64,000 nt of DNA from Colwellia sp. MB02u-6 (GTDB lineage Bacteria > Pseudomonadota > Gammaproteobacteria > Enterobacterales > Alteromonadaceae), in contig NZ_JACGVG010000038.1 of assembly GCF_014077095.1 (NCBI RefSeq), forward strand, positions 186,001 through 250,000, in the 5' to 3' direction. A program made the translations under genes and the position numbers. Under the pieces are notes generated by a model. The model was not told the DNA's origin, did not search any database, and saw only the letters and a program-made list of their open reading frames with translations. How positions within the stretch are numbered: the stretch's first letter is position 1; each line of letters starts with the position of its first letter. Shown piece by piece: positions 1 to 64,000 of this stretch.

Positions 1-1
1 G

Positions 2-304
2 CTGCAATATTCAACTTACTCAGTTATTTCTCCAGAAGGCTGTGCCTCTATTTTGTGGAAAACGGCTGAGAAAGCACCCACAGCAGCAGAAGCTATGGGT
101 ATTACGGCTAAACGTATTAAAGAGTTAGGGCTTATCGATAGTATTATTGAAGAACCCTTAGGTGGTGCTCATCGTGATATGGATCAAATGGCGGCATTTC
201 TTAAGCAAGCGTTAAAGTCTGATCTTGCTGAACTTGATAAACTTTCCAGCGATGAATTAATTGAAAGTCGTTATGATAAATTAATGTCATTCGGCTACTG
301 TTAA
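2..304 (+). CDS. accA: Acetyl-CoA carboxylase carboxyltransferase subunit alpha, 3' end
   Basis: This is the C-terminal 100 residues of AccA; the start lies outside the window. AccA is half of the carboxyltransferase (with AccD) that moves the carboxyl group from biotin to acetyl-CoA, the first committed step of fatty acid synthesis in the cytoplasm. The reading frame opens at base 2 and contains the conserved stretch [15 protein letters not shown] followed by [12 protein letters not shown], typical of the AccA C-terminal region, and ends MSFGYC. A strong terminator follows immediately, and tilS comes next, the usual accA-tilS order in gammaproteobacteria. Identification is by sequence recognition. 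Confidence 0.95.
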
Positions 305-310
305 AACCAT

Positions 311-340
311 AAAAAGCGACCTACAAAGGGTCGCTTTTTA
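311..340 (+). terminator. Rho-independent terminator after accA
   Basis: The arms AAAAAGCGACC and GGTCGCTTTTT form an 11-bp stem with a 7-base loop, and the 3' arm ends in a T run. It begins seven bases after the accA stop, so it should end the accA transcript. It is nearly symmetrical and could also work on the minus strand. Confidence 0.9.
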
Positions 341-399
341 TATGCTTGGTAACACTTCCCTTAGTCATCATATTTTATACGCGATGTTATTTTAGAACT

Positions 400-1776
400 G
401 TGAATATAATTGAATTAGCACTGGTGAGTTTCTTTAAACCTGCACCAGAAAAACCTATTATTATTGCCTATAGCGGTGGTGTCGACTCCCAAGTACTACT
501 TGTTGCCTTGGCAAAGTTAAAACAACAGCAACAACTGCCCAATGCTATTGTTGTTTGTCATGTTAACCACGGTTTAAGTCCTGATGCCGATGCGTGGCAA
601 GCGTTTGCACAGCAAGAATGCGATAGATTATCCTTAACTTTTATCAGTCAAAAATTAAATTTAAAAAAACTCGCACAGCAAAGCTTAGAAGCGATTGCGC
701 GTGATGCACGCTATAAAGTTTTAGTGCAAGCAAGCACTGAACCTGCTTTTATTGTTACTGGTCATCATCTCAATGATCAAGCAGAAACATTCTTATTGGC
801 CTTAAAACGTGGCTCGGGATTAAAAGGTTTATCGGCTATGCAGGTGAGCTTACCGTTAGCGCAGCATACGCTTGCCCGGCCGCTGTTATCGATATCGCGT
901 ACCGATATTGTTGCCTATGCCAATCAGCGGCAACTGAGTTGGATTGAAGATGAGTCTAATACCGATGAGCGCTTTGAGCGAAATTTTCTGCGTCATCAAA
1001 TTCTTCCAACATTGAATGCGCGTTGGCCAAGTATCAATAAGACGATAGCGCGTAGTGCTGAGCATTGCCTGGAAGCGCAGCAATTGCTAGATGAATTAGC
1101 GCAGCAAGACTTAGCCGATTGCCAATATTCGTCTTGGCAGTTGTCTGTTACTAAATTGAATGCACTGAGTGAGCCACGGCTTAAAAACCTGTTACGCTAT
1201 TTTTTATCTAGTCATGATTTTTTAATGCCAAGTCGTCAGCAACTAATGCAAATATGCCAACAGTTAAATGCTCAAGCTGATAAATCGCCGGTTGTTCAAT
1301 TAGCCGCGTGTTGCATAAGGCGATATAAAGCAGCGCTATATTTAACACCTATTTTTCAGGATCTTTCACAATGGCAACAGAGTCTAGATGTAGCGGCTTT
1401 AGCCGATGAAAAATCCTTTCAGGTTTGTCTTCCAGATAAATTAGGTGTGTTGAGCTTTTCGAGTTTACTCGCACAAGAGCAAGATATAAGTCATTGGCAA
1501 GCCTTGATCAAAAAACCCAAAAACAATCAAATAGTCACAATACGTTTTTCTCACGAAAACCCTATCTGCTTACCGCAATACCGACAGCATTCACGCCCGG
1601 TAAAAAAAGTATTACAAGAGCTTGCTATCCCACCATGGCAGAGGAAAAGATTACCTTTTATATATTATGACCATGAACTAGTCGCTATAGCAGGGCAGTT
1701 TATTTGTCAGGCCTATGTCGTTGATAACAAAAGTCCAGCGTTGGCTATTTCATGGCATGGTGAACTGCCTTTTTAA
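400..1776 (+). CDS. tilS: tRNA(Ile)-lysidine synthase TilS
   Basis: TilS attaches lysine to C34 of the CAU-anticodon tRNA-Ile in an ATP-dependent reaction, so that it reads AUA. The N-terminal PP-loop ATPase motif SGGVDS is present about 22 residues from the chosen start. It is followed by HVNHGLS and GHHLNDQAETFLL, all typical of the family, and then the TilS middle and C-terminal substrate-binding domains (HSRPVKKVLQE, PFIYYDHELVAIAG). I chose GTG at 400, giving about 458 residues. A longer frame from TTG at 346 begins almost on top of the accA terminator and is unlikely; GTG at 424 is a second possibility. No strong ribosome binding site decides it. Essential gene, expected in single copy. 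Confidence 0.9.
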   Translation: MNIIELALVSFFKPAPEKPIIIAYSGGVDSQVLLVALAKLKQQQQLPNAIVVCHVNHGLSPDADAWQAFAQQECDRLSLTFISQKLNLKKLAQQSLEAIARDARYKVLVQASTEPAFIVTGHHLNDQAETFLLALKRGSGLKGLSAMQVSLPLAQHTLARPLLSISRTDIVAYANQRQLSWIEDESNTDERFERNFLRHQILPTLNARWPSINKTIARSAEHCLEAQQLLDELAQQDLADCQYSSWQLSVTKLNALSEPRLKNLLRYFLSSHDFLMPSRQQLMQICQQLNAQADKSPVVQLAACCIRRYKAALYLTPIFQDLSQWQQSLDVAALADEKSFQVCLPDKLGVLSFSSLLAQEQDISHWQALIKKPKNNQIVTIRFSHENPICLPQYRQHSRPVKKVLQELAIPPWQRKRLPFIYYDHELVAIAGQFICQAYVVDNKSPALAISWHGELPF

Positions 1777-1903
1777 AGTTACTGGGTAACGAATAAACTA
1801 GACAGTATTGGTGCATAAATGGTAAAAAATATTTGATCAATACATTATCTTAATAACTCAAATAACAATAATTCAAATAATAATAACTTAAATAAGAGCA
1901 ACT

Positions 1904-3139
1904 ATGACAACAGAAAATACTCCTTTAGAAAGTCAGTCACTTTTTAGCAAACTAAAAGCGATTAATATTGTTAATCAAATCATTATTGCTATTATTTTGG
2001 GCATTGCTTTAGCACTTGTTTCACCTGATATTGCTCAGTCATTTTCTATACTGGGCAATTTATTTGTCAGTGCATTGAAAGCGGTTGCGCCTATTTTGGT
2101 CTTAGCTTTAGTCGCGTCATCTATTGCGAATCAAAAACCGAATAGCGATGCTAATTTAAAGCCTATTGTCGGGCTTTATTTAATTGGCACTATAAGTGCG
2201 GCATTAGTGGCGGTCGTATTAAGTTTTATTTTTCCTGTGCAATTAACTTTAGATTTAGTTGGCGCCAGCGCTAATCCTCCACAGGGTTTAGGTGAAGTGT
2301 TATCAACACTAGCTTTTAAAATTGTTGATAACCCTTTCAATGCCGTTGTTACTGGTAATTTTATTGGTATTTTAGCTTGGGGCTTAGGTTTAGGCTTTGC
2401 GTTGAAAAAAGGCAGTGAATCAACCAAAGTGATGGTGCACGATTTTGCCGAAGCTATTTCAAGTATTGTCAAGTTAGTTATTCGTTTTGCACCTTTAGGC
2501 ATCATGGGTTTAGTTGCCAATACAGTAGCGACAACAGGCTTTGATACCTTGGGTGAATTTAGTCACTTAGTGCTGGTACTTTTAGGTTCAATGCTGATCA
2601 TGGCACTGATCGTTAATCCAGTCATTGTTTACTTTGTTATGCGTAAAAATCCTTATCCGTTAGTGCTAAGGTGTTTAAAAGAATCAGGTATTACCGCATT
2701 TTTCACGCGTAGCTCGGCAGCAAATATTCCGGTAAATATGGCGTTATGTGAAAAACTTGATTTACATGAGGATACTTATTCGGTCTCTATCCCTTTAGGA
2801 GCCACTATTAACATGGCTGGAGCGGCCATCACGATTACAGTATTAACCCTAGCGGCAGCGAACACTTTAAATATTGAAGTTGATTTTGCTACCGCTATTT
2901 TATTGAGTGTTATTGCGGCGGTATCAGCTTGTGGTGCTTCAGGCGTTGCGGGTGGTTCATTATTGCTTATTCCTCTGGCTTGTGGTTTGTTTGGTATTGA
3001 TAGTGACATTGCTATGCAAGTGGTAGCGATAGGTTTTATTATTGGTGTTATTCAAGACTCAGCAGAAACCGCACTGAATAGCTCTACAGATGTTGTCTTT
3101 ACTGCGGCGGCCTCACATCATATTACTAAAAATTTATAA
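1904..3139 (+). CDS. sstT: Serine/threonine:sodium symporter SstT
   Basis: A 411-residue inner-membrane carrier of the dicarboxylate/amino acid:cation symporter (DAACS, GltP-like) family, which imports serine and threonine with Na+. The protein is strongly hydrophobic with about eight to nine membrane segments. It shows the re-entrant loop and substrate region typical of Sst[12 protein letters not shown], then [14 protein letters not shown] and the downstream [13 protein letters not shown]. Length agrees with E. coli SstT (414). A purine-rich ribosome site (AAGAGC) sits upstream of the ATG. The short leader at about 1850-1895 is an AT-rich stretch of repeated CAAATAA-like words. It appears to be a single-gene unit. 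Confidence 0.92.
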
Positions 3140-3230
3140 TACATTTAGCTCTATTTTAGTGTGCTTTGTTACTGTCATACGGAATAAACAGAATAAAGCC
3201 ATCGTCCTGAAATAAATTCAGCTTGATGGT

Positions 3231-3267
3231 TTTACTGCTTTACTGCTTTACTGCATAAAGCAGTAAA
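3231..3267. repeat. Three tandem TTTACTGC units with an inverted copy
   Basis: TTTACTGC occurs three times head to tail at 3231-3254. After five bases the inverted copy GCAGTAAA follows (3260-3267), so the third unit can form an 8-bp hairpin. It lies about 90 bases past the sstT stop and lacks a T run, so it is a weak terminator candidate at best. It may be a slippage product or an mRNA 3' stabilising hairpin. Confidence 0.6.
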
Positions 3268-3381
3268 ACATTGTCATTAAATAAATTGTGCGGCTTAATT
3301 TCTTCTGTGGCAATAATCAGCACTTCTTAAATTACTTAATTAAGAGCATAATAACGCCAAAATTTTTGTGGATATATTATT

Positions 3382-3951
3382 ATGGTAACCGAACAGGCAT
3401 TAAAGCAACGCAGTAACTCAAGTTGTGAACTTTGTACTTCAACTAACAACTTAACGGTATTTCCTGTGCCGCCGACCAGTGATTTAAGTGCCCAGCAAAG
3501 CATTTATTTGTGTAGCGTTTGTTTAGCACAAGTCGAAGGCCATGCTGAACTCGACATTAATCATTTACGTTGTTTAACTGATGCGATGTGGAATCAAGAA
3601 CCTGCAGTGCAAGTCATGGCTTATCGTATGCTACATAAATTGTCAGCAGAAAGCTGGGCGCAAGATGCGCTAGATATGATTTATCTAGAGGATGCGGTAA
3701 AAACATGGGCAGAGCAGGGTATAGCTGCCGCTGAGCGCGAAGGGCCAACGCGCGATAGCAATGGCGCTGAATTGCAAGATGGCGATAATGTCACTTTGAT
3801 TAAAGATCTAAAAGTTAAAGGCGCAAACTTTACCGCTAAACAAGGCACTATGGTGCGTGGTATTAGCTTAACGGACAATCCAGAGCATATTGAAGGTAAA
3901 GTTAACGGAACGCGTATTGTTCTAGTAGCTAGCTATTTAAAGAAAGCCTAA
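3382..3951 (+). CDS. yjdM: PhnA/YjdM family zinc-ribbon protein
   Basis: A 189-residue protein of the PhnA (YjdM) family. The N-terminal part carries a zinc ribbon with two cysteine pairs (CELC about residue 16 and CSVC about residue 46). The C-terminal SH3-like domain has the family signature DSNGAELQDGDNVTLIKDLK followed by VKG and a GT-rich strand. Despite the historical name, E. coli PhnA is not established as a phosphonoacetate hydrolase and the role is unclear. No phosphonate genes are nearby. The protein is longer at the N-terminus than E. coli YjdM (about 111 residues), matching the longer form seen in many marine bacteria. Start ATG at 3382; no convincing ribosome site is visible. 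Confidence 0.85.
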   Translation: MVTEQALKQRSNSSCELCTSTNNLTVFPVPPTSDLSAQQSIYLCSVCLAQVEGHAELDINHLRCLTDAMWNQEPAVQVMAYRMLHKLSAESWAQDALDMIYLEDAVKTWAEQGIAAAEREGPTRDSNGAELQDGDNVTLIKDLKVKGANFTAKQGTMVRGISLTDNPEHIEGKVNGTRIVLVASYLKKA

Positions 3952-3960
3952 CTTTAAAGC

Positions 3961-4089
3961 AGCGCTAATCGCTATGATGACACCTTTTTTTCTTTGTATT
4001 TAGGGGCAAGATTAAATAATGAGCGGGTAAGTTTATCTTTAGTTTTTGGGGCATTACTGGTTATGTGTGGTTTAGCATTGTATCAGTAG
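3961..4089 (+). pseudogene. Probable decayed C-terminus of a DMT/EamA-type permease
   Basis: In frame 1 directly after phnA, an open stretch without any start codon encodes about 42 residues ending at TAG 4087. Its end, SLSLVFGALLVMCGLALYQ, resembles the last membrane helix of EamA/DMT transporters, where a 'LGE-L-...-GALLI-G-L' pattern is usual; the preceding YLGARLNNERV fits the loop before that helix. No upstream part of such a gene is visible. I infer a gene remnant left by deletion. It could also be chance; a translated search would decide. Confidence 0.4.
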
Positions 4090-4162
4090 GACGCTAAAAC
4101 TAAGTGCCGAAAAATAAAACCTGCTTAATAGTCAGCTTAAATATAATTACCGTTAAAATAAT

Positions 4163-4194
4163 AACGCCAACTGCTTATGCACTTGGCGTTTTTT
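4163..4194. terminator. Hairpin with T run between the phnA region and the DUF885 gene
   Basis: The arms AACGCCAA and TTGGCGTT, with an inner TGC/GCA pairing, are followed by TTTTT on the plus strand. On the minus strand the hairpin is followed by an AT-rich stretch. It can end transcripts arriving from both sides of this convergent gap (3952-4329), which otherwise holds only the permease remnant. Confidence 0.75.
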
Positions 4195-4329
4195 ATATCC
4201 AGGATGAATGGTTAGCTTTTATGTTTTCGACAAAGCTAAGTACCGACATCCATCTTGTCAATGCCAGGATCACATGGATGTGAAAGAGTGGCAATACTTA
4301 ACGTATTCTAAGCTTAACTCATCATAGCT

Positions 4330-6189
4330 TTAACGATTTAATGCGATGTAGTCATTAACCATAGCTTCTAATACGTTAAGCGGTACTGCGCCATTGGTTA
4401 AGACAACATCATGAAATTGGCGGATATCAAACTTATCACCTAACTGTTGTTTTGCTTTGGCTCGTAACTGCACAATTTTCAACATACCAATTTTATATGC
4501 TGTGGCTTGTGAAGGCATCACGGCATGACGTTCAACCATTTTTATCGCATCAGACTCTGCATTTGGCGTATTATTCATGTAATACGCTAGGCTTTTTGTA
4601 CGATCCCATTTTTTATTGTGCATGCCAGTATCAACCACTAAACGGCAAGCGCGCCAAAGCTCCATTGCCAAACGGCCAAAGTCGGCGTAAGGGTCTTGAT
4701 AAAAGCCAATTTCTTTTGGGATCATCTCTGAATATAAACCCCAACCTTCACTATAAGCGGTGTAACCACCAAACTTTCTAAATTTTGGAATACCTTCAAG
4801 TTCTTGTTTTAGCGCTATTTGCATATGATGGCCAGGAATGCCTTCATGGTAAGCAAGTGCTTCCATTTGATAAGTTGGCATAGCTGCCATATCGTGAAGG
4901 TTAGCGTAGTAAATACCAGGGCGTGAGCCATCAGGGGCGGGTTGTTGGTAAAAGGCTTTACCCGCAGATTTCTCTCTAAACGCTTCAACTTGTTTAACTT
5001 TTAAGTCTGCTTTTGGTTTAGTAATAAATAACTGATCTAGCTCACCTTTCATGGTATTAATGATGTCAGTTGCTTCAGTTAAATAACGCTGACGGCCAGC
5101 TTCATCGCCAGCATAATAAAATTGTGGGTCGTGGCGCATAAATTGGAAAAACTCGTTTAATGAGCCTTCAAAGTTAACTTTTTTCATGATCACGCGCATT
5201 TCATCATGTATGCGTGCAACTTCATCTAAACCAATTTTATGAATTTCATCTGCAGTTAATTCAGTGGTGGTTGTTCGGTTTAGGGCATTATTATAAAATT
5301 TATCGCCTTGTGGAAATTTCCAGGCACCGTAGTTATCATCAGCTTGTTGTTCAAGTTCAGTTAAGTAGCTGACTAATTGTTGATAACCGGCCTTAAATTC
5401 AGAGGTTAACGCGTTTGCGAGCTCATCAGTTAAGGACTGTTTCTCTTCATCAGAGAGCTCTAATTGTGCTATTTTTTTATTAAAGTCTGCGAATAAAGTG
5501 CTGTCAGTTTTATTATCAAATGGGGCACCTACCAGTAAATTGCTTGCATCGCGTATGGTATGAGCAAAAACAAATTTGGGGGCAATAATACCTTTATCCG
5601 CTCTGATTTTAAGTTGATCAACCAATTGCTCCAGTAACAGTTTCGAGTTCCTTACCCGGGCAATATAGTCATGGGCTTGCTTAGTGTCTTTAATACTATG
5701 TTGGTTAATGAGTAATGCGGGTATTTGTGAGTGAACTCCAAACATTTGGTTAACAGGGTAGCTATGGTGACGCCAAGGATAGTCAGCAATTTTTTGTGTT
5801 AATTTTTGTGAAAGTAGCTGGTAGCTCAACTGGGTTTGCTTATCGACATTATTGATGTCGATAACTTGAATCCTTTGCAGCGCTTGTTTAGCAAATTCGA
5901 GCTCTTGAGCACTATTTTTCTCTGATAGATCTTGCCACTTATCGTAGTCAGTTTTAATACCAAGATAGGTTTGTCTAACAGGATTACGATTAACGCCTTC
6001 CATAAAAATAGTGTCAAATAGCTCATTTGCCACTTGAGAAGCCTTAGTTTTGCTATTCTTTTGTGCTGATGTAGATGGCATTGCAGGCGAATTATTGCCT
6101 TTAACAACGGGTGCTATAGTCTCATTACTGCAAGCAACGGATAGTACCGCGGTAATAGAGATAACAATAAGTGATTTATTGAAGGTCAT
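4330..6189 (-). CDS. DUF885 family lipoprotein (putative zinc metallopeptidase)
   Basis: A 619-residue exported lipoprotein. The signal peptide has a lipobox-like VLSVAC with the lipidated cysteine at about residue 20. The bulk of the protein matches the DUF885 family of large helical putative metallopeptidases. The key motif YHEGIPGHHMQIAL near residue 445, with HExxxGHH, is the presumed zinc site. The C-terminal region GYTAYSEGWGLYSE provides another conserved glutamate patch. Such proteins are common in Alteromonadales and are thought to be periplasmic or membrane-bound carboxypeptidase-like enzymes, but the substrate is unknown. An AGGAC ribosome site lies upstream of the ATG. It is divergent from the small acetyltransferase gene. 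Confidence 0.85.
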   Translation of the reverse strand: MTFNKSLIVISITAVLSVACSNETIAPVVKGNNSPAMPSTSAQKNSKTKASQVANELFDTIFMEGVNRNPVRQTYLGIKTDYDKWQDLSEKNSAQELEFAKQALQRIQVIDINNVDKQTQLSYQLLSQKLTQKIADYPWRHHSYPVNQMFGVHSQIPALLINQHSIKDTKQAHDYIARVRNSKLLLEQLVDQLKIRADKGIIAPKFVFAHTIRDASNLLVGAPFDNKTDSTLFADFNKKIAQLELSDEEKQSLTDELANALTSEFKAGYQQLVSYLTELEQQADDNYGAWKFPQGDKFYNNALNRTTTTELTADEIHKIGLDEVARIHDEMRVIMKKVNFEGSLNEFFQFMRHDPQFYYAGDEAGRQRYLTEATDIINTMKGELDQLFITKPKADLKVKQVEAFREKSAGKAFYQQPAPDGSRPGIYYANLHDMAAMPTYQMEALAYHEGIPGHHMQIALKQELEGIPKFRKFGGYTAYSEGWGLYSEMIPKEIGFYQDPYADFGRLAMELWRACRLVVDTGMHNKKWDRTKSLAYYMNNTPNAESDAIKMVERHAVMPSQATAYKIGMLKIVQLRAKAKQQLGDKFDIRQFHDVVLTNGAVPLNVLEAMVNDYIALNR

Positions 6190-6440
6190 GTTTGAGTCCT
6201 ATTTTAGTTTATGCACTATATTGCCGTTATCTTTCGTTAGCGATCAAGCATGCCGCGCTCAATGGTGGTTTTTTTGCGATGACTTTCAGTTATTCTCTCA
6301 GAGTTCAAAGAAGAAAATTATGGTTTACCTCATTAATCAACTTGCTATAGTAGTGGCATTGGTGGGTAAATTATTCGCCTTCGAGGTGACAAATAAATAA
6401 AGTATTGGCAAGTAATAGCCTTAGCCAAAAGCGTGCAGCT

Positions 6441-6875
6441 ATGGTTAGCTTTCGACGGGCAATAATAAACGATAGAGCTTTTCTATTAAGCTTACGAAAA
6501 GTAACGATGAACAAGCATTTACAATATGCTGGACTTTATCTTGATGATACGGCTCATCTGCTGGGCATTGATGAGTACTTTTCTGATTCGTATATTATTT
6601 CATACCAAAATAAAGCGATTGGATTATTAAAATTAGGCTTGTTTGCTGATAAAATTCATCTGCGCCAATTTCAGTTATTACCGCAATATCAAGGTTTAGG
6701 AATCGGCAGCAGAGTGCTTGAGTTAGTTAAGTGTAAAGCTCAAGCCAAACAGCTCGCTATTACCTTAAATGTGTTGTTAAAAAATCCGGCTAGGCAGTTA
6801 TATTTACGCCATGATTTTGTTGTTATGGATAGTAATAAACTTGAGTATCAAATGCGTTGGCAATGTCAGCAGTAA
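6441..6875 (+). CDS. GNAT family N-acetyltransferase
   Basis: A small GNAT-fold protein of about 144 residues that should transfer an acetyl group from acetyl-CoA to an amine; the substrate is not predictable. The acetyl-CoA pyrophosphate loop is visible as LPQYQGLGIGSRVLE (Q-x-x-G-x-G/A pattern), followed by the LNVLLKNPARQLYLRHDF strand-helix region common in GNATs, including a conserved N-x-x-A-x-x-L-Y motif. I chose ATG at 6441. The frame runs back to a TTG at 6405 but the extra residues do not look like GNAT sequence. No clear ribosome binding site is present for either. A possible 26-codon membrane peptide lies just upstream (6320-6400). Confidence 0.75.
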   Translation: MVSFRRAIINDRAFLLSLRKVTMNKHLQYAGLYLDDTAHLLGIDEYFSDSYIISYQNKAIGLLKLGLFADKIHLRQFQLLPQYQGLGIGSRVLELVKCKAQAKQLAITLNVLLKNPARQLYLRHDFVVMDSNKLEYQMRWQCQQ

Positions 6876-7008
6876 CGAGCAAGTATCAGATCTTTAACCG
6901 TTTAAAAATAGCCGCTTAAAATTTTAGTGCTTTTGCACATTATATGCTGGATGACTTTTCTCTAATTAAAGGCTAAAACTGACTTTAAAGCTAAAAAGCA
7001 TAATCAGT

Positions 7009-8424
7009 TTAGTAAATTTTACCTTCAGTGGCTACTTGCGCTTTATCAATACGTGTTGGTGTTACTGCGCCGTCAACAAGTGACTGTGTTGCTGTGGCTA
7101 ACGATTCAATGACTTTATGCATCGATGATAAGTCTAAGCTACTAATCTCGTCGCTAACTTGATGATAATGTTGGTCCTTATCGAGTTGTGTACTGCTAAA
7201 ACTGTGTGCAGGTACACCTAAACGCGCTAAAGTTGCATTGTCTGAGCGATAAAATAGCCCTTGTTTTGGGTAGGGGTCTTGGTATATTTTTGTGTTAAGT
7301 TTGATGAGTTTTTCATTGAGTAATGCGCCTAAATTAGAGCGTTCCATACCCGTCATCCAAACGTTTCCTGGGCCAAATTTAGATGGTTTGCCAATCATTT
7401 CAATATTGATCATGGCAACCACGTTATCAGGGTTAAGCTGCTGTGAAAAATAGCTAGAGCCAAAACCGCCAATCTCTTCAGCCGTAAAAGCACTAAAAAT
7501 TAATGTACGTTTGTTATCGCCTTTTTGAGCGTAATATTGCGCTAAATTTAATACCGCTGTCGTACCTGATGCATTGTCATCAGCGCCATTATAGATTTTT
7601 TTACCATCTTCTGTCATACCCAAGTGGTCGTAATGTGATGAGTATAAAACGATTTCTTTAGGGCTTTCAATACCGGGTAAGACACCCACTACATTGGTTA
7701 GCAATTGTTTAGTTATTATTGCACTGGCGTTAACACTATAGTTTTCAATTTCATTTTCGTCACTTAATACCATAACAATAGCACCAGGATGTTCAAGTGA
7801 AAGCTTTGTTAAGCCACGATTAAAATAGTTTTGATAGGACTTAAAGCTTTTGGCATGTACGCTATTGATAATAACTAAGTGTTGACCACCAACTTGGTTT
7901 AACTCAGTTAAGATTTTACCTAGATCATCGGTTTTATCTACTCTATGGCTTTGTGCATTACCGAATTGCCAATTTAATTGCTCCATCGTTGTCGCTATAG
8001 CCAAGTATTCAGGACTAATTTTTTTACTATTTAACACCACGTTAAGCGTTTGAGCTTGAATTTGATTGACGGTAAAAGCTTGTAAGAACAGCGCAGGTTT
8101 ATCTTTGGCGTCAACAATCGAATTAATGGCTGTTTTACTTAACGAGAGATTACTTTGCAGGGGCTTTAGGCCAATTTTAGCAAAACGCTGAGCAATATAA
8201 TTTGCTGCTTGGTCAATTTCAAGGCTAAAACTTGCCCGACCTTTTAAATTATCAGCGGCTAAATAGGTAATATCTTTGACCACTTGTTTTAACGGTATTG
8301 TTGCTGCAAGGCTAGAGAATGAGCAGGTAATCACTAGCATAACTGACAAGATTTTGATTTTATAATCAGTGTTTTTCTCTAGTGTAGAATTAAATGTGCG
8401 CATCATAGTTATTGGTGTTGCCAT
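7009..8424 (-). CDS. M28 family zinc aminopeptidase with an inserted domain, exported
   Basis: A 471-residue secreted metallopeptidase. An N-terminal signal peptide is seen (KIKILSVMLVITCSFSSLAA). The M28 co-catalytic zinc ligands are all in place: SSHYDHLG (His, and the Asp after the HY pair), GADDNASGT (bridging Asp), FTAEEIGGFGS (catalytic and metal-binding Glu pair), MINIEMIG and HYHQVSDEI (final His). The stretch of about 110 residues between the N-terminal part and SSHYDHLG probably is a PA-like inserted domain. It should trim N-terminal residues from peptides in the periplasm or outside the cell. Start codon choice among three nearby ATGs (residues 1, 7, 8) is uncertain because no ribosome site is visible. 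Confidence 0.88.
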   Translation of the reverse strand: MATPITMMRTFNSTLEKNTDYKIKILSVMLVITCSFSSLAATIPLKQVVKDITYLAADNLKGRASFSLEIDQAANYIAQRFAKIGLKPLQSNLSLSKTAINSIVDAKDKPALFLQAFTVNQIQAQTLNVVLNSKKISPEYLAIATTMEQLNWQFGNAQSHRVDKTDDLGKILTELNQVGGQHLVIINSVHAKSFKSYQNYFNRGLTKLSLEHPGAIVMVLSDENEIENYSVNASAIITKQLLTNVVGVLPGIESPKEIVLYSSHYDHLGMTEDGKKIYNGADDNASGTTAVLNLAQYYAQKGDNKRTLIFSAFTAEEIGGFGSSYFSQQLNPDNVVAMINIEMIGKPSKFGPGNVWMTGMERSNLGALLNEKLIKLNTKIYQDPYPKQGLFYRSDNATLARLGVPAHSFSSTQLDKDQHYHQVSDEISSLDLSSMHKVIESLATATQSLVDGAVTPTRIDKAQVATEGKIY

Positions 8425-8517
8425 AGTATTTAAAGCTTTTTTTATTTAATTTTCACATTGATAATCAAGTGGTTAACGCTAAGTGTTGTTATTCAATTAG
8501 CGCATACTAGGCTTAGG

Positions 8518-9051
8518 CTATTTAATTTTATTGAGTTCAATTAATAGTGATTGTTCACCACAGGTAAGCCAACACTGTCCATCTTGTATGCTCACTTGAA
8601 ACTCCATAGAGCGATTGGCTAGTAGCTCCAAAGCTTGTGATGTTTCTTCACTAAAGCTTTCCACCGATAGTTTATTGAGTTGATTTAGTTTACTTTTAGA
8701 TTGTTGCCACCAAGTGTCTACGCTGCTGCCATAACAATAAAGCTTTACTTGTTGGGCACGATTACAGGCTTTTTTCAGCCTTTTTTCATCGAGTTGGCCT
8801 AGTTCAATCCATAGTTCAATGACATCACTGTAATTAACTCGCCAAATGGCCGCTTCGTCCTCATCACTAACACCTTTACCAAATTGTAGGTTTTCACTAG
8901 CATTGAGGACATACGCAATGAGTCTGATCATCATACGACGGTCATTCTCAGAAGGGTGCTGTGCTATGGTTAATTGTATAGTGTCATAATAGTGACGGTC
9001 CATATCAGAGAGATGGATCGTCGCTTTTTTGATGGTTGCTTTTAAGGCCAT
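8518..9051 (-). CDS. yaeQ: YaeQ family protein
   Basis: A 177-residue protein matching YaeQ over its full length: MALKATIKKATIHLSDMDRHYY at the start, then HPSENDRRMMIRLIAY, with FGKGVSDEDEAAIW and WIELGQLDEKRLKKAC in the middle. YaeQ has a PD-(D/E)XK nuclease-like fold; the role is not established (E. coli YaeQ was once reported to compensate loss of RfaH, which is not settled). The conserved GxxSDEDEAAIW and ELGQ/D residues correspond to the nuclease-like core. It stands alone between the M28 gene and the gloA-like gene on the same strand. Confidence 0.9.
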   Translation of the reverse strand: MALKATIKKATIHLSDMDRHYYDTIQLTIAQHPSENDRRMMIRLIAYVLNASENLQFGKGVSDEDEAAIWRVNYSDVIELWIELGQLDEKRLKKACNRAQQVKLYCYGSSVDTWWQQSKSKLNQLNKLSVESFSEETSQALELLANRSMEFQVSIQDGQCWLTCGEQSLLIELNKIK

Positions 9052-9167
9052 GAAGGTTCTGAGTATTATTTTTGATTAATTAATTCAGTATATTAACGCG
9101 TATTAAGTCCGTGTGATAGCAACTTATAACAAGTGAATTAATTAATTTTCAGCTTGTATGGACTCTT

Positions 9168-9587
9168 TTACCAGTTACCTGAGTTTTTCATACTTAACCA
9201 AGGTTCTTGTGGCGCCAATCGCTCACCTTTTTGCAATAATTCGATCGAAATATTATCAGGTGACTTAACAAATGCCATGTGGCCACAGCGTGGTGGTCGG
9301 TTAATAGTAATACCTGCGGCCATTAGCTTTTCACATAAAGCATAGATATCGTCAACCTCAAAGGCTAAATGGCCAAAATTTCTACCCACAGTATATTCTT
9401 CTGCTGAATGCCAGTTGTGGGTAAGTTCTATTTCGGCGGCACCGGGCTCAGTTGCTAAAAATATTAAACTGAATTTACCTGCAGGAACGTCAAAACGGCG
9501 GGTTTCTACTAAACCTAAATGCTTAATAAAAAAATCTAGTGACTTATCTAAATCCGTAATACGAATCATAGTATGTAAAAATTTCAT
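9168..9587 (-). CDS. gloA: VOC family protein, lactoylglutathione lyase-like
   Basis: A 139-residue two-module VOC protein. It shares with glyoxalase I the N-terminal [17 protein letters not shown] (metal His5), IELTHNW (metal Glu56), [10 protein letters not shown] (metal His) and IELLQKGE (C-terminal metal Glu). So all four Ni/Zn ligands of glyoxalase I are visible. Glyoxalase I converts the methylglyoxal-glutathione hemithioacetal to S-lactoylglutathione. The central loop differs from E. coli GloA, and many bacteria carry several such paralogues, so the exact substrate is less sure than the family. It is preceded by a 350-base gap (9588-9937) with no recognisable gene. Confidence 0.8.
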
Positions 9588-9937
9588 AGTTTACTCATCC
9601 AGTTTATATTTAATAATAAAATTGATAACCTTATCATTTTTAGCCTTTGATATTATTATTTGGGAAGGTTTTTAAGTTACTTATTGTAAAAATATCCCTC
9701 TCAGTTTCCACTTCCTGCTTTCCCTGATAAAAGCATTGGTCTTTTGCTTGGCTAACAGGTAAGAATTATTGAGTTCAAGTTTAAGCACCATCCTTACTAC
9801 TAGCGTTTTATTTAGCATAGTGTTTTAACTCTTAGTATCTTTTACTGAAGAGAACTTGTGATGCTAAAAGCTTAATTAGTTCAATATTTGCATCAATATT
9901 TGCATCAATTTTAGCTCATGGATGATGACATTTAATT
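9588..9937. other. Intergenic region without recognised gene
   Basis: No coding pattern is evident here. A short tandem duplication CAATATTTGCAT is present twice near 9890-9910. The region separates the gloA-like gene from the lacI-type gene, both on the minus strand, so the gloA-like promoter should be inside it. Confidence 0.5.
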
Positions 9938-10936
9938 TTAATTTTTTTTGACTGATTGTCGTTCAATAAGTTCAGGAATAAACATGTTTATGATGTCTAA
10001 CTCTTTTTGCTTATAAACATTTTTCAGGATCCATTGAGTAGACATTTTCGCCATATCGTTAACTGGAAAATTAATAGTCGTTAATTGAGGGTAGAGATAC
10101 TCAGTGAAAAACGCATTATCAAAACCAATAAATGAACATTGTTCGGGGATTAACCATTTGTGATCTCTCGCTCCTCGCATGGCCCCGGAGGCCATCTCAT
10201 CATTTGAACAAGCAACAGCAGTAAATGTGGTTTTATGCTTGATGAGGTAATTGATACCATCTCGGCCACTTTTTGTTAAATAATCACCTTCATAGAGTAA
10301 ACTTTCTTTAAAGGAAATATTGGCTTCAGCTAATGCTTTTTTATGGCCAGTTAAGCGCTCAGTAGAATCTTGTTTTGTTAAAGGCCCAGATATATAAGCA
10401 ATCTCTTTATGCCCTTGTTCAATTAAATATTTTGCGGCTAAATAACCCCCTAGTTCGTTATCTAAATAAAAGCAATGGTCACTAATTTCTGAGATATTGC
10501 GGTTCAAGATAACAAAAGGGGTATTACCTTTACTTAATTTAATTAAGTAGTCATCTGAAATGGCGTCAACCAGTAAAATAAGTGCATCACATTTTCGATC
10601 AATTAAAAAATCTAAGCCATTTATTTCACTTTCTTCATCACTATGACCTGCAGTAATAACCGCATGTTTACCTGCCTTTCTGAGCTCTAATTCAACACTG
10701 CTTAACATGGCACCAAAAAAGGGACCATGGAGTTCAGAAACTAGTACACCAACACTGTTTGAACGATTGGAAGCTAATGATCGGGCAATGGTATTTGGGC
10801 GATAGTTTAACTCGTTCATTGCTGCCACGACTTTTTCTTTAGTTTTTTTACTGACATGTTCATGATCATTCAGTACGCGAGATACAGATGATAATGAGAC
10901 TCCCGCTAATGCGGAAACTTCGTATATAGTCGCCAT
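9938..10936 (-). CDS. LacI family transcriptional regulator of the beta-glucan locus
   Basis: A 332-residue LacI/GalR regulator. The helix-turn-helix is at the extreme N-terminus (TIYEVSALAGVSLSSVSRVLN) followed by the hinge helix region NTIARSLASNRSNSVGV, then a periplasmic-binding-protein-like sugar domain ending ELIERQSV. It faces the permease gene, and two palindromes near TGGAAGCGCTTCCA lie between them (11059, 11118). The same palindrome recurs upstream of the CBM lipoprotein, the TonB receptor and the GH1 gene. I infer that this protein binds these sites and is released by a glucose- or oligoglucoside-type inducer. The BglR-like regulons of Alteromonadales are the nearest known analogy. 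The effector cannot be read from sequence. Confidence 0.9.
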   Translation of the reverse strand: MATIYEVSALAGVSLSSVSRVLNDHEHVSKKTKEKVVAAMNELNYRPNTIARSLASNRSNSVGVLVSELHGPFFGAMLSSVELELRKAGKHAVITAGHSDEESEINGLDFLIDRKCDALILLVDAISDDYLIKLSKGNTPFVILNRNISEISDHCFYLDNELGGYLAAKYLIEQGHKEIAYISGPLTKQDSTERLTGHKKALAEANISFKESLLYEGDYLTKSGRDGINYLIKHKTTFTAVACSNDEMASGAMRGARDHKWLIPEQCSFIGFDNAFFTEYLYPQLTTINFPVNDMAKMSTQWILKNVYKQKELDIINMFIPELIERQSVKKN

Positions 10937-11058
10937 TTTATTCCTTCATCTTTTTTATTAATGCTGCTTTAGAGGATTTAAACATAAAAGGTCTTAGCTA
11001 AACCAAATACTGAGCCTATTGTTATAACTGTTATAAGATACACAAATAATTTCTATTT

Positions 11059-11072
11059 TAGAAGCGCTTCCT
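11059..11072. promoter_or_regulatory. LacI-type operator 1 (TAGAAGCGCTTCCT)
   Basis: The core GAAGCGCTTC is a perfect palindrome with a central CpG, the form bound by LacI-family proteins. It is the weaker of two sites in the lacI/permease divergent gap; its centre is 59 bp from that of the second site. It lies about 125 bp upstream of the lacI-type start codon and about 170 bp upstream of the permease start. Confidence 0.8.
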
Positions 11073-11117
11073 ATACCTGTAAATAATAGTTGCTTTTTAT
11101 CTTAATGGCATTCAATA

Positions 11118-11131
11118 TGGAAGCGCTTCCA
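11118..11131. promoter_or_regulatory. LacI-type operator 2 (TGGAAGCGCTTCCA)
   Basis: A perfect 14-bp palindrome, identical to the site at 27510 upstream of the TonB receptor. It lies about 110 bp upstream of the permease start codon. With operator 1 it could support looping and autoregulation of the regulator gene. Confidence 0.88.
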
Positions 11132-11242
11132 GTTTATTTTGAAAACACTCATTTAAGGGCTACTTGAGTATATTAAAGTGGAAAATTATAAAAATAACAA
11201 CAGCAGCAATGACCTGTTGTTCATAATTATTAGGGGAATTAT

Positions 11243-12505
11243 ATGGCTAGTACACCGATTCAATCAAATGTGAATAGGTTTTCGTCAAACACTGAAAACA
11301 AAAATTATACTTTTGCACTTACATCATTAACATCACTCTTTTTTATGTGGGGATTCATTACCTGCTTAAATGATATTTTAATTCCTCATTTGAAAGCTAT
11401 TTTTGATTTATCTTATAGCCAAGCAATGCTAGTACAGTTTTGTTTTTTTAGTGCTTACTTTCTTGTTTCTATTCCGGCAGGAAAAATAGTTAAAAAAGTA
11501 GGTTTTCAAAAAGGCATTGTACTTGGTTTGATTGTTGCTGCCATCGGTTGTTTTGCTTTTTACCCAGCAGCAGCGATGCACAGCTATCCGGTATTTTTAT
11601 TGGCACTATTTATATTAGCCAGTGGTATTACGATATTACAAGTGTCAGCTAATCCTTATGTGAGTATCTTAGGCAATCCTAAAACAGCCTCTTCACGTCT
11701 GACAATGACACAGGCATTTAATTCACTTGGCACCACAGTCGCGCCATTTTTTGGTGCTTATTTGATCTTAGATCAAGTAGCAGAATCTATGTCGGTCGCT
11801 CAACAAGCAGAATCTGTGCAATTACCTTACGTTTTACTCGCGGGTTTATTATTAATACTTGCAGCTATTTTTTCTTATATAAAATTACCTGTTGTTGAGC
11901 ATATTGAAGAGTCAGTGTCTGAAAAACCGATAGCGGGCAGCGCTTGGCAATATCGTCATTTAGTTTTAGGTGCCATTGGTATTTTTGTTTATGTTGGTGC
12001 TGAGGTTTCTATTGGCAGCTTTTTAGTTAGCTTTTTTAATGATCCGAACATTGCTGGTTTAGAAGAATCGCAAGCAGCAAAATATATTGCCTACTATTGG
12101 GGTGGTGCGATGGTGGGACGATTCATTGGTGCCGCGGTTATGCAAAAATTAGCCGCCGGAAAAGTATTAGCCTTCAACGCTTTTATGGCGGTGATATTGA
12201 TGATTATTACTATCCTTGCCTCTGGTCAAATAGCGATGTTGGCCATTCTGTTAGTTGGTCTATGCAACTCAATTATGTTCCCTACCATCTTTAGTTTGGC
12301 CATTAATGGACTAGGGCAGCATACCAGTCAAGGCTCAGGTATTTTATGTTTAGCGATTGTTGGTGGTGCTATTTTACCACTTGTTCAAGGTGTTTTGGCT
12401 GACAGTATTGGCCTACAAAACTCATTTTTCTTACCCATTATTTGCTATGTATTTATTGCTTATTATGGTTTGTCAGGTAGTAAACCTGTATCAGTAAAGG
12501 TATAA
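11243..12505 (+). CDS. FucP/GluP-type MFS sugar:proton (or Na+) symporter
   Basis: A 420-residue inner-membrane carrier with about 12 membrane segments. It belongs to the FHS (fucose/glucose-galactose) branch of the major facilitator superfamily: [21 protein letters not shown] at residues 29-49 is the family N-terminal signature, with QFCFFSAYF, a charged [12 protein letters not shown] loop between helices 2 and 3, and [14 protein letters not shown] in helix 5. It probably imports glucose released from the glucan by the neighbouring hydrolases. An AGGGG ribosome site precedes the ATG. The gene is 8 bases upstream of the GH3 gene, so they form an operon under the two operators to the left. Confidence 0.88.
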
Positions 12506-12513
12506 ATATTCTT

Positions 12514-15096
12514 ATGTCTATTCAAATAAACTCACTTAAAAGCGTTGCTAAACCCTTTATGGGGATTGCTGTTGCCATGTCACTTTTTGCTTGTACTGAT
12601 AACGCTAACTCAGACATAGCTCAGGTTGACGTTGCCCCTTATGGCGAAAACAATATAGCTATTTGGCCGGTACTTGATATTGAAGTTAAAAAAGACAGTA
12701 ACGTCGAAACTAAAGTTGCCAAAATTCTAGCGACTATGACTTTAGAGCAAAAAGTTGCACAGATGATCCAACCTGAAATCCGAGACATTACTGTTGAAGA
12801 TATGCGTAAATATGGTTTTGGCTCATATTTAAATGGTGGTGGTTCTTTCCCTGATAATAATAAACATGCAACGCCTGCTGATTGGATAAAATTAGCTGAA
12901 GCGCTGTATCAAGCATCAATCGATGACTCGGTAGATGGGATAAATATTCCGACTATGTGGGGTACTGATGCAGTACATGGTCATAACAATGTGATTGGCG
13001 CAACATTATTCCCACATAACATTGGCTTAGGCGCGGCAAATAATGCTGAACTTATGGAAAATATAGCCAGTATAACGGCTAAAGAAGTGATGGTAACCGG
13101 TATTGATTGGGTGTTTGCTCCTACGGTTGCCGTTGTTAGAGATGATCGTTGGGGCAGAACTTATGAAGGTTACTCTGAAGACCCTGAAATAGTCCGCTTA
13201 TATTCGGCCGCTATTGTAAAAGGGCTTCAAGGCTCTGTAGACGATGACTTTTTAGGCGATACTCGCGTTATCAGCACGGTTAAGCACTTTATTGGTGATG
13301 GTGGCACAGAAGGTGGTGATGACCAAGGGGATAACTTAGACAGCGAAAGTGATCTTTTTAAACATCATGCCCAAGGTTATGTTGGTGGCTTAACGGCTGG
13401 CGCACAATCGGTAATGGCATCATTTAATAGCTTGCATGGGGCTAAAACGCATGGCAACAAGTATTTAATGACTGAGGTCTTAAAAGATCGTATGGGCTTT
13501 GATGGCTTTGTTGTTGGTGACTGGAACGGCCATGGCCAAGTCAAAGGCTGTACTAACGAAAGCTGTCCACAAGCAGTCAATGCGGGCTTAGACATTTATA
13601 TGGTGCCAACAGCTGCTTGGAAACCTTTGTATGAAAATACCATTAAACAAGTTAACAATGGTGAAATTAGCTTATCAAGAATAGATGATGCGGTTAGCCG
13701 TATTTTAAGAGTAAAAATACGCGCAGGTTTATTCACTAAACCCAGTCCAAAAAATCGTCCATTATCAGGTAAAACTGACTTAATTGGCTCAGCAGAACAT
13801 CGTTTAGTCGCTCGTCAAGCCGTACGTGAATCTTTAGTTTTGCTTAAAAATAAAGCTAATTTATTACCTTTAACGCCGAGTGCAAATGTATTAGTTGCAG
13901 GAGACGGCGCTGACAATATTGGTAAGCAGTCAGGGGGATGGAGTATTACTTGGCAAGGTACAGGTAACACTAACGCTGATTTTCCAGGTGGGTCTTCGAT
14001 TTATGACGGTATAGAGCAAGTTGTTAATGCTGCTGGCGGTAAAGTGCAATTAAGCTCAACAGGTGAGTTCACTGAAAAACCAGATGTTGCTATTGTTGTT
14101 TTTGGTGAGGAACCTTATGCCGAGGGCAATGGCGACTTAGATAACCTTGAGTATCAACGCGGTAATAAAACCGATTTAGCTTTACTCAAACGTTTAAAAG
14201 CACAAGGGATACCTGTTGTTTCTGTGTTCATTAGTGGACGGCCAATGTGGGTAAATGCGGAACTTAATGCGTCAAGTGCTTTTGTTGCCGCTTGGTTGCC
14301 GGGTTCAGAAGGCAATGGTATCGCTGACGTTTTGTTTAGTAAAGCGGATAACAGTTTACGTTATGACTTTAAGGGTAAGCTTTCATATTCTTGGCCTGCT
14401 AGTGCAGATCAAACATCGGTTAATCGATTTGATGAAAACTATCAACCTTTATTACCTTATGGTTTTGGTTTAACCTATCAGCAGCAAGATAATAAAAAAA
14501 TGACCATATTGTCTGATCAGTTAAGTGAAGTCTCTAAAATAGCTTCTGATGAGTTAGCCGCTTTTAAAATATTTGAATTAGCGGTTAAGCAGCCATGGAG
14601 TATTGCGTTGCAATCAGGTGAACAGTCATCTCCTGTTACTTCAAATACGCAGTCATTAGGGGCTATTACCTTGAGAACTATGGACAAAGTGGTACAAGAA
14701 GATGCTAGAACAATAATCTTTGATGGCAGTGAGCTAGCAAGTGTCAATATCTTTAGTAACTTTCCAGAAGATTTGCGGGCATATATCGAGGCTGACTCGG
14801 TATTAAGTTTTAGCGTGCGTTTAGAAACTACACCAGTAGCACCGATTAATTTAGCTATGAGTTGTGAAGGGGATTGCAAAGGCTCTCTTGATATCACCTC
14901 ATTGTTAATTAACCAGAGTTTAAATGAATGGCATAAAGTGACGATCGACTTGGCTTGCTTTAAAAAAGCAGGCACAGATTTTTCTAAAATTATGTCACCA
15001 TTTAACTTGTCTACCCAAGGTAAAGTTTCATTAAGCTTCGCTGATATAAACTTAACGCCACAAACTATTGATAAAGCAACAATGAGCTGTGATTAA
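12514..15096 (+). CDS. GH3 family exo-beta-glucanase/beta-glucosidase lipoprotein (ExoP-like)
   Basis: An 860-residue lipoprotein with lipobox SLFAC (Cys at residue 27). The GH3 N-terminal TIM barrel (about 70-400) shows the substrate-binding KHFIGDGG (257-264) and the nucleophile Asp at about 336 within GFDGFVVGDWNGH. The second alpha/beta domain follows (about 430-650), where the GGWSITWQGTGN and FGEEPYAEGNGD stretches are typical of ExoP-type exo-1,3/1,4-beta-glucanases; the latter should supply the acid/base Glu. The last about 190 residues form a C-terminal carbohydrate-binding ExoP domain. It should release glucose from beta-1,3/1,4 oligosaccharides in the periplasm or at the outer membrane. 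It is eight bases downstream of the permease and so is co-transcribed with it. Confidence 0.9.
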   Translation: MSIQINSLKSVAKPFMGIAVAMSLFACTDNANSDIAQVDVAPYGENNIAIWPVLDIEVKKDSNVETKVAKILATMTLEQKVAQMIQPEIRDITVEDMRKYGFGSYLNGGGSFPDNNKHATPADWIKLAEALYQASIDDSVDGINIPTMWGTDAVHGHNNVIGATLFPHNIGLGAANNAELMENIASITAKEVMVTGIDWVFAPTVAVVRDDRWGRTYEGYSEDPEIVRLYSAAIVKGLQGSVDDDFLGDTRVISTVKHFIGDGGTEGGDDQGDNLDSESDLFKHHAQGYVGGLTAGAQSVMASFNSLHGAKTHGNKYLMTEVLKDRMGFDGFVVGDWNGHGQVKGCTNESCPQAVNAGLDIYMVPTAAWKPLYENTIKQVNNGEISLSRIDDAVSRILRVKIRAGLFTKPSPKNRPLSGKTDLIGSAEHRLVARQAVRESLVLLKNKANLLPLTPSANVLVAGDGADNIGKQSGGWSITWQGTGNTNADFPGGSSIYDGIEQVVNAAGGKVQLSSTGEFTEKPDVAIVVFGEEPYAEGNGDLDNLEYQRGNKTDLALLKRLKAQGIPVVSVFISGRPMWVNAELNASSAFVAAWLPGSEGNGIADVLFSKADNSLRYDFKGKLSYSWPASADQTSVNRFDENYQPLLPYGFGLTYQQQDNKKMTILSDQLSEVSKIASDELAAFKIFELAVKQPWSIALQSGEQSSPVTSNTQSLGAITLRTMDKVVQEDARTIIFDGSELASVNIFSNFPEDLRAYIEADSVLSFSVRLETTPVAPINLAMSCEGDCKGSLDITSLLINQSLNEWHKVTIDLACFKKAGTDFSKIMSPFNLSTQGKVSLSFADINLTPQTIDKATMSCD

Positions 15097-15118
15097 ACTA
15101 TTATTGACGCGTTAACTT

Positions 15119-15150
15119 AAACCGCCGTATTACTAAAATTACGGCGGTAA
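15119..15150. repeat. Inverted repeat between the GH3 and GH16 genes
   Basis: ACCGCCGTA at 15121 and TACGGCGGT at 15140 form a 9-bp GC-rich stem, extended by AT pairs, with a 10-base loop. There is no T run after it. It may act as a partial terminator or as an mRNA-stabilising hairpin that sets the GH3:GH16 ratio. Confidence 0.65.
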
Positions 15151-15201
15151 CTACTGATTGGCATTCACTAATAAAAACATATATATAACAAGGACTTTTC
15201 T

Positions 15202-16320
15202 ATGCAGCATTTAACATTATTACTCATAGCCTGTTCAATGACTTTGCTCGGATGTGGCGGTGAATCTGGTAACAACACGAGCACGACTAATATATCAACT
15301 ACGCCAGCTACAGATATATCTTCTGATCATGCGAGTGAAGAGAGTAAAGACCCAACAACTGCTTCTGTAGTGAATAATCAATGGCAGTTAATTTGGCAGG
15401 ATGAATTTAATGATAACAATATTGATTTAAATAAATGGAGTTTTGAGGTCAATTGTTTTGGTGGGGGTAATGATGAACAACAATGTTATACCGATCGAGA
15501 AGATAATGCTTTTATTGAACAAGGTATCTTGAAAATAGTGGCATTAAAAGAAAATTTTACTGGTCCTGCAGCACATGATGATGATACTAATTACAACCCT
15601 ATAAATACCCGCACTCTACCTTATACATCAGCAAGGTTGCGCAGCAAAAACAAAGGTGATTGGACTTTTGGACGCTTCGAAATTAGCGCTAAATTACCGC
15701 AAGGACAAGGCACCTGGCCAGCTATTTGGATGCTGCCTACTGACTGGGCTTATGGTGGATGGGCTGGCTCCGGTGAAATTGATATTATGGAGGCGGTGAA
15801 TTTAAAAACACAATCAGATGAAGCGGGTGCGAGCTCAGGGCAAGAAGAGTCACGTGTGCATGGCACGCTTCATTATGGCCGTGCCTGGCCTGAGAATGTT
15901 TATTCAGGTAAAGGATTTAACTTACCTGATGGTGTTAACCCGGCAGATGGTTTCCACGAATACGCCATTGAATGGCAAGCAGGGGAAATTCGTTGGTATG
16001 TCGATGATATTCATTTTGCTACACAGCGTGATACCGGCTGGTATAGCCAATATATGAATGATGAGGGCTTATTGATAAACGGTGAGGGTGGTGCACCTTT
16101 TGATCAAAAATTTCATTTATTATTAAATTTTGCTGTTGGGGGCAATTGGCCCGCTTCGGTTAACGACAAAGGTATTAATGACAGTGTGTTTCCACAATCA
16201 TTAGAAATAGATTATGTCCGAGTTTATGAATGCTCAGTGTCGCCTCTCACAGGTGCTGGCTGTGCAACAATCGGTGATGAAGCCGCTTTAATTGGTGGTA
16301 AGCAAGCACCGGCTCTGTAA
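15202..16320 (+). CDS. GH16 family beta-glucanase (laminarinase) lipoprotein
   Basis: A 372-residue lipoprotein: signal peptide with lipobox LLGC (Cys about 18), a low-complexity Ser/Thr linker to about 58, then one GH16 domain. The catalytic GSGEIDIMEAVN places the nucleophile Glu at about 192, the assisting Asp at 194 and the acid/base Glu at 197. The extra Met in EIDIME is typical of bacterial endo-1,3-beta-glucanases. WQDEFNDNNIDLNKW at the start and GGNWP near the end are also family marks. It should cut laminarin at the cell surface into oligosaccharides for the TonB receptor. An AAGGAC ribosome site sits upstream of the ATG. A strong terminator follows. Confidence 0.92.
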   Translation: MQHLTLLLIACSMTLLGCGGESGNNTSTTNISTTPATDISSDHASEESKDPTTASVVNNQWQLIWQDEFNDNNIDLNKWSFEVNCFGGGNDEQQCYTDREDNAFIEQGILKIVALKENFTGPAAHDDDTNYNPINTRTLPYTSARLRSKNKGDWTFGRFEISAKLPQGQGTWPAIWMLPTDWAYGGWAGSGEIDIMEAVNLKTQSDEAGASSGQEESRVHGTLHYGRAWPENVYSGKGFNLPDGVNPADGFHEYAIEWQAGEIRWYVDDIHFATQRDTGWYSQYMNDEGLLINGEGGAPFDQKFHLLLNFAVGGNWPASVNDKGINDSVFPQSLEIDYVRVYECSVSPLTGAGCATIGDEAALIGGKQAPAL

Positions 16321-16380
16321 TTGTTTAAGTACTCTGAAAATTCTTATTGATTGATAAGGTATTTATAGAACAGTTAAATG

Positions 16381-16419
16381 CTAACTAAGACTTTAAAAAG
16401 TACTAGTTAGTTTTTTTTT
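16381..16419 (+). terminator. Rho-independent terminator after GH16
   Basis: CTAACTA pairs with TAGTTAG, with an inner ACTT/AAGT pairing, followed by a run of nine T. It lies 60 bases past the GH16 stop and closes the permease-GH3-GH16 unit. Confidence 0.82.
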
Positions 16420-17520
16420 ACGCATAAATTAATATCACGATAATTATCTAGCCAATAAGTAGCTTTATTATTAACTAGGTAATCTAATCATTCTTGACGA
16501 GCATTTTTTGATAGCAAAAGGTGATGCTATCAACGCCATAAAAAATAAAGTTAGTGATAGTGCTCTGCAGAGCGGAGTTGTGTGTGAGCGATTAGTTCAG
16601 CCCCTGAGTTTTCTGACGGTGTTCAAACTGTCGCAGCCATAATATTTATTGAACGGCGATTTTTTTGATTTGCCCTATATGGGATTTAATACCAAAAAAA
16701 ATGTCATAAAGAGTATCTACGTAGTTTTTATTTTCCACCATTTGATAGGTACAAGGTACGGTAAAGCTTATTGTGATTTCACCGTCCATTACTTTTAAAA
16801 ATGAGTTTGTTGTATTCACTTCTTAACAATTTTAGCTAAGTACTTATTATCTGGATATATGTTTTGGCAGCCATGCTCTATTGGCTAATGATCCTCGACA
16901 AGTATGATTAATAGAATGACTGGCTAATTTATGGCTTTGTTGGCAGATTTTCGCCGATCGGTTATATTATCTTCTGCGGTAGATGAATTAAGTATTAAAT
17001 AGAAAATCGCCTTAAGGCTGAGCTTATTAAGGGCGGGTAAAGCAGGATAAATTGACTGTTTAAGGCATCATCATAGCTAAGACTTACAGCTATTTAATTA
17101 TATATTTATAATTTGGTTTTAAATATTGAATATAAAGCTATATATCAAATGGATACACAACCTTGAAGTTTTCATTTGATAGTTTGGCGATTGAATTCTC
17201 TCTAGGGTCAAAAAATTCACCAATATTTTCATAAATCTGAGCATATAGCTACTATTACTCCGATGTCTATCGTGGTCAGATGATTTGCTTAAGTTAATAT
17301 TAATTATTTATAAAAGATATTTTTTCAGATTCTTAGTCATGAAATTACCCCTTATATGACCATTGGCTGGTGCTTACTTAAAATATATTAGGTAGTTATA
17401 AAAATTATAGGTGTGTTTGTTTTAACTGAAGGTATGTCATCAACGCTTGATGGGAAAAATTTTTTAGCTATTGTAGTTCTTGCAGCTTTTTAGTTAATTT
17501 AATTGAAGTATTTTAATTAA
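16420..17520. other. Large intergenic gap without recognised gene
   Basis: About 1.1 kb with stops in all frames. I see only a 57-codon GTG-started minus-strand frame (16646-16819) of unknown relation, a 12-bp palindrome GCTCTGCAGAGC at 16562, and scattered short open frames. The length and the mixture of short frames suggest decayed sequence, but no family can be named with confidence. Confidence 0.4.
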
Positions 17521-17556
17521 AATATTGATGATATCTAAAGAGATATCATCAATATT
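17521..17556 (-). terminator. Long perfect hairpin after the CBM lipoprotein
   Basis: AATATTGATGATATCT and its exact reverse complement form a 16-bp perfect stem around the four-base loop AAAG. It lies about 70 bases past the stop of the minus-strand lipoprotein gene and is followed on that strand by an AT-rich tract. It most likely terminates that transcript. Confidence 0.75.
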
Positions 17557-17625
17557 GAAGTAATGCATTATTATATGAAGCTTGAGCAATTAACCGCTAT
17601 TCTCCAGCTAAATAATACCAAAGAA

Positions 17626-18795
17626 TTACTGAGCAATACCTACAGTTATCTCGTCTAGAGATACGTCACCGACTTGAGCACCCATATCAAATAATACACG
17701 GCTATCGTCATCACCAAAACCTGTAGCAGGAACAACAACAAAATATGTCACCCATTCAGTCGTTATAGCAACAGACTCTGCAGTATTATTCCACGGGGCA
17801 TGGTTTAAACCAACACCAACAATAATATCACGAGCGACAGAAGCTTTTGCTTTAAACTCTACTACATAAATGGCATCAGGAATGATAGTCATAACTTGGC
17901 TTAAGTTAACATCATATGGGTTACCAGCAGTTGCTACATAAGCTTCGTAATAGCTTCCTACAGGAGCAGTTGTGGCAAAAATATCAGTGTCAGCAGAGTT
18001 GACAAGTGAGATGTTACGTAATGAAATATCTCCTGCAATTGCACCACCCATATCAAATATAGTACGACTATTATCATCACCCGCAGAAGCGGCTTCCATA
18101 AACGTATATGTATCCCATTCAGTTGTTAACTCAACTGTATGTGTGTTATTCGTCCATGGGTCATGAAATAAACCAAAACCAGCAGTCATAGGACGGGCTG
18201 TAGAGGCTTTAGCATCATAAGTTAGAGTATAAACTTCACCTGTAACTAAAGTTAATGGATGGCTAATTCCCGTATCATACACATTTGTCGTAGGCTCTGG
18301 AACAAGATTTTCATATACATACACACCGGGAGCGTCTGACCAGTCGGTAAGTCCAGCATCAAATGTACTATTTGTTAATAAGTTACCCGCGGTATCTGGC
18401 TTACCACCACTTCCTGCTGAAATAATGACATTCTCAGATGTAGTAAACATGCCATCTGTTACGTTTACGGTTACAGAACTAAGACCCTTATCACCTGATG
18501 CCGGAGTACCTGATAAAACACCGGTACTGGTATCAAAGTTTAACCAAGAACCATCTGGAAGAATTGCTGAGAAAGTTAATGCATCACCATCAGCATCGGT
18601 TGCTGTAAAGGTATGACTATATTCTTCCCCTACTCCAGCAGCTGTTCCAGCAGCGGCACTAGTAAACTCTGGAGCCGCAAATCTTGGTCCAATAGAGTCA
18701 CCATCTACTGGCTCCAAATCAGCACCACAGCCAGTAAGTGCAATAGCTAAAGCTAAAGTTGATAGCTTAATATTTAAATGTTTAATTTTGATCAT
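17626..18795 (-). CDS. Surface glycan-binding lipoprotein: cadherin-like domain plus two CBM4/9-like repeats
   Basis: A 389-residue lipoprotein with no catalytic motif. Signal peptide and lipobox IALTGC (Cys about 23). Residues about 43-130 form a He_PIG/cadherin-like domain (HTFTATDADGDALTF, then GVLSGTPASGDKG). Two related beta-sandwich repeats follow, about 140-265 and 270-389; each shows a conserved block: ARPMTAGFGLFHDPW against ARDIIVGVGLNHAPW, TTEWDTYTF against TTEWVTYFV, and DDNSRTIFDMG against DDDSRVLFDMG. The pattern is that of CBM4/9 modules, which bind beta-glucans including laminarin. I infer a surface binding protein feeding the TonB receptor. An operator-like site lies about 140 bp upstream of the start. 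Confidence 0.8.
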   Translation of the reverse strand: MIKIKHLNIKLSTLALAIALTGCGADLEPVDGDSIGPRFAAPEFTSAAAGTAAGVGEEYSHTFTATDADGDALTFSAILPDGSWLNFDTSTGVLSGTPASGDKGLSSVTVNVTDGMFTTSENVIISAGSGGKPDTAGNLLTNSTFDAGLTDWSDAPGVYVYENLVPEPTTNVYDTGISHPLTLVTGEVYTLTYDAKASTARPMTAGFGLFHDPWTNNTHTVELTTEWDTYTFMEAASAGDDNSRTIFDMGGAIAGDISLRNISLVNSADTDIFATTAPVGSYYEAYVATAGNPYDVNLSQVMTIIPDAIYVVEFKAKASVARDIIVGVGLNHAPWNNTAESVAITTEWVTYFVVVPATGFGDDDSRVLFDMGAQVGDVSLDEITVGIAQ

Positions 18796-18934
18796 GTAGT
18801 TGTTCCCCTAGATATTATATTATTAGAACTGCACACGCAAACGGCTTAAAAGAGGAAAAAACAATATGTTGTTAGTTCAATTTCAACGTCTGATGCTGCG
18901 AGTTCATTTATATAGGTATCGCTATTAATCCTAC

Positions 18935-18948
18935 TGGAAGCGCTACCA
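18935..18948. promoter_or_regulatory. LacI-type operator 3 (TGGAAGCGCTACCA)
   Basis: It differs from the perfect palindrome by one base in the right half. It lies about 140 bp upstream of the CBM lipoprotein start and about 280 bp past the end of the first halogenase gene, so it should control the lipoprotein. Confidence 0.8.
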
Positions 18949-19123
18949 ATTTTTTTTATAAGTGCTGCTGATTTATTTTTTAACACAACGTTCTTATTTT
19001 GAAAGCCTTTACATTTATACCACCAGTAATGCTTATAACAAAGGTTTTTTTACACTTTTTTACATTTACAACTAATATAGTGACTGTAAATTTTGAATGC
19101 TAACAGTATATAAAGTAACAAAC

Positions 19124-19222
19124 TCAACTGGCTATTGCATCTGCCTGCTCATTGCCAGTCATTTTATTCGAGCGGGTATGAATATTATGTTTCTTCCACA
19201 TAATTACTAATTTAAGATACCA
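19124..19222 (-). pseudogene. Probable decayed C-terminus of an RNase HI-like gene
   Basis: Immediately downstream of the halogenase stop, in another frame of the minus strand, 32 codons are open to a TGA. They read as the end of an RNase HI: a tryptophan-rich helix (LVIMWKK) followed by IHTRSNKMTGNEQADAIAS, where the GNE-x-AD-x-IA pattern matches the conserved C-terminal helix of RNase HI containing the last catalytic Asp. No upstream RNase H sequence is present. I infer that the insertion or rearrangement that brought in the neighbouring cassette truncated an older gene. Confidence 0.5.
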
Positions 19223-19226
19223 CAGG

Positions 19227-20717
19227 CTATTTTACTTTTGCTTTACAATATTGCTCAATAAAATCTAAATGATGAGGCCAATGATCAACTTTACGCTTGA
19301 CGGTCAGCTTAATATTATCTAAAAATCTTTGTAATTCATTATCATCCATTAAATCAACAATAGGGTGATATTGTTCAGGCATTAGACCCTGTCCCATCAT
19401 TACTTGTACCCAAGATGTTTCTCCAAAAAGCTCTTCTTCTTTTTTGAATACATTGGCGCTTTCTTTAAATAACAACATACGGTGTTTTAACGTTTCAGGG
19501 ATATCCATATTGCTACAGTACCGCCAAAAAGGGGTGTCTTTACGATCGGTTAAATTATAATGTAAAATAATAAAGTCTTTAATACTGTCAACTTCGGTTT
19601 TAGTTTGTATATTAAACTCATCAATATTAGATTGTTTAATCCCTTGCGATGGAAACATCTGCATTAAGCGTATAATCGCTTTTTGAAATAAATGAATACC
19701 AGTAGATTCTAGTGGTTCAATAAAACCGGAAGATAAACCTATAGCAACACAGTTTTTATTCCAATGTTTACGACGAGTACCTGTTTTATATTTAATAACG
19801 CGAGGTTCATTTAGCAGTTCACCTTCAATATTATTTAATAAAGTTTTTGTAGCCTCTTCGTTAGACATGTATTTACTACAAAAAACAAATCCATTACCCG
19901 TTCGATTTTGCAAGGGGATTTTCCACTGCCAACCAGCATCTCTCGCAATAGAACGAGTATAAGGCACAGGTTTAGTAACAGTTTTAGTTTGTACCGCTAT
20001 AGCGCTATCACAAGGTAATACGTGTGACCAATCCTCATAGCCAGTATGTAGCGCTTGTTCAATTAACAAAGCTCTAGAACCAGTACAATCAATAAATAAG
20101 TCACCTTCAACTACTTTGCCGTTGGTTAACTCAAGAGCACTAATAAAACCATTATCTTTATCTAGAACAACATTATTAATGCGGCCTTCAATTCGCTTTA
20201 AACCGTGCTTTTCTGCTAGTTTTTGTAGAAAAACAGCATATAAACCAGCATCAAGGTGATAGGCATAGTTAGAGGCTTGATCTGCGTCTACGGCAAACTT
20301 TCCTTCTCTAGCGGCTAAGTGTTCAGGCACGTAATCGCCTATGTCTGAAACTATACCACGCTGTTTTCCCTTTAACCAAAAATGTTGAAAATCAGCCGCC
20401 CAGCAATTTTGACCTAAAAATCCAAAGGAGTGAATATAGTCTTTATTAACATCACGCCAATTTTCAAATGAAATACCCAACTTGAAAGTAGCATTCGTCG
20501 CTGCCATAAACTCTTGTTCATTAATGCCTAATAATCGGTGGAAAATATGCAAAGTAGGTATTGTCGCCTCACCAACTCCGACGGTAGGGATGTCATCAGA
20601 TTCAACAAGGACAAGGTCTAAATTCTTACCAAACAGCTTTGATAATGCCGCTGCTGTCATCCAGCCCGCAGTACCACCACCGGCAATAACAACTTTTTTT
20701 ATGGCTTTGTTATTCAT
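19227..20717 (-). CDS. Flavin-dependent tryptophan halogenase family protein (paralogue 1)
   Basis: A 496-residue FAD-dependent halogenase-type protein. Visible landmarks are the FAD loop AGGGTAGW (12-19), VGVGEATIPTL (46-56), the catalytic Lys at 79 in FKLGISFENW (the position of Lys79 in PrnA), the WxWxIP motif at 263-268 (GWQWKIP), and PLESTGIH at 335-342, containing the conserved Glu. All residues needed for halogenation are therefore present. Such proteins recur beside TonB receptors in Alteromonadales, Xanthomonadales and Caulobacterales; their in vivo substrate is unknown. It is the last gene of a four-gene minus-strand unit with a good AAGGAT ribosome site. No antibiotic-type biosynthetic genes are nearby. 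Confidence 0.9.
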   Translation of the reverse strand: MNNKAIKKVVIAGGGTAGWMTAAALSKLFGKNLDLVLVESDDIPTVGVGEATIPTLHIFHRLLGINEQEFMAATNATFKLGISFENWRDVNKDYIHSFGFLGQNCWAADFQHFWLKGKQRGIVSDIGDYVPEHLAAREGKFAVDADQASNYAYHLDAGLYAVFLQKLAEKHGLKRIEGRINNVVLDKDNGFISALELTNGKVVEGDLFIDCTGSRALLIEQALHTGYEDWSHVLPCDSAIAVQTKTVTKPVPYTRSIARDAGWQWKIPLQNRTGNGFVFCSKYMSNEEATKTLLNNIEGELLNEPRVIKYKTGTRRKHWNKNCVAIGLSSGFIEPLESTGIHLFQKAIIRLMQMFPSQGIKQSNIDEFNIQTKTEVDSIKDFIILHYNLTDRKDTPFWRYCSNMDIPETLKHRMLLFKESANVFKKEEELFGETSWVQVMMGQGLMPEQYHPIVDLMDDNELQRFLDNIKLTVKRKVDHWPHHLDFIEQYCKAKVK

Positions 20718-20783
20718 ATTTAAATTATCCTTACAAATATAATTATTAGTTTTAAAAAGATATTTTTAGTTTATATTTTTAGT

Positions 20784-21800
20784 TTATATTTTTAGTTTAT
20801 TAAGTAAGCCAGCCCTGATTTTTTTTGCTGAATTTACGTCTAATGGTTGAGATAGCATCCCTTTAACAAAATCAGGAATATGATCTAAATCGTTTTCTTG
20901 ATGATCAAAAATATAATAATCAAAAATAGCTTTCCATGCCTGTCTTTGTGCTGGAGGAAGATTTCTCAAACTTAATATCGCTAAGTTCAATGCATTTTCT
21001 GGTTGTCCCATAAACGCAGGACTGTCTCGCCACCAATGAGTTACCAGTACATTAAAAGCACTTAATGCTTTGACATGATGCCACCACATAGCCGGAAGAA
21101 ATAAGGCATCGCCAGCTTCCAACTCTGCAACTTGAGCGGCTTCTAATGCTTGTTTAAATTTAGGGAATTTTTTAAAATCAGGTTGTTCAAAATCAATTAA
21201 ACTAATTTCACGACCACCTGGTGACATTTCCATCGGGCCAACATATAGGTTAGCTATCTGCTCTGGTGGGAATAAAGTAAATCTTCTTTTACCTGCAACA
21301 CAACATGCGAGGTTATTTGGGAAGTCATAATGTGCGGCTATTTTACTTTGATTACCAATCCAAATACTGGTGAATGGTTTTAGATGGTCAATCGAAGCAT
21401 TATTTTCATCATTATAACCAGGAAGGCAAGCATTAATTTCTGTTGAGGCAACATAGATTGTAGGTGGTTTATTATCTGCAGCGTGTGCTAATAATTTATC
21501 TAAGACTATATTCAGATCAGCACGAATGTTTTTAAAGTTAAAACCACTCATATCATCATTGTAAAAAACACGTCCTTGATTTTCTGGTTCGCCATAAGCA
21601 CTAAATACAGGCTTATTATTATATAATTTACGTAAATAATTCGCCGAACTTTCAGGCGACTTTTTACTTTCAATCACCATCGGCCATTTATCACCAAAAC
21701 CCCTCAAAATAAGTGGTTGTGTTGATGATAAAACAAATTCAGGTATATCACCTGGTTGACAATTGGTTATCTCTTTAACTTTATTTGTTATTGCCAACAT
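20784..21800 (-). CDS. JmjC/cupin-8 family protein, putative Fe(II)/2-oxoglutarate oxygenase
   Basis: A 338-residue cupin-8 (JmjC-like) protein. The iron-binding triad is seen as H157-x-D159 in AAHYDFPNN and a His at 241 or 242 in FLPAMWWHHV. Lys171 in AGKRRFTLFPPEQ is in the position that binds the 2-oxoglutarate carboxylate in factor-inhibiting-HIF-type enzymes. Related proteins hydroxylate side chains of proteins or small molecules. The gene lies between the SapC gene and halogenase 1 in the same direction with gaps of about 50-70 bases, so it is part of the same unit. The substrate cannot be deduced. Confidence 0.87.
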   Translation of the reverse strand: MLAITNKVKEITNCQPGDIPEFVLSSTQPLILRGFGDKWPMVIESKKSPESSANYLRKLYNNKPVFSAYGEPENQGRVFYNDDMSGFNFKNIRADLNIVLDKLLAHAADNKPPTIYVASTEINACLPGYNDENNASIDHLKPFTSIWIGNQSKIAAHYDFPNNLACCVAGKRRFTLFPPEQIANLYVGPMEMSPGGREISLIDFEQPDFKKFPKFKQALEAAQVAELEAGDALFLPAMWWHHVKALSAFNVLVTHWWRDSPAFMGQPENALNLAILSLRNLPPAQRQAWKAIFDYYIFDHQENDLDHIPDFVKGMLSQPLDVNSAKKIRAGLLNKLKI

Positions 21801-21851
21801 TTGCAGATACCAAGTTTAAATTTATAATGAAAAAGGATGATACTAAAGGGA

Positions 21852-22580
21852 TTAAAGACCAAGTCTTGCATTTTTCTTACTAATTAATTTTCTAACATTT
21901 GCTTGTGATGCAATGGTCATATAGATTGCTTGTAAATATCCTTTTTTATGCAATAACTTTAAAATATCACTACTTAATTCAGCTAGTTTTTCTTCGTTAA
22001 TAGTATAAAAACCAAGCATTTGGTTTTTTGAGTGATCATTAAGAGTGATATCTAAAGTTACTGATTCTAATAATTGATGTTCATTTAAAGCATTGATAAA
22101 ATCATTACTATCGTTTAGCCCATGGTGAATGGCTTCAAGTAGATCTGCAACTTTATCTAAATAAGGACTACTGCCACCATGTTCTAAAAAGATAGATTCA
22201 CCTTGTTCTTGGTTAACACGGGGATTATCAAGATCAATATTCAACATTCTCTGTTGCTTTTCAATACCTCCTTCATTTAGTGCTTGTATACCGATTAAAA
22301 ACGGCTGTCTAGCAACCATTGCTGGAATATAATCCGCGGTCCATTTATCGTCAGAGAGGAATAAGTTCTCTTTATTTTCAAAACCAAATAAAGCAAGTGG
22401 AAAGAATTTACCTGTATCTGGATTCTTATTAAAAAAAATGGGGTAATAGGCTTGTACACTTTTAAATTCCATCGGAAAAGTTTGTGCATACCATAGGTTG
22501 TCACCGTAGGTGTCAGATCGTTCGGTGATTATTTTTAAGTTTTGGTGATCGATGTTGTTTAGTAAAACAGAATTTGTCAT
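21852..22580 (-). CDS. SapC family protein
   Basis: A 242-residue SapC family protein. The typical N-terminal pattern is seen (NSVLLNNIDHQNLKI, then FPMEFKSVQAYYPIFFNK and FFPLALFGFENKENLFL), with the C-terminal helical region VTLDITLNDHSKNQMLGFYTI. The name comes from an S-layer-linked protein of Campylobacter, which does not explain this gene. In Gram-negative marine and plant-associated bacteria SapC-like proteins regularly accompany halogenase and cupin genes next to TonB receptors. I chose ATG at 22580, served by GGAATT, over GTG at 22592. It has no signal peptide and is probably cytoplasmic. Confidence 0.85.
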   Translation of the reverse strand: MTNSVLLNNIDHQNLKIITERSDTYGDNLWYAQTFPMEFKSVQAYYPIFFNKNPDTGKFFPLALFGFENKENLFLSDDKWTADYIPAMVARQPFLIGIQALNEGGIEKQQRMLNIDLDNPRVNQEQGESIFLEHGGSSPYLDKVADLLEAIHHGLNDSNDFINALNEHQLLESVTLDITLNDHSKNQMLGFYTINEEKLAELSSDILKLLHKKGYLQAIYMTIASQANVRKLISKKNARLGL

Positions 22581-22643
22581 TTTTAATTCCACATATTGTT
22601 TACATTTATTTCAGTTAAAGAGAGTTACTGTATTTTTGTAACG

Positions 22644-24200
22644 CTAAATTTTGGGTAAACCATATTTTTTAATTTTGTTAATGATTTCACGGTTTGTTGG
22701 TAAAATAGATAAAAGTTTCTGTGTTTTTTTTATATTATCATTAAATAATTTATCTGCTTTGTCAGCATAACTCACCCTTTTTTTGTGTGCTAATGGCTCA
22801 GTGACGAAGTTCATACCATATAAAATGTATTGAAAACTAGCAGGTGGAAACATTTCTTCAGTGTGTGTTGCGTCATAATGGTAAGGTGGTTGATAACGCC
22901 ATAGGCTTATAAGTTGTTGTAAACTTTTAGGTATACTTTCTTCATTTTTATTATCTAGCCAATAAGCTGAATCAGTTCGCTGACTTAAGACATAATGTAA
23001 CTTTAAAAAATCAACTACGTTTCCCCAACGATGCAAAAATTTGTCATTAAAACGTTTGGCAATAATATCCATGGTCTGGCGATTCGCAGGCAACTGTTCA
23101 CTGATCATTTTTGCTGATAGTTCAACTAATGCTAAAGCAGAGGCTTCTAAGGGTTCAATGAAACCTGCAGCCAAACCAATTGCAACACAGTTTTTATGCC
23201 AAAACTTTTCTCTATGTCCTGGATTCAAAGGTATTCTTCGTATCATTACTGAATGAGCAGCATCTTTTCCCATTGAAGGGACTAGGTAATTACGTAATTC
23301 TTCTTCTGCTATATCATGTGATATATGTGCACTGGAATATGTATAGCCAACACCTCGTCGTGTTGGCAGTCCTATATCCCAAATCCAACCTGCGGTTTGG
23401 GCTGTAGATGAAGTAAATGATGCAATAGGACTATCACTATTCTCGTAAGGCACATGTACGGCCATTGCAGAATCATTAAATAAAATATGTTTTTTACTAA
23501 TAAAGGGAATTTTATAATGTTGAGCTAATAATAATGATGATGTCCCCGTGCAGTCGATAAACAGATCGCCGAATATATCACCTTGTTTTTTTGTGGTAAT
23601 TGAGGCTATATCAGCTGTTGCAGATGAATTTATTTTAGTGACATGATCAATAACGTGTTTTACACCTAATTTAACTGTGCAATGTTTTTGTAAAAACTGA
23701 CCAAATTTACCTGCATCTAAGTGGTAGCCATAATTGGCTACAAATGAATACTCAGCGGTCGTTATTTGTTTTGGCGCTAAACCGTAAGCACCTAAATGAC
23801 TTTGCTCAGAAACGGCATCGGCAAAACTAATTTTATCACTGAAGGGTTGCCAATATGATGAAAGATTTATCTCATTAAAACCATTTGGTAAGGTGAAAGG
23901 GTGGTAATAGTGCTCGTTAGCATTCGTCTTCCAGTTCGTAAACTTCGAACCTTGCTTAAAACTTGCATCACATTCTAATAAAAATTCAGTTTCAGAAATA
24001 CCCATTTTTTGTAATGTACTACGCATTGATGGCCAGGTACCTTCACCAACACCTATAGGTGCAACATCAGCTGATTCAACTAGTGTAATTTCTACCCCTG
24101 AATCTTGATTGGTAGCATGTTCGGCGGCGATAATACCCGCTGTTAGCCAGCCCGCAGAGCCACCACCAACAATTACTATTCTTTTTAATGGTTGATTCAT
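22644..24200 (-). CDS. Flavin-dependent tryptophan halogenase family protein (paralogue 2)
   Basis: A 518-residue paralogue of the halogenase at 19227. It has the FAD loop VGGGSAGW (11-18), VGEGTWPSM, the catalytic-position Lys at 82 (FKQGSKFTNW) and PLEASALAL with the conserved Glu near 352. The WxWxIP motif is altered to GWIWDIGLP at 271-279, with Gly in place of Pro, and PLESTGIH is altered to PLEASALA. The change marks a second subtype rather than a dead enzyme, since the Lys and Glu persist. It is the first gene of the cassette; a hairpin separates it from the TonB receptor upstream, so it may have its own promoter in the 24201-24370 gap. Confidence 0.9.
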   Translation of the reverse strand: MNQPLKRIVIVGGGSAGWLTAGIIAAEHATNQDSGVEITLVESADVAPIGVGEGTWPSMRSTLQKMGISETEFLLECDASFKQGSKFTNWKTNANEHYYHPFTLPNGFNEINLSSYWQPFSDKISFADAVSEQSHLGAYGLAPKQITTAEYSFVANYGYHLDAGKFGQFLQKHCTVKLGVKHVIDHVTKINSSATADIASITTKKQGDIFGDLFIDCTGTSSLLLAQHYKIPFISKKHILFNDSAMAVHVPYENSDSPIASFTSSTAQTAGWIWDIGLPTRRGVGYTYSSAHISHDIAEEELRNYLVPSMGKDAAHSVMIRRIPLNPGHREKFWHKNCVAIGLAAGFIEPLEASALALVELSAKMISEQLPANRQTMDIIAKRFNDKFLHRWGNVVDFLKLHYVLSQRTDSAYWLDNKNEESIPKSLQQLISLWRYQPPYHYDATHTEEMFPPASFQYILYGMNFVTEPLAHKKRVSYADKADKLFNDNIKKTQKLLSILPTNREIINKIKKYGLPKI

Positions 24201-24369
24201 AAATTTTTTCTTAATTCCTCATGAAAAATTAGGTTTTATTTACTAAACTATATCGTATCTTAGTTGGTCTAATTACTGTTATTTACATGATGTTGAGACA
24301 GCTGCAGCTTTTAAGATTTAGTTAATATAGCACCTAAGTATTTTTGAAAAATTTATTTTTGTTTGTTGT

Positions 24370-24408
24370 AAATATAAAAGCCGCATAAATTATTAATTTA
24401 GCGGCTTT
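24370..24408 (-). terminator. Terminator after the TonB receptor
   Basis: AAAGCCGC and GCGGCTTT form an 8-bp stem, extended inward by TAAAT/ATTTA. On the minus strand it is followed by TTTTATATTT. It lies about 30 bases past the receptor stop and would reduce readthrough into the halogenase cassette. Confidence 0.8.
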
Positions 24409-24435
24409 ACTATTTCTAAATAACCAAGGTCATTA

Positions 24436-27400
24436 TTAGAACGTATAACGAGCGCCTAAAGCAAAACGAGCACCTGTTTGGGTGTAATTTAATACTTCAT
24501 AGCTACTACGACCGCGTGTGCGTCTCTTTTCATCAGTAATGTTAATACCGTTGAAGAAAACAGTTAAGCCTTCAACTTGTGGCACATCATAATTTACCGC
24601 TAAATCAACTTGGCTGTACTTTTCTACATAAACTGGTGAAGCTCCTACATCCCCTTGGAAATGAGATGCTAGGTATTGATCACGCCAATTGTAAGCAATA
24701 CGTATAGAAAAACCATGCTTCTCGTAGAAACCTACCACGTTCGCCGTGTCACTAATGCCAGTTTCTGCGACTTGATCAGAATCATAGTTAACGCCATTAC
24801 TATTAATTGAGCTACCAATAGAGGCATTATCATACGAATTATCAGAGTTAACATAGGTATAGTTAACAATCGTACCAAAACCTGTATCGCCAAATAAATG
24901 TTGTACGGCAAATTCAACACCGTCAAAACCTGATTCTTCGGTAGAGTTAGCAAATGATGCAATATTAAATTGCACTAATGGATCAACCGGACGACCATTT
25001 ATTTCTACATTACCACCAACAACATTTACTGCTGGGTCATTAATGTTTTCAGCAATCCAATCGCGTTGAGCCGGACGATCGTTAGGGTCAATACCAGCTG
25101 CAAGAGCCTGTTGAACAAACGGACTTGTTAAAGCACCAGGGTTAGTAAGGTTATCTTGGGTATAAACTGATTCTGTTCGGATACTTTCGTTAGTAATATC
25201 TTTTTGGAAATAACCTAATGAAATATAGCTACCTTCGCCATAATACCATTCTGCCGACAGGTCGAAATTTTTAGCTTCAAGCGGTAATAAACCTGCATCA
25301 CCTGAGTTACCTGCACCAGGACTATTTACTCGAGCTAATCCACCTAATGATGTACCGCCAATCATTTGACCATAGCTTGGGCGACCTATCGTTTCACTGA
25401 AAGCGGCACGAAGTATAATATCGTCGGTTACTTCTATATTGAAGTTAATGCTTGGTAATACATGATCATATTTACCCGTTTTGGTCTGAAATTCAGTTCC
25501 ACCGGATAGAGTTATCGGTAATTCAGTATCGCCAACCCAAGTTGTTGCGTTAAAACCAGGAACATTTGATGTGGTTGCAACTTCTGTTTCTTCATAACGC
25601 ACACCTAAATGCACATCAAATGGCATGTCACCTATTTCACCCTCATAATTATACTGGAGGTATACTGCGGTCATTTCTTCTTTGGTATATTGATCGACAC
25701 CAAGAGCATAATCTGTTGAAGGACAAAAAGATGAGCCACAATCACCAATAATACCTGGCTGTATAGATAAAGTATCTTCAGCAATTTGTCTTACGTCAAG
25801 AAAGTCAAATTCAAAATAAGTATTTAAAATATCTGGTGCCCAATCAGTACCAGTAATGTCTACAAAATCACTGAAATTTCCACCACTTTCGTCAAACTGA
25901 TCTAAAATAGTTCTACGTGTAAAGTTTTCATCTCCAAATGATCCAGGTTCACCTTCACCACCCCAGTTATTACGTTGTACTGTTCGTCTTTGATCACGAT
26001 TTTCAGCTGTTGTCATGGCGATGCCAAAGTCTATACTGCCCGACTCTTCAAAAATAAAAGCACCATCAAACTGATGTTGCTCAATGTGAGAATGATCTTG
26101 CTCATTACTGAAAGAACTACCTGTTACTTGCATATCTGACGCCATTACCGCATTACCACCACGTACTGCAAGCGTAGGTAAAACACCCGTGAAGTCAGTA
26201 GCTGATGCCGTACGAATAAGTGCTCGTGCCGCTAAGTTGTTATTAGAGCCATACTGATTATTTGGTGTATTTTCAGCATCTGAATCGTGATAATCGTATG
26301 ATAGGCTCAAGCTATCGCTAACTTGCCAATCAAGGTTAAAACCTATTGAAGAGGTTTTGTCACGTATCCCATAATCACCAGAGCCCATCGCTAAATCTGT
26401 TGGATCATCATAAACTTCAGAATGTAATAATGGAGAGGCAACATTACCTGAGGTCCATACATCAACAGCATTTCCAGGAGAGGCATACCAAGCTGAAACA
26501 TTAGCTACTTGTGTATCTTGTTCTTTTTGGATGTAAGTATAATCCAATGTTGCCGTGATGTTTTCCATCGGGCTGTACTGCAATACTAATTGAGCGTTAG
26601 TTCTCTCACGTTGTACTTCTTCAAAAGTATAAAAAGTGGTTTGTGGAACAGAATAAACGTCTGGATTTTCAGCACGGTTAAATTGATCGCTTTGACCGTT
26701 TTCTATAGGACCAAAACGATTATTACCGTTGATGTCTTGACCATCAGGGTCATAACTTCTCCAACCAGTACTTACACCTGCTTGTTGATTACCACTTTCA
26801 CGTTCTGAATAACTGGCTGAAAGAGAAATACCAAAAGTATCATCGGCAAAGGTATTTGAATATAAACCTGACAACTCAGGAGTCGTACCACCTGTCTGTG
26901 CTGAGGTATCATTTAAAGCTTGTACACTAACAACGGCGTGCATGCCAGGGTTGTTTAGTGGTTTATTCGTTTTAATGTTAAGTGTTGCACCAATTCCACC
27001 CGTAGACATTTTTGCCATCGATGTTTTGTAAACTTCAACACCACTGATGCCTTCTGCTGCAACGTTTGAGAAGTCAAAAGAGCGATCACCTGTTGTATTA
27101 GGCATTTGACGGCCATTTAACAAGATTAAGTTTCGGTCGGCACTAAAACCACGAACACTTACTTTACTGCCCTCACCATTAGAGCGGTCAATTGAAACAC
27201 CAGTAATACGTTGTAATGATTCTGCTAAGTTAGAGTCTGGGAATTTACCTATATCTTCCGCATTAATTGCATCCACAATACCACTTGCAGAGCGCTTAAT
27301 ATCCATTGATTTGATCATACTGCTACGGATCCCCGTAACTTCGATCACTTCAGTTTTATTGTTTGTAACTTCTTCGGCAACAGCAAAAACGGGCGTTATT

Positions 27401-27468
27401 GCCGTTACGCCTAAAATTATAGATAAACTTGTAGCAAGTTGAGTTTTTTTAAAAGTTGAATTCTTCAT
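24436..27468 (-). CDS. TonB-dependent receptor for glucan oligosaccharides
   Basis: A 1010-residue outer-membrane receptor. A signal peptide ends near residue 31 (PVFAVAEE), then a TonB-box-like EVIEVTGIR, the plug (GKFPDSNLAESLQRITGVSIDR, then VSVRGFSADRNLILLNGRQMP) and a 22-strand barrel ending in ARFALGARYTF with the terminal Phe used for outer-membrane assembly. Sequence type fits the Xanthomonas/Caulobacter TonB receptor class for plant and algal sugars. Two perfect or near-perfect operators lie upstream, so it is the strongest target of the LacI-type regulator. There is no SusD partner, as usual outside Bacteroidetes; the CBM lipoprotein may fill that role. Confidence 0.92.
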   Translation of the reverse strand: MKNSTFKKTQLATSLSIILGVTAITPVFAVAEEVTNNKTEVIEVTGIRSSMIKSMDIKRSASGIVDAINAEDIGKFPDSNLAESLQRITGVSIDRSNGEGSKVSVRGFSADRNLILLNGRQMPNTTGDRSFDFSNVAAEGISGVEVYKTSMAKMSTGGIGATLNIKTNKPLNNPGMHAVVSVQALNDTSAQTGGTTPELSGLYSNTFADDTFGISLSASYSERESGNQQAGVSTGWRSYDPDGQDINGNNRFGPIENGQSDQFNRAENPDVYSVPQTTFYTFEEVQRERTNAQLVLQYSPMENITATLDYTYIQKEQDTQVANVSAWYASPGNAVDVWTSGNVASPLLHSEVYDDPTDLAMGSGDYGIRDKTSSIGFNLDWQVSDSLSLSYDYHDSDAENTPNNQYGSNNNLAARALIRTASATDFTGVLPTLAVRGGNAVMASDMQVTGSSFSNEQDHSHIEQHQFDGAFIFEESGSIDFGIAMTTAENRDQRRTVQRNNWGGEGEPGSFGDENFTRRTILDQFDESGGNFSDFVDITGTDWAPDILNTYFEFDFLDVRQIAEDTLSIQPGIIGDCGSSFCPSTDYALGVDQYTKEEMTAVYLQYNYEGEIGDMPFDVHLGVRYEETEVATTSNVPGFNATTWVGDTELPITLSGGTEFQTKTGKYDHVLPSINFNIEVTDDIILRAAFSETIGRPSYGQMIGGTSLGGLARVNSPGAGNSGDAGLLPLEAKNFDLSAEWYYGEGSYISLGYFQKDITNESIRTESVYTQDNLTNPGALTSPFVQQALAAGIDPNDRPAQRDWIAENINDPAVNVVGGNVEINGRPVDPLVQFNIASFANSTEESGFDGVEFAVQHLFGDTGFGTIVNYTYVNSDNSYDNASIGSSINSNGVNYDSDQVAETGISDTANVVGFYEKHGFSIRIAYNWRDQYLASHFQGDVGASPVYVEKYSQVDLAVNYDVPQVEGLTVFFNGINITDEKRRTRGRSSYEVLNYTQTGARFALGARYTF

Positions 27469-27509
27469 GTATCTCCCCTAGGCATTCCATATTATGATGA
27501 TTATATTTT

Positions 27510-27523
27510 TGGAAGCGCTTCCA
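27510..27523. promoter_or_regulatory. LacI-type operator 4 (TGGAAGCGCTTCCA)
   Basis: A perfect 14-bp palindrome identical to operator 2, 41 bp upstream of the TonB receptor start, in position to block transcription start or early elongation. Confidence 0.9.
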
Positions 27524-27546
27524 GCTTTATTTAAAAAAATTCACTC

Positions 27547-27560
27547 AGGAAGCGCTTCCA
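27547..27560. promoter_or_regulatory. LacI-type operator 5 (AGGAAGCGCTTCCA)
   Basis: A 12-bp perfect core (GGAAGCGCTTCC). Its centre is 37 bp upstream of that of operator 4, so the two sites flank the likely promoter of the receptor gene. Confidence 0.88.
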
Positions 27561-27770
27561 CAATTTAAAATATTTTACTAATAAGGTCAACAGTATTTTA
27601 ATAAATAAAGTTAACTATTTTAGAGTTTTTACTCGTTAAATTTAAGTTTAAATGTTACTTAATTGCTAGCCTTAGCGCGCGTTTATTTACTTAATAGAGG
27701 CGATTTTAACTGGCTAATAAAACGCTAACTATATTATTTTTAGGTCAGCGGTTTACATTTTATAAATTAA

Positions 27771-29099
27771 CTAACTTGGTGTACTTTTTAAAGCTTGGTG
27801 AATAAACTGTACTTTCTTTGCATCAAGTATGTACCAGCGCATTACCCAGGCAACTAATATCGAACCTACAGCAGGAAAAATAGTGAAAGCGGCTAATATG
27901 CCTTGTTGCGTGGTAGTGCTTTGTTCTGTATCAGCTTGGTAGCCATAATATGCTAACAACCAACCCGCTAATGCACCGCCAATGGCAACGCCAAGTTTGA
28001 TGAAAAAAACGATAGCTGAATAAACCATGCCGGTTATTCTAACGCCAGTTTTCCAGTGTCCATAATCGATGGTATCAGCCATTTTAGCCCAAAGTAAGGG
28101 GGTAGCCATCTGCAGGAAAAAACTCCAAAGAAAGAATAAAGTGAAGGCCATAACTGTTTGTTCACTGCCAACAAAATAACTGATAATACAAATAAAAGCA
28201 GCGATTGATTGTAAACAGATATAGGCTTTAATTTTACATACTTTTTTAGATAGTGGTAACGCCAGTGCACAACCTAGAATGCTACCTATCATTCCTAAAG
28301 TCATAAACAAGGTGATCAGGTCAGCGCGACCTAAATAATATTTCACATAATAAACGGCTAGTGTGCCGCGCAGTACTTGGCCACTTAATAACAATAATCC
28401 AGCTAAGCAAAGAATTCGCCATTGATCATTTTTCCATAAGGCAGATAAATCTTCTTTAAAGCTTGATTTTTGATCTTTTGGTGGGCTGACTCTTTCCTTA
28501 GTACCGGCAAAACAAAGCAGAAAAAGCATTAAGCCTAGCAAGCTCATGGCTATCATAGTGTACTGATAGCCTTGTGCTTTATCTCCAGCACCAAACCACT
28601 CTACTAATGGCATAGTGCCTGCAGCAACGATTAGACCACCTAACATACCAAAAACAAATCGATATGATTGTACTGATACGCGTTCTTCAGGGTCAGCGGT
28701 AAGTACACCACCTAGCGCTGAATAAGGAATATTTATCGCAGTATAAGCGATCATTAACAAGGTATAAGTAGCAAATGCATAAACGATTTTACCATTTTCA
28801 GATAAATCAAAGGTGGTAAAAGCTAAAATACTGATCAGGCAAAAAGGCAGGGCTAGCCATAATAAATAAGGCCTGAATTGTCCCCACTTAGTTTTCGTTC
28901 GATCAGCCATTGCCCCCATTAAGGGATCAGTAATTGCATCAAATATTCTAACAACAAGAAAAAGAGTGCCAACAAGTGCAGGAGAAAGACCAACAACATC
29001 GGTATAATAAATAAGTAAAAACATCATCACGGTTTGGAAGATGATATTACTGGCTGTGTCGCCCAAACCGTAAGCTATTTTTTCTTTAATTTTAAGCAT
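27771..29099 (-). CDS. GPH family (MelB-like) glycoside:cation symporter
   Basis: A 442-residue inner-membrane carrier with 12 predicted membrane segments. The MelB/GPH signatures are visible: YGLGDTASNIIFQ near residue 10, then RIFDAITDPLMGAMADRTKTKWGQFRPYLLW at residues about 51-81 (cation-binding Asp pair region) and PLLWAKMADTIDYGHWKTGVR later. GPH carriers import oligosides such as melibiose, cellobiose or laminaribiose with Na+ or H+. The GH1 gene lies 66 bases upstream in the same direction, so imported disaccharide can be hydrolysed inside the cell. The ribosome site is AAGAGA. Confidence 0.9.
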   Translation of the reverse strand: MLKIKEKIAYGLGDTASNIIFQTVMMFLLIYYTDVVGLSPALVGTLFLVVRIFDAITDPLMGAMADRTKTKWGQFRPYLLWLALPFCLISILAFTTFDLSENGKIVYAFATYTLLMIAYTAINIPYSALGGVLTADPEERVSVQSYRFVFGMLGGLIVAAGTMPLVEWFGAGDKAQGYQYTMIAMSLLGLMLFLLCFAGTKERVSPPKDQKSSFKEDLSALWKNDQWRILCLAGLLLLSGQVLRGTLAVYYVKYYLGRADLITLFMTLGMIGSILGCALALPLSKKVCKIKAYICLQSIAAFICIISYFVGSEQTVMAFTLFFLWSFFLQMATPLLWAKMADTIDYGHWKTGVRITGMVYSAIVFFIKLGVAIGGALAGWLLAYYGYQADTEQSTTTQQGILAAFTIFPAVGSILVAWVMRWYILDAKKVQFIHQALKSTPS

Positions 29100-29165
29100 G
29101 TGAATCTCTTTTTTTAAGTTAATATTTTTCTTGTTTTATATACAATGACACTTTACATTGTTCAA

Positions 29166-30518
29166 TTACCTATTTGATAAATAGTTGCTATTTCGTTGAT
29201 GGATTAAATCACGATAGGCATAACCACTGGCTTTTATTGTTCTTTCTTGGCTTTGATAATCGACATAGACAATACCAAACCTTTTTAAATAGCCTTCAGC
29301 CCATTCAAAATTATCCATTAAACTCCAAGCAAAGTAACCTCTGATGTCGACACCGGATTCAATAGCTGTATTTACCGCATTAAGGTGGCTTTGGTAATAA
29401 GCCACTCGGTGAGCATCTTCTACTTTGCCATCTTTGATGTTGTCAGGCATTGCGGCACCATTTTCAGTGATATAAATAGGAGGTAAGGTGTATTTGGCAT
29501 TTAAAGAAATCAATAAATCAGAAAACCCTGATGGATAAATTTCCCAACCCATATCTGTTAATGCAACATCTTTAAGGGTAATTTGAGCGAATATTTCATC
29601 TTTATCAGCTTGATATATTGCACGTGTATAATAATTAATACCTAAAAAATCAACAGATTCTGCAATGATGTCCATATCACCTGCAATAATATTAGGATGC
29701 TGTGATAATGGTAGTTGCGCAAGTATTTCAGGATATTGAGCATCAAAGATAGGCTTTATATACCATTGATTAAAATAATCATCGGCGAACTGGGCTGCTG
29801 CTATATCCGCTGGGCTTTGGGAAGCAGGGTAGCTAGGGCTAAAATTAAGTACTATGCCATTAAGTGTGTTTGGGCTTAATTTTTTAAGTGATTGCATCGC
29901 TAAACCATGAGCAAGTAATAAATGATGAGCTGCCTTTTTGCCAAACTCTTTACCTTTAATACCTGGTGCATGAATGCCAATTTCATAGCCTAAATAAGCG
30001 CTGCAAAAAGGCTCATTTAACGTCGCATACGAATGTACTCTATTGCCAAATGCTTTAATCACTATTTCTGTATATTTTTGAAATTCATAAGCCGTTTCTC
30101 TGTTTAACCAACCGCCTTTATCTTCAAGGTGTTGGGGTAAATCCCAGTGATAAAGCGTAACAAAGGATTTAATGTTTTTCTCAACTAATTTATCTAATAA
30201 AGCAATATAAAATGCTACACCTGCAGCATTGATACTGCCATCTTCATTAACAACTCTTCCCCACGAAATAGATAAACGATAAGCATCAACGCCGAGCGAT
30301 TCAATCATTTCGATGTCTTGAGGCCATCTATGGTAATGATCACAGGCAACGTCTCCATTTGAACCATCGACAATACTATTTTCTAAAGAGCAAAATGTAT
30401 CCCAGATACAAGGTAATCGTTGCTTGATACCTCCCTCGATTTGGAATGAGGCAGTAGCAACACCATAAATAAAATCTGTTGAATTCATTTTTGAGTTATA
30501 AGGTAATGTCAATTTCAT
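29166..30518 (-). CDS. GH1 family beta-glucosidase, cytoplasmic
   Basis: A 450-residue GH1 enzyme without signal peptide. The acid/base Glu lies at 169 (YATLNEPF) and the nucleophile Glu at 352 (YITENGAA). Other family marks are FIYGVATASFQIEGG at the start, WDLPQHLEDKGGW and AWSLMDNFEWAEGY near the end, where Glu and Trp bind the non-reducing glucose. It should split beta-linked glucose disaccharides brought in by the GPH carrier. Translation may start at residue 1 or at Met11 (MNSTDFIYG); no ribosome site settles this. It is the first gene of the GH1-GPH unit, with an operator about 85 bp upstream. Confidence 0.92.
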   Translation of the reverse strand: MKLTLPYNSKMNSTDFIYGVATASFQIEGGIKQRLPCIWDTFCSLENSIVDGSNGDVACDHYHRWPQDIEMIESLGVDAYRLSISWGRVVNEDGSINAAGVAFYIALLDKLVEKNIKSFVTLYHWDLPQHLEDKGGWLNRETAYEFQKYTEIVIKAFGNRVHSYATLNEPFCSAYLGYEIGIHAPGIKGKEFGKKAAHHLLLAHGLAMQSLKKLSPNTLNGIVLNFSPSYPASQSPADIAAAQFADDYFNQWYIKPIFDAQYPEILAQLPLSQHPNIIAGDMDIIAESVDFLGINYYTRAIYQADKDEIFAQITLKDVALTDMGWEIYPSGFSDLLISLNAKYTLPPIYITENGAAMPDNIKDGKVEDAHRVAYYQSHLNAVNTAIESGVDIRGYFAWSLMDNFEWAEGYLKRFGIVYVDYQSQERTIKASGYAYRDLIHQRNSNYLSNR

Positions 30519-30601
30519 AGTTATTTTTTCTTAATGATTTATTGTTAGTGGTTTTAGTTAAAGTTCGTTATTTTTAGATTTTTCAGTTTTTTTATCATAT
30601 T

Positions 30602-30615
30602 TGGAAGCGCTTTCA
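30602..30615. promoter_or_regulatory. LacI-type operator 6 (TGGAAGCGCTTTCA)
   Basis: It differs from the perfect palindrome in one position. It lies about 85 bp upstream of the GH1 start and is the only such site in the 350-base gap between the GH1 and homocysteine methyltransferase genes. Confidence 0.85.
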
Positions 30616-30869
30616 ATTTAGCTCGATTGATATTAAAGGTCAATCTGTTTTCGGTAAATAATAGGGTAACGAATGCCTGGTATAATGATTTTTATATGAC
30701 TTAAGTAGGCAAGGGCACATTGGTAGTTAACTAGGTCAGTACCTTGCTATTAGAGAGCAACACCCAAAAGTGCAAAGTGTAGCGCAATTTTATTAATGTC
30801 TTATTTACGCTTGCTTTACGCCAATCGCATGGTTATTCTGCTTTTATTTTATAGATAATAGATGAAATA

Positions 30870-31784
30870 ATGAGTATGAAATTACCCTTTACATTACCAA
30901 TAATTCTTGATGGTGGTATGGGCCGTGAACTTCAACGTATTGGTGCCCCTTTTCAACAGCCAGAATGGTCAGCTCAAGCGTTAATTGAAGCGCCTCATCT
31001 TATCTCTCAAGTGCATCGTAGTTTTATCAAGGCCGGTGCTGAAATTATCACCACCAATACTTACGCGTTAGTGCCTTTTCATATTGGTGATAAACGCTTT
31101 AATGAACAAGGGGCTAACCTCATTAAATTAGCTGCTAGGTTAGCACGAGAGTGCGTTAAGGATAATTCAAGTTTGTTAGTCGCGGGTTGTATTCCGCCAG
31201 TGTTAGGCTCTTACCGACCGGATCTTTTTTCAGTTGCACGCGCGCAGCCATTGCTTGAGTTATTAATAAAAAATCAGGAAGTTAATGTAGATATATGGCT
31301 AGCCGAAACGATATCTTCTATCGCAGAAGCCGCAATGATCAAGGCTCGCACTCTTGTCACAGGTAAACCTACCTGGATTGCCTTTACTGTTAAAGATGAA
31401 ATATCCACCGAGTCGACTCTACGTTCAGGAGAGTCAGTTTATGATGCTGTTAGCCAAATTGCAGGGCAAAATGTTTCGGCAATATTATTTAATTGTAGCT
31501 GTGTTGAAGTAATGCAAACCGCACTTATCACCGCTAAACAGGCATTATTAGAGCAAGGAATTGAAAACGAAGTTCAGTTAGGTGTGTACGCTAATAATTT
31601 TCCAGCAATTGGTGAGCTACACGAAGCGAATAAAAGTAGTGGTATTTCTGGTGTCAGAGATGATGTTCCGCCAGAAAAGTATAGCGAATTTGCATCATCT
31701 TGGCTTAAATCTGGTGCCTCTATTATCGGTGGCTGTTGTGGGGTTTCACCTGCACATATCAAAAAATTAGCTGAACTTAAATAA
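30870..31784 (+). CDS. mmuM: Homocysteine S-methyltransferase family protein
   Basis: A 304-residue homocysteine-binding domain protein that should move a methyl group to homocysteine, giving methionine. The N-terminal ILDGGMGRELQRIG and the zinc-binding cysteines (FNCSC about 209-213 and GGCCGVSPAHI near 290) match the Cys and Cys-Cys ligands of the family. The methyl donor, S-methylmethionine or another methylated compound, cannot be told. There is no corrinoid domain, so it is not MetH. ATG at 30870 or the in-frame ATG six bases later could start it. It runs divergently from GH1 and convergently with the LysE gene. Confidence 0.85.
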   Translation: MSMKLPFTLPIILDGGMGRELQRIGAPFQQPEWSAQALIEAPHLISQVHRSFIKAGAEIITTNTYALVPFHIGDKRFNEQGANLIKLAARLARECVKDNSSLLVAGCIPPVLGSYRPDLFSVARAQPLLELLIKNQEVNVDIWLAETISSIAEAAMIKARTLVTGKPTWIAFTVKDEISTESTLRSGESVYDAVSQIAGQNVSAILFNCSCVEVMQTALITAKQALLEQGIENEVQLGVYANNFPAIGELHEANKSSGISGVRDDVPPEKYSEFASSWLKSGASIIGGCCGVSPAHIKKLAELK

Positions 31785-31952
31785 TGTTATTACTTGGAAG
31801 GCAAATATTGAATGTTAAGTGTTGAATCTTAATGCTGAATATCTGCCTCGGCACTATTAGTCTTTGTATAACAATAAGTATCACGTGAAAATAACAGTGA
31901 AACCTGAATTTTTTATTGACCATATCTTGATAAAAACTCAGTCTGAAGGCTT

Positions 31953-31984
31953 ACAATTAGCTATGTCTTGAGATCGCTAATTGT
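31953..31984. repeat. Inverted repeat between convergent genes
   Basis: ACAATTAGC and GCTAATTGT form a 9-bp stem with a 14-base loop in the gap between the methyltransferase and LysE genes. It has no T run. It could terminate or protect mRNA ends. Confidence 0.5.
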
Positions 31985-31993
31985 AGCTCTGTC

Positions 31994-32635
31994 TTAAATA
32001 GCACTCATTAGGGTGAGCTTTATAGCAATGAGCATCAAGATAACCCCTGCTATTTTATCAATTTTTTGTTTTTGGCGATTAAAGCGAGGCAATATACTTG
32101 GGTGTGATAACAGTAAAGCAACACCGCTGTACCAGATGAAATGTGCCAACATAATGATCAAACCATAGCTTATTTGTATTATTAATGGGGTATCTACCGA
32201 TACTACTTGGGTAAAAATACTTAAGAAAAAGATAGAAGTTTTAGGGTTTAATATGTTGCAAGTAAAGCCTAGACGCAGCGCGATAAAGGGTGAAATATCT
32301 GCTGTTTGATTTTTTTCGTCATTATGTAAAGGCTCGGGTGTTGTTAACAACTGCCAAGCAATATAGATAAGATAAGCTGCGCCTAAATATTTGATTGTAG
32401 AAAATAACCAGGCTGAATTTGCAATTATCACGGCTAAGCCTGCAATTGAATAGCTGGCATGAATACAAACAGATAAACACATACCCAAACTCATATATAA
32501 ACCGGCCAAACGACCATTGTAGATACTCGTGCGGGTCACTAACACAAAGTCAGCCCCAGGTAAGATAGCCATAAAAATAGCGATGGTGCTCACCGCGATA
32601 ATTTCAGCCATATACGTACTTATTAACAACTCCAT
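31994..32635 (-). CDS. LysE/RhtB family amino acid exporter
   Basis: A 213-residue inner-membrane protein with about six hydrophobic segments and the LysE/RhtB features: FMAILPGADFVLVTRTSIYNG in the first segment region (with the typical PGP-like site as PGAD), then GLYMSLGM, and FTCNILNPKTSIFFLSIF around the third segment. Such proteins export amino acids or homoserine lactone-like compounds. A good ribosome site (GAGAGG) precedes the ATG. It is divergent from a LysR gene, a common arrangement in which the regulator controls the exporter. Confidence 0.87.
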   Translation of the reverse strand: MELLISTYMAEIIAVSTIAIFMAILPGADFVLVTRTSIYNGRLAGLYMSLGMCLSVCIHASYSIAGLAVIIANSAWLFSTIKYLGAAYLIYIAWQLLTTPEPLHNDEKNQTADISPFIALRLGFTCNILNPKTSIFFLSIFTQVVSVDTPLIIQISYGLIIMLAHFIWYSGVALLLSHPSILPRFNRQKQKIDKIAGVILMLIAIKLTLMSAI

Positions 32636-32750
32636 ATTTACCTCTCATCATTTAACATATGCTCACAGCAGCCGACTCATGACTGCGGATGTATGTTAAT
32701 CTATGAGATATTTAAAACAATACACATATTTGTATAAGGACTTGTGCTCA

Positions 32751-33677
32751 ATGGACACAAATAAACTCATGCCTTTATTGTCAGATATGGCTATTTTGGT
32801 CACTGTGGTTGAACAGGGGAATTTTAGTAAAGCAGCAAAAAAACTTGGCGTAACACCCTCGGCAGTGAGCCGTAAAATAAGCAGATTAGAAGATGCATTA
32901 GGTATCAAATTATTGCAGCGTACGACACGACAACTGGCGTTAACTGAGTCAGGGCAAATAACTTTTGATTACTGTAAACAGATGGTTGAGTCGGCAGAAA
33001 AAGCGGTTAATGCCAGTCGTTCTGTAACATCGACGGTGAGTGGGTTATTGAGGGTGGCGGCACCAAAATCACTGGCCAATCAGGTATTACGGCCACTTTT
33101 TGTTGAGTTTTTAAAATTTTATCCAGACATTCAGTTACATTTAAAAGTAACCGACCGTATTTTAGATCCGATCCACGACGGTGTCGATTTTTTGATTCAT
33201 ATTAATGACTATCCTATTGAAGCTTTGGTAAATGTTAATATTGGCCGCGTTGAACAGGTGCTATGTGCCAGTCCTGATTTTTTAGCAAAGCATGCTCTGC
33301 CAAAACACCCCGATGATTTAAAAGATTTACCTTGCATTTGCTTAGGCGAAAATATGACCGACAACCGATGGCGATTTAGTAATGAAAATCATAAAACCAC
33401 TGTAGAAGTTACGGGCTCATATTTACTTAACCACAGTGAAATGCGTCGAGATGCGATTGAACAAGGTTTTGGTATTGGCTCTTTACCCGATTACACTGCG
33501 CAGAAAGGGCTTGAGGCGGGAAGGCTGATCCCGCTATTGAAAGACTGGCAGTTACAATGTAGTTATCACGGTGACATTTGTTTGCAGTATGTGCAAAGTA
33601 AATATATGCCAAATAAAAACCGCATGTTTATCGATTTTATGAAACAAAAATTACAGATAATTAAATCAGACTGCTAA
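32751..33677 (+). CDS. LysR family transcriptional regulator
   Basis: A regulator of about 308 residues with an N-terminal winged helix-turn-helix (ILVTVVEQGNFSKAAKKLG, then TPSAVSRKISRLEDALG and LLQRTTRQLALTESG) and a substrate-binding domain of the CrgA/DsdC-like subgroup (LLRVAAPKSLANQVLRPLF). I chose ATG at 32751 because an AAGGA site lies ten bases before it; the frame extends upstream to another ATG at 32703 with no such site. It faces the LysE exporter gene over about 115 bp, so the exporter is the likely target; effector unknown. Confidence 0.88.
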   Translation: MDTNKLMPLLSDMAILVTVVEQGNFSKAAKKLGVTPSAVSRKISRLEDALGIKLLQRTTRQLALTESGQITFDYCKQMVESAEKAVNASRSVTSTVSGLLRVAAPKSLANQVLRPLFVEFLKFYPDIQLHLKVTDRILDPIHDGVDFLIHINDYPIEALVNVNIGRVEQVLCASPDFLAKHALPKHPDDLKDLPCICLGENMTDNRWRFSNENHKTTVEVTGSYLLNHSEMRRDAIEQGFGIGSLPDYTAQKGLEAGRLIPLLKDWQLQCSYHGDICLQYVQSKYMPNKNRMFIDFMKQKLQIIKSDC

Positions 33678-33762
33678 GTGATTGTCATGAACACATAGGC
33701 AGTCTGATGGGTTTAGTTTGTCAGTAAAGACCGCTAAGTTATGAGCCAAGTGTTGAATAGAC

Positions 33763-33912
33763 ATGGCAGGATTAACAACGTGGTTTTTATCTGCTTTGGC
33801 TGCTGGCATTAATGATAAAAGCTTAAGTTCAATGGCTAATATTGCAGTTGCACTGGTCTTAAATACGTTAAGTAAACTTTTAGTCTTCAGTCTTACCTTT
33901 AAAGTCGCATAA
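33763..33912 (+). pseudogene. Possible C-terminal remnant of a DUF4010/MgtC-type membrane protein
   Basis: A 49-codon frame (ATG to TAA 33910) overlaps the 3' end of nth on the opposite strand by 33 bases. It encodes a hydrophobic peptide with FLSALAAGINDKSLSSM and IAVALVLNTLSKLLV. This resembles the end of DUF4010 membrane proteins ('...GL-D-D-...-LA...A...-N-L-K-'), and no upstream part exists in this frame. Either a gene remnant or a small membrane protein; low certainty. Confidence 0.3.
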
Positions 33913-34542
33913 GTCTTCAATAGTACATGAACCGCATTTTGGTTTGCGAGCTATGCAGGTGTAGCGGCCATGAAGAATTAGCCAATGATGTAAATTAAAG
34001 AAAAATTCTGTTTTTCTTGGTGTGTATTTGATGATGTTTTTTTCTGTTTCTTCTACTGTCTTGCCTTTGGCGTAGCCAGTGCGGTTAGCGACACGTTGGA
34101 TATGGGTATCAACGGCAATAAAGTATTTACCTTCATTATCTTTTAGCCAGCCAAACCCTGTGTTGAGTACAACATTAGCGGTTTTTCTACCAACGCCAGG
34201 TAGGGCTTCAAGGGCCGCTCTATTTTCAGGTACTTCACCACCATGTAAATCGATTATCATTTGACAGGTTTTAAGGGTATTTACTGCTTTGGTGTTAAAT
34301 AAACCAATGGTTTTGATGTAAAACTTCAAGCCATCAAGACCAAGATCAAGCAGTGCTTGTGGTGTATTAGCGACAGGATATAGTTTGTCAGTGGCTTTGT
34401 TGACACTGACATCAGTAGCTTGAGCAGATAATAACACCGCAATTAATAACTCAAAAGCACTTGAGAAATTAAGCTCTGTGGTTGGACTTGGGTCGTTGTC
34501 TCGCAACCGAGTTAACATGGCTAATCGTGTTTCTTTATTCAT
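33880..34542 (-). CDS. nth: Endonuclease III
   Basis: A 220-residue DNA glycosylase/AP lyase that removes oxidised pyrimidines. The helix-hairpin-helix motif LPGVGRKTANVVLN contains the catalytic Lys, and the catalytic Asp lies in AVDTHIQRVANR. The C-terminal [4Fe-4S] loop shows the C-x6-C-x2-C-x5-C pattern (CIARKPKCGSCTIEDLC). Length matches E. coli Nth (211). It is the last gene after rsxE, as in many gammaproteobacteria, where the Rsx and Nth clusters are often joined. Confidence 0.95.
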   Translation of the reverse strand: MNKETRLAMLTRLRDNDPSPTTELNFSSAFELLIAVLLSAQATDVSVNKATDKLYPVANTPQALLDLGLDGLKFYIKTIGLFNTKAVNTLKTCQMIIDLHGGEVPENRAALEALPGVGRKTANVVLNTGFGWLKDNEGKYFIAVDTHIQRVANRTGYAKGKTVEETEKNIIKYTPRKTEFFFNLHHWLILHGRYTCIARKPKCGSCTIEDLCDFKGKTED

Positions 34543-34595
34543 CAGAGATATTTTTTATTGTTTTCATTTAAGTATGCTTATTTAAGTGTGCTTAG

Positions 34596-35300
34596 TTAAT
34601 TTTCAAAATTTACACGAACACGTTCAATAGCTTGCTCTAATTTTTTAGGTTTTGCTTGTGCTATTTTATGATCAATAACATTTTTACCTGCGATTAAAAA
34701 GCCCATGGCAATAAATGCACCCGGCGGTAATATCATCAATAAAAACTGGCTATCAAGTTGGTAAATTTCTACTCTAAATCCTGTTGCCCATTGCCCTAAA
34801 AGCAGGTTTGCACCATCAAATAATGTGCCTTGACCTAAAACTTCACGTATTGCCCCTAAAACAACTAATACGGCTAAGAAACCAAGCCCCATCATTAAGC
34901 CATCAAAACTAGATTGCTTAATAGGGTTCTTAGAGGCGTAGGCTTCTGCCCGACCAATAATAGCGCAGTTGGTGACGATGAGCGGCAGAAAAATGCCCAA
35001 CGACTGGTATAAATCGTAGGTAAATGCGTTCATCAGCAACTGCACACAAGTAACAAAAGTGGCAATAATAAGCACAAAAATTGGAATACGGATTTCTTTG
35101 GGAACCCATTGTCTGATGGCTGAGACGGTGGCGTTTGAACAAATCAGAACAAACATGGTTGCAATGCCTAAACCTAAGGCGTTAACAACCGTTGAGGTTA
35201 CCGCCAATAAGGGACAAAGGCCAAGCAACTGTACCATGCCTGGGTTGTTTTTCCATAAACCTTGCCAAGCTAATTCTTTATATTCTGGATTTATTTTCAT
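34596..35300 (-). CDS. rsxE: Ion-translocating electron transport complex subunit E
   Basis: RsxE/RnfE, 234 residues, six membrane segments, homologue of RsxA. Part of the Rnf complex that couples electron flow between NADH and ferredoxin to ion movement and in E. coli resets the SoxR sensor. Marks include [20 protein letters not shown] at the start, WVPKEIRIP, and the [17 protein letters not shown] motif in the middle. The start overlaps the rsxG stop by four bases. Last subunit gene before nth. Confidence 0.95.
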
Positions 35301-35938
35301 TGTTCCACTCCACAGTTACTTGCGGCATTAAAAATGACTTTTTGATTAGCTTGAAAGTAGTCAATGGTTTTTCTAACTGTTTTTACTACAGCTCTAGGGG
35401 TAATGGTAGCTCCGGTAAACTGGTCAAACATACCACCGTCTTTTTTAACCGCCCAGCGATTATCGTTTTTATCTAAGACTTTTTTTCCAGCAAATGTTGT
35501 TATCCAGTCACTTTTTCTGAGTTCTATTTTATCACCTAAACCGGGTGTTTCTTTATGTAGTAATGTTCTGACACCACTAACACTGCCATCAATGTTCAGC
35601 GCAATTAACAATTCGATATTGCCACTGTAGCCATCGGGTGCCACTGTTTTTATGGCAGCAGCTGTTGGCATGTTATTTAATCTTGCACGGTAAATTACAT
35701 CGATTAACAACTCTGTGTCGTTGCCAGTAGGCGCTATAATACAGTCACGGAACATTTCATTATCATGACTATCTTTCTGAATAACTTGATTTAATTGTTG
35801 AATTAATTGTTGTTGAGACTGAAATTCAATACGATCTTCTGTCAGTAGCTGCACTAAAGCAACGGTCGCCGTACAGGCTACTGCGAATAAAGCTAATATT
35901 TTTGAGTTTTTACTTATTGCAGGCGTTAACTCAGACAT
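35297..35938 (-). CDS. rsxG: Ion-translocating electron transport complex subunit G
   Basis: RsxG/RnfG, 213 residues, one N-terminal membrane helix and a periplasmic FMN-binding domain. The covalent flavin site [16 protein letters not shown] is present, with the SGAT/TGAT Thr to which FMN is attached through phosphate. [15 protein letters not shown] and [12 protein letters not shown] are also typical. It overlaps rsxE by four bases and abuts rsxD, so translation is likely coupled. Confidence 0.95.
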
Positions 35939-37002
35939 TATTTTTTCACTCCTAAGTCGTGGCCATAAGTGCGAGGTCGGGTATATTGATCAATTAAAGG
36001 TGCAGCCATATTACACAGTAAAACCGCAAAGGCGACAGCATCAGGATAGCCGCCAAACTTTCTGATCAAAAAAACTAATAAGCCAGCCAGCGCGCCAAAG
36101 ATGAGTCGACCTTTAACGCTAGTTGCACCAGAAACAGGGTCGGTCAGGATGAAAAATGCCCCTAGCATAGTAGCGCCAGTAAACCAGTGAAACATAGTTG
36201 AGGCATTGCTATCAGGACTAATCATAAAGGCAATGAAACTACAAACAAATAAACTTAATAGAAAACTTACTGGTGTGCTCCAAGGAATCGCTTTTTTACT
36301 CAATAAAAATAAGCCGCCAAGTAGAAAACCGGCATTAATCCATTCCCAACCAAGGCCAAAATGTTTACCTATGGTTGGGGCTTGCATACTCTCAACTACC
36401 GTTAACCCTAAAGTCATATTAGTTTTAAGCGTATCTAGCGGAGTCGCCATGGTAAAACCATCAATGTGCGTACGAATTTGTTCAACTGAGTAACCTTGTG
36501 GCGTATAGCCAGAAAAAATAACGGCAAGCGTGTCAGTTAATTGTATATCCATGGCCAGTAATGAGAGTGGTGGTTGCCACTGGGTCATTTGCAGTGGAAA
36601 TGAAATGAGCAGCATCACATAGGCCGCCATCGCTGGATTGAAAGGGTTATGTCCTAAACCACCATAGAGTTGTTTAACCAGTGCAATCGCAAAAACGCTA
36701 CCAATAACTGATATCCACCAAGGGGCTAAGGCAGGTAAACTTATACCCAGTAAAACAGCGGTTAATATGGCGCTACCATCAAATAACTGGGGCTTTATTT
36801 TTTTATTTCTTAACGATAGTACGGTAAATTCAGCGATAATTGCGGCGGCTACTGCTAAAAAAATATGAATTAAGTTACCCCAGCCAAAGAAGTACCATTG
36901 CGCAAATATACCTGGAATGGTGGCATAAATCACCAGCCTCATTAGGCTTGATGTTTCATTTTGTTGATGATTGTGCGGTGAACTTGCTATCCAAAAGGCC
37001 AT
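35938..37002 (-). CDS. rsxD: Ion-translocating electron transport complex subunit D
   Basis: RsxD/RnfD, 354 residues, a multi-span membrane subunit that carries covalent FMN. The flavin attachment motif DPVSGATSVKGRLIFG is present near residue 290 and GGLGHNPFNPAMAAYVMLLISF in the middle is a family signature. The stop/start pattern with rsxG (shared base 35938) shows tight operon packing. Confidence 0.95.
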   Translation of the reverse strand: MAFWIASSPHNHQQNETSSLMRLVIYATIPGIFAQWYFFGWGNLIHIFLAVAAAIIAEFTVLSLRNKKIKPQLFDGSAILTAVLLGISLPALAPWWISVIGSVFAIALVKQLYGGLGHNPFNPAMAAYVMLLISFPLQMTQWQPPLSLLAMDIQLTDTLAVIFSGYTPQGYSVEQIRTHIDGFTMATPLDTLKTNMTLGLTVVESMQAPTIGKHFGLGWEWINAGFLLGGLFLLSKKAIPWSTPVSFLLSLFVCSFIAFMISPDSNASTMFHWFTGATMLGAFFILTDPVSGATSVKGRLIFGALAGLLVFLIRKFGGYPDAVAFAVLLCNMAAPLIDQYTRPRTYGHDLGVKK

Positions 37003-37011
37003 GGTGCTTAA

Positions 37012-39456
37012 TTACTCTGAAGTTGTTAATTTGTTGGATGAAGCGGCTAGTTTTTTCGCCTTTGCTTTAGCAACTACTGCCGCTACGTGCGCTTTTTTAA
37101 TTGCCGCAATATCCGCTTGTGTTGCCCGCATACTATCTTGCTCACTTTTAATGGAGCTTGATGTTGAGTTGGATATTTGTTGAGACTTTAGTGGCAACTC
37201 TTTGGCTTTTGCTTTTTCCGCAGCCGCTGCAATTTTAGTTTTTTGATCTCGATCTGCAGTATCAATGTTACTGACCATTTGTGGCCCGCTTGGTGTCTTT
37301 TTGGCTATAGCTTCTGCAACATTTTTAACTTGTGCTGCTGTATTACTATCTTGCATTACATCAATGTTAGGGGAAGTTGTTGATAGCTGGGAACTGTCAA
37401 ACGCTGTTTCAGCCGCTAAACTTGCTGTTGTTTTAGTTTTTGCCTTAGCCTTTGCCTTCGCAATTGCAGCGGCCACTTTCGCTTTTTTATTTAGTGCTTG
37501 AGTGGCTTTTTCATCTGAAACTGATGCTAAGTTAACTACCTCAGGAGAAACTACTTTTGTTGTTGCGTCAACTTGAGCATTAGCGCTGTCTGATATTGTT
37601 TCTGCTTGAGGTGTATTTTCATTTGCTGTTTTTTTTGTAATAGCTAGGTCAAGCTTAGCCTTTTTATCAATGACAACAGGCGCTGCTTGCGATGAGCTTG
37701 GCGATTCGTTGTTTTGCAACGTATCTAACGACTCTATTTGTGCTTGGTTTTTCTGTACTATTTTTTTCGCTTTTGCTCTTGCAATAGCATTGGCCACTTG
37801 GCTTTTACTATCGTCAGCTGGTGCAACTGATTCAGCAGTCATCTCGAGAGTACTGGTAATAGAAATCTCAGCCGTATTTTGCTTGATGCTGGCTTGAGCT
37901 TTTTTTGCTTTTACGCGAGCAAGTGCGTCTGCTACTGCAGATTTTTCTGATTTTGCTGCGCTTGTACCTGTATTCATTCTGGCTTTGCGAGCCTCGGCCG
38001 CTTTTTTATGTTTCTCTACTCGGGCAACTTTTTCGCGTTCAAGTCTTTGCTTACGTGCTTCAAATCTCACTTTAGCTTTTTCGGCTTTGATATCGAGTAA
38101 TTTTTGTTGACGTATTTCAGCTTTGGCAACACGATAATAATGCACTAATGGGATTTGGCTTGGGCAAACGTAGGCACAAGCGCCACATTCAATACAGTCA
38201 AATAGATTAAGTTTTTCAAGTTGTGCTTGATCTTTTGCTTTCGCACTCCATTGTAATTCTTGTGGTAGTAATTGTGCAGGGCATACATCGGCACATTGAC
38301 CACAGCGAATACACTCAACCTCTTTACTACTAGTTGACGAAAAGGGGGAGGCTATTTCAATTTCACTCGGCGCTAAGATACAGTTGGTGGTTTTAATCAC
38401 CGGAATTTGATCATGTGGTAAACTAAAGCCCATCATAGGGCCACCCATGATTAAATGCCTATTTTGGCTATTGTTGTAGCCACATTGACTCGTTAAAAAG
38501 CCAACGGGAGTACCAATAAGTGCCCAGATATTTTGTGGTTTCTCTAACGCTTGGCCGCTAACGGTAACAACGCGTTTGATCAGTGGTGTGTCATTGATTA
38601 CGGCGTCAGCAATAGCAAAGCAGGTGGCAACATTCTGCATTACTATACCCAACGAGCTAGGTAAAACACCACTAGGGACTTCTTGACCGGTTAATATTTG
38701 TATCAGTTGTTTTTCACCACCACTTGGGTATTTTGTTGGAATGACACAAATGTCGATATGGTCAATATCTGCCGTGGCTTTTTTTAAGGCTGCAATGGCC
38801 TTAGCTTTATTTTCTTCGATACCGATAAGAATGTTTTTTGGTGTTAATAAATGGTCAAGAATTTTAATGCCATCTAGAATAGTTGGGCTATGCTCTTGGA
38901 GCAATAAATCATCAGCAGTGATATAGGGCTCACACTCAGCAGCATTAATAATTAGATAATTTATTTTAGTTAAGGTGCTTACTTTAACTTGTGTTGGAAA
39001 GCCTGCGCCGCCCATACCAGAAATACCGGCATTGGCTATTTTCTCTAATATTTGTGTTTTGCTTAACAAGTGAAAATCAGGACAAATATGACGCTGTTTC
39101 CAAGTGTCTTCATCATCAGGTGTCAATATAATGCAAGCTTCACTCAATCCAGAAGGGTGAGGGATTGCCATTGATTTAATTGCCGTGATTGTACCACTAG
39201 TAGGGGCGTGAATCGGCACCGACATTGGACTGTCACAATCACTTAATATTTGTCCTTTAAGCACCTTGTCACCGACTTTGACAATTACGTTACCTGCCTG
39301 GCCAATATGTTGACGAATAGGGATAATCAATTGTTCAGGAATTTGAGCACTGGCAATGGGTTTGGAGCAGGTGAGAAATTTTTGCTCAGGTGGATGTATG
39401 CCGCCATGAAATTGCGAAAAACTTCCTCGTTTTATACGTTCAATTACCGATTCCAC
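37012..39456 (-). CDS. rsxC: Ion-translocating electron transport complex subunit C with long Ala/Lys-rich tail
   Basis: RsxC/RnfC, 814 residues. The first about 450 residues hold the NADH-binding/SLBB region (GGAGFPTQVK, then NAAECEPYITADD) and two [4Fe-4S] motifs (CIRCGQCADVCP about 375 and CIECGACAYVCP about 413). From about 450 onward the sequence becomes a low-complexity Ala/Lys tail in which variants of VANAIARAKAKK recur every 50-60 residues, about seven times. RnfC tails vary in length between species; this one is on the long side and is likely extended and charged. Its minus-strand complement produces many spurious open frames. Confidence 0.95.
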   Translation of the reverse strand: MESVIERIKRGSFSQFHGGIHPPEQKFLTCSKPIASAQIPEQLIIPIRQHIGQAGNVIVKVGDKVLKGQILSDCDSPMSVPIHAPTSGTITAIKSMAIPHPSGLSEACIILTPDDEDTWKQRHICPDFHLLSKTQILEKIANAGISGMGGAGFPTQVKVSTLTKINYLIINAAECEPYITADDLLLQEHSPTILDGIKILDHLLTPKNILIGIEENKAKAIAALKKATADIDHIDICVIPTKYPSGGEKQLIQILTGQEVPSGVLPSSLGIVMQNVATCFAIADAVINDTPLIKRVVTVSGQALEKPQNIWALIGTPVGFLTSQCGYNNSQNRHLIMGGPMMGFSLPHDQIPVIKTTNCILAPSEIEIASPFSSTSSKEVECIRCGQCADVCPAQLLPQELQWSAKAKDQAQLEKLNLFDCIECGACAYVCPSQIPLVHYYRVAKAEIRQQKLLDIKAEKAKVRFEARKQRLEREKVARVEKHKKAAEARKARMNTGTSAAKSEKSAVADALARVKAKKAQASIKQNTAEISITSTLEMTAESVAPADDSKSQVANAIARAKAKKIVQKNQAQIESLDTLQNNESPSSSQAAPVVIDKKAKLDLAITKKTANENTPQAETISDSANAQVDATTKVVSPEVVNLASVSDEKATQALNKKAKVAAAIAKAKAKAKTKTTASLAAETAFDSSQLSTTSPNIDVMQDSNTAAQVKNVAEAIAKKTPSGPQMVSNIDTADRDQKTKIAAAAEKAKAKELPLKSQQISNSTSSSIKSEQDSMRATQADIAAIKKAHVAAVVAKAKAKKLAASSNKLTTSE

Positions 39457-39468
39457 CCAAACCTCGTC

Positions 39469-40023
39469 TTAATCTATTTTTACTACAGGTATACTATCTA
39501 AATCCCATTGCCAGTTTTGTGTTGTTGTGGCAACTGAGATCATCTCTATACAATCTACTGGGCACGGTGCAACACATAAATCGCAACCGGTGCACTCATC
39601 AGTAATGATCGTATGCATTTGCTTGGTTGTGCCTATAATGGCATCAACTGGACAGGCTTGAATGCACTTGGTACAGCCAATACAGTCTTCTTCAATAATA
39701 AAAGCGACTTTAGGTGAGTTATCTGCTTCATGATTTTCATCTAAAGGCTGAACTTCCACACCCATTAACTCAGCAATTTTTTTAATGGTGTCTTCACCAC
39801 CTGGCGCACATTTGTTTATAGCTTCGCCATTAGCAACGGCTTCTGCATAAGGTTTGCAACCAGGGTAACCACATTGGCCACATTGTGTTTGTGGCAGCAG
39901 TGCATCTAACTGTTCAGCCAGTGGATCACCTTGTACTTTAAACCGCACTGAAGCGAAACCTAACAAGGCACCAAATAAGGCGGCAAGAATACCCAGTACT
40001 AATATTGCGATGATTGTACTCAT
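39469..40023 (-). CDS. rsxB: Ion-translocating electron transport complex subunit B
   Basis: RsxB/RnfB, 184 residues, an N-terminal membrane anchor then iron-sulfur domains. The first cluster motif is [16 protein letters not shown] with the following Cys near KCAPGG. Two ferredoxin-type [4Fe-4S] motifs follow: [12 protein letters not shown] and [12 protein letters not shown]. It accepts electrons on the ferredoxin side of the complex. Its start overlaps the rsxA stop by one base. Confidence 0.96.
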
Positions 40024-40604
40024 TAAAACTTAACCAATCCTGTGAAGCCCATAAATGCTAATGACATTAAACCTGCCGTGATCATGGCAATAGCTGAACC
40101 TTTAAATGGCGCTGGTACATCGGCATTAGCCAGTTTTTCTCGCATAGCTGAAAACATGATTAATACTAAAGAAAAGCCGACAGCGGCGCCAAAACCATAA
40201 ATTATAGATTCGAAAAAGTTATGTTGCTCATAAAGATTTAATAGCGCAACACCAAGTACCGCGCAGTTAGTGGTGATAAGTGGCAGAAAAATACCTAACA
40301 AGCGATATAAGTTTGCACTGGTTTTATGCACAACCATTTCAGTAAATTGTACGACAACAGCAATCACTAAAATAAAGGTCATTGTGGTTAAATATTCTAA
40401 ACCTAAGGGCGCTAGAATATAACTATTGACGATGTAGCTCAGTAACGAAGCTAGCGTCATAACAAATGTTGTCGCAAACGACATACCTATGGCAGTTTCA
40501 GTTCGAGACGATACACCCATAAATGGGCATAAGCCTAGAAATTTAACCAAGACAAAGTTATTTACTAATACTGTGCCAACAAGTAGCAAGAGATAATCAG
40601 TCAT
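40023..40604 (-). CDS. rsxA: Ion-translocating electron transport complex subunit A
   Basis: RsxA/RnfA, 193 residues, six membrane segments: [20 protein letters not shown] at the start, [15 protein letters not shown] and [13 protein letters not shown] (the Cys of which helps hold the shared Fe-S cluster with RsxE in recent structures). First gene of the cluster; its promoter should be in the about 220-base gap to the right, but no consensus elements are certain. No clear ribosome binding site is seen before ATG 40604. Confidence 0.95.
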
Positions 40605-40769
40605 TTGATCAATATATTACTGTGGAAATTGACACCATTATCCGTGTTTATCAGGCAATAAACAACATACGAACCGTAAGGGTATTCATTTAATCTGTCA
40701 TTAATTACTTATGGTGAAAAAACGCGAGTAAAGTTAAGCAATGAAGCAACAAGTGAATGGCTTTTAAAA

Positions 40770-40809
40770 TCGGATAAAAAATAAAAGGCCACAGTATTTT
40801 AGTGGCTTT
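40770..40809 (-). terminator. Terminator after the GGDEF/EAL gene
   Basis: On the minus strand AAAGCCAC pairs with GTGGCCTTTT, followed by an AT-rich run with T. It starts 20 bases after the stop of the CsrD-like gene and separates it from rsxA. Confidence 0.75.
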
Positions 40810-40829
40810 AGTTAAGGTTGCTTAATCCA

Positions 40830-42752
40830 CTACACCAAAGAAATAGCCCTAGGCTTACCAATGTAGAAACCCTGACATCCATCAACAAGGAGTTTGTCAA
40901 GCATAAATTTTTCTTCTTGGGTTTCAACGCTTTCTGCCAGTACACTCACACTTAATCTGTGTGCTAAATCTACCATCAAACGCATAAAATATTGATTATT
41001 TTTGTCTTCGTCAATATCTTGAGTGTACGTGCTATCCATTTTAATAAAGTCAGGCTTTAAATCTCTAAAAAATTTGAATGAAGTTAAGCCAATACCAAAA
41101 CGCTCAACGGTAATTTTGGCACCAACCCGGTGGATCATATCAATAAATTTCTTGCTGGTTTTTATATTTTGTTGTAAACCACTTTCAGTAATTTCAAACA
41201 CCAGTTTTGAGGCGATGGCGGTATCGCGCAAAAGCCGTCTTTCTAGCCAAATAACAAAATGCCTGTCGTTTATCGAACGAGCGCTAATATTAATACCAAA
41301 GAAATGATTTTGCATATTTTTTTCAGCAATTTCTTTTATTACAGTTTCTATAATCATTTGGTCAACAGCAGCAATTTTGTCGAGTTTTTCAGCCATAGCG
41401 AAGAAAGAAGTTGTGGGAAGAATATCGTCATTACTATTTAAAAAGCGAGCTAAAACTTCTGAGTAGACCCGTTTGTTAGGGCTGCTGGGTTTAATCGACT
41501 GGACAAGTAAATTAACTCTTTGGTTTTCAATAACACTATCAATTTCTTGCCGCCAATGTTGATTGCCATAACTCGCGCTCATGTTGTATAAAATGCTACT
41601 GTCAGCTTGGGCATACCAAGCATTAACACTTTTGGTTTGGGCGACACTAATACCGGTATCGGCTAACGCTAAAAGTTCACTTAACGGCTTGTTATCATTA
41701 AAATAAACCAAACCTGTATAGCCAATAGAGTCTAAATCTGACGCATGTTGATAGTCATTAAAACTTGCCGTTAGGTCTGCCGCAAATGTTTCTGCACTTT
41801 TTAAGCTAACATTGGGGATTAATGTCGCAAAGTCAGAACTATTTAATCGAAAAACTTGCGCACCTCTATATTGACTGATGGCATTTTTCATTATGTCAGC
41901 CACCTTACGGATATAATTATCACCTTGATGATAACCGTGCACTTGATTAATAGTTTGTAATTCAGAGCAACGAGTAATCGATAAAACCCCAAAATCGGAA
42001 CGGCTATCAGCATCTTCAAAAAATTGAATAAAACGATTTCGATTTTCTAATTTAGTGACTGGCTCGATGTAAGCATCTTTTTCTAATAAGACTGTTACGC
42101 TATTTTTTTCAGCAAGCAGTGCTTTAAGTTCAGTTAAATATTGCTGAATTTCAGGTAAATCAATTTTATTATCTTTAAATTCTTCATCTTGACCGGAAAT
42201 GATAACGCTAAGGTCTTGCTTTATTTGATAACAAATATTCTGAGTTAATCGACGATACTGTGCAAGGTTAAATGACGTTGCAATAAAAATGAATAAAACA
42301 CTTAATACAAACATCGATAATACCGCCTGACGTAAAAATACTACCTTATCATTGGCACCTAATTGATAACGTATCGTTAGAGCTGAATTAGGCAATTTCA
42401 CTTGGCTAATAGGCGCCAGTATCAAGTCAGAAAATTGCATAGGTTTTTGTTGCTGATTAATAATGATGGTACCCTCATTATTAGCAATATTAATAAATTG
42501 GTAATGGTTAAACCTTGATATTTGCTTGGCAAACGTTGCACTGTCACCAAGTATTATCTCTTGGTCTAAAGTGAGTAATGTCTGCTGGTGTTGAGTTTGT
42601 TGCTCAGAGATTTGAAATGCTAATAGCAAAGTACAGGCAAGTGCCGTACTAGCAATCAAGATTAAAGCAAAGAGAAAATTTCTTAAAAGTAATTGAGAAT
42701 ATCTATACATATAATTCCAGAATGCCGGTACGTGCCGCTGTAATGATAACAA
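40830..42752 (-). CDS. Membrane protein with degenerate GGDEF and EAL domains (CsrD/MshH-like)
   Basis: A 640-residue inner-membrane protein: two hydrophobic segments (about 24-46 and 145-166) flank a periplasmic loop; then a helical linker; a degenerate GGDEF domain (RLNSSDFATLIP in place of GGDEF) at about 225-375; and an EAL-like domain at about 385-635. EAL reads EVL (YSEVLARF), the DDFG motif has become ERFGIG, and VAEGVE has become LAESVE. Enzymatic turnover of c-di-GMP is therefore unlikely. Size and layout fit CsrD/MshH, which bring RNase E to the CsrB/C small RNAs in E. coli. I judge this likely but unproven, since LapD-like c-di-GMP receptors look similar. Confidence 0.75.
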   Translation of the reverse strand: MLSLQRHVPAFWNYMYRYSQLLLRNFLFALILIASTALACTLLLAFQISEQQTQHQQTLLTLDQEIILGDSATFAKQISRFNHYQFINIANNEGTIIINQQQKPMQFSDLILAPISQVKLPNSALTIRYQLGANDKVVFLRQAVLSMFVLSVLFIFIATSFNLAQYRRLTQNICYQIKQDLSVIISGQDEEFKDNKIDLPEIQQYLTELKALLAEKNSVTVLLEKDAYIEPVTKLENRNRFIQFFEDADSRSDFGVLSITRCSELQTINQVHGYHQGDNYIRKVADIMKNAISQYRGAQVFRLNSSDFATLIPNVSLKSAETFAADLTASFNDYQHASDLDSIGYTGLVYFNDNKPLSELLALADTGISVAQTKSVNAWYAQADSSILYNMSASYGNQHWRQEIDSVIENQRVNLLVQSIKPSSPNKRVYSEVLARFLNSNDDILPTTSFFAMAEKLDKIAAVDQMIIETVIKEIAEKNMQNHFFGINISARSINDRHFVIWLERRLLRDTAIASKLVFEITESGLQQNIKTSKKFIDMIHRVGAKITVERFGIGLTSFKFFRDLKPDFIKMDSTYTQDIDEDKNNQYFMRLMVDLAHRLSVSVLAESVETQEEKFMLDKLLVDGCQGFYIGKPRAISLV

Positions 42753-42917
42753 GTTAAGTGTTGGAAATGATTTTTAACATGAATTTAGGTAATTTACTAA
42801 CTGTCTGATTATACCACAATAATTATTATACTCATGTCGGTAAAGTTTGTAGTAAATTTTTTCGCTAGAGTGCGGTTAGCTTACTACTTCGGCCTTATCG
42901 TGTTTAAGAAAATTAAC

Positions 42918-42946
42918 TTGCTATAAAAATAGCTATTCTATATAAT
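42918..42946 (+). promoter_or_regulatory. Sigma70 promoter upstream of the rimP operon
   Basis: TTGCTA (42918) and TATAAT (42941) are separated by 17 bases, a near-consensus arrangement. Transcription should start about 42953, giving a leader of about 240 bases before rimP. The leader contains two terminator-like hairpins. Confidence 0.75.
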
Positions 42947-43073
42947 ACGCGCAGCTTGAATGTAGCAATATTTCACTGAATAGATTTTTATCGCAATTAG
43001 GTAAATTTCTAAGATATTGTTATACAGAACCAAGAGAGTTATTGCTTGGTTTACATCGTGGGTTCAGTGAATA

Positions 43074-43097
43074 AGCCCCGCGTAATGGGGCTTTTTT
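43074..43097 (+). terminator. Terminator-like hairpin 1 in the rimP leader
   Basis: AGCCCC and GGGGCT enclose a 7-base loop and are followed by T6. It is about 120 bases after the predicted promoter and about 100 bases before rimP. It may end a short RNA or act as an attenuator. A further stem AACCAAG/CTTGGTT lies just upstream at about 43028-43050. Confidence 0.75.
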
Positions 43098-43143
43098 GTA
43101 TCTTAACTATGTAAAAAGGTGCAATAGCAGCAAGGTATATCGC

Positions 43144-43164
43144 TGGGCTTTATGCCCTTTTTTT
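43144..43164 (+). terminator. Terminator-like hairpin 2 in the rimP leader
   Basis: GGGC and GCCC with the loop TTTAT and a run of seven T. The stem is short but the T run is strong. It ends about 33 bases before the rimP start codon. Confidence 0.6.
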
Positions 43165-43196
43165 GTTTCTGGACTCTTCCAAATTGGAGAAAATGA

Positions 43197-43658
43197 TTGG
43201 CTAAATTTGAACACAAACTAACCGCAATGTTACGTCCTGCCGTTGAAGAAACGGGTAAGGAGTTATTAGGCGTTGAATTTCATAGCGCGGGTAACCACTC
43301 GGTTTTACGAATATTTATCGACCATGAAAATGGTATCGATGTTGATGACTGTGCTGAAGTAAGTCGTCAAGTAGGGGCTATGCTAGACGTAGAAGACCCA
43401 ATCAGTAGTGAATATAGCTTAGAAGTTTCATCACCCGGGCTTGATCGCCCGCTTTTTGAGAAAGCGCACTTCGAAGCGGTTGTTGATGAAACAGTAGAAG
43501 TAAAAATTTCAATGCCATTGAATGGCCGTCGGAAATTCAAAGGTAAATTAGTTACTGTTGAAAACGACAGTTTAATTGTAATGGTTGATAATGAAGAATA
43601 TGAACTTGTTATCAGTAACATAGATAAGGCTCACCTTATTTATAACCATCGTAAATAA
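43197..43658 (+). CDS. rimP: Ribosome maturation factor RimP
   Basis: A 153-residue factor for 30S ribosome subunit maturation. It starts with TTG at 43197, seven bases after a GGAG site; no ATG lies nearby in this frame. The sequence matches RimP: LRPAVEETGKELLGVEF, IDHENGIDVDDCAEVSRQVGA, and EVSSPGLDRPLF. The first gene of the rimP-nusA-infB unit. Unusual TTG start may keep its output low. Confidence 0.95.
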   Translation: MAKFEHKLTAMLRPAVEETGKELLGVEFHSAGNHSVLRIFIDHENGIDVDDCAEVSRQVGAMLDVEDPISSEYSLEVSSPGLDRPLFEKAHFEAVVDETVEVKISMPLNGRRKFKGKLVTVENDSLIVMVDNEEYELVISNIDKAHLIYNHRK

Positions 43659-43687
43659 ATTTAAAATACTGAGAAAGGCTAACTAGC

Positions 43688-45184
43688 ATGAGTAAAGAAA
43701 TATTACTGGTTGTAGATGCTGTTTCTAATGAAAAGGCACTACCACGAGAAAGCATTTTTGAAGCGATGGAAACCGCTTTAGAAACAGCGACAAAAAAGAA
43801 ATACGAAGGCGACATTTTAGTTCGTGTCAGTATAGACCGTACAACGGGTGAATTTGATACTTTTCGTCGTTGGTTAATCGTTGAAGAAAGCGATACACCA
43901 ATGGAAAATCCGTATGCTGAAATTAGTTTGGCAGCCGCACAATATGATGAGCCAGAATTAAACGTTGGTGATTATGTTGAAGATCAAATCGAATCTGTGA
44001 AGTTTGACCGTGTCACAACGCAAACGGCAAAACAAGTTATTGTACAAAAAATACGTGAAGCAGAGCGTGGTCTTATTGTTGATGCTTACCAAGAACAAAT
44101 TGGCGAAATTATCACAGGTGTGGTGAAAAAAGCCAGCCGTGACAGTGTTATTTTAGACTTAGGAAATAATGCAGAAGCGATTATTTACCGCGATGATATG
44201 TTACCGCGTGAAAGCTTCCGTCCAGGCGATCGTGTTCGTGGTTTACTTTATGAAATTAAACCAGAAGCACGTGGTGCGCAATTATTTGTTAGCCGTACAA
44301 AACCTGAAATGTTAATTGAACTTTTCCGTGTTGAAGTACCAGAAATTGGTGAGGAAATGCTTGAGATCAAAGGCGCAGCTCGCGACCCAGGTTCTCGTGC
44401 AAAAATTTCTGTAAAAAGTAACGACAAACGCATCGACCCTGTTGGTGCTTGTGTTGGTATGCGTGGTTCACGCGTACAAGCCGTTTCAAGTGAGTTAGGC
44501 GGTGAACGTGTTGATATCGTTTTATATGATGACAATCCGGCACAATATGTTATCAATGCAATGGCACCGGCAGAAGTTGCCTCTATCATTGTTGACGAAG
44601 ATAAAAATACCATGGATATCGCTGTTGAAGAAGGCAACTTAGCCATGGCGATTGGTCGAAGTGGTCAAAATATACGTTTAGCTAGCCAATTAACAGGCTG
44701 GGAACTAAACGTCATGACCGTTGCAGACATGAACGAAAAACACCAAGCTGAAAACGATAAAGTATTAACGCTATTTATTGACAAGCTAGATCTTGATGAA
44801 GACTTTGCCTTGATGTTAGTAGAAGAAGGCTTCACATCGTTAGAAGAAATTGCTTACGTACCTGTTGCTGAAATGCTTGATATTGACGGCATGGATGAAG
44901 ACATGGTTGAAGAATTGCGCGAACGTGCAAAAGCGGCAATTACTACGCAAGCATTAGCCAGTGAAGAAACACTTGAAGGTTCAGAGCCAGCCGAAGATTT
45001 ATTAAATCTTGCCGGTTTAGAACGTCATTTAGCGTTTGTATTAGCGAGTCGTGGTATTACAACATTAGAACATCTTGCTGAACAAGGTGTTGATGAAATA
45101 TCAGACATTGATGAATTAGATGAAACCAAAGCGGGCGAGCTAATTATGGCTGCACGTAATATTTGTTGGTTTAACGAAGAATAA
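43688..45184 (+). CDS. nusA: Transcription termination/antitermination protein NusA
   Basis: A 498-residue RNA polymerase-associated factor. Domain order: N-terminal RNA polymerase-binding domain (1-about 125), S1 domain (about 135-200), two KH domains (about 230-345) with [17 protein letters not shown] and [19 protein letters not shown], and two acidic C-terminal repeats (about 365-495) that end [12 protein letters not shown]. In E. coli these repeats bind the alpha subunit and lambda N. Spacing to rimP is 29 bases and to infB 21 bases, so it is one operon. Confidence 0.97.
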
Positions 45185-45205
45185 CTCACCGGGAGAATTA
45201 TATAG

Positions 45206-47893
45206 ATGGCAAACGTAACAGTAGAACAACTTGCCAAAGAGATCGGTACACCGGTGGATCGCTTAGTTAGCCAATTGGCTGACTCTGGCGTGAATAAATC
45301 GGCAACCGATTCTGTTTCGCAAGAAGAAAAAGAATCATTACTTGACCACTTGAAAAAGCAACATGGTGATGACTCAACCGCTAGCCCAAGCAAAATGACC
45401 CTTAGCCGTAAGCAAAAATCTACTTTGGTATTAGGTCACGGTAGCAAAGCTAAGTCAGTTCAAGTAGAAGTACGTAAAAAGCGTACCTACGTAAAACGCA
45501 GCGATTTAGAAGAGCAACAACAAGCTGAAGTTGATTCGAAAGCTGCAGAAGAAGCACATATTCAAGCAGAAATCGATTTGAAAACCAAAGCAGAAGCTGA
45601 TGCTAAAGAAGTAGTAAACGCGCTTGCAGTAGCCGCAGTAAAAGCAGAAGTGCAGGCAGAAGCTAAAGCCGAAGCAAAAGTTGAAGCAGACGCAAAAGCT
45701 AAGCAAGCTGCTGTAGTGAAAGCAAAAAACATTGAAGAGTCGGCTGCTAAACCAGCACCAGTGGTAGCTGAAACTGAAGAAGCGAAAAAATTACGCCTAC
45801 AGCAAGATGCTGAATTAGCCGCTAAAGTTGAAGAAGAAGCCCGTTTATCTGCAGAAGTAGCACGTAAACTTGCTGAAGAAAACGAATCACGCTGGAAAGA
45901 GCAAGAAGCAGAGCGTAAAGCGAAAGAGAAAGAAGTGGTACATTTAACTTCTTCTAAATACGCGCAAGAAGCTGAAGATAAAAGTGATTCGGCAGATGAA
46001 AGTGGTCGTCGCCGCAAGAAGAAAAAACCTGCTGGCCAAGACAGAAATAACCGTGGTCGTAATGCTAGAGGTAAAGGTAAGTCAGGTTTATCTTCACCTC
46101 AAAGCTTGAAGCATGGTTTCACTAAGCCAGTTGAAATTAAGCTGAACGAAGTTCGCATTGGCGAAACAATTTCGGTGGCAGAGTTAGCGAACAAAATGTC
46201 GGTTAAAGGCGCTGAAGTCGTTAAAGCCATGTTTAAAATGGGTGCCATGGCAACCATTAACCAAGTGATTGACCAAGAAACTGCAGCATTAGTTGCTGAA
46301 GAAATGGGTCGTGAAGTTGTGCTAGTAAAAGAAAATGCCTTAGAAGAAGCGGTACTTTCAGATCGCGATCATACCGGTGAAGCTATTACACGTGCACCCG
46401 TTGTGACTATTATGGGTCACGTTGACCACGGTAAAACATCATTACTTGATTACATTCGTAAAGCTAAAGTAGCTGATGACGAAGCAGGTGGTATTACCCA
46501 GCATATCGGTGCTTACCATGTAGAAACAGGGCACGGAATGATTACATTCCTTGATACTCCTGGTCATGCGGCCTTTACAGCCATGCGTTCACGTGGTGCT
46601 AAAGCAACAGATATTATTATTATTGTTGTTGCCGCAGATGATGGTGTAATGCCACAAACAATTGAAGCTATTCAGCATGCTAAAGCATCTGACGCGCCAA
46701 TTATCATCGCTGTCAATAAAATGGATAAAGAAGGTGTAGATACTGACCGTGTTAAGAGTGAGTTATCACAACACGGCGTACTTTCTGAAGAGTGGGGCGG
46801 TGACGTTCAGTTCTGTCATGTATCAGCCAAAACGGGTTTAGGTATTGACGAATTACTTGACGCTATATTAGTACAGTCAGAGGTTCTAGAACTTACTGCT
46901 GTTGTTGATAAAATGGCTAATGGTGTTGTTGTTGAGTCTAAACTTGATAAAGGCCGTGGTCCAGTGGCTACAGTACTTGTTCAAGAAGGTACATTGAACC
47001 AAGGTGATATCGTACTTTGTGGTTTAGAATACGGTCGTGTTCGTGCTATGCGTGATGAAAATGGCAACGCTATTCAATCTGCTGGTCCATCAATTCCAGT
47101 AGAAATTATTGGCCTAAGTGGTGTTCCAATTTCAGGTGATGAAGCAACCGTTGTTAAAGATGAGAAGAAAGCGCGTGAAGTTGCCTTATTCCGTCAAGGC
47201 AAGTTCCGTGATGTGAAACTTGCGCGTCAACAGAAAGCCAAACTTGAAAATATGTTTGCAAGTATGGCTACTGGCGAAGTGTCTGAAGTTAATGTAGTAC
47301 TTAAATCTGATGTTCAAGGTTCACTTGAAGCCATTTCAGATTCATTGACTAAGCTTTCTACTGATGAAGTTAAAGTACGCATTATTGGTAGTGGCGTTGG
47401 TGCTATTACTGAAACAGATGCAACCTTAGCTTCGGCTTCTAACGCTATTGTGATTGGTTTTAATGTTCGTGCCGATGCAGCAGCACGTAAAGTCATTGAA
47501 ATTGATAAAATTGACTTACGTTACTACAGTGTTATCTACGCCTTAATCGACGAAGTTAAAGCAGCAATGAGCGGTATGCTTGCTCCTGAGTTTAAGCAAG
47601 AGATCATCGGTTTAGCACAAGTACGTGATGTATTTAAGTCACCAAAAATTGGCGCAATTGCTGGTTGTATGGTTACTGAAGGTATTATCAAACGTTCAGC
47701 ACCGATTCGTGTATTGCGTGAAAACATAGTTATTTACGAAGGTGAGTTAGAATCTTTACGTCGCTTTAAAGATGATGTAGCAGAAGTTCGTAACTCCACT
47801 GAATGTGGTATCGGTGTTAAGAACTATAACGATGTTCGTGTTGGTGACCAAATCGAAGTATTTGAAACGGTTGAGATTAAACGCACACTTTAA
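45206..47893 (+). CDS. infB: Translation initiation factor IF-2
   Basis: An 895-residue GTPase that brings fMet-tRNA to the 30S subunit. N-terminal IF2N domain ([21 protein letters not shown]), then a long charged Ala/Glu/Lys linker (about 95-255) and a second IF2N-like domain (about 310-370). The G domain follows: [11 protein letters not shown] (G1), DTPGHAAFT (G3) and NKMDKEG (G4), then the C-terminal initiator tRNA-binding domains. The linker is rich in repeated KAEAxAKA words, common in proteobacterial IF-2. Its opposite strand gives two long spurious frames. Confidence 0.97.
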
Positions 47894-47919
47894 TTGCGTT
47901 TAGTTTTCATGGTTTAGTT

Positions 47920-47947
47920 AAAATGGGGGCTTAGCCTCCATTTTCAT
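47920..47947 (+). terminator. Terminator-like hairpin between infB and rbfA
   Basis: AAAATGGGGGCT and AGCCTCCATTTT pair over up to 12 bp (one G-T wobble) with a tiny loop that would open to about five bases. The T run is short (TTTT). It likely reduces, rather than stops, readthrough into rbfA. Confidence 0.65.
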
Positions 47948-48027
47948 TTACAAAATATAAGTAATACTTAATATTGATACAGGTATACTGTCATCAATAT
48001 TATCTCATTATGTTGTAGGAATTATTT

Positions 48028-48435
48028 ATGGCCAGAGAATTTGCTCGTACTGATCGAGTTGCACAAGAAATTCAAAAAGAAATCGCGATGATTATTCAAC
48101 GCGAAGTAAAGGATCCACGTTTAGGCATGGTGACGGTAAATGCGGTAGAAATTACCCGTGATTTAGCCTATGCAAAAATATTTGTTACCTTCTTCACTTT
48201 GGAAGGTCAAAATGTTGATGTTTCAATCGAGGTATTAAATGAAGCGGCAAGTTACATTCGTACTTTGTTAGCTAAACGCATTAATGCCCGCATTATGCCA
48301 GAGCTACGATTTATTTATGATAGCTCTATGGTTGAAGGTGTTCGCATGGGTAACCTAGTTGATAAAGCGGTTGCTGAAGACGTGAAGAATCACGAAGGTG
48401 AAATAGACGAAGCCCCAGCCCCAGAGAGCGAATAA
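48028..48435 (+). CDS. rbfA: Ribosome-binding factor A
   Basis: A 135-residue KH-fold factor needed for 16S rRNA 5' processing and growth in the cold. It matches RbfA from [31 protein letters not shown] to the end, with [18 protein letters not shown] near residue 85-105. Short acidic C-terminal tail. It ends two bases before truB, so translational coupling is probable. Confidence 0.96.
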
Positions 48436-48437
48436 CC

Positions 48438-49382
48438 ATGGCGAAGAAAAGAAAAGGCCGTGCTATTAACGGCGTTTTATTACTTGATAAACCCTATGAT
48501 ATGTCGTCTAACAATGCGCTACAGCGAGTTAAACACATTTATTTCGCGCAAAAAGCAGGTCATACCGGCGCTTTAGACCCATTAGCCACTGGTATGTTAC
48601 CGATATGTTTGGGCGAAGGAACTAAGTTCTCTCAGTTCTTACTTGATACCGATAAAACTTACCAAGTTACCGCTAAATTAGGTGTGCGTACTACCACTAG
48701 TGACGCGGATGGTGAGATTGTTAGCGAAAAGTCTGTAGATGTCAGTGCTGAGCAATTAGCCATAGCATTAAACTCATTTCGCGGTACAACTCAACAGATC
48801 CCATCGATGTATTCAGCGTTAAAGTATCAAGGGCAACCTTTATATAAATATGCCCGTGAAGGTATTGAAGTACCTAGAGAATCACGTGACATTACGGTAT
48901 TTCGCTTGGACTTATTACGCTTTGAAGGTGATGAAGTTGATTTAGATATTCATGTTTCTAAAGGTACTTACATTCGCACTATTATTGACGATTTAGGCGA
49001 GCTTTTGGGCTGTGGTGCTCATGTTGCTCATTTACGTCGCAGTGCTGTGGGTAATTACCCGACAGAAAAAATGGTGACAATCAAAACATTAGAAACCCTG
49101 TTAGCACAAGCCGTCGCTGAAGATGTTCCGCCATCGGTGTATTTAGATGACTTATTATTACCGATGACAACCGCTTGTGATGGTATTCCTGCAGTTTTCG
49201 TTGATGATATGTCAGCAAACTTTTTACGCCACGGTAACCCTGTACAGTGCTCAAATGCGCCAGCAACCGGTCTAGTACAAGTATTCATTGGCGATGATGT
49301 TGATACGGGTGAGTTTATTGGCGTTGGAGAAATTGATGATGATGGTTTAGTTAATCCTAAACGTATCACTGTTGTTGGATAA
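48438..49382 (+). CDS. truB: tRNA pseudouridine(55) synthase TruB
   Basis: A 314-residue pseudouridine synthase that makes U55 of the tRNA T-arm. The catalytic Asp lies in [22 protein letters not shown]; other marks are [14 protein letters not shown] at the start, [21 protein letters not shown] and [25 protein letters not shown]-terminal PUA-like domain follows. It is two bases from rbfA. Confidence 0.96.
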
Positions 49383-49402
49383 CTTTAGACTATAGGTTTA
49401 GG

Positions 49403-49430
49403 TTGCAATTACAGCAGTTATTGATAGAAT
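49403..49430 (+). promoter_or_regulatory. Probable promoter of rpsO
   Basis: TTGCAA and TAGAAT separated by 16 bases lie in the truB-rpsO gap, about 75 bases before the rpsO start. E. coli rpsO also has its own promoter and an S15-bound leader; the leader here (about 49437-49506) could serve the same feedback control. Confidence 0.55.
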
Positions 49431-49506
49431 ACGCGCTCTTGGAACGTCTTGCTGATTTAGTGTTCGGCTCGACGCGATTTTAAACACTAAAATTAAGGTA
49501 AATATT

Positions 49507-49776
49507 ATGTCTTTAAATGCTGTTGAAAAAGCTGCTATCGTTGCAGAATACGCACAAGCTGAAGGTGATACTGGTTCTCCAGAAGTACAAGTTGCTTTGT
49601 TAACTATACAAATCAACCACTTACAAGGTCACTTTAAAGAGCACATCCATGATCACCATTCACGTCGTGGTTTATTACGCATGGTAAGCCAACGTCGTAA
49701 ATTACTTGATTACTTAAAAGGCAAAAACGTTGAACGTTATACTGCTTTAATTGGTAAATTAGGTCTACGTCGTTAA
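49507..49776 (+). CDS. rpsO: 30S ribosomal protein S15
   Basis: An 89-residue ribosomal protein, the same size as E. coli S15. The start [16 protein letters not shown] (E. coli begins MSLSTEATAKIVSEF) and the conserved [24 protein letters not shown] and [21 protein letters not shown] confirm it. Followed by a strong terminator; in contrast to E. coli the next gene is not pnp but an alpha/beta hydrolase. Confidence 0.97.
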
Positions 49777-49807
49777 GACGAGCTTTATTATAAAATAAGC
49801 AAAAATC

Positions 49808-49838
49808 ATAAAAAGGAGCCTAATAGCTCCTTTTTTTA
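49808..49838 (+). terminator. Rho-independent terminator after rpsO
   Basis: AAAAAGGAGC and GCTCCTTTTT form a 10-bp stem with a 6-base loop, followed by T7. About 35 bases past the rpsO stop. Confidence 0.92.
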
Positions 49839-50275
49839 TCCCTTGAGTTTACTGACCTAAGTTTGAGAGATATGGAACTGTGTCTAGGTTTTTTTTACAG
49901 CGATTAGCATCATAATGTAGCTACTTAACTGTTATCGTGCATAAAATCTAAATTTAATCCTGATAGATAAAAGGAGTTGCTTGTACTTTATCGCCATGAC
50001 AGCTCGGATTTATGCAAAAGTATAATACCTATGTCGCTTATGGATATAATCTAATAAACTGAAAAGTATAAGGTATTCTTAGCGTTAAAATTAAAAGTTA
50101 GATAAAGAGAATATGCATTTTTCAGATAAATCTAACCTTAATAAATGTTGAATTTACTTTGAATTTTAGTCATAGCCATCGTAATGATTTTTTTGAGTAA
50201 CAACAAAATTAATAAAGAGGGTATAAGGTTATCTGATATAAATAGCTGCAATCATTAATATAGTGAAAAAATAAG
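49839..50275. other. Intergenic region before the inserted hydrolase gene
   Basis: About 440 bases with no visible gene, AT-rich, with several TATAAT-like words but no convincing promoter. It is the left flank of the insertion that separates rpsO from pnp. Confidence 0.45.
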
Positions 50276-51235
50276 GTGTCAAAAACGTTGATAATTTTAA
50301 AGCGTAGTTTGTACCTATTGCTAATAGCAATAGTTTCCTTTGCCATTTACCTCTATGCAAATAAAGCCCCTGACAGATCTGTTGCAGAACTTAGTGAACG
50401 TTGGGCACCTGAACCCTCAAAATTTTTAAATATTGCCGGTATGAACATTCACCTCAGAGATGAGGGACCAATATCTGATAAAGAGCCTATTGTGTTAATC
50501 CATGGCACGAGTGCCTCATTGCATACATGGGACGGTTGGGTTGAGGTCTTAAAAGAGCAACGTAGAGTTATTCGTTTTGATTTACCCGCTTTTGGTTTGA
50601 CAGGCCCCGATCCGCAAAACAACTATAAAATTGAACATTACGCTGAAGTAGTTATTGCCGTGTTAGATAAATTGCAAATCAATGAAAGTGTCTTAGCAGG
50701 TAACTCGTTAGGTGGTTATATTGCTTGGGCGACAGCTGTATTGCACCCCGATAGAGTATCAAAATTGATTTTAGTTGATGCGAGTGGGTATCCTTATGAG
50801 TCTAAATCCATGCCACTTGCTTTTAAATTGTCAAAAAATCCAGTCACAAGTCTCTTATTAAAAAATGTTTTACCAAAATCCTTGGTAGCACGCAGTGTTA
50901 AAAATGTTTATGGAAATCCTGACTTGGTCAGCAATGAATTAGTTGAGCGATACTATCAACTATCTCTTCGTGAGGGTAACCGTAGCGCTTTAAAAGCACG
51001 TTTTGAGCAAACATTACCTGGGCCGATGGCAAAAAAAATTCGAACAATAAAGCAGCCTACACTTGTACTCTGGGGTAAAAAAGATCAGCTAATACCGGAG
51101 AAATTTGGCGTGCAATTTTCGCAAGAAATTCCTAACAGTCAATTGATTATTTTTGATAAATTAGGTCATGTACCACATGAGGAAGATCCCCAAGCAACAG
51201 TGTCGGCAGTGATAAGATTTTTACAGGTTAATTAA
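50276..51235 (+). CDS. Alpha/beta hydrolase, membrane-anchored
   Basis: A 319-residue alpha/beta-hydrolase with an N-terminal hydrophobic anchor (about residues 10-28). The oxyanion-hole HGTSASLHTW, the nucleophile elbow AGNSLGGYIAW (Ser), the Asp loop LWGKKDQLIP and the His loop DKLGHVPHEEDP make a full catalytic triad. Related to esterases and epoxide-hydrolase-like enzymes; the substrate is unknown. I assume GTG at 50276, next to a purine-rich AAGG stretch that is too close to act as a usual ribosome site; TTG 50288 is an alternative. It interrupts the rpsO-pnp pair. Confidence 0.82.
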   Translation: MSKTLIILKRSLYLLLIAIVSFAIYLYANKAPDRSVAELSERWAPEPSKFLNIAGMNIHLRDEGPISDKEPIVLIHGTSASLHTWDGWVEVLKEQRRVIRFDLPAFGLTGPDPQNNYKIEHYAEVVIAVLDKLQINESVLAGNSLGGYIAWATAVLHPDRVSKLILVDASGYPYESKSMPLAFKLSKNPVTSLLLKNVLPKSLVARSVKNVYGNPDLVSNELVERYYQLSLREGNRSALKARFEQTLPGPMAKKIRTIKQPTLVLWGKKDQLIPEKFGVQFSQEIPNSQLIIFDKLGHVPHEEDPQATVSAVIRFLQVN

Positions 51236-51765
51236 GGCCAACTTAGTCTCTTACTGGTAAGTCGATGAAGGGCTGTTGCCTGTATGGTGATTTTAGACAC
51301 CACTCTTACCTATAGGTGAGTTATTAGAATAACACTGGAGGCAGTTACCGAGCAAAACTATGCTCTGTTCTGGCATAATGTTGCGCTCCACCATCACCAT
51401 CGTTAGTGTTGTCTTCAAGCCATACCAGTAACTTATTCCTGCTTAACGTATCCAAATCTGCATCTTAAAGTTGAGCCGATATAACATGCATGCAAATTGT
51501 CAAAATATCTAATGTAGACAAAAATCTTCAGGTTTTGCTCTTTTAAACCCATCATTTATGCTTTCAGGCTAGTAAAAACATAGGTGTTAAGTATAATGTG
51601 CCTGCAAATTTCGTATTTGTAAAAAAATAATCAATCAAACTGTATAATTTTTTGTTCAGCTTAGTGCGTAACTTATCGGTAACGCCTTAATATTTAATGA
51701 TTAACTAAGTGAATAAATAATTGTACAGATTGATTAAAATCAAAAATATCTAAGGAACTAACTAA
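51236..51765. other. Gap upstream of pnp, no recognised gene
   Basis: About 530 bases. A minus-strand frame at 51345-51464, open for 39 codons but without a clear start, reads like coding sequence (VWLEDNTNDGDGGAQHYAR), possibly a gene remnant. A TATAAT at 51643 could belong to the pnp promoter, but no -35 is properly spaced. Confidence 0.4.
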
Positions 51766-53886
51766 ATGTTTAATCCAGTTACTAAAACATTTGAGTTCGG
51801 TCAACATACCGTAACTCTAGAAACGGGCGTTATTGCTCGTCAAGCCACTTGTGCCGTTATGGCTAGCATGGACGATACCTCAGTATTAGTCTCTGTTGTT
51901 GGTAAAAAAGAAGCAAAACCAGGACAAGACTTTTTCCCATTAACGGTTAACTATCAAGAGCGTACTTACGCTGCTGGTAAAATCCCAGGTGGTTTCTTTA
52001 AACGTGAAGGCCGTCCTTCAGAAGAAGAAACATTAATCTGTCGTTTAATCGATCGTCCAATTCGCCCACTATTCCCTGAAGGGTTTACTAACGAAGTTCA
52101 AGTCGTTATCACTGTAGTTTCGGCTAACCCAGAAATTTCTCCAGATATTATTGCTTTATTGGGTACCTCTGCGGCATTAGCTATTTCAGGCATGCCTTTT
52201 AGCGGTCCTGTTGGTGCAGCGCGCGTTGGTTATACTGACGGAAAATATATTCTTAACCCATTACAATCTGAATTAGAAGCTTCTCAGTTGAACTTAGTTG
52301 TTTCTGGTACAGACTCTGCTGTATTAATGGTTGAGTCAGAAGCTGACGTGCTTTCTGAAGAAGTTATGCTTGGCGCTGTTATGTTTGGTCATGAGCAAAT
52401 GCAAACAGCTATTACTGCTATTAAAGAAATGGCTGCAGAAGTTAACAATCCTAAATGGGATTGGGTTGCACCAGTCAAGAACGCTGATGTTATCGCTAAA
52501 ATTACAGAGCTTTCTGAAAGCCAGGTAAACGAAGCATATCAAATCACGGAAAAAGCAGTTCGTTACGAAAAAATTAAAGAAATTCGCAATGGTGTTATTG
52601 AAACATTATTAGCTGCCGATCCTGCGCTTGATGTGCAAGAAGCCAAAGATTTATTCCACGACTTAGAGAAAACAGTCGTTCGTGGTCGTATTACAAAAGG
52701 CATGCCTCGTATCGACGGTCGTGATCCTGAAATGATCCGGGCACTAGACGTAATGACTGGTGTATTACCACGTACTCATGGCTCTGCTGTATTTACTCGT
52801 GGTGAAACTCAGGCTTTAGTTGTTGCTACTTTAGGTACACAACGTGATGCACAACGTCTTGACACTATTATGGGTGAGAAAACTGATAGCTTCATGCTAC
52901 ATTATAACTTCCCTCCATACTGTGTTGGTGAAACAGGTTTTGTTGGTTCTCCTAAGCGTCGTGAAATCGGCCATGGTCGTCTTGCAAAACGCGGTATGTT
53001 GGCTGTTATGCCTTCTGCGGAAGAATTCCCTTATTCAGTTCGTGTAGTGTCTGAAATTACTGAGTCAAACGGTTCGTCTTCAATGGCTTCTGTTTGTGGT
53101 ACTTCATTAGCACTTATGGATGCAGGTGTACCAATCAAAGCTTCAGTTGCTGGTATTGCTATGGGCCTAGTTAAAGAAGGCGATGACTTTGTTGTACTTT
53201 CTGACATTTTAGGTGATGAAGATCACTTAGGCGATATGGACTTTAAAGTAGCGGGTACTACCGGTGGTATTACTGCACTTCAAATGGACATTAAAATTGA
53301 AGGTATCACGCAAGAAATCATGCAACTTGCTTTAAATCAAGCAAAAGCGGCTCGTAATCACATCTTAGCTGTTATGGATGAAGCTATTGGCGGACATCGT
53401 GATGATATCTCTCAATTTGCTCCACGTATTCATACCATGAAAGTTCCTCAAGATAAAATTCGTGACATTATCGGTAAAGGTGGCGCAACTATTCGTCAGT
53501 TAACTGAAGAAACAGGCACGACCATTGAAATTGAAGATGATGGTACCGTTAGAATCGCGGCGACTGATGGCGAGCAAGCGAAAGATGCTATTGCACGTAT
53601 TACTGCATTAACTGCTGAAATTGAAGTGGGTACTGTTTATACGGGTAAAGTTGTACGTATCGTTGATTTTGGTGCGTTTGTTAACGTATTGCCAGGTAAA
53701 GACGGTTTAGTACATATTTCTCAAATTTCTGAAGAACGTGTTAACGCTGTTAGCGACGTATTGACAGAAGGTCAAGACGTAACAGTTAAAGTATTAGAAG
53801 TTGACCGTCAAGGTCGCGTACGTTTAAGCATGAAAGAAGCAATGGAAAAACCTGTTGCAGCGCCTACAACTGACGCAGCAGAATAA
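51766..53886 (+). CDS. pnp: Polyribonucleotide nucleotidyltransferase
   Basis: A 706-residue phosphorolytic 3'-5' exoribonuclease, part of the RNA degradosome in many bacteria. Two RNase PH-like cores (about 1-220 and 310-540), a linking helical domain, then a KH domain with [18 protein letters not shown] (about 565-580) and a C-terminal S1 domain (about 620-690). [18 protein letters not shown] shows the active-site Asp pair region. Length agrees with E. coli (711). Followed by a terminator, then nlpI. Confidence 0.97.
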
Positions 53887-53949
53887 TTATTTTGTTATAA
53901 ATCAAGTGTATCAGGTGTGTTTGTAAAAATCACCTGAGATCTTGTACAC

Positions 53950-53979
53950 AAAAAGGGAGCTTAATTGCTCCCTTTTTTA
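53950..53979 (+). terminator. Rho-independent terminator after pnp
   Basis: AAAAAGGGAGC and GCTCCCTTTTT form an 11-bp stem with a 6-base loop and a T run, about 63 bases past the pnp stop. Confidence 0.93.
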
Positions 53980-54020
53980 TATACTCAATAGTATAAATAC
54001 TCACTAGGATACTGCTTTAC

Positions 54021-54938
54021 GTGCGCTTACTTTCTAAAACTCTACTTTCTCAAGCTTTATTTTCCAAAGTGTTACTTATTTCAGGTTTATTGCTCACTCA
54101 AGGTTGCTTATCAACAACCCCCGAGCCCTCTGTTATTGGCGACTTGATCATTGCTGAACCCATTGCCATTAGTTATAAAAATGAAATAGCGCTGGCACGA
54201 TTAACACAAGTATTACAACGCGCTGAAATCAGCGATGGCCAACGAGCAGAATTATTTTATCAGCGCGGGGTTGAATACGACAAAGTGGGTTTACGTGCTT
54301 TAGCTCGCTTTGACTTTAACCAAGCGATTAATCTAAAGCCTGATATGTCAGACGCCTACAATTTCTTAGGTATTCACTTTACTCAGTTACGAGAATTTAA
54401 TCAGGCATATGATGCCTTTGATTCCGCGATAGAATTGGCTCCTGATCATGAATACGCTTATTTAAATCGTGGTATTGCGCTTTATTATGGTGGCCGGCCA
54501 AATTTAGCTGCAGATGACTTTAAGGTATTTAGACAATACCAGCAGAATGATCCTTATCGCCTGTTGTGGCAATACTTGGCGGACGTAGAATTAGATCAGA
54601 AAAAAGCCAATCAAGACTTAGTCGTTTATGCACTACAGGTAGGTGATAGGGTTTGGGCAAAAAATGTTATTAAACTTTACTTAGGCGAAATGAGCCAAGG
54701 TACTTTTATTGATCGGATGGCGGAAGATGTTAATTCAAATGAAGCACTGGCAGAACGCTTATGTGAAGCCTATTTCTATTTAGGTAAGTACAGTCAACTG
54801 CAAGGTGATGCTAATGCGGCGATTAACTTTTTTAAACTAGCGCTCAGTACCAACGTATATGAATTTGTTGAGCACAGGTATGCCAAACTTGAATTAGACT
54901 TAATGCGCGAAACAGCACTAGAAAGTAGAGAACCTTAA
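54021..54938 (+). CDS. nlpI: Lipoprotein NlpI
   Basis: A 305-residue TPR lipoprotein. GTG start; signal peptide with a TQGC lipobox (Cys about 29). Several TPR-like repeats are evident (AELFYQRGVEYDKVGLRALA, YNFLGIHFTQLREFNQAYDAF, AYLNRGIALYYGGRPNLAA). NlpI is an outer-membrane adaptor that brings the protease Prc to peptidoglycan endopeptidases. Position after pnp matches the E. coli order. Confidence 0.93.
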   Translation: MRLLSKTLLSQALFSKVLLISGLLLTQGCLSTTPEPSVIGDLIIAEPIAISYKNEIALARLTQVLQRAEISDGQRAELFYQRGVEYDKVGLRALARFDFNQAINLKPDMSDAYNFLGIHFTQLREFNQAYDAFDSAIELAPDHEYAYLNRGIALYYGGRPNLAADDFKVFRQYQQNDPYRLLWQYLADVELDQKKANQDLVVYALQVGDRVWAKNVIKLYLGEMSQGTFIDRMAEDVNSNEALAERLCEAYFYLGKYSQLQGDANAAINFFKLALSTNVYEFVEHRYAKLELDLMRETALESREP

Positions 54939-54960
54939 TCTATATTACAGACAAAATTTA

Positions 54961-56358
54961 ATGATAATTAAAAAAATTTTAATAAGCCTAGTCGTTTTTA
55001 CATCACTAAGCTTATTTTTTTTTATCACTGATTATCGCGAAAAAATTGCTAATGCCGAGATCACTCGTCAACAATTATCTATACTAGAAACCTTAGACCC
55101 ATTTATTACTACAGATGAACGATTAGTTCAGCTCTTAGCAAAAGGTAATAATAAGGCATGGCTACACTTAGCAAAACTTCATGGCGATTTCAACGCCAAT
55201 ACGGCTTATCAATTAGCTGAATATTATCGTCGTAGTAAGCAAATAAGATTAGCTGAACTATGGTATCGAGTAGCGATACGTCAGCAGCACCTTTTGGCGC
55301 GAATAGCCTTGGCAAATATTTATTTTAAGCATCAAAAATATGCTGAAATTAAGCCATTATTATTGTCTATTGCGGTCAATGACACTGCACTAGCCATGCT
55401 ATATAAAATAGCCTTATATCAAGGTGATCTAGCCTTTATTGCAGAGCATAAAAACAGGCTAGCGCAAGGTGATAATATTGGCTTTTACAATGAGCTTGAA
55501 CAGTTTTCTGTGTTTAGTGAAAGCGAAGAGCAAAAGAAGAGTGAAGAAAAACACGAGTACAATCTAGAAAAAAATATAAAAAATAATTCAGCTTGCTCGG
55601 TAGATGTGCAACTGTTTGCAACAAACTTAAAAGGTTTACGCCATGGCCAACAGTTAATGTCAGCTTTTGAGCATCAAAAGTTGGCAAAATATATTTGTTT
55701 GCGAACACCTAAATATATTCCTGCCGAAGCCATTAATTGCTTACATAGCGTTAGCGAAAATATAAGCTGTAATACAAGTGTTTGGATCACACGTGATGAC
55801 ATTAATACTCGTTATATTGGTGTTATTGTTGAGCAAGGTGGTGCTAATGTTGATCATGGTATTATGTATATAGATCAAGATGATAATCTTGATGTTTTAA
55901 TTCATGAGCTTAGTCATTTTATTGGTTTTGTTGATGAATATCCGCTACCAAAACAACATCAAAAGTGTCAGCAAGTTCAGCAAAACCCCTTTGCGCATAA
56001 TTTGGTTGTTTTACCTGATTATTATCAAGGTGAGCGTGAAAAGTTGCGAGCAAGCATACTGTCTCAGGTACCATGGCGAAATTTAATTAAACACTCAACA
56101 CCAATATTGTCGAAGTATCAGCAAGGCTGGACGTTAGCCACACCAGTAACATATCAAAACGAAATAGGACTGTTTACCACAGCTTCTTGTAATAAACAGC
56201 GTAAGACGCAAGCGTTTAAACCCTTAGCCTCACGTACAAAACTGGAGTATTTTGAATTGTATTTTCCAGAAATATATTTAAATATTATTGAGTTAGCACC
56301 CAAGCTTTTTTTAATGCCAAATTATCATTTTAATCTGAAACGAGATTTAGCTCATTAA
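54961..56358 (+). CDS. Membrane-anchored helical-repeat protein with a HExxHxxGxxDE zinc motif
   Basis: A 465-residue protein not recognised as a named family. N-terminal membrane helix (about 4-23) and then Sel1/TPR-like helical pairs (about 55-170; for example TAYQLAEYYRRSKQIRLAELWYRVA, then ARIALANIYFK). The C-terminal half holds a metal site at 315-327: H315-E-L-S-H319-F-I-G322-F-V-D325-E-Y. The pattern HExxHxxGxxDEY is that of zincins and resembles M64-type peptidases. Six cysteines in this half may form disulfides, suggesting a periplasmic face. It lies 22 bases after nlpI and may be co-transcribed. The function is unknown; metallopeptidase is an inference. Confidence 0.75.
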   Translation: MIIKKILISLVVFTSLSLFFFITDYREKIANAEITRQQLSILETLDPFITTDERLVQLLAKGNNKAWLHLAKLHGDFNANTAYQLAEYYRRSKQIRLAELWYRVAIRQQHLLARIALANIYFKHQKYAEIKPLLLSIAVNDTALAMLYKIALYQGDLAFIAEHKNRLAQGDNIGFYNELEQFSVFSESEEQKKSEEKHEYNLEKNIKNNSACSVDVQLFATNLKGLRHGQQLMSAFEHQKLAKYICLRTPKYIPAEAINCLHSVSENISCNTSVWITRDDINTRYIGVIVEQGGANVDHGIMYIDQDDNLDVLIHELSHFIGFVDEYPLPKQHQKCQQVQQNPFAHNLVVLPDYYQGEREKLRASILSQVPWRNLIKHSTPILSKYQQGWTLATPVTYQNEIGLFTTASCNKQRKTQAFKPLASRTKLEYFELYFPEIYLNIIELAPKLFLMPNYHFNLKRDLAH

Positions 56359-56414
56359 GGGGATTATGCCAAGGTGGAAAGTATATTAAGGGCTAAGCAA
56401 TTTGATTAACTAAC

Positions 56415-56450
56415 ACTTAGCAACTTAGCAACTTAGAACTTAGCAACTTG
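56415..56450. repeat. Short tandem ACTTAGCA repeat
   Basis: ACTTAGCA is present in two exact tandem units, followed by one truncated unit, another exact unit and a partial unit (ACTTG). It lies just past the stop of the zinc-motif gene and looks like slippage-derived sequence. Confidence 0.7.
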
Positions 56451-56522
56451 AAATATAGCCAACTTAAACATTATACTTATTGGCTATATGATTATTTTTT
56501 CGTTTCATTAGTTAACTTGATG

Positions 56523-56765
56523 TCAGCTAATGTGTTCTTTAAGTACATTAATCTTAGATTCCTTTAGTGCATTGAACTTAGTTGCTTTTTTAAAATGTGC
56601 TGCCGAACTTGCGTATTCCTGCTGTAATACAGTGTTGATTCTTACTTTAGCTATCGGCCACATGGTGTTGTTGTTAAATACTGTCAGTTCTTTCTCTATT
56701 AACGCTTTACTATTTTTGGTGGAGCTAACTTTTGTCCTTCTAAGAAACCATGAAAATAATGCCAT
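56523..56765 (-). CDS. Hypothetical small basic protein
   Basis: An 80-residue frame beginning MALFSWFLRRTK and rich in Lys and Ala. The main support for reality is a strong ribosome site: GGAGGA lies nine bases before the ATG on the minus strand. The sequence has no recognisable domain and no hydrophobic segment beyond the start. It stands alone, divergent from csdA. A long plus-strand frame across the same region lacks any ribosome site and is judged spurious. Confidence 0.6.
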   Translation of the reverse strand: MALFSWFLRRTKVSSTKNSKALIEKELTVFNNNTMWPIAKVRINTVLQQEYASSAAHFKKATKFNALKESKINVLKEHIS

Positions 56766-56923
56766 AGTATTTATTCCTCCAATTACTCACTTAAGGTATA
56801 GCGTAAATTATTTCTTTTTGCTGAATGATGTTAGATATTTTATCTATCTAAAGATTTTCTCGCGCTTACAAAGAAAGTTAAGATATAATTGTGGCAACTT
56901 AATGAAATTATTATTACATTTTT

Positions 56924-58612
56924 ATGGAAAAATTTTCTTTTACTTCCTTTCGTCAACAATTTCCTATTCTTGCCAGCAAAGTTAATGGCAAACCGTTAAT
57001 TTATTTTGACAATGCGGCCACAACTCAGAAACCAAGCTGTGTTATTGACAGCCATAAAAATTATTATCAATCAAATAATGCTAATGTGCATCGCTCTTCT
57101 CATGCCTTAAGCGCCAGGGCAACTGTGGCTTATGAAAGTGTTAGAGAAAAAGCACAGAAATTTATCAATGCTAAAACCAGTAAAGAAATTATTTGGACCA
57201 AAGGTTGTACTGAAAGTATTAATTTAATTGCGCAGAGTTGGGGACGAACAAGATTACAACCCAATGATGAAATTGTTTTAAGCTATAGCGAGCATCACGC
57301 TAATATTGTGCCTTGGCAAATTGTTGCAAAGCAAACGGGTGCTAAAATTAAAGTATTGCCACTAACGCAAACCGGTGAAATAGATGTTACACAACTAGAG
57401 GGAATTATCAGCGAACGCAGCAAAATTGTTTGTTTTGGTCATATATCTAATGTCGTTGGCCGAATTAATCCAATTGAAGAGATTATTCGTGTAGCGAATA
57501 AGTACCAAGCATTAACTTTAGTTGATGGCGCTCAGGCCATTGCTCATGTAAATATTGATGTCAGTGCATTAGGCTGCGACTTTTATGTTTTTTCTGCTCA
57601 TAAAATGTATGGTCCAACAGGTGTTGGTGTGCTGTATGGTAAGCAGGAATTACTAGAGGATATACCACCATATCAAGCCGGTGGCGAAATGATAAAAGCG
57701 GTGAGCTTTGAGCAAACAACATTTAATGACTTACCGTATAAGTTTGAGGCCGGCACACCTAATATTGCTGGTGTTGTAGCCTTAGGTGTGGCGATTAGTT
57801 TCATTGAAAAGCAAGGGTATAGAGGGATACTCGAATATGAAAGGCAATTAACACAATATTGCTTTGAGCAGTTATCAAGCGTGCAGGGGTTAAATTTTAT
57901 TGTTGATGAAGTGCCGGATATTCCGGTATTTTCATTTACTCTTACAGGGCAACATAATCATGACGTTGCTACTGCGCTAGACAGCGTAGGGATTGCGGTT
58001 CGCTCGGGGCATCATTGTGCTATGCCTTTAATGCAATATCTCAATATTGATGGCTGCATCCGCTTATCTTTGTCGGCATATAATAGCTTTCAAGAGATAG
58101 ACTTTACTGTGCAGCAATTACGAAGCTTGAGTGAGTCAATATCGAATGTTATTGATGATTTAAGTGCTTCAAAATCTGATGATATGATTAGTGTTAATGC
58201 GCTTGCCAATAGTAATTTAGCCGTTGATGACATATTAGCTATGTTCGCTAAAGCAAAAAGTTGGGACAGTAAACATCGTGAAATTATGATGTTGGGTAAA
58301 AAGCAATTACGCTTACCTGATGAAGATAAAACCGAGCTGTCATTAATTTCTGGCTGTGAAAGTCAGGCATGGTTGTTGTGTTATCAAGAGGCAGATGGCT
58401 TATTTCGCTTTAAAGGTGATAGTGACGCCAAAGTTATTAGAGGCCTATTTGCCATTATATTGGCTGCGGTTGATAACAAAACTGCAGCGCAAATAAGCGC
58501 TTTTGATATGGATGGTTATTTCGCTAAGTTAGGTTTATTGCAACACTTAAGCCCTTCACGTGGTAATGGACTTCGGGCTATTGTGCAGAAAATACAGCAC
58601 TCGGTAGAGTGA
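56924..58612 (+). CDS. csdA: Cysteine desulfurase CsdA fused to a CsdE (SufE-like) sulfur acceptor
   Basis: A 562-residue fusion. Residues 1-about 405 are a group II cysteine desulfurase: PLP Lys at 227 in FSAHKMYGPTGVG, catalytic Cys at 365 in RSGHHCAMPLM. Residues about 435-560 are a SufE/CsdE domain: KHREIMMLGKKQLRLPD, the sulfur-acceptor Cys at 478 in LISGCESQAWL, then FKGDSDAKVIRGLFAI and QHLSPSRGNGL. In E. coli CsdA and CsdE are separate proteins. The enzyme takes sulfur from cysteine and hands it on. The convergent tcdA gene is its known partner (CsdL). Confidence 0.93.
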   Translation: MEKFSFTSFRQQFPILASKVNGKPLIYFDNAATTQKPSCVIDSHKNYYQSNNANVHRSSHALSARATVAYESVREKAQKFINAKTSKEIIWTKGCTESINLIAQSWGRTRLQPNDEIVLSYSEHHANIVPWQIVAKQTGAKIKVLPLTQTGEIDVTQLEGIISERSKIVCFGHISNVVGRINPIEEIIRVANKYQALTLVDGAQAIAHVNIDVSALGCDFYVFSAHKMYGPTGVGVLYGKQELLEDIPPYQAGGEMIKAVSFEQTTFNDLPYKFEAGTPNIAGVVALGVAISFIEKQGYRGILEYERQLTQYCFEQLSSVQGLNFIVDEVPDIPVFSFTLTGQHNHDVATALDSVGIAVRSGHHCAMPLMQYLNIDGCIRLSLSAYNSFQEIDFTVQQLRSLSESISNVIDDLSASKSDDMISVNALANSNLAVDDILAMFAKAKSWDSKHREIMMLGKKQLRLPDEDKTELSLISGCESQAWLLCYQEADGLFRFKGDSDAKVIRGLFAIILAAVDNKTAAQISAFDMDGYFAKLGLLQHLSPSRGNGLRAIVQKIQHSVE

Positions 58613-58626
58613 TAACAGTGACGTGG

Positions 58627-58655
58627 TAGCCTTTATGTAGAATATATAAAGGCTA
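58627..58655. terminator. Shared hairpin between csdA and tcdA
   Basis: TAGCCTTTAT and ATAAAGGCTA form a perfect 10-bp stem with a 9-base loop. It spans the end of the minus-strand tcdA (its stop codon overlaps the hairpin) and lies 15 bases past csdA. It probably acts in both directions for these convergent genes. Confidence 0.7.
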
Positions 58656-59438
58656 ACTAAGCGCTTTTTTCAAATATTTATCCATTGCCTTGGCAACTGC
58701 AAAAAAAGCAAAACAAGCAGTAACCTGGGTTGCTGCGCCAAAGCCACCACTACAATCTAAACGCATCGATCCATCGCCTGACTGTTTAGCATGGCAAACA
58801 TTACCTTCGGAGTCTGGGTAGCGTAGTTGTTCAGTGGAAAATATCGCATCAATTGAAAATTTGCGTTTCACATTCCGTGAAAAATTGTACTCTCTGCGCA
58901 GTTGGTTACGTACTTTTGCTAGCAGCGGATCTTGAAATGTTTGGCTTAAATCGGCAACGGCAATTTTACTGGGATCAATCTGACCACCAGCACCGCCGAT
59001 GGTAATAATCGGTAATTTATTTCGTTTACAATGAGCAATAATGGCCGTTTTAACATTAACAGAGTCGATAGCATCGATAACGTAATCAAACGAATTTGAC
59101 AGTAAATCATGGACATTTTCCAGGGTTACGAAGTCTTCTATGGTGCTAACCAAGCACTCAGGATTAATTTGCTTTATTCTATCGCGCATAACGTCAACTT
59201 TACTTAAGCCTACGGTATCGGTTAAGGCATGAATTTGGCGATTAATATTGGTTACGCATAAATCATCTAGGTCAATTAATGTTATTTGCCCAATGCCATT
59301 ACGGGCTAAGGCTTCTGCTACCCATGAACCCACACCGCCGATACCGATCACACAAAAGTGTGCCTGCTGTAGCGCTGCACTTTGACTATTACCATATAAC
59401 CGGGCAATACCACCGAACCTTAATTGATAATCTGACAT
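58653..59438 (-). CDS. tcdA: tRNA threonylcarbamoyladenosine dehydratase TcdA (CsdL)
   Basis: A 261-residue E1-like (MoeB/ThiF fold) protein which uses ATP to cyclise t6A37 of tRNA to ct6A. The nucleotide-binding CVIGIGGVGSWVAEALARNG is intact, as are DLDDLCVTNINRQ and ITIGGAGGQIDPSK. A C-terminal helix ends KALS. In E. coli TcdA receives activity support from CsdA-CsdE; here the fused desulfurase gene faces it from the left, supporting the same role. Confidence 0.94.
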   Translation of the reverse strand: MSDYQLRFGGIARLYGNSQSAALQQAHFCVIGIGGVGSWVAEALARNGIGQITLIDLDDLCVTNINRQIHALTDTVGLSKVDVMRDRIKQINPECLVSTIEDFVTLENVHDLLSNSFDYVIDAIDSVNVKTAIIAHCKRNKLPIITIGGAGGQIDPSKIAVADLSQTFQDPLLAKVRNQLRREYNFSRNVKRKFSIDAIFSTEQLRYPDSEGNVCHAKQSGDGSMRLDCSGGFGAATQVTACFAFFAVAKAMDKYLKKALS

Positions 59439-60159
59439 TATTTATCCACTCGCTTGAAAATTCGCTGCGCATTATAGCAGTACCTTTCAGTAAAGCTATG
59501 GATGCAGGTAATATAGCGCTCAGTAAAGACCTAATTTTTTTATTAGCTTCAATTTTACCCTATTGCTCTATTTAGTATTTATTAGCCTTATATTCAATAT
59601 TTATAGTATTGATAGAAAATTAGACTTATCTTGATGATAAAGAGCCAAGTGCGCTGATTTTTTAATCATAAATGAAGCTTGCTTTAGTCAGAGTGTAAAA
59701 TTTTGTGATAAATATAAGTATAAATATAAGTAAATGTGTCATTTTTTAGCTAATTAAGACTCATTTTTATAAAATAATTTGTTTAATTAACGCTAATATT
59801 TGTCTAAATATCACTCTACTACATTTTAATCGCCATAAAAGGGGATTTTTTTGACATGTTTATGGCTAAAAATAACAAATATTCAAGCGGTATTATTGAT
59901 GTGCTGATTTTTGTTAAGGGTTATTGCTTGATGATTTAGCCACATTATTAGCTTGTGCATAGGATATTTAAAGCGCTTTAAATAAGTGTTCTAGCAGGTG
60001 CTCATTAGTCATTTACAAAGAATTTTAGTTAGATGCCATAACAAATCAGGCTACTAATTAAGTGTTTTTTGCCCACTGTAATATGAATATAGTCTTAATT
60101 TTTAGCCATTTTTTAAGCACTGTTCTTGCTATAGCTAAATAATATCTATAACAATACGG
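59439..60159. other. Large AT-rich intergenic gap with a 20-bp palindrome
   Basis: About 720 bases without a clear gene. It contains a perfect palindrome TATTTAAAGCGCTTTAAATA at 59965 (listed separately) and a possible 27-codon ATG frame with a GGGGA site upstream (59856-59939). Other frames are closed. Confidence 0.5.
59965..59984. promoter_or_regulatory. Perfect 20-bp palindrome, operator-like
   Basis: TATTTAAAGCGCTTTAAATA reads the same on both strands. The core AAGCGCTT is shared with the LacI-type operators of the glucan locus, but the flanks differ (TTTA/TAAA for GG/CC). The site lies in a long gap where neither neighbour starts close by: tcdA starts about 530 bp to the left, on the minus strand. 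Confidence 0.5.
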
Positions 60160-61704
60160 TTAAGCTGCAGGCAGTTTGACTATAAACTGTGTTTGCTGCT
60201 CATTGATAATAGTAAACGATATTTGACCATGCTGTACTTCAGTCATTAGTTTAGCTGAATAAGTGCCCAATCCTGTGCCAGTACTATGGTTTGAGCTACT
60301 GTACTTGTTAAATAAGGATGAGCGTAAGTGCTTAGCAATAATCCCGTGGTTGGTCAGTTTAAAGCAGATATCATTATTATCATGCGTTAATTCTATCGTT
60401 ATTGTGTGATTTACAGGTGAGGCCTCTACTGCATTTTTGATCAAATTATTGAAAATTGACAAACAAAGTAAAGGCTCAGCCATAATGGCATATTCAATAT
60501 CAAGGCCACTTAATGCAAAGTGGATTTTTTTGTCATGGCTAATACTGGATATCGCATTGATGGCATCGTCAATTAACAGGTTTAAGTTGGTTGCCTGCGG
60601 CATTAGTGTATAAATACCTTGTTCAATTTTGTAAACATTGAGGGAGTTATTAACCATGTTTACAACATTATTTACTGCGCGATTAATTGATCTTGCCGCT
60701 TTTTTATCAGTTAATCGATATGTTTCAAATAAAATATTGTTCAGGGGCGCTTTTAAATCGTGATGAGTTATTTTCTCAATATCTTCACGTAACTTGGCAT
60801 TTTCTTTAAGGGTGGCTACTTGCGCAGAGAGGTCTAGCTTTTGCTGCTGTAAGCGGATGTGTGTAGCAACACGAGCACGCAGCAAATCACCATTTAATGG
60901 TTTGGTAATATAATCTACAGCACCTAAATCAAACCCATATTTTATATCTTCAACGAGTGCTTTAGCACTAAGGAATATTACCGGGATATTGGCGCTTGCC
61001 TCATTGTCTTTAAGGCTTTTACAAACTTGATAGCCATCCATTTTTGGCATCATAATATCAAGTAAAATCAACCTGATATTATACTTGATATTTGCCACTA
61101 TTTTCAGTGCATGTTCACCTGATTTTGCTGCCATTACGCGGTAAAGATCACGCAAGTTACCGGCTGCTACATCAATGTTACTGCTTTCATCGTCCACGAC
61201 AAGGATAGTTGGCTTTTGTTCTAGTAACACAGGTGCTGTGTTACTAGCAGGCTTTGATAATGCTTCATTATCATCTTCCTGATGAGCTTGAGCGGTAAAT
61301 ATAGTGTTTTGTGTTAATGCAAATAATGCTTCGATCACATATTGTTTTCTAAAAGGGGGGAATAGAGAAATGCTATCAGTTAATGCACACTTTACATTAT
61401 GGGTTTTGTCTAAATTTATGGCTGAATTCTTTTCATCAATTTGATGCGTCAGTACCATTAATGGTAGTTGTTTTATCTTTGATGCTTTTGCTAATTCGTC
61501 ACGAAAAATTAAGCTGCTTTTACTGGTTAAATTATCGGCACAAATCAACAAGCTTATGGCTGAAAATTGCGCATATTCTCTTGCGTCTTCAGCACTTTCG
61601 ATACATGCAATGGCATTTTTGCTAATACCACAGGAGAGTAATATTTTAGCAAGAGCTTCTCGAACTAAGCGACTTTCATCGACGATTAAAATATGGTCTA
61701 GCAC
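60160..61704 (-). CDS. Soluble hybrid histidine kinase with two receiver domains
   Basis: A protein of about 514 residues from GTG 61704; a longer frame starts at 61788 but the residues before HILIVDES do not fit a receiver domain. Order: a first receiver domain (LIVDES; Asp in LLICADN), a low-complexity linker, a second receiver domain (ILVVDDESSN; phosphoacceptor Asp in LILLDIMMPKMDGYQV; DYITKPL), a coiled coil, and a histidine kinase core (KITHHDLKAPLNNILF with the His, NNLIKNAVEA as N box, GTGLGTY as G box). No membrane segment or PAS sensor is seen, so the input should come through phosphotransfer or a partner. No cognate regulator is adjacent. Confidence 0.85.
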   Translation of the reverse strand: MLDHILIVDESRLVREALAKILLSCGISKNAIACIESAEDAREYAQFSAISLLICADNLTSKSSLIFRDELAKASKIKQLPLMVLTHQIDEKNSAINLDKTHNVKCALTDSISLFPPFRKQYVIEALFALTQNTIFTAQAHQEDDNEALSKPASNTAPVLLEQKPTILVVDDESSNIDVAAGNLRDLYRVMAAKSGEHALKIVANIKYNIRLILLDIMMPKMDGYQVCKSLKDNEASANIPVIFLSAKALVEDIKYGFDLGAVDYITKPLNGDLLRARVATHIRLQQQKLDLSAQVATLKENAKLREDIEKITHHDLKAPLNNILFETYRLTDKKAARSINRAVNNVVNMVNNSLNVYKIEQGIYTLMPQATNLNLLIDDAINAISSISHDKKIHFALSGLDIEYAIMAEPLLCLSIFNNLIKNAVEASPVNHTITIELTHDNNDICFKLTNHGIIAKHLRSSLFNKYSSSNHSTGTGLGTYSAKLMTEVQHGQISFTIINEQQTQFIVKLPAA

Positions 61705-61846
61705 AAATATGACACCGCTTAAATTATAAAAAATCGCTGCAACAATATAGTGTTTGAAACAACAATGTACAGAAGTTTGTCGACCCAATATATTAGGCTA
61801 TTAGTTGTGCAATAACTTATTTCAGGACTGAACAAAATTATAAATC

Positions 61847-61876
61847 AAAAAAGGCAACCAAGAGGTTGCCTTTTTT
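61847..61876. terminator. Bidirectional terminator after gltA
   Basis: AAAAAAGGCAACC and GGTTGCCTTTTTT form a 13-bp stem with a 4-base loop and are flanked by T runs on both strands. It ends gltA (minus strand), whose stop is about 40 bases away. Confidence 0.93.
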
Positions 61877-61915
61877 ATCTAAGATGAAGGGTTAGCTAAT
61901 GAGATTTAGCTTTGG

Positions 61916-63202
61916 TTATCTTTCACTTAGAGGAATAAATGTACGGTTGATTTCGCCAGTATATTTTTGACGAGGACGACCAATTTTTTGTCCAGGTTGA
62001 CCTAGCATTTCATCCCAATGAGCAATCCAACCAACGTTACGTGACATGGCAAAGATAACCGTGAACATATTCGTTGGAATACCAATAGCTTTTAAAATGA
62101 TGCCTGAGTAAAAATCAACATTTGGGTATAATTTTTTCTCAATAAAATAAGAGTCTTCAAGTGCTACTTTTTCTAACGCCATTGCTACGTCAAGCAACGG
62201 ATCTTGAATACCTAATTCTTTTAACACTTCGTGACAAGTGTCACGCATTACCGTGGCACGAGGATCGAAGTTTTTATAAACACGATGACCAAAGCCCATC
62301 AAACGGAAGGGGTCAGATTTATCTTTTGCTTTAGCAACATACTCGTCAACACGGTCTAAAGAACCAATTTCTGTAAGCATAGTTAAACATGCTTCATTTG
62401 CGCCGCCGTGTGCAGGGCCCCATAACGATGCAACACCCGCAGCAATACAGGCATATGGATTAGCACCAGAAGAACCAGCTAAGCGTACAGTAGATGTTGA
62501 TGCATTTTGCTCATGGTCAGCGTGTAGCGTAAAAATTCGGTCCATCGCACGGGCAACTGTTGGGCTAACAACATATTCTTCTGCTGGAACAGAGAACATC
62601 ATATGCAAGAAGTTTTCTGCATAATTTAAATCGTTACGTGGGTAAACGAATGGCTGTCCAATACTATATTTGTATGCCATTGCCGCAATAGTTGGCATTT
62701 TGGCAATTAAGCGATGCGCGCTACGCATACGTTGATCAGGTGCGTGTATATCTAAGTCACTATGATAAAATGAAGATAGCGCGCCAACCACACCACATAG
62801 CATCGCCATAGGATGCGCATCAGGAAGGAAACCATGAAAAAAGTGTACTAATTTTTCATGTACCATAGTGTGATTGTTAATAATGCCTTTAAATTCATCG
62901 TATTGCGTTCTATTTGGCGCTTCGCCGTGCAATAAAATATAACAAACTTCTAAGTAATCTGCTTGTTTAGCAAGACTATCTATCGCATAACCGCGGTGTT
63001 GTAAAATACCTTTATCACCGTCAATGAAAGTGATCGCAGACTCACAAGACGCTGTTGCCATAAAACCTGGGTCATAGGTAAAGTAGCCCGCAGCACCTAA
63101 AGTACGTATGTCTATGACATCGTTACCCGCACTACCTTTATGAATTGGCAATTCTGCAATTACATTACCGTCGATACTAAGAGAGGCTTTTGAATCAGCC
63201 AT
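61916..63202 (-). CDS. gltA: Citrate synthase (type II)
   Basis: A 428-residue hexameric-type citrate synthase that condenses acetyl-CoA and oxaloacetate. It shows [18 protein letters not shown], the catalytic His in [14 protein letters not shown], and the second His and Asp in [14 protein letters not shown] and [10 protein letters not shown] place the start at ATG 63202 (MADSKASLS), eight bases after GGGGA, rather than five codons upstream at 63217; E. coli GltA has 427 residues. It is divergent from sdhC, the usual arrangement in Proteobacteria. Confidence 0.96.
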
Positions 63203-63444
63203 ATGTTTCGTCCCCATTATAATAAATCGCTTATCTTAAAAATTGTTAAAACGTTAAAATTAAGTGCTTAGACAATTTTTGTTAATATAAAACTGACACC
63301 ATTCTACTTCAGATCACCCCCTATAAGTCAATTCGTTTGTTAAACACTTAGACTAAAGTCAGATGTGCAAATAGATATTTGTAAACCAAGGTTAGCCATT
63401 AGTCGTAAGCCATGAAAATAGGCTCTAATTTGTCAGCAAGAGAA

Positions 63445-63473
63445 TTGTAATTAATGGATTTCATCTATATAAT
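63445..63473 (+). promoter_or_regulatory. Sigma70 promoter of the sdh operon
   Basis: TTGTAA (63445) and TATAAT (63468) with a 17-base spacer point to the right, about 150 bases before sdhC. On the minus strand TTGACT (63326-63331) and TAGAAT (63301-63306) with a 19-base spacer could drive gltA. The rest of this 419-base divergent gap shows no gene. Confidence 0.7.
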
Positions 63474-63621
63474 CGGGCCGATCTAAATTCTTTTTTTGCA
63501 TTCAATTATTAAGTGTAGAAATATAATTTGAATTGAAAGGGGGTTATCTAACTTAGTAAATTAGTTAGGTAGCGTAAAAACAAATAAGTTGAATGCTCCA
63601 AGAGCTCCTTAGGCGACAATC

Positions 63622-63996
63622 GTGAAAAAACAACGTCCTGTAAACTTAGATTTGTCAACAATTAAAATGCATGCAGCAGCCAATGCTTCTATATTACACC
63701 GAGTATCAGGTGTAATCATGGTGTTTGCTATTGGTATTTTATTGTGGACACTTTCTTTATCCCTATCTTCTGCTGAAGGATTCAGCCAAATAGAGGCACT
63801 ACTTAGTGGTGTATTCTTCAAAATAATTATCCTTGGTACGCTTTCTGCACTTATTTATCATCTACTTGGCGGTATTCGTCATTTAATTATGGATTTAGGT
63901 TATTTTGAAGAGCTAGCTTCGGGTAATGCTACAGCAAAGTTTGTTATCGCACTTTGGTTAGTGCTTACTGTAGTAGTAGGAGTTAAATTATGGTAA
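63622..63996 (+). CDS. sdhC: Succinate dehydrogenase cytochrome b556 subunit
   Basis: A 124-residue inner-membrane subunit with three membrane segments that, with SdhD, binds heme b and ubiquinone. It starts with GTG (KKQRPVNLDLSTIKM). Typical marks: ASILHRVSGVIMV (heme/quinone region) and HLLGGIRHLIMDLGYFEE with the heme-ligand His. It overlaps sdhD by seven bases (63990-63996). Confidence 0.95.
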   Translation: MKKQRPVNLDLSTIKMHAAANASILHRVSGVIMVFAIGILLWTLSLSLSSAEGFSQIEALLSGVFFKIIILGTLSALIYHLLGGIRHLIMDLGYFEELASGNATAKFVIALWLVLTVVVGVKLW

Positions 63997-64000
63997 ATAA
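63990..64000 (+). CDS. sdhD: Succinate dehydrogenase membrane anchor subunit, 5' end
   Basis: Only the first codons (ATG GTA AAT, Met-Val-Asn) are inside the window. The call relies on position: an ATG overlapping the sdhC stop, as in the sdhCDAB operons of related genera, where SdhD often begins MVN or MVS. Confidence 0.7.

Follow-up and report, generated by a model that had tools for sequence, protein, structure and literature searches.

The window analysed here, a stretch of 64,000 nucleotides from Colwellia sp. MB02u-6, contains a TonB-dependent receptor (TBDT) of the TIGR01782 (TonB-Xanth-Caul) family at the head of a cassette of four genes, for a type II flavin-dependent halogenase (HalII), a SapC family protein, a Cupin_8/JmjC-like Fe(II) oxygenase and a type I halogenase (HalI). 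A LacI-type regulator, a sugar transporter and glycosidases lie nearby (Table 1). An earlier note, made from the sequence alone, had placed four same-strand genes here, and the open reading frames match it exactly, all on the minus strand. Its family assignments, including that of the receptor, were upheld by scores over the whole-protein Pfam cut-offs (Trp_halogenase, 21 bits; Cupin_8, 27.4 bits; SapC, 28.9 bits) and the NCBIfam cut-off for TIGR01782 (310 bits). The intergenic gaps calculated from the coordinates are 235 bp between the TBDT and HalII, 51 bp between HalII and SapC, 51 bp between SapC and Cupin_8, and 66 bp between Cupin_8 and HalI. The downstream neighbour, separated from HalI by 431 bp, is outside the conserved set; it had been described as a CBM lipoprotein, and Pfam gave He_PIG/Ig matches only and no CBM family. 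The true start of SapC is likely an ATG four codons inside its open reading frame. A promoter and terminator scan gave counts within one standard deviation of those in shuffled sequences, and the cassette has no flavin reductase gene.

Table 1. Positions in the window of the cassette, its receptor and neighbouring features.
Feature	Positions	Strand	Profile match
LacI-type regulator of the locus	9938-10936	-	
GH3 + Exop_C glycosidase, local neighbour	12514-15096	+	family profile search
GH16 glycosidase, local neighbour	15202-16320	+	family profile search
Lipoprotein-like protein with Ig (He_PIG) domain, downstream neighbour	17626-18795	-	Pfam
HalI, flavin-dependent halogenase type I, 496 aa	19227-20717	-	PF04820, 630.9 bits
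Cupin_8/JmjC-like Fe(II) oxygenase	20784-21800	-	PF13621, 226.9 bits
SapC family protein	21852-22592	-	PF07277, 239 bits
HalII, flavin-dependent halogenase type II, 518 aa	22644-24200	-	PF04820, 386.6 bits
TBDT, TIGR01782 TonB-Xanth-Caul, head of cassette	24436-27468	-	NCBIfam, 604.9 bits
Receptor Trp502 codon (Trp502-Gly503), invariant loop Trp of its group, candidate HalI site	25963-25965	-	
Receptor Trp327 codon, conserved in SapC-linked receptors, candidate	26488-26490	-	
MFS_2 sugar transporter, local neighbour	27771-29099	-	PF13347, 354.5 bits
GH1 beta-glucosidase, local neighbour	29166-30518	-	TIGR03356, 597 bits (cut-off 478.5)

The two halogenases had been called paralogues. Both do belong to Trp_halogenase, but they are only 32% identical and thus represent two types rather than a recent duplication. 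In a search of PDB sequences the nearest solved structure to HalI was Xcc4156 (6y1w, 623.3 bits), followed by 9luq and BrvH (6frl); those nearest to HalII were 2pyx (646.6 bits), 9ltb (433.5 bits) and 9lu2 (419.6 bits). Flavin-dependent halogenases have the motif W-x-W-x-I-P, which is present in HalI as WQWKIP. HalII has WIWDIG, and the two types differ by W-x-W-D-I-G in place of W-x-W-x-I-P and by E-A-S in place of E-S-T. The catalytic lysine and glutamate, the latter at what we take to be the position of Glu346 in PrnA, are found in HalI (Lys79 and Glu337) and also in the HalII of the window. Among the aligned halogenases, 101 of 106 of type I and all 57 of type II have the lysine, and the glutamate occurs in equal numbers.

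QhpG and LodB are flavoproteins that act on a tryptophan of a partner protein, and provide a precedent for how such an enzyme might work. HalI itself was rejected as either of these, scoring 30.4 bits against a cut-off of 240 and 22.7 against 400, respectively (NCBIfam), and the catalytic lysine retained in both HalI and HalII is counted as a further difference. By its best PDB matches HalI belongs to the Xcc4156/BrvH type. Since Xcc4156 is matched at 1024.9 bits by the HalI of cassette L179 from Xanthomonas arboricola, it is, judged by sequence, very probably a cassette enzyme. HalI is nearer to Xcc4156, which according to the available part of the paper has no substrate-binding loop, than to the free-tryptophan halogenases PrnA, RebH and PyrH (PMC7336383). 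Xcc4156 and BrvH are described there and in the accessible text on BrvH as having open active sites and leaving free tryptophan unhalogenated, and the suggestion has been made that they act on a peptide (PMC7336383; PMC5945002). The two papers name no native substrate, and the word TonB occurs in the text of neither (PMC7336383; PMC5945002), nor does SapC appear in the BrvH paper (PMC5945002).

The HxD...H iron triad of the cupin is intact, as the earlier note had it (H157, D159, H241), and it occurs in 65 of 65 aligned cassette cupins. FIH and JMJD5, both protein hydroxylases, were the nearest solved relatives in the PDB sequence search, with the likeness in the catalytic part; the triad is kept, but the likeness is weak (67 bits for FIH) and the genomic context is different. 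The AF2 model of SapC (pLDDT 96.8) gave no PDB match with E <= 0.001 in a fold search, and its sequence gave none with E <= 1. Among 113 SapC loci, 98 lie outside the cassette. Around 30 of these 98 genes no family was found in more than 5 of 103 neighbouring proteins; giant surface-type open reading frames, called by composition cut-offs that we set, were enriched near non-cassette SapC genes (10 of 12 within 3 kb; binomial p 0.001). Three SapC fragments (G069:C164, G089:C407 and G097:C62) and L026, a clipped locus with no SapC frame, were left out of the counts.

The cassette goes with the receptor family and not with the beta-glucan locus. Six TIGR01782 receptors score over the cut-off in the genome of this Colwellia; the five with the best scores each adjoin one or more halogenases and carry variants of the set, and all seven strong halogenases of the genome sit beside those five. 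Of 150 genomes sampled evenly across the phylum, 15 have a halogenase (at least 140 bits), 19 have a TIGR01782 receptor over the cut-off and 13 have both (Fisher p 1.4e-12, with phylogeny ignored). A hand count in the same sample placed a TBDT within 3 kb of 34 of 41 halogenase clusters and found none within that distance at seven (L066, L105, L162, L169, the second cluster of L170, L271 and L272). A sample of 80 named loci, chosen by receptor similarity and hence biased, was scored at 78; 63 have a halogenase, and 49 have SapC, Cupin_8 and a halogenase behind the receptor. L190 and L228, each with a receptor frame split in two, had been dropped from the counts. On plasmids, where 21 of 67 listed halogenase matches were examined, a TBDT was within 2 kb at 19 of 19 loci, in many sugar contexts. 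The gene order TBDT-(HalII)-SapC-Cupin_8-HalI(-DUF6445) recurs in named alpha-, beta- and gammaproteobacteria, and set members are missing in many different combinations among the named loci.

The recurrence beside TonB receptors that the earlier note had stated was thus borne out, and it extends to Sphingomonadales and to betaproteobacteria, e.g., Massilia and Duganella. Caulobacter vibrioides, which served as a control, has matches to all four families. Rare co-occurrence elsewhere, which would have spoken against a functional unit, was not what was found: the set is widely conserved, and is also present in soil and plant bacteria. The suggestion that a substrate arrives with laminarin found no support and was set aside: variants of the set lie near genes for the use of glucan, starch, fructan, fucoside, xylan and galactoside, several loci for the last five holding HalI alone or HalII-SapC. 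Among 107 proteins neighbouring 31 cassette loci, the 25 families listed of 158 include MFS, LacI, GH3, GH16 and GH43, and none of these 25 represents an aromatic pathway, assembly-line or export gene. The window locus has the receptor, MFS, LacI and glycoside hydrolases in common with carbohydrate utilisation loci containing a TBDT (CUT/PUL); the main text of two Xanthomonas papers on such loci does not contain the words halogenase, SapC, Pass1 or cupin.

Over 55 cassettes, distances between receptors were correlated with those between their HalI (0.83), SapC (0.78) and Cupin_8 (0.77) proteins, compared to permutation maxima of 0.13-0.15 for these pairs. This co-variation is partly owed to species descent. 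Within the genome of the window, different receptors have their own diverged enzyme copies: HalI, HalII, SapC and the cupin are 57-73% identical to those of a Thalassotalea cassette and 33-52% to those of one sister cassette, L016.

We propose, with a probability of about one half, that the cassette is a cytoplasmic oxidative tailoring set, which modifies the polypeptide of TIGR01782 sugar receptors before export. The receptor is favored over imported food as the target because the set accompanies one receptor family across many sugars. The enzymes, in which no signal peptide was seen on inspection of the N-termini, would act in the cytoplasm on the unfolded receptor. HalI would use FADH2, O2 and halide to brominate or chlorinate an exposed tryptophan, the best candidate being that of the surface-loop pair Trp502-Gly503 in the window receptor. 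HalII would have a second aromatic residue as its target, and the FIH-like cupin would hydroxylate a side chain. SapC, with its own fold and with other members beside giant surface-type open reading frames, may recognise or present the exported chain. Since the cassette is without a reductase, a general flavin reductase would supply the FADH2. Placed in the carbohydrate-binding vestibule, the modified aromatics could tune binding or protect the receptor. The complete picture, receptors with halogenated and hydroxylated vestibule aromatics produced by HalI on the loop Trp502-Gly503, by HalII on a second residue (perhaps Trp327), by a cupin-derived hydroxyl and with SapC as adaptor, is offered much more tentatively. 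We know of no precedent for dedicated post-translational halogenation of an outer-membrane transporter. The earlier idea of a unit with a shared target stands as far as the unit beside receptors is concerned, and that the target is on the receptor has indirect support; halogenation of a protein is what we propose, not what we observed.

Flavin halogenases and Fe(II) oxygenases often act on small molecules, and the substrate could be a small aromatic compound that enters with the sugar or is made in response to it, such as a phenolic decoration or a halogenated signal. Xcc4156 and BrvH do halogenate free indoles in vitro, by the available text of both papers (PMC7336383; PMC5945002), but in that on BrvH the activity with indole is low and the authors doubt that it is the natural substrate (PMC5945002). 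The association of set members with receptors of starch, fructan, fucoside, xylan, galactoside and beta-glucan loci, the lack of an aromatic pathway among the 25 listed neighbour families and the diverged enzyme copies for each receptor in the window's genome also argue against this explanation, which we consider unlikely, though it is the alternative with most in its favor. The target might also be some other protein or peptide that is encoded at the locus and exported, like a peptide natural product, with the receptor as its exporter- or importer-side partner. For peptide-bound tryptophan there is a precedent in MibH, as cited in the accessible part of the BrvH paper (PMC5945002), and the giant surface-type open reading frames in excess near non-cassette SapC genes fit such a target. 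Against it, the receptor is the partner retained at most halogenase loci, and no RiPP-type precursor gene was recognised in the window cassette, in which the two larger gaps hold only short minus-strand open reading frames of 22-46 aa. We consider this explanation improbable.

Halogenases are typically found in antibiotic pathways. By making hypohalous acid or a halogenated antibiotic near the receptor, they could serve in competition or defence at times of abundant sugar, and a 2024 paper speculates along these lines about halogenase transcripts of Colwellia (PMC11337851). Assembly-line and export genes are, however, absent from the conserved set and from the 25 listed neighbour families, and enzyme distances track receptor distances. 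We rate this the least probable explanation. Scarcely more credible is co-regulated hitchhiking, in which unrelated enzymes with no joint function ride in sugar operons; the loss of set members in many combinations would agree with it, but gene order and catalytic residues are conserved across three classes.

Among open-licence PMC papers we found no description of the cassette, no co-mention of SapC and a halogenase, no text that named three of SapC, tryptophan halogenase, TonB-dependent receptor and cupin together, and nothing that linked tryptophan halogenase with polysaccharide utilization or bromotryptophan with an outer membrane protein; papers from broader searches were judged by title and the opening of the abstract. 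The native substrate of Xcc4156 and BrvH has been in question since the papers of 2018-2020; the tie to one receptor family, together with SapC and an FIH-like cupin, provides concrete targets, and mass spectrometry of one outer-membrane protein could now give the answer. If receptors are indeed modified, this would be a new protein modification, carried by receptors through which marine and plant bacteria take up nutrients, with a bearing on carbohydrate uptake and on phage and bacteriocin entry. Many genes annotated as 'tryptophan halogenase' would then not be natural-product genes, and a transporter-halogenation system would exist in several copies per genome, each fitted to its receptor.

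With respect to candidate sites, the AF2 model of the window receptor (pLDDT 86.3) has a fold that matches solved TBDTs, and Trp502 lies at the border of strand 477-500 and a long loop region (501-590). When 113 of 148 receptors were grouped by hand, with 35 left out, an invariant loop Trp, mostly Trp-Gly, was seen in all five HalI-linked groups, and an invariant Trp-Gly in none of the five groups not linked to HalI. This link was noticed post hoc. A tree-aware pair test of Trp-Gly against HalI, which had nine supported contrasts and low power, gave no significance. Cassette types largely track the clades of the receptor tree, and many columns are associated when receptor residues are scanned against HalI, HalII, SapC and Cupin_8. 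The Trp327 column has W in 73 of 74 SapC-linked receptors vs. 14 of 30 other labelled receptors, without phylogenetic correction. Receptors with less than 6-6.5 kb downstream were left out of the residue tests, and those in part of the sample were labelled unlinked on a flank of only about 3 kb. Trp-Gly anywhere past residue 150 was discarded as a weak marker of HalI (80 of 84 HalI-linked receptors vs. 36 of 52 others). The loop Trp may simply bind sugar.

Exceptions occur in both directions. The loop Trp-Gly is absent in seven HalI-linked receptors (L161, L198, L208, L217, L222, L224 and L232). The sister receptors L253 and L263 have lost the PxxWG loop motif, and each differs at 5 of the 90 columns that do not vary among 17 linked receptors, which suggested co-loss with HalI; no PF04820 match was seen in the L253 genome (G090), and the L263 genome (G094) has a halogenase at another place. 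Such co-loss is countered by L280 and L283, which keep PxxWG with no HalI within 6 kb; the advance prediction that these two unlinked receptors would be without the motif failed in both. The L280 plasmid has a halogenase match elsewhere, and that of L283 is absent from 68 plasmid records with halogenase matches, the two Sphingobium records there being others. Six receptors have no adjoining cassette genes (L182, L221, L235, L243, L244 and L247). All six of their genomes carry 2 to 9 halogenases at other places, so that action in trans on these receptors might occur. For three linked receptors predicted in advance, the loop Trp was found in three and Trp-Gly in two. The receptors of L286 and L290, annotated yet missed by the profile, were left out of the counts. 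Among 16 fresh HalI-linked plasmid receptors, Trp-Gly was present in 12: the scan after residue 150 showed it in 8 of 11, and the loop alignment in 4 of 5.

Halogenases, a Cupin_8 protein and SapC form a conserved cassette dedicated to a TonB-dependent receptor (TBDT). The earlier note had proposed such a unit beside the receptor of a beta-glucan locus; its existence was confirmed, and it proved larger than claimed, being conserved in the window's own genome, in a phylum sample, in named genomes and on plasmids. No description of it was found in the open-licence papers searched, for some searches among the matches listed. In the window, 51–66 bp separate the set genes and 235 bp lie between receptor and set. 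GH1 and MFS_2 genes, also on the minus strand, precede the TIGR01782 receptor, and LacI, MFS, GH3 and GH16 genes occupy another part of the locus. By inspection of N-termini, the receptor seemingly carries a signal peptide and the four set proteins start with none. The window halogenases are 32% identical and represent two types (HalI and HalII), both of which recur throughout the survey. DUF6445 was not seen in the window cassette, yet is present in its nearest relatives (surveyed loci L088 and L171–L173). It is a repeated extra member of the set, seen in L017 and in 10 of 124 receptor cassettes.

A profile search of the genome found seven strong halogenases (386–631 bits; one weak match of 28 bits was excluded) and six receptors above the TIGR01782 cut-off. 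Halogenases adjoin each of the five top-scoring receptors, and all seven are located there. Both flavin reductases of the genome lie on contigs other than the window's.

Receptor cassettes and related features (C, contigs of the window's genome; L, surveyed loci)
Feature	Location	Strand	Remarks
TBDT-HalII-SapC-Cupin_8-HalI	window 19227-24200 (set), 24436-27468 (receptor)	-	window cassette; TBDT is TIGR01782
TBDT-SapC-Cupin_8-HalI-HalII	C34		own genome
TBDT-HalII-SapC-DUF6445	C34		own genome; preceded by two genes resembling a sigma/anti-sigma pair (by inspection)
TBDT-HalII-SapC	C31		own genome; near genes resembling galactose genes (by inspection)
TBDT-HalI	C25		own genome; adjoins pullulanase
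Lone SapC, fifth of the genome	L019:9721-10497		neighbours SAM decarboxylase and DUF416 genes
DUF6445	L017:14512-15222
HalII-SapC-DUF6445	L105:8215-11305
Trp_halogenase paralogues without catalytic Lys and Glu	L151:8994-10481, L152:9041-10528, L153:7481-9214, L159:10535-12031

The phylum sample comprised 150 evenly spread genomes, with loci annotated by profiles built from the own-genome members. SapC was present in 60 genomes, halogenases of at least 140 bits in 15 (60 genes, grouped by hand into 41 clusters) and TIGR01782 above cut-off in 19, of which 13 also had a halogenase (Fisher p = 1.4e-12 over 150 genomes, uncorrected for descent). A hand count placed a TBDT within 3 kb of 34 of the 41 clusters, including the first cluster of L156, whose receptor was placed from the coordinates of the TIGR01782 survey; none was found within 3 kb of the other seven (L066, L105, L162, L169, the second of L170, L271 and L272). 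In L105 the set genes are followed by two sigma/anti-sigma-like genes (by inspection), and no receptor was found in the locus.

A scan with the receptor alignment, biased to receptors resembling the window's, gave 80 named loci, of which 78 were scored after exclusion of two with broken receptor frames. Behind the receptor, 71 had some set gene, 63 a halogenase, 61 SapC and 55 Cupin_8; SapC, Cupin_8 and a halogenase occurred together in 49, and all four genes in 27. Hosts include Shewanella, Thalassotalea, Colwellia, Pseudoalteromonas, Xanthomonas, Stenotrophomonas, Duganella, Massilia, Sphingomonas and Caulobacter. Among 67 plasmid matches listed, 21 hand-picked regions, all proteobacterial, were examined, with own profiles where records lacked annotation; the remainder included Streptomyces, Burkholderia and Acinetobacter matches, among others. 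A TBDT lay within 2 kb of a halogenase in all 19 halogenase-bearing regions of the 21, and neighbours included GH3/GH16, GH13/GH97, GH32/amylosucrase, GH95 or fucosidase, GH43 and galactosidase genes.

The best reading, with a probability of about 0.5, is that the set tailors the receptor chain. Over 55 cassettes, distances correlated with those of the receptor for HalI (r = 0.83), SapC (0.78) and Cupin_8 (0.77), with permutation maxima of 0.13–0.15 for these pairs; the correlation is owed in part to species descent. The window's four proteins share 57–73% identity with their Thalassotalea loyana counterparts (L172) and 33–52% with those of the sister cassette in their own genome (L016). A generic small-molecule pathway would presumably need no such diverged set per receptor. 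In the receptor tree, the full set falls in one clade, HalI alone (one or two copies) in a second and halogenase arrays in a third.

The bold form of receptor tailoring, halogenation of a loop Trp, is considerably more doubtful. Receptor groups, made by hand and post hoc, took in 113 of 148 receptors. An invariant loop Trp, mostly followed by Gly, occurs in all five HalI-linked groups (12/12, 8/8, 20/20, 6/6 and 30/30, with Gly next in 12, 7, 17, 6 and 28); an invariant Trp-Gly is absent from five groups in which no receptor other than that of L232 has HalI beside it. In the predicted structure of the window receptor the residue is Trp502, where a strand meets a long loop region; in the HalI-only clade the invariant Trp lies in an earlier loop. 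Several results weigh against the site. Trp-Gly was found in 12 of 16 fresh HalI-linked plasmid receptors, and the loop Trp-Gly is missing in seven HalI-linked receptors. A tree-aware test over nine independent contrast pairs gave no significant association with HalI. Of predictions written beforehand, linked receptors kept Trp in 3/3 and Trp-Gly in 2/3, and the prediction that two unlinked receptors would lack the motif failed, both having kept it. The loop Trp can also be a plain sugar-binding residue of a surface loop.

The nearest solved relatives of HalI are Xcc4156, then 9luq and BrvH. Xcc4156 is very probably itself a cassette member, judged by sequence, since the Xanthomonas arboricola cassette (L179) encodes a HalI that aligns with it over 510 residues at 1024.9 bits. 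In passages of the reports on Xcc4156 and BrvH, both enzymes refuse free Trp and have an open active site, and a peptide is deemed a conceivable substrate, the native one being not known (PMC7336383, PMC5945002). Of 106 type I enzymes, 101 retain the catalytic Lys and Glu, as do all 57 enzymes of type II. L066 and four array paralogues make up the five exceptions. Each of these paralogues lies beside a TBDT in an array with two or three intact halogenases and may be a pseudo-halogenase partner. By sequence comparison, Cupin_8 is nearest to FIH and JMJD5.

SapC is distributed more widely than the cassette: the 113 annotated SapC loci comprise 15 cassettes and 98 others. Its predicted fold (pLDDT 96.8) gave no match at E ≤ 0.001 in a PDB fold search. 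SapC-Cupin_8 stands behind a receptor in L183, L192 and L214, loci in which no halogenase was found. Giant Ser/Thr/Gly/Asn/Asp-rich ORFs are in excess near the 98 non-cassette genes (10/12 within 3 kb; binomial p = 0.001). Four giant neighbours scanned with Pfam gave RTX repeats (L051), autotransporter repeats (L039), other repeats and no match, one each. Such surface-type ORFs adjoin SapC in L033, L039, L062, L073, L091, L096, L098, L101, L102 and L118, and also in L049 and L051. Longer SapC ORFs of 546–653 aa, with the domain on the N-terminal side, occur in L024, L027–L031 and L033; in L027 and L028 the domain is followed by a hydrophobic stretch and then a long low-complexity tail.
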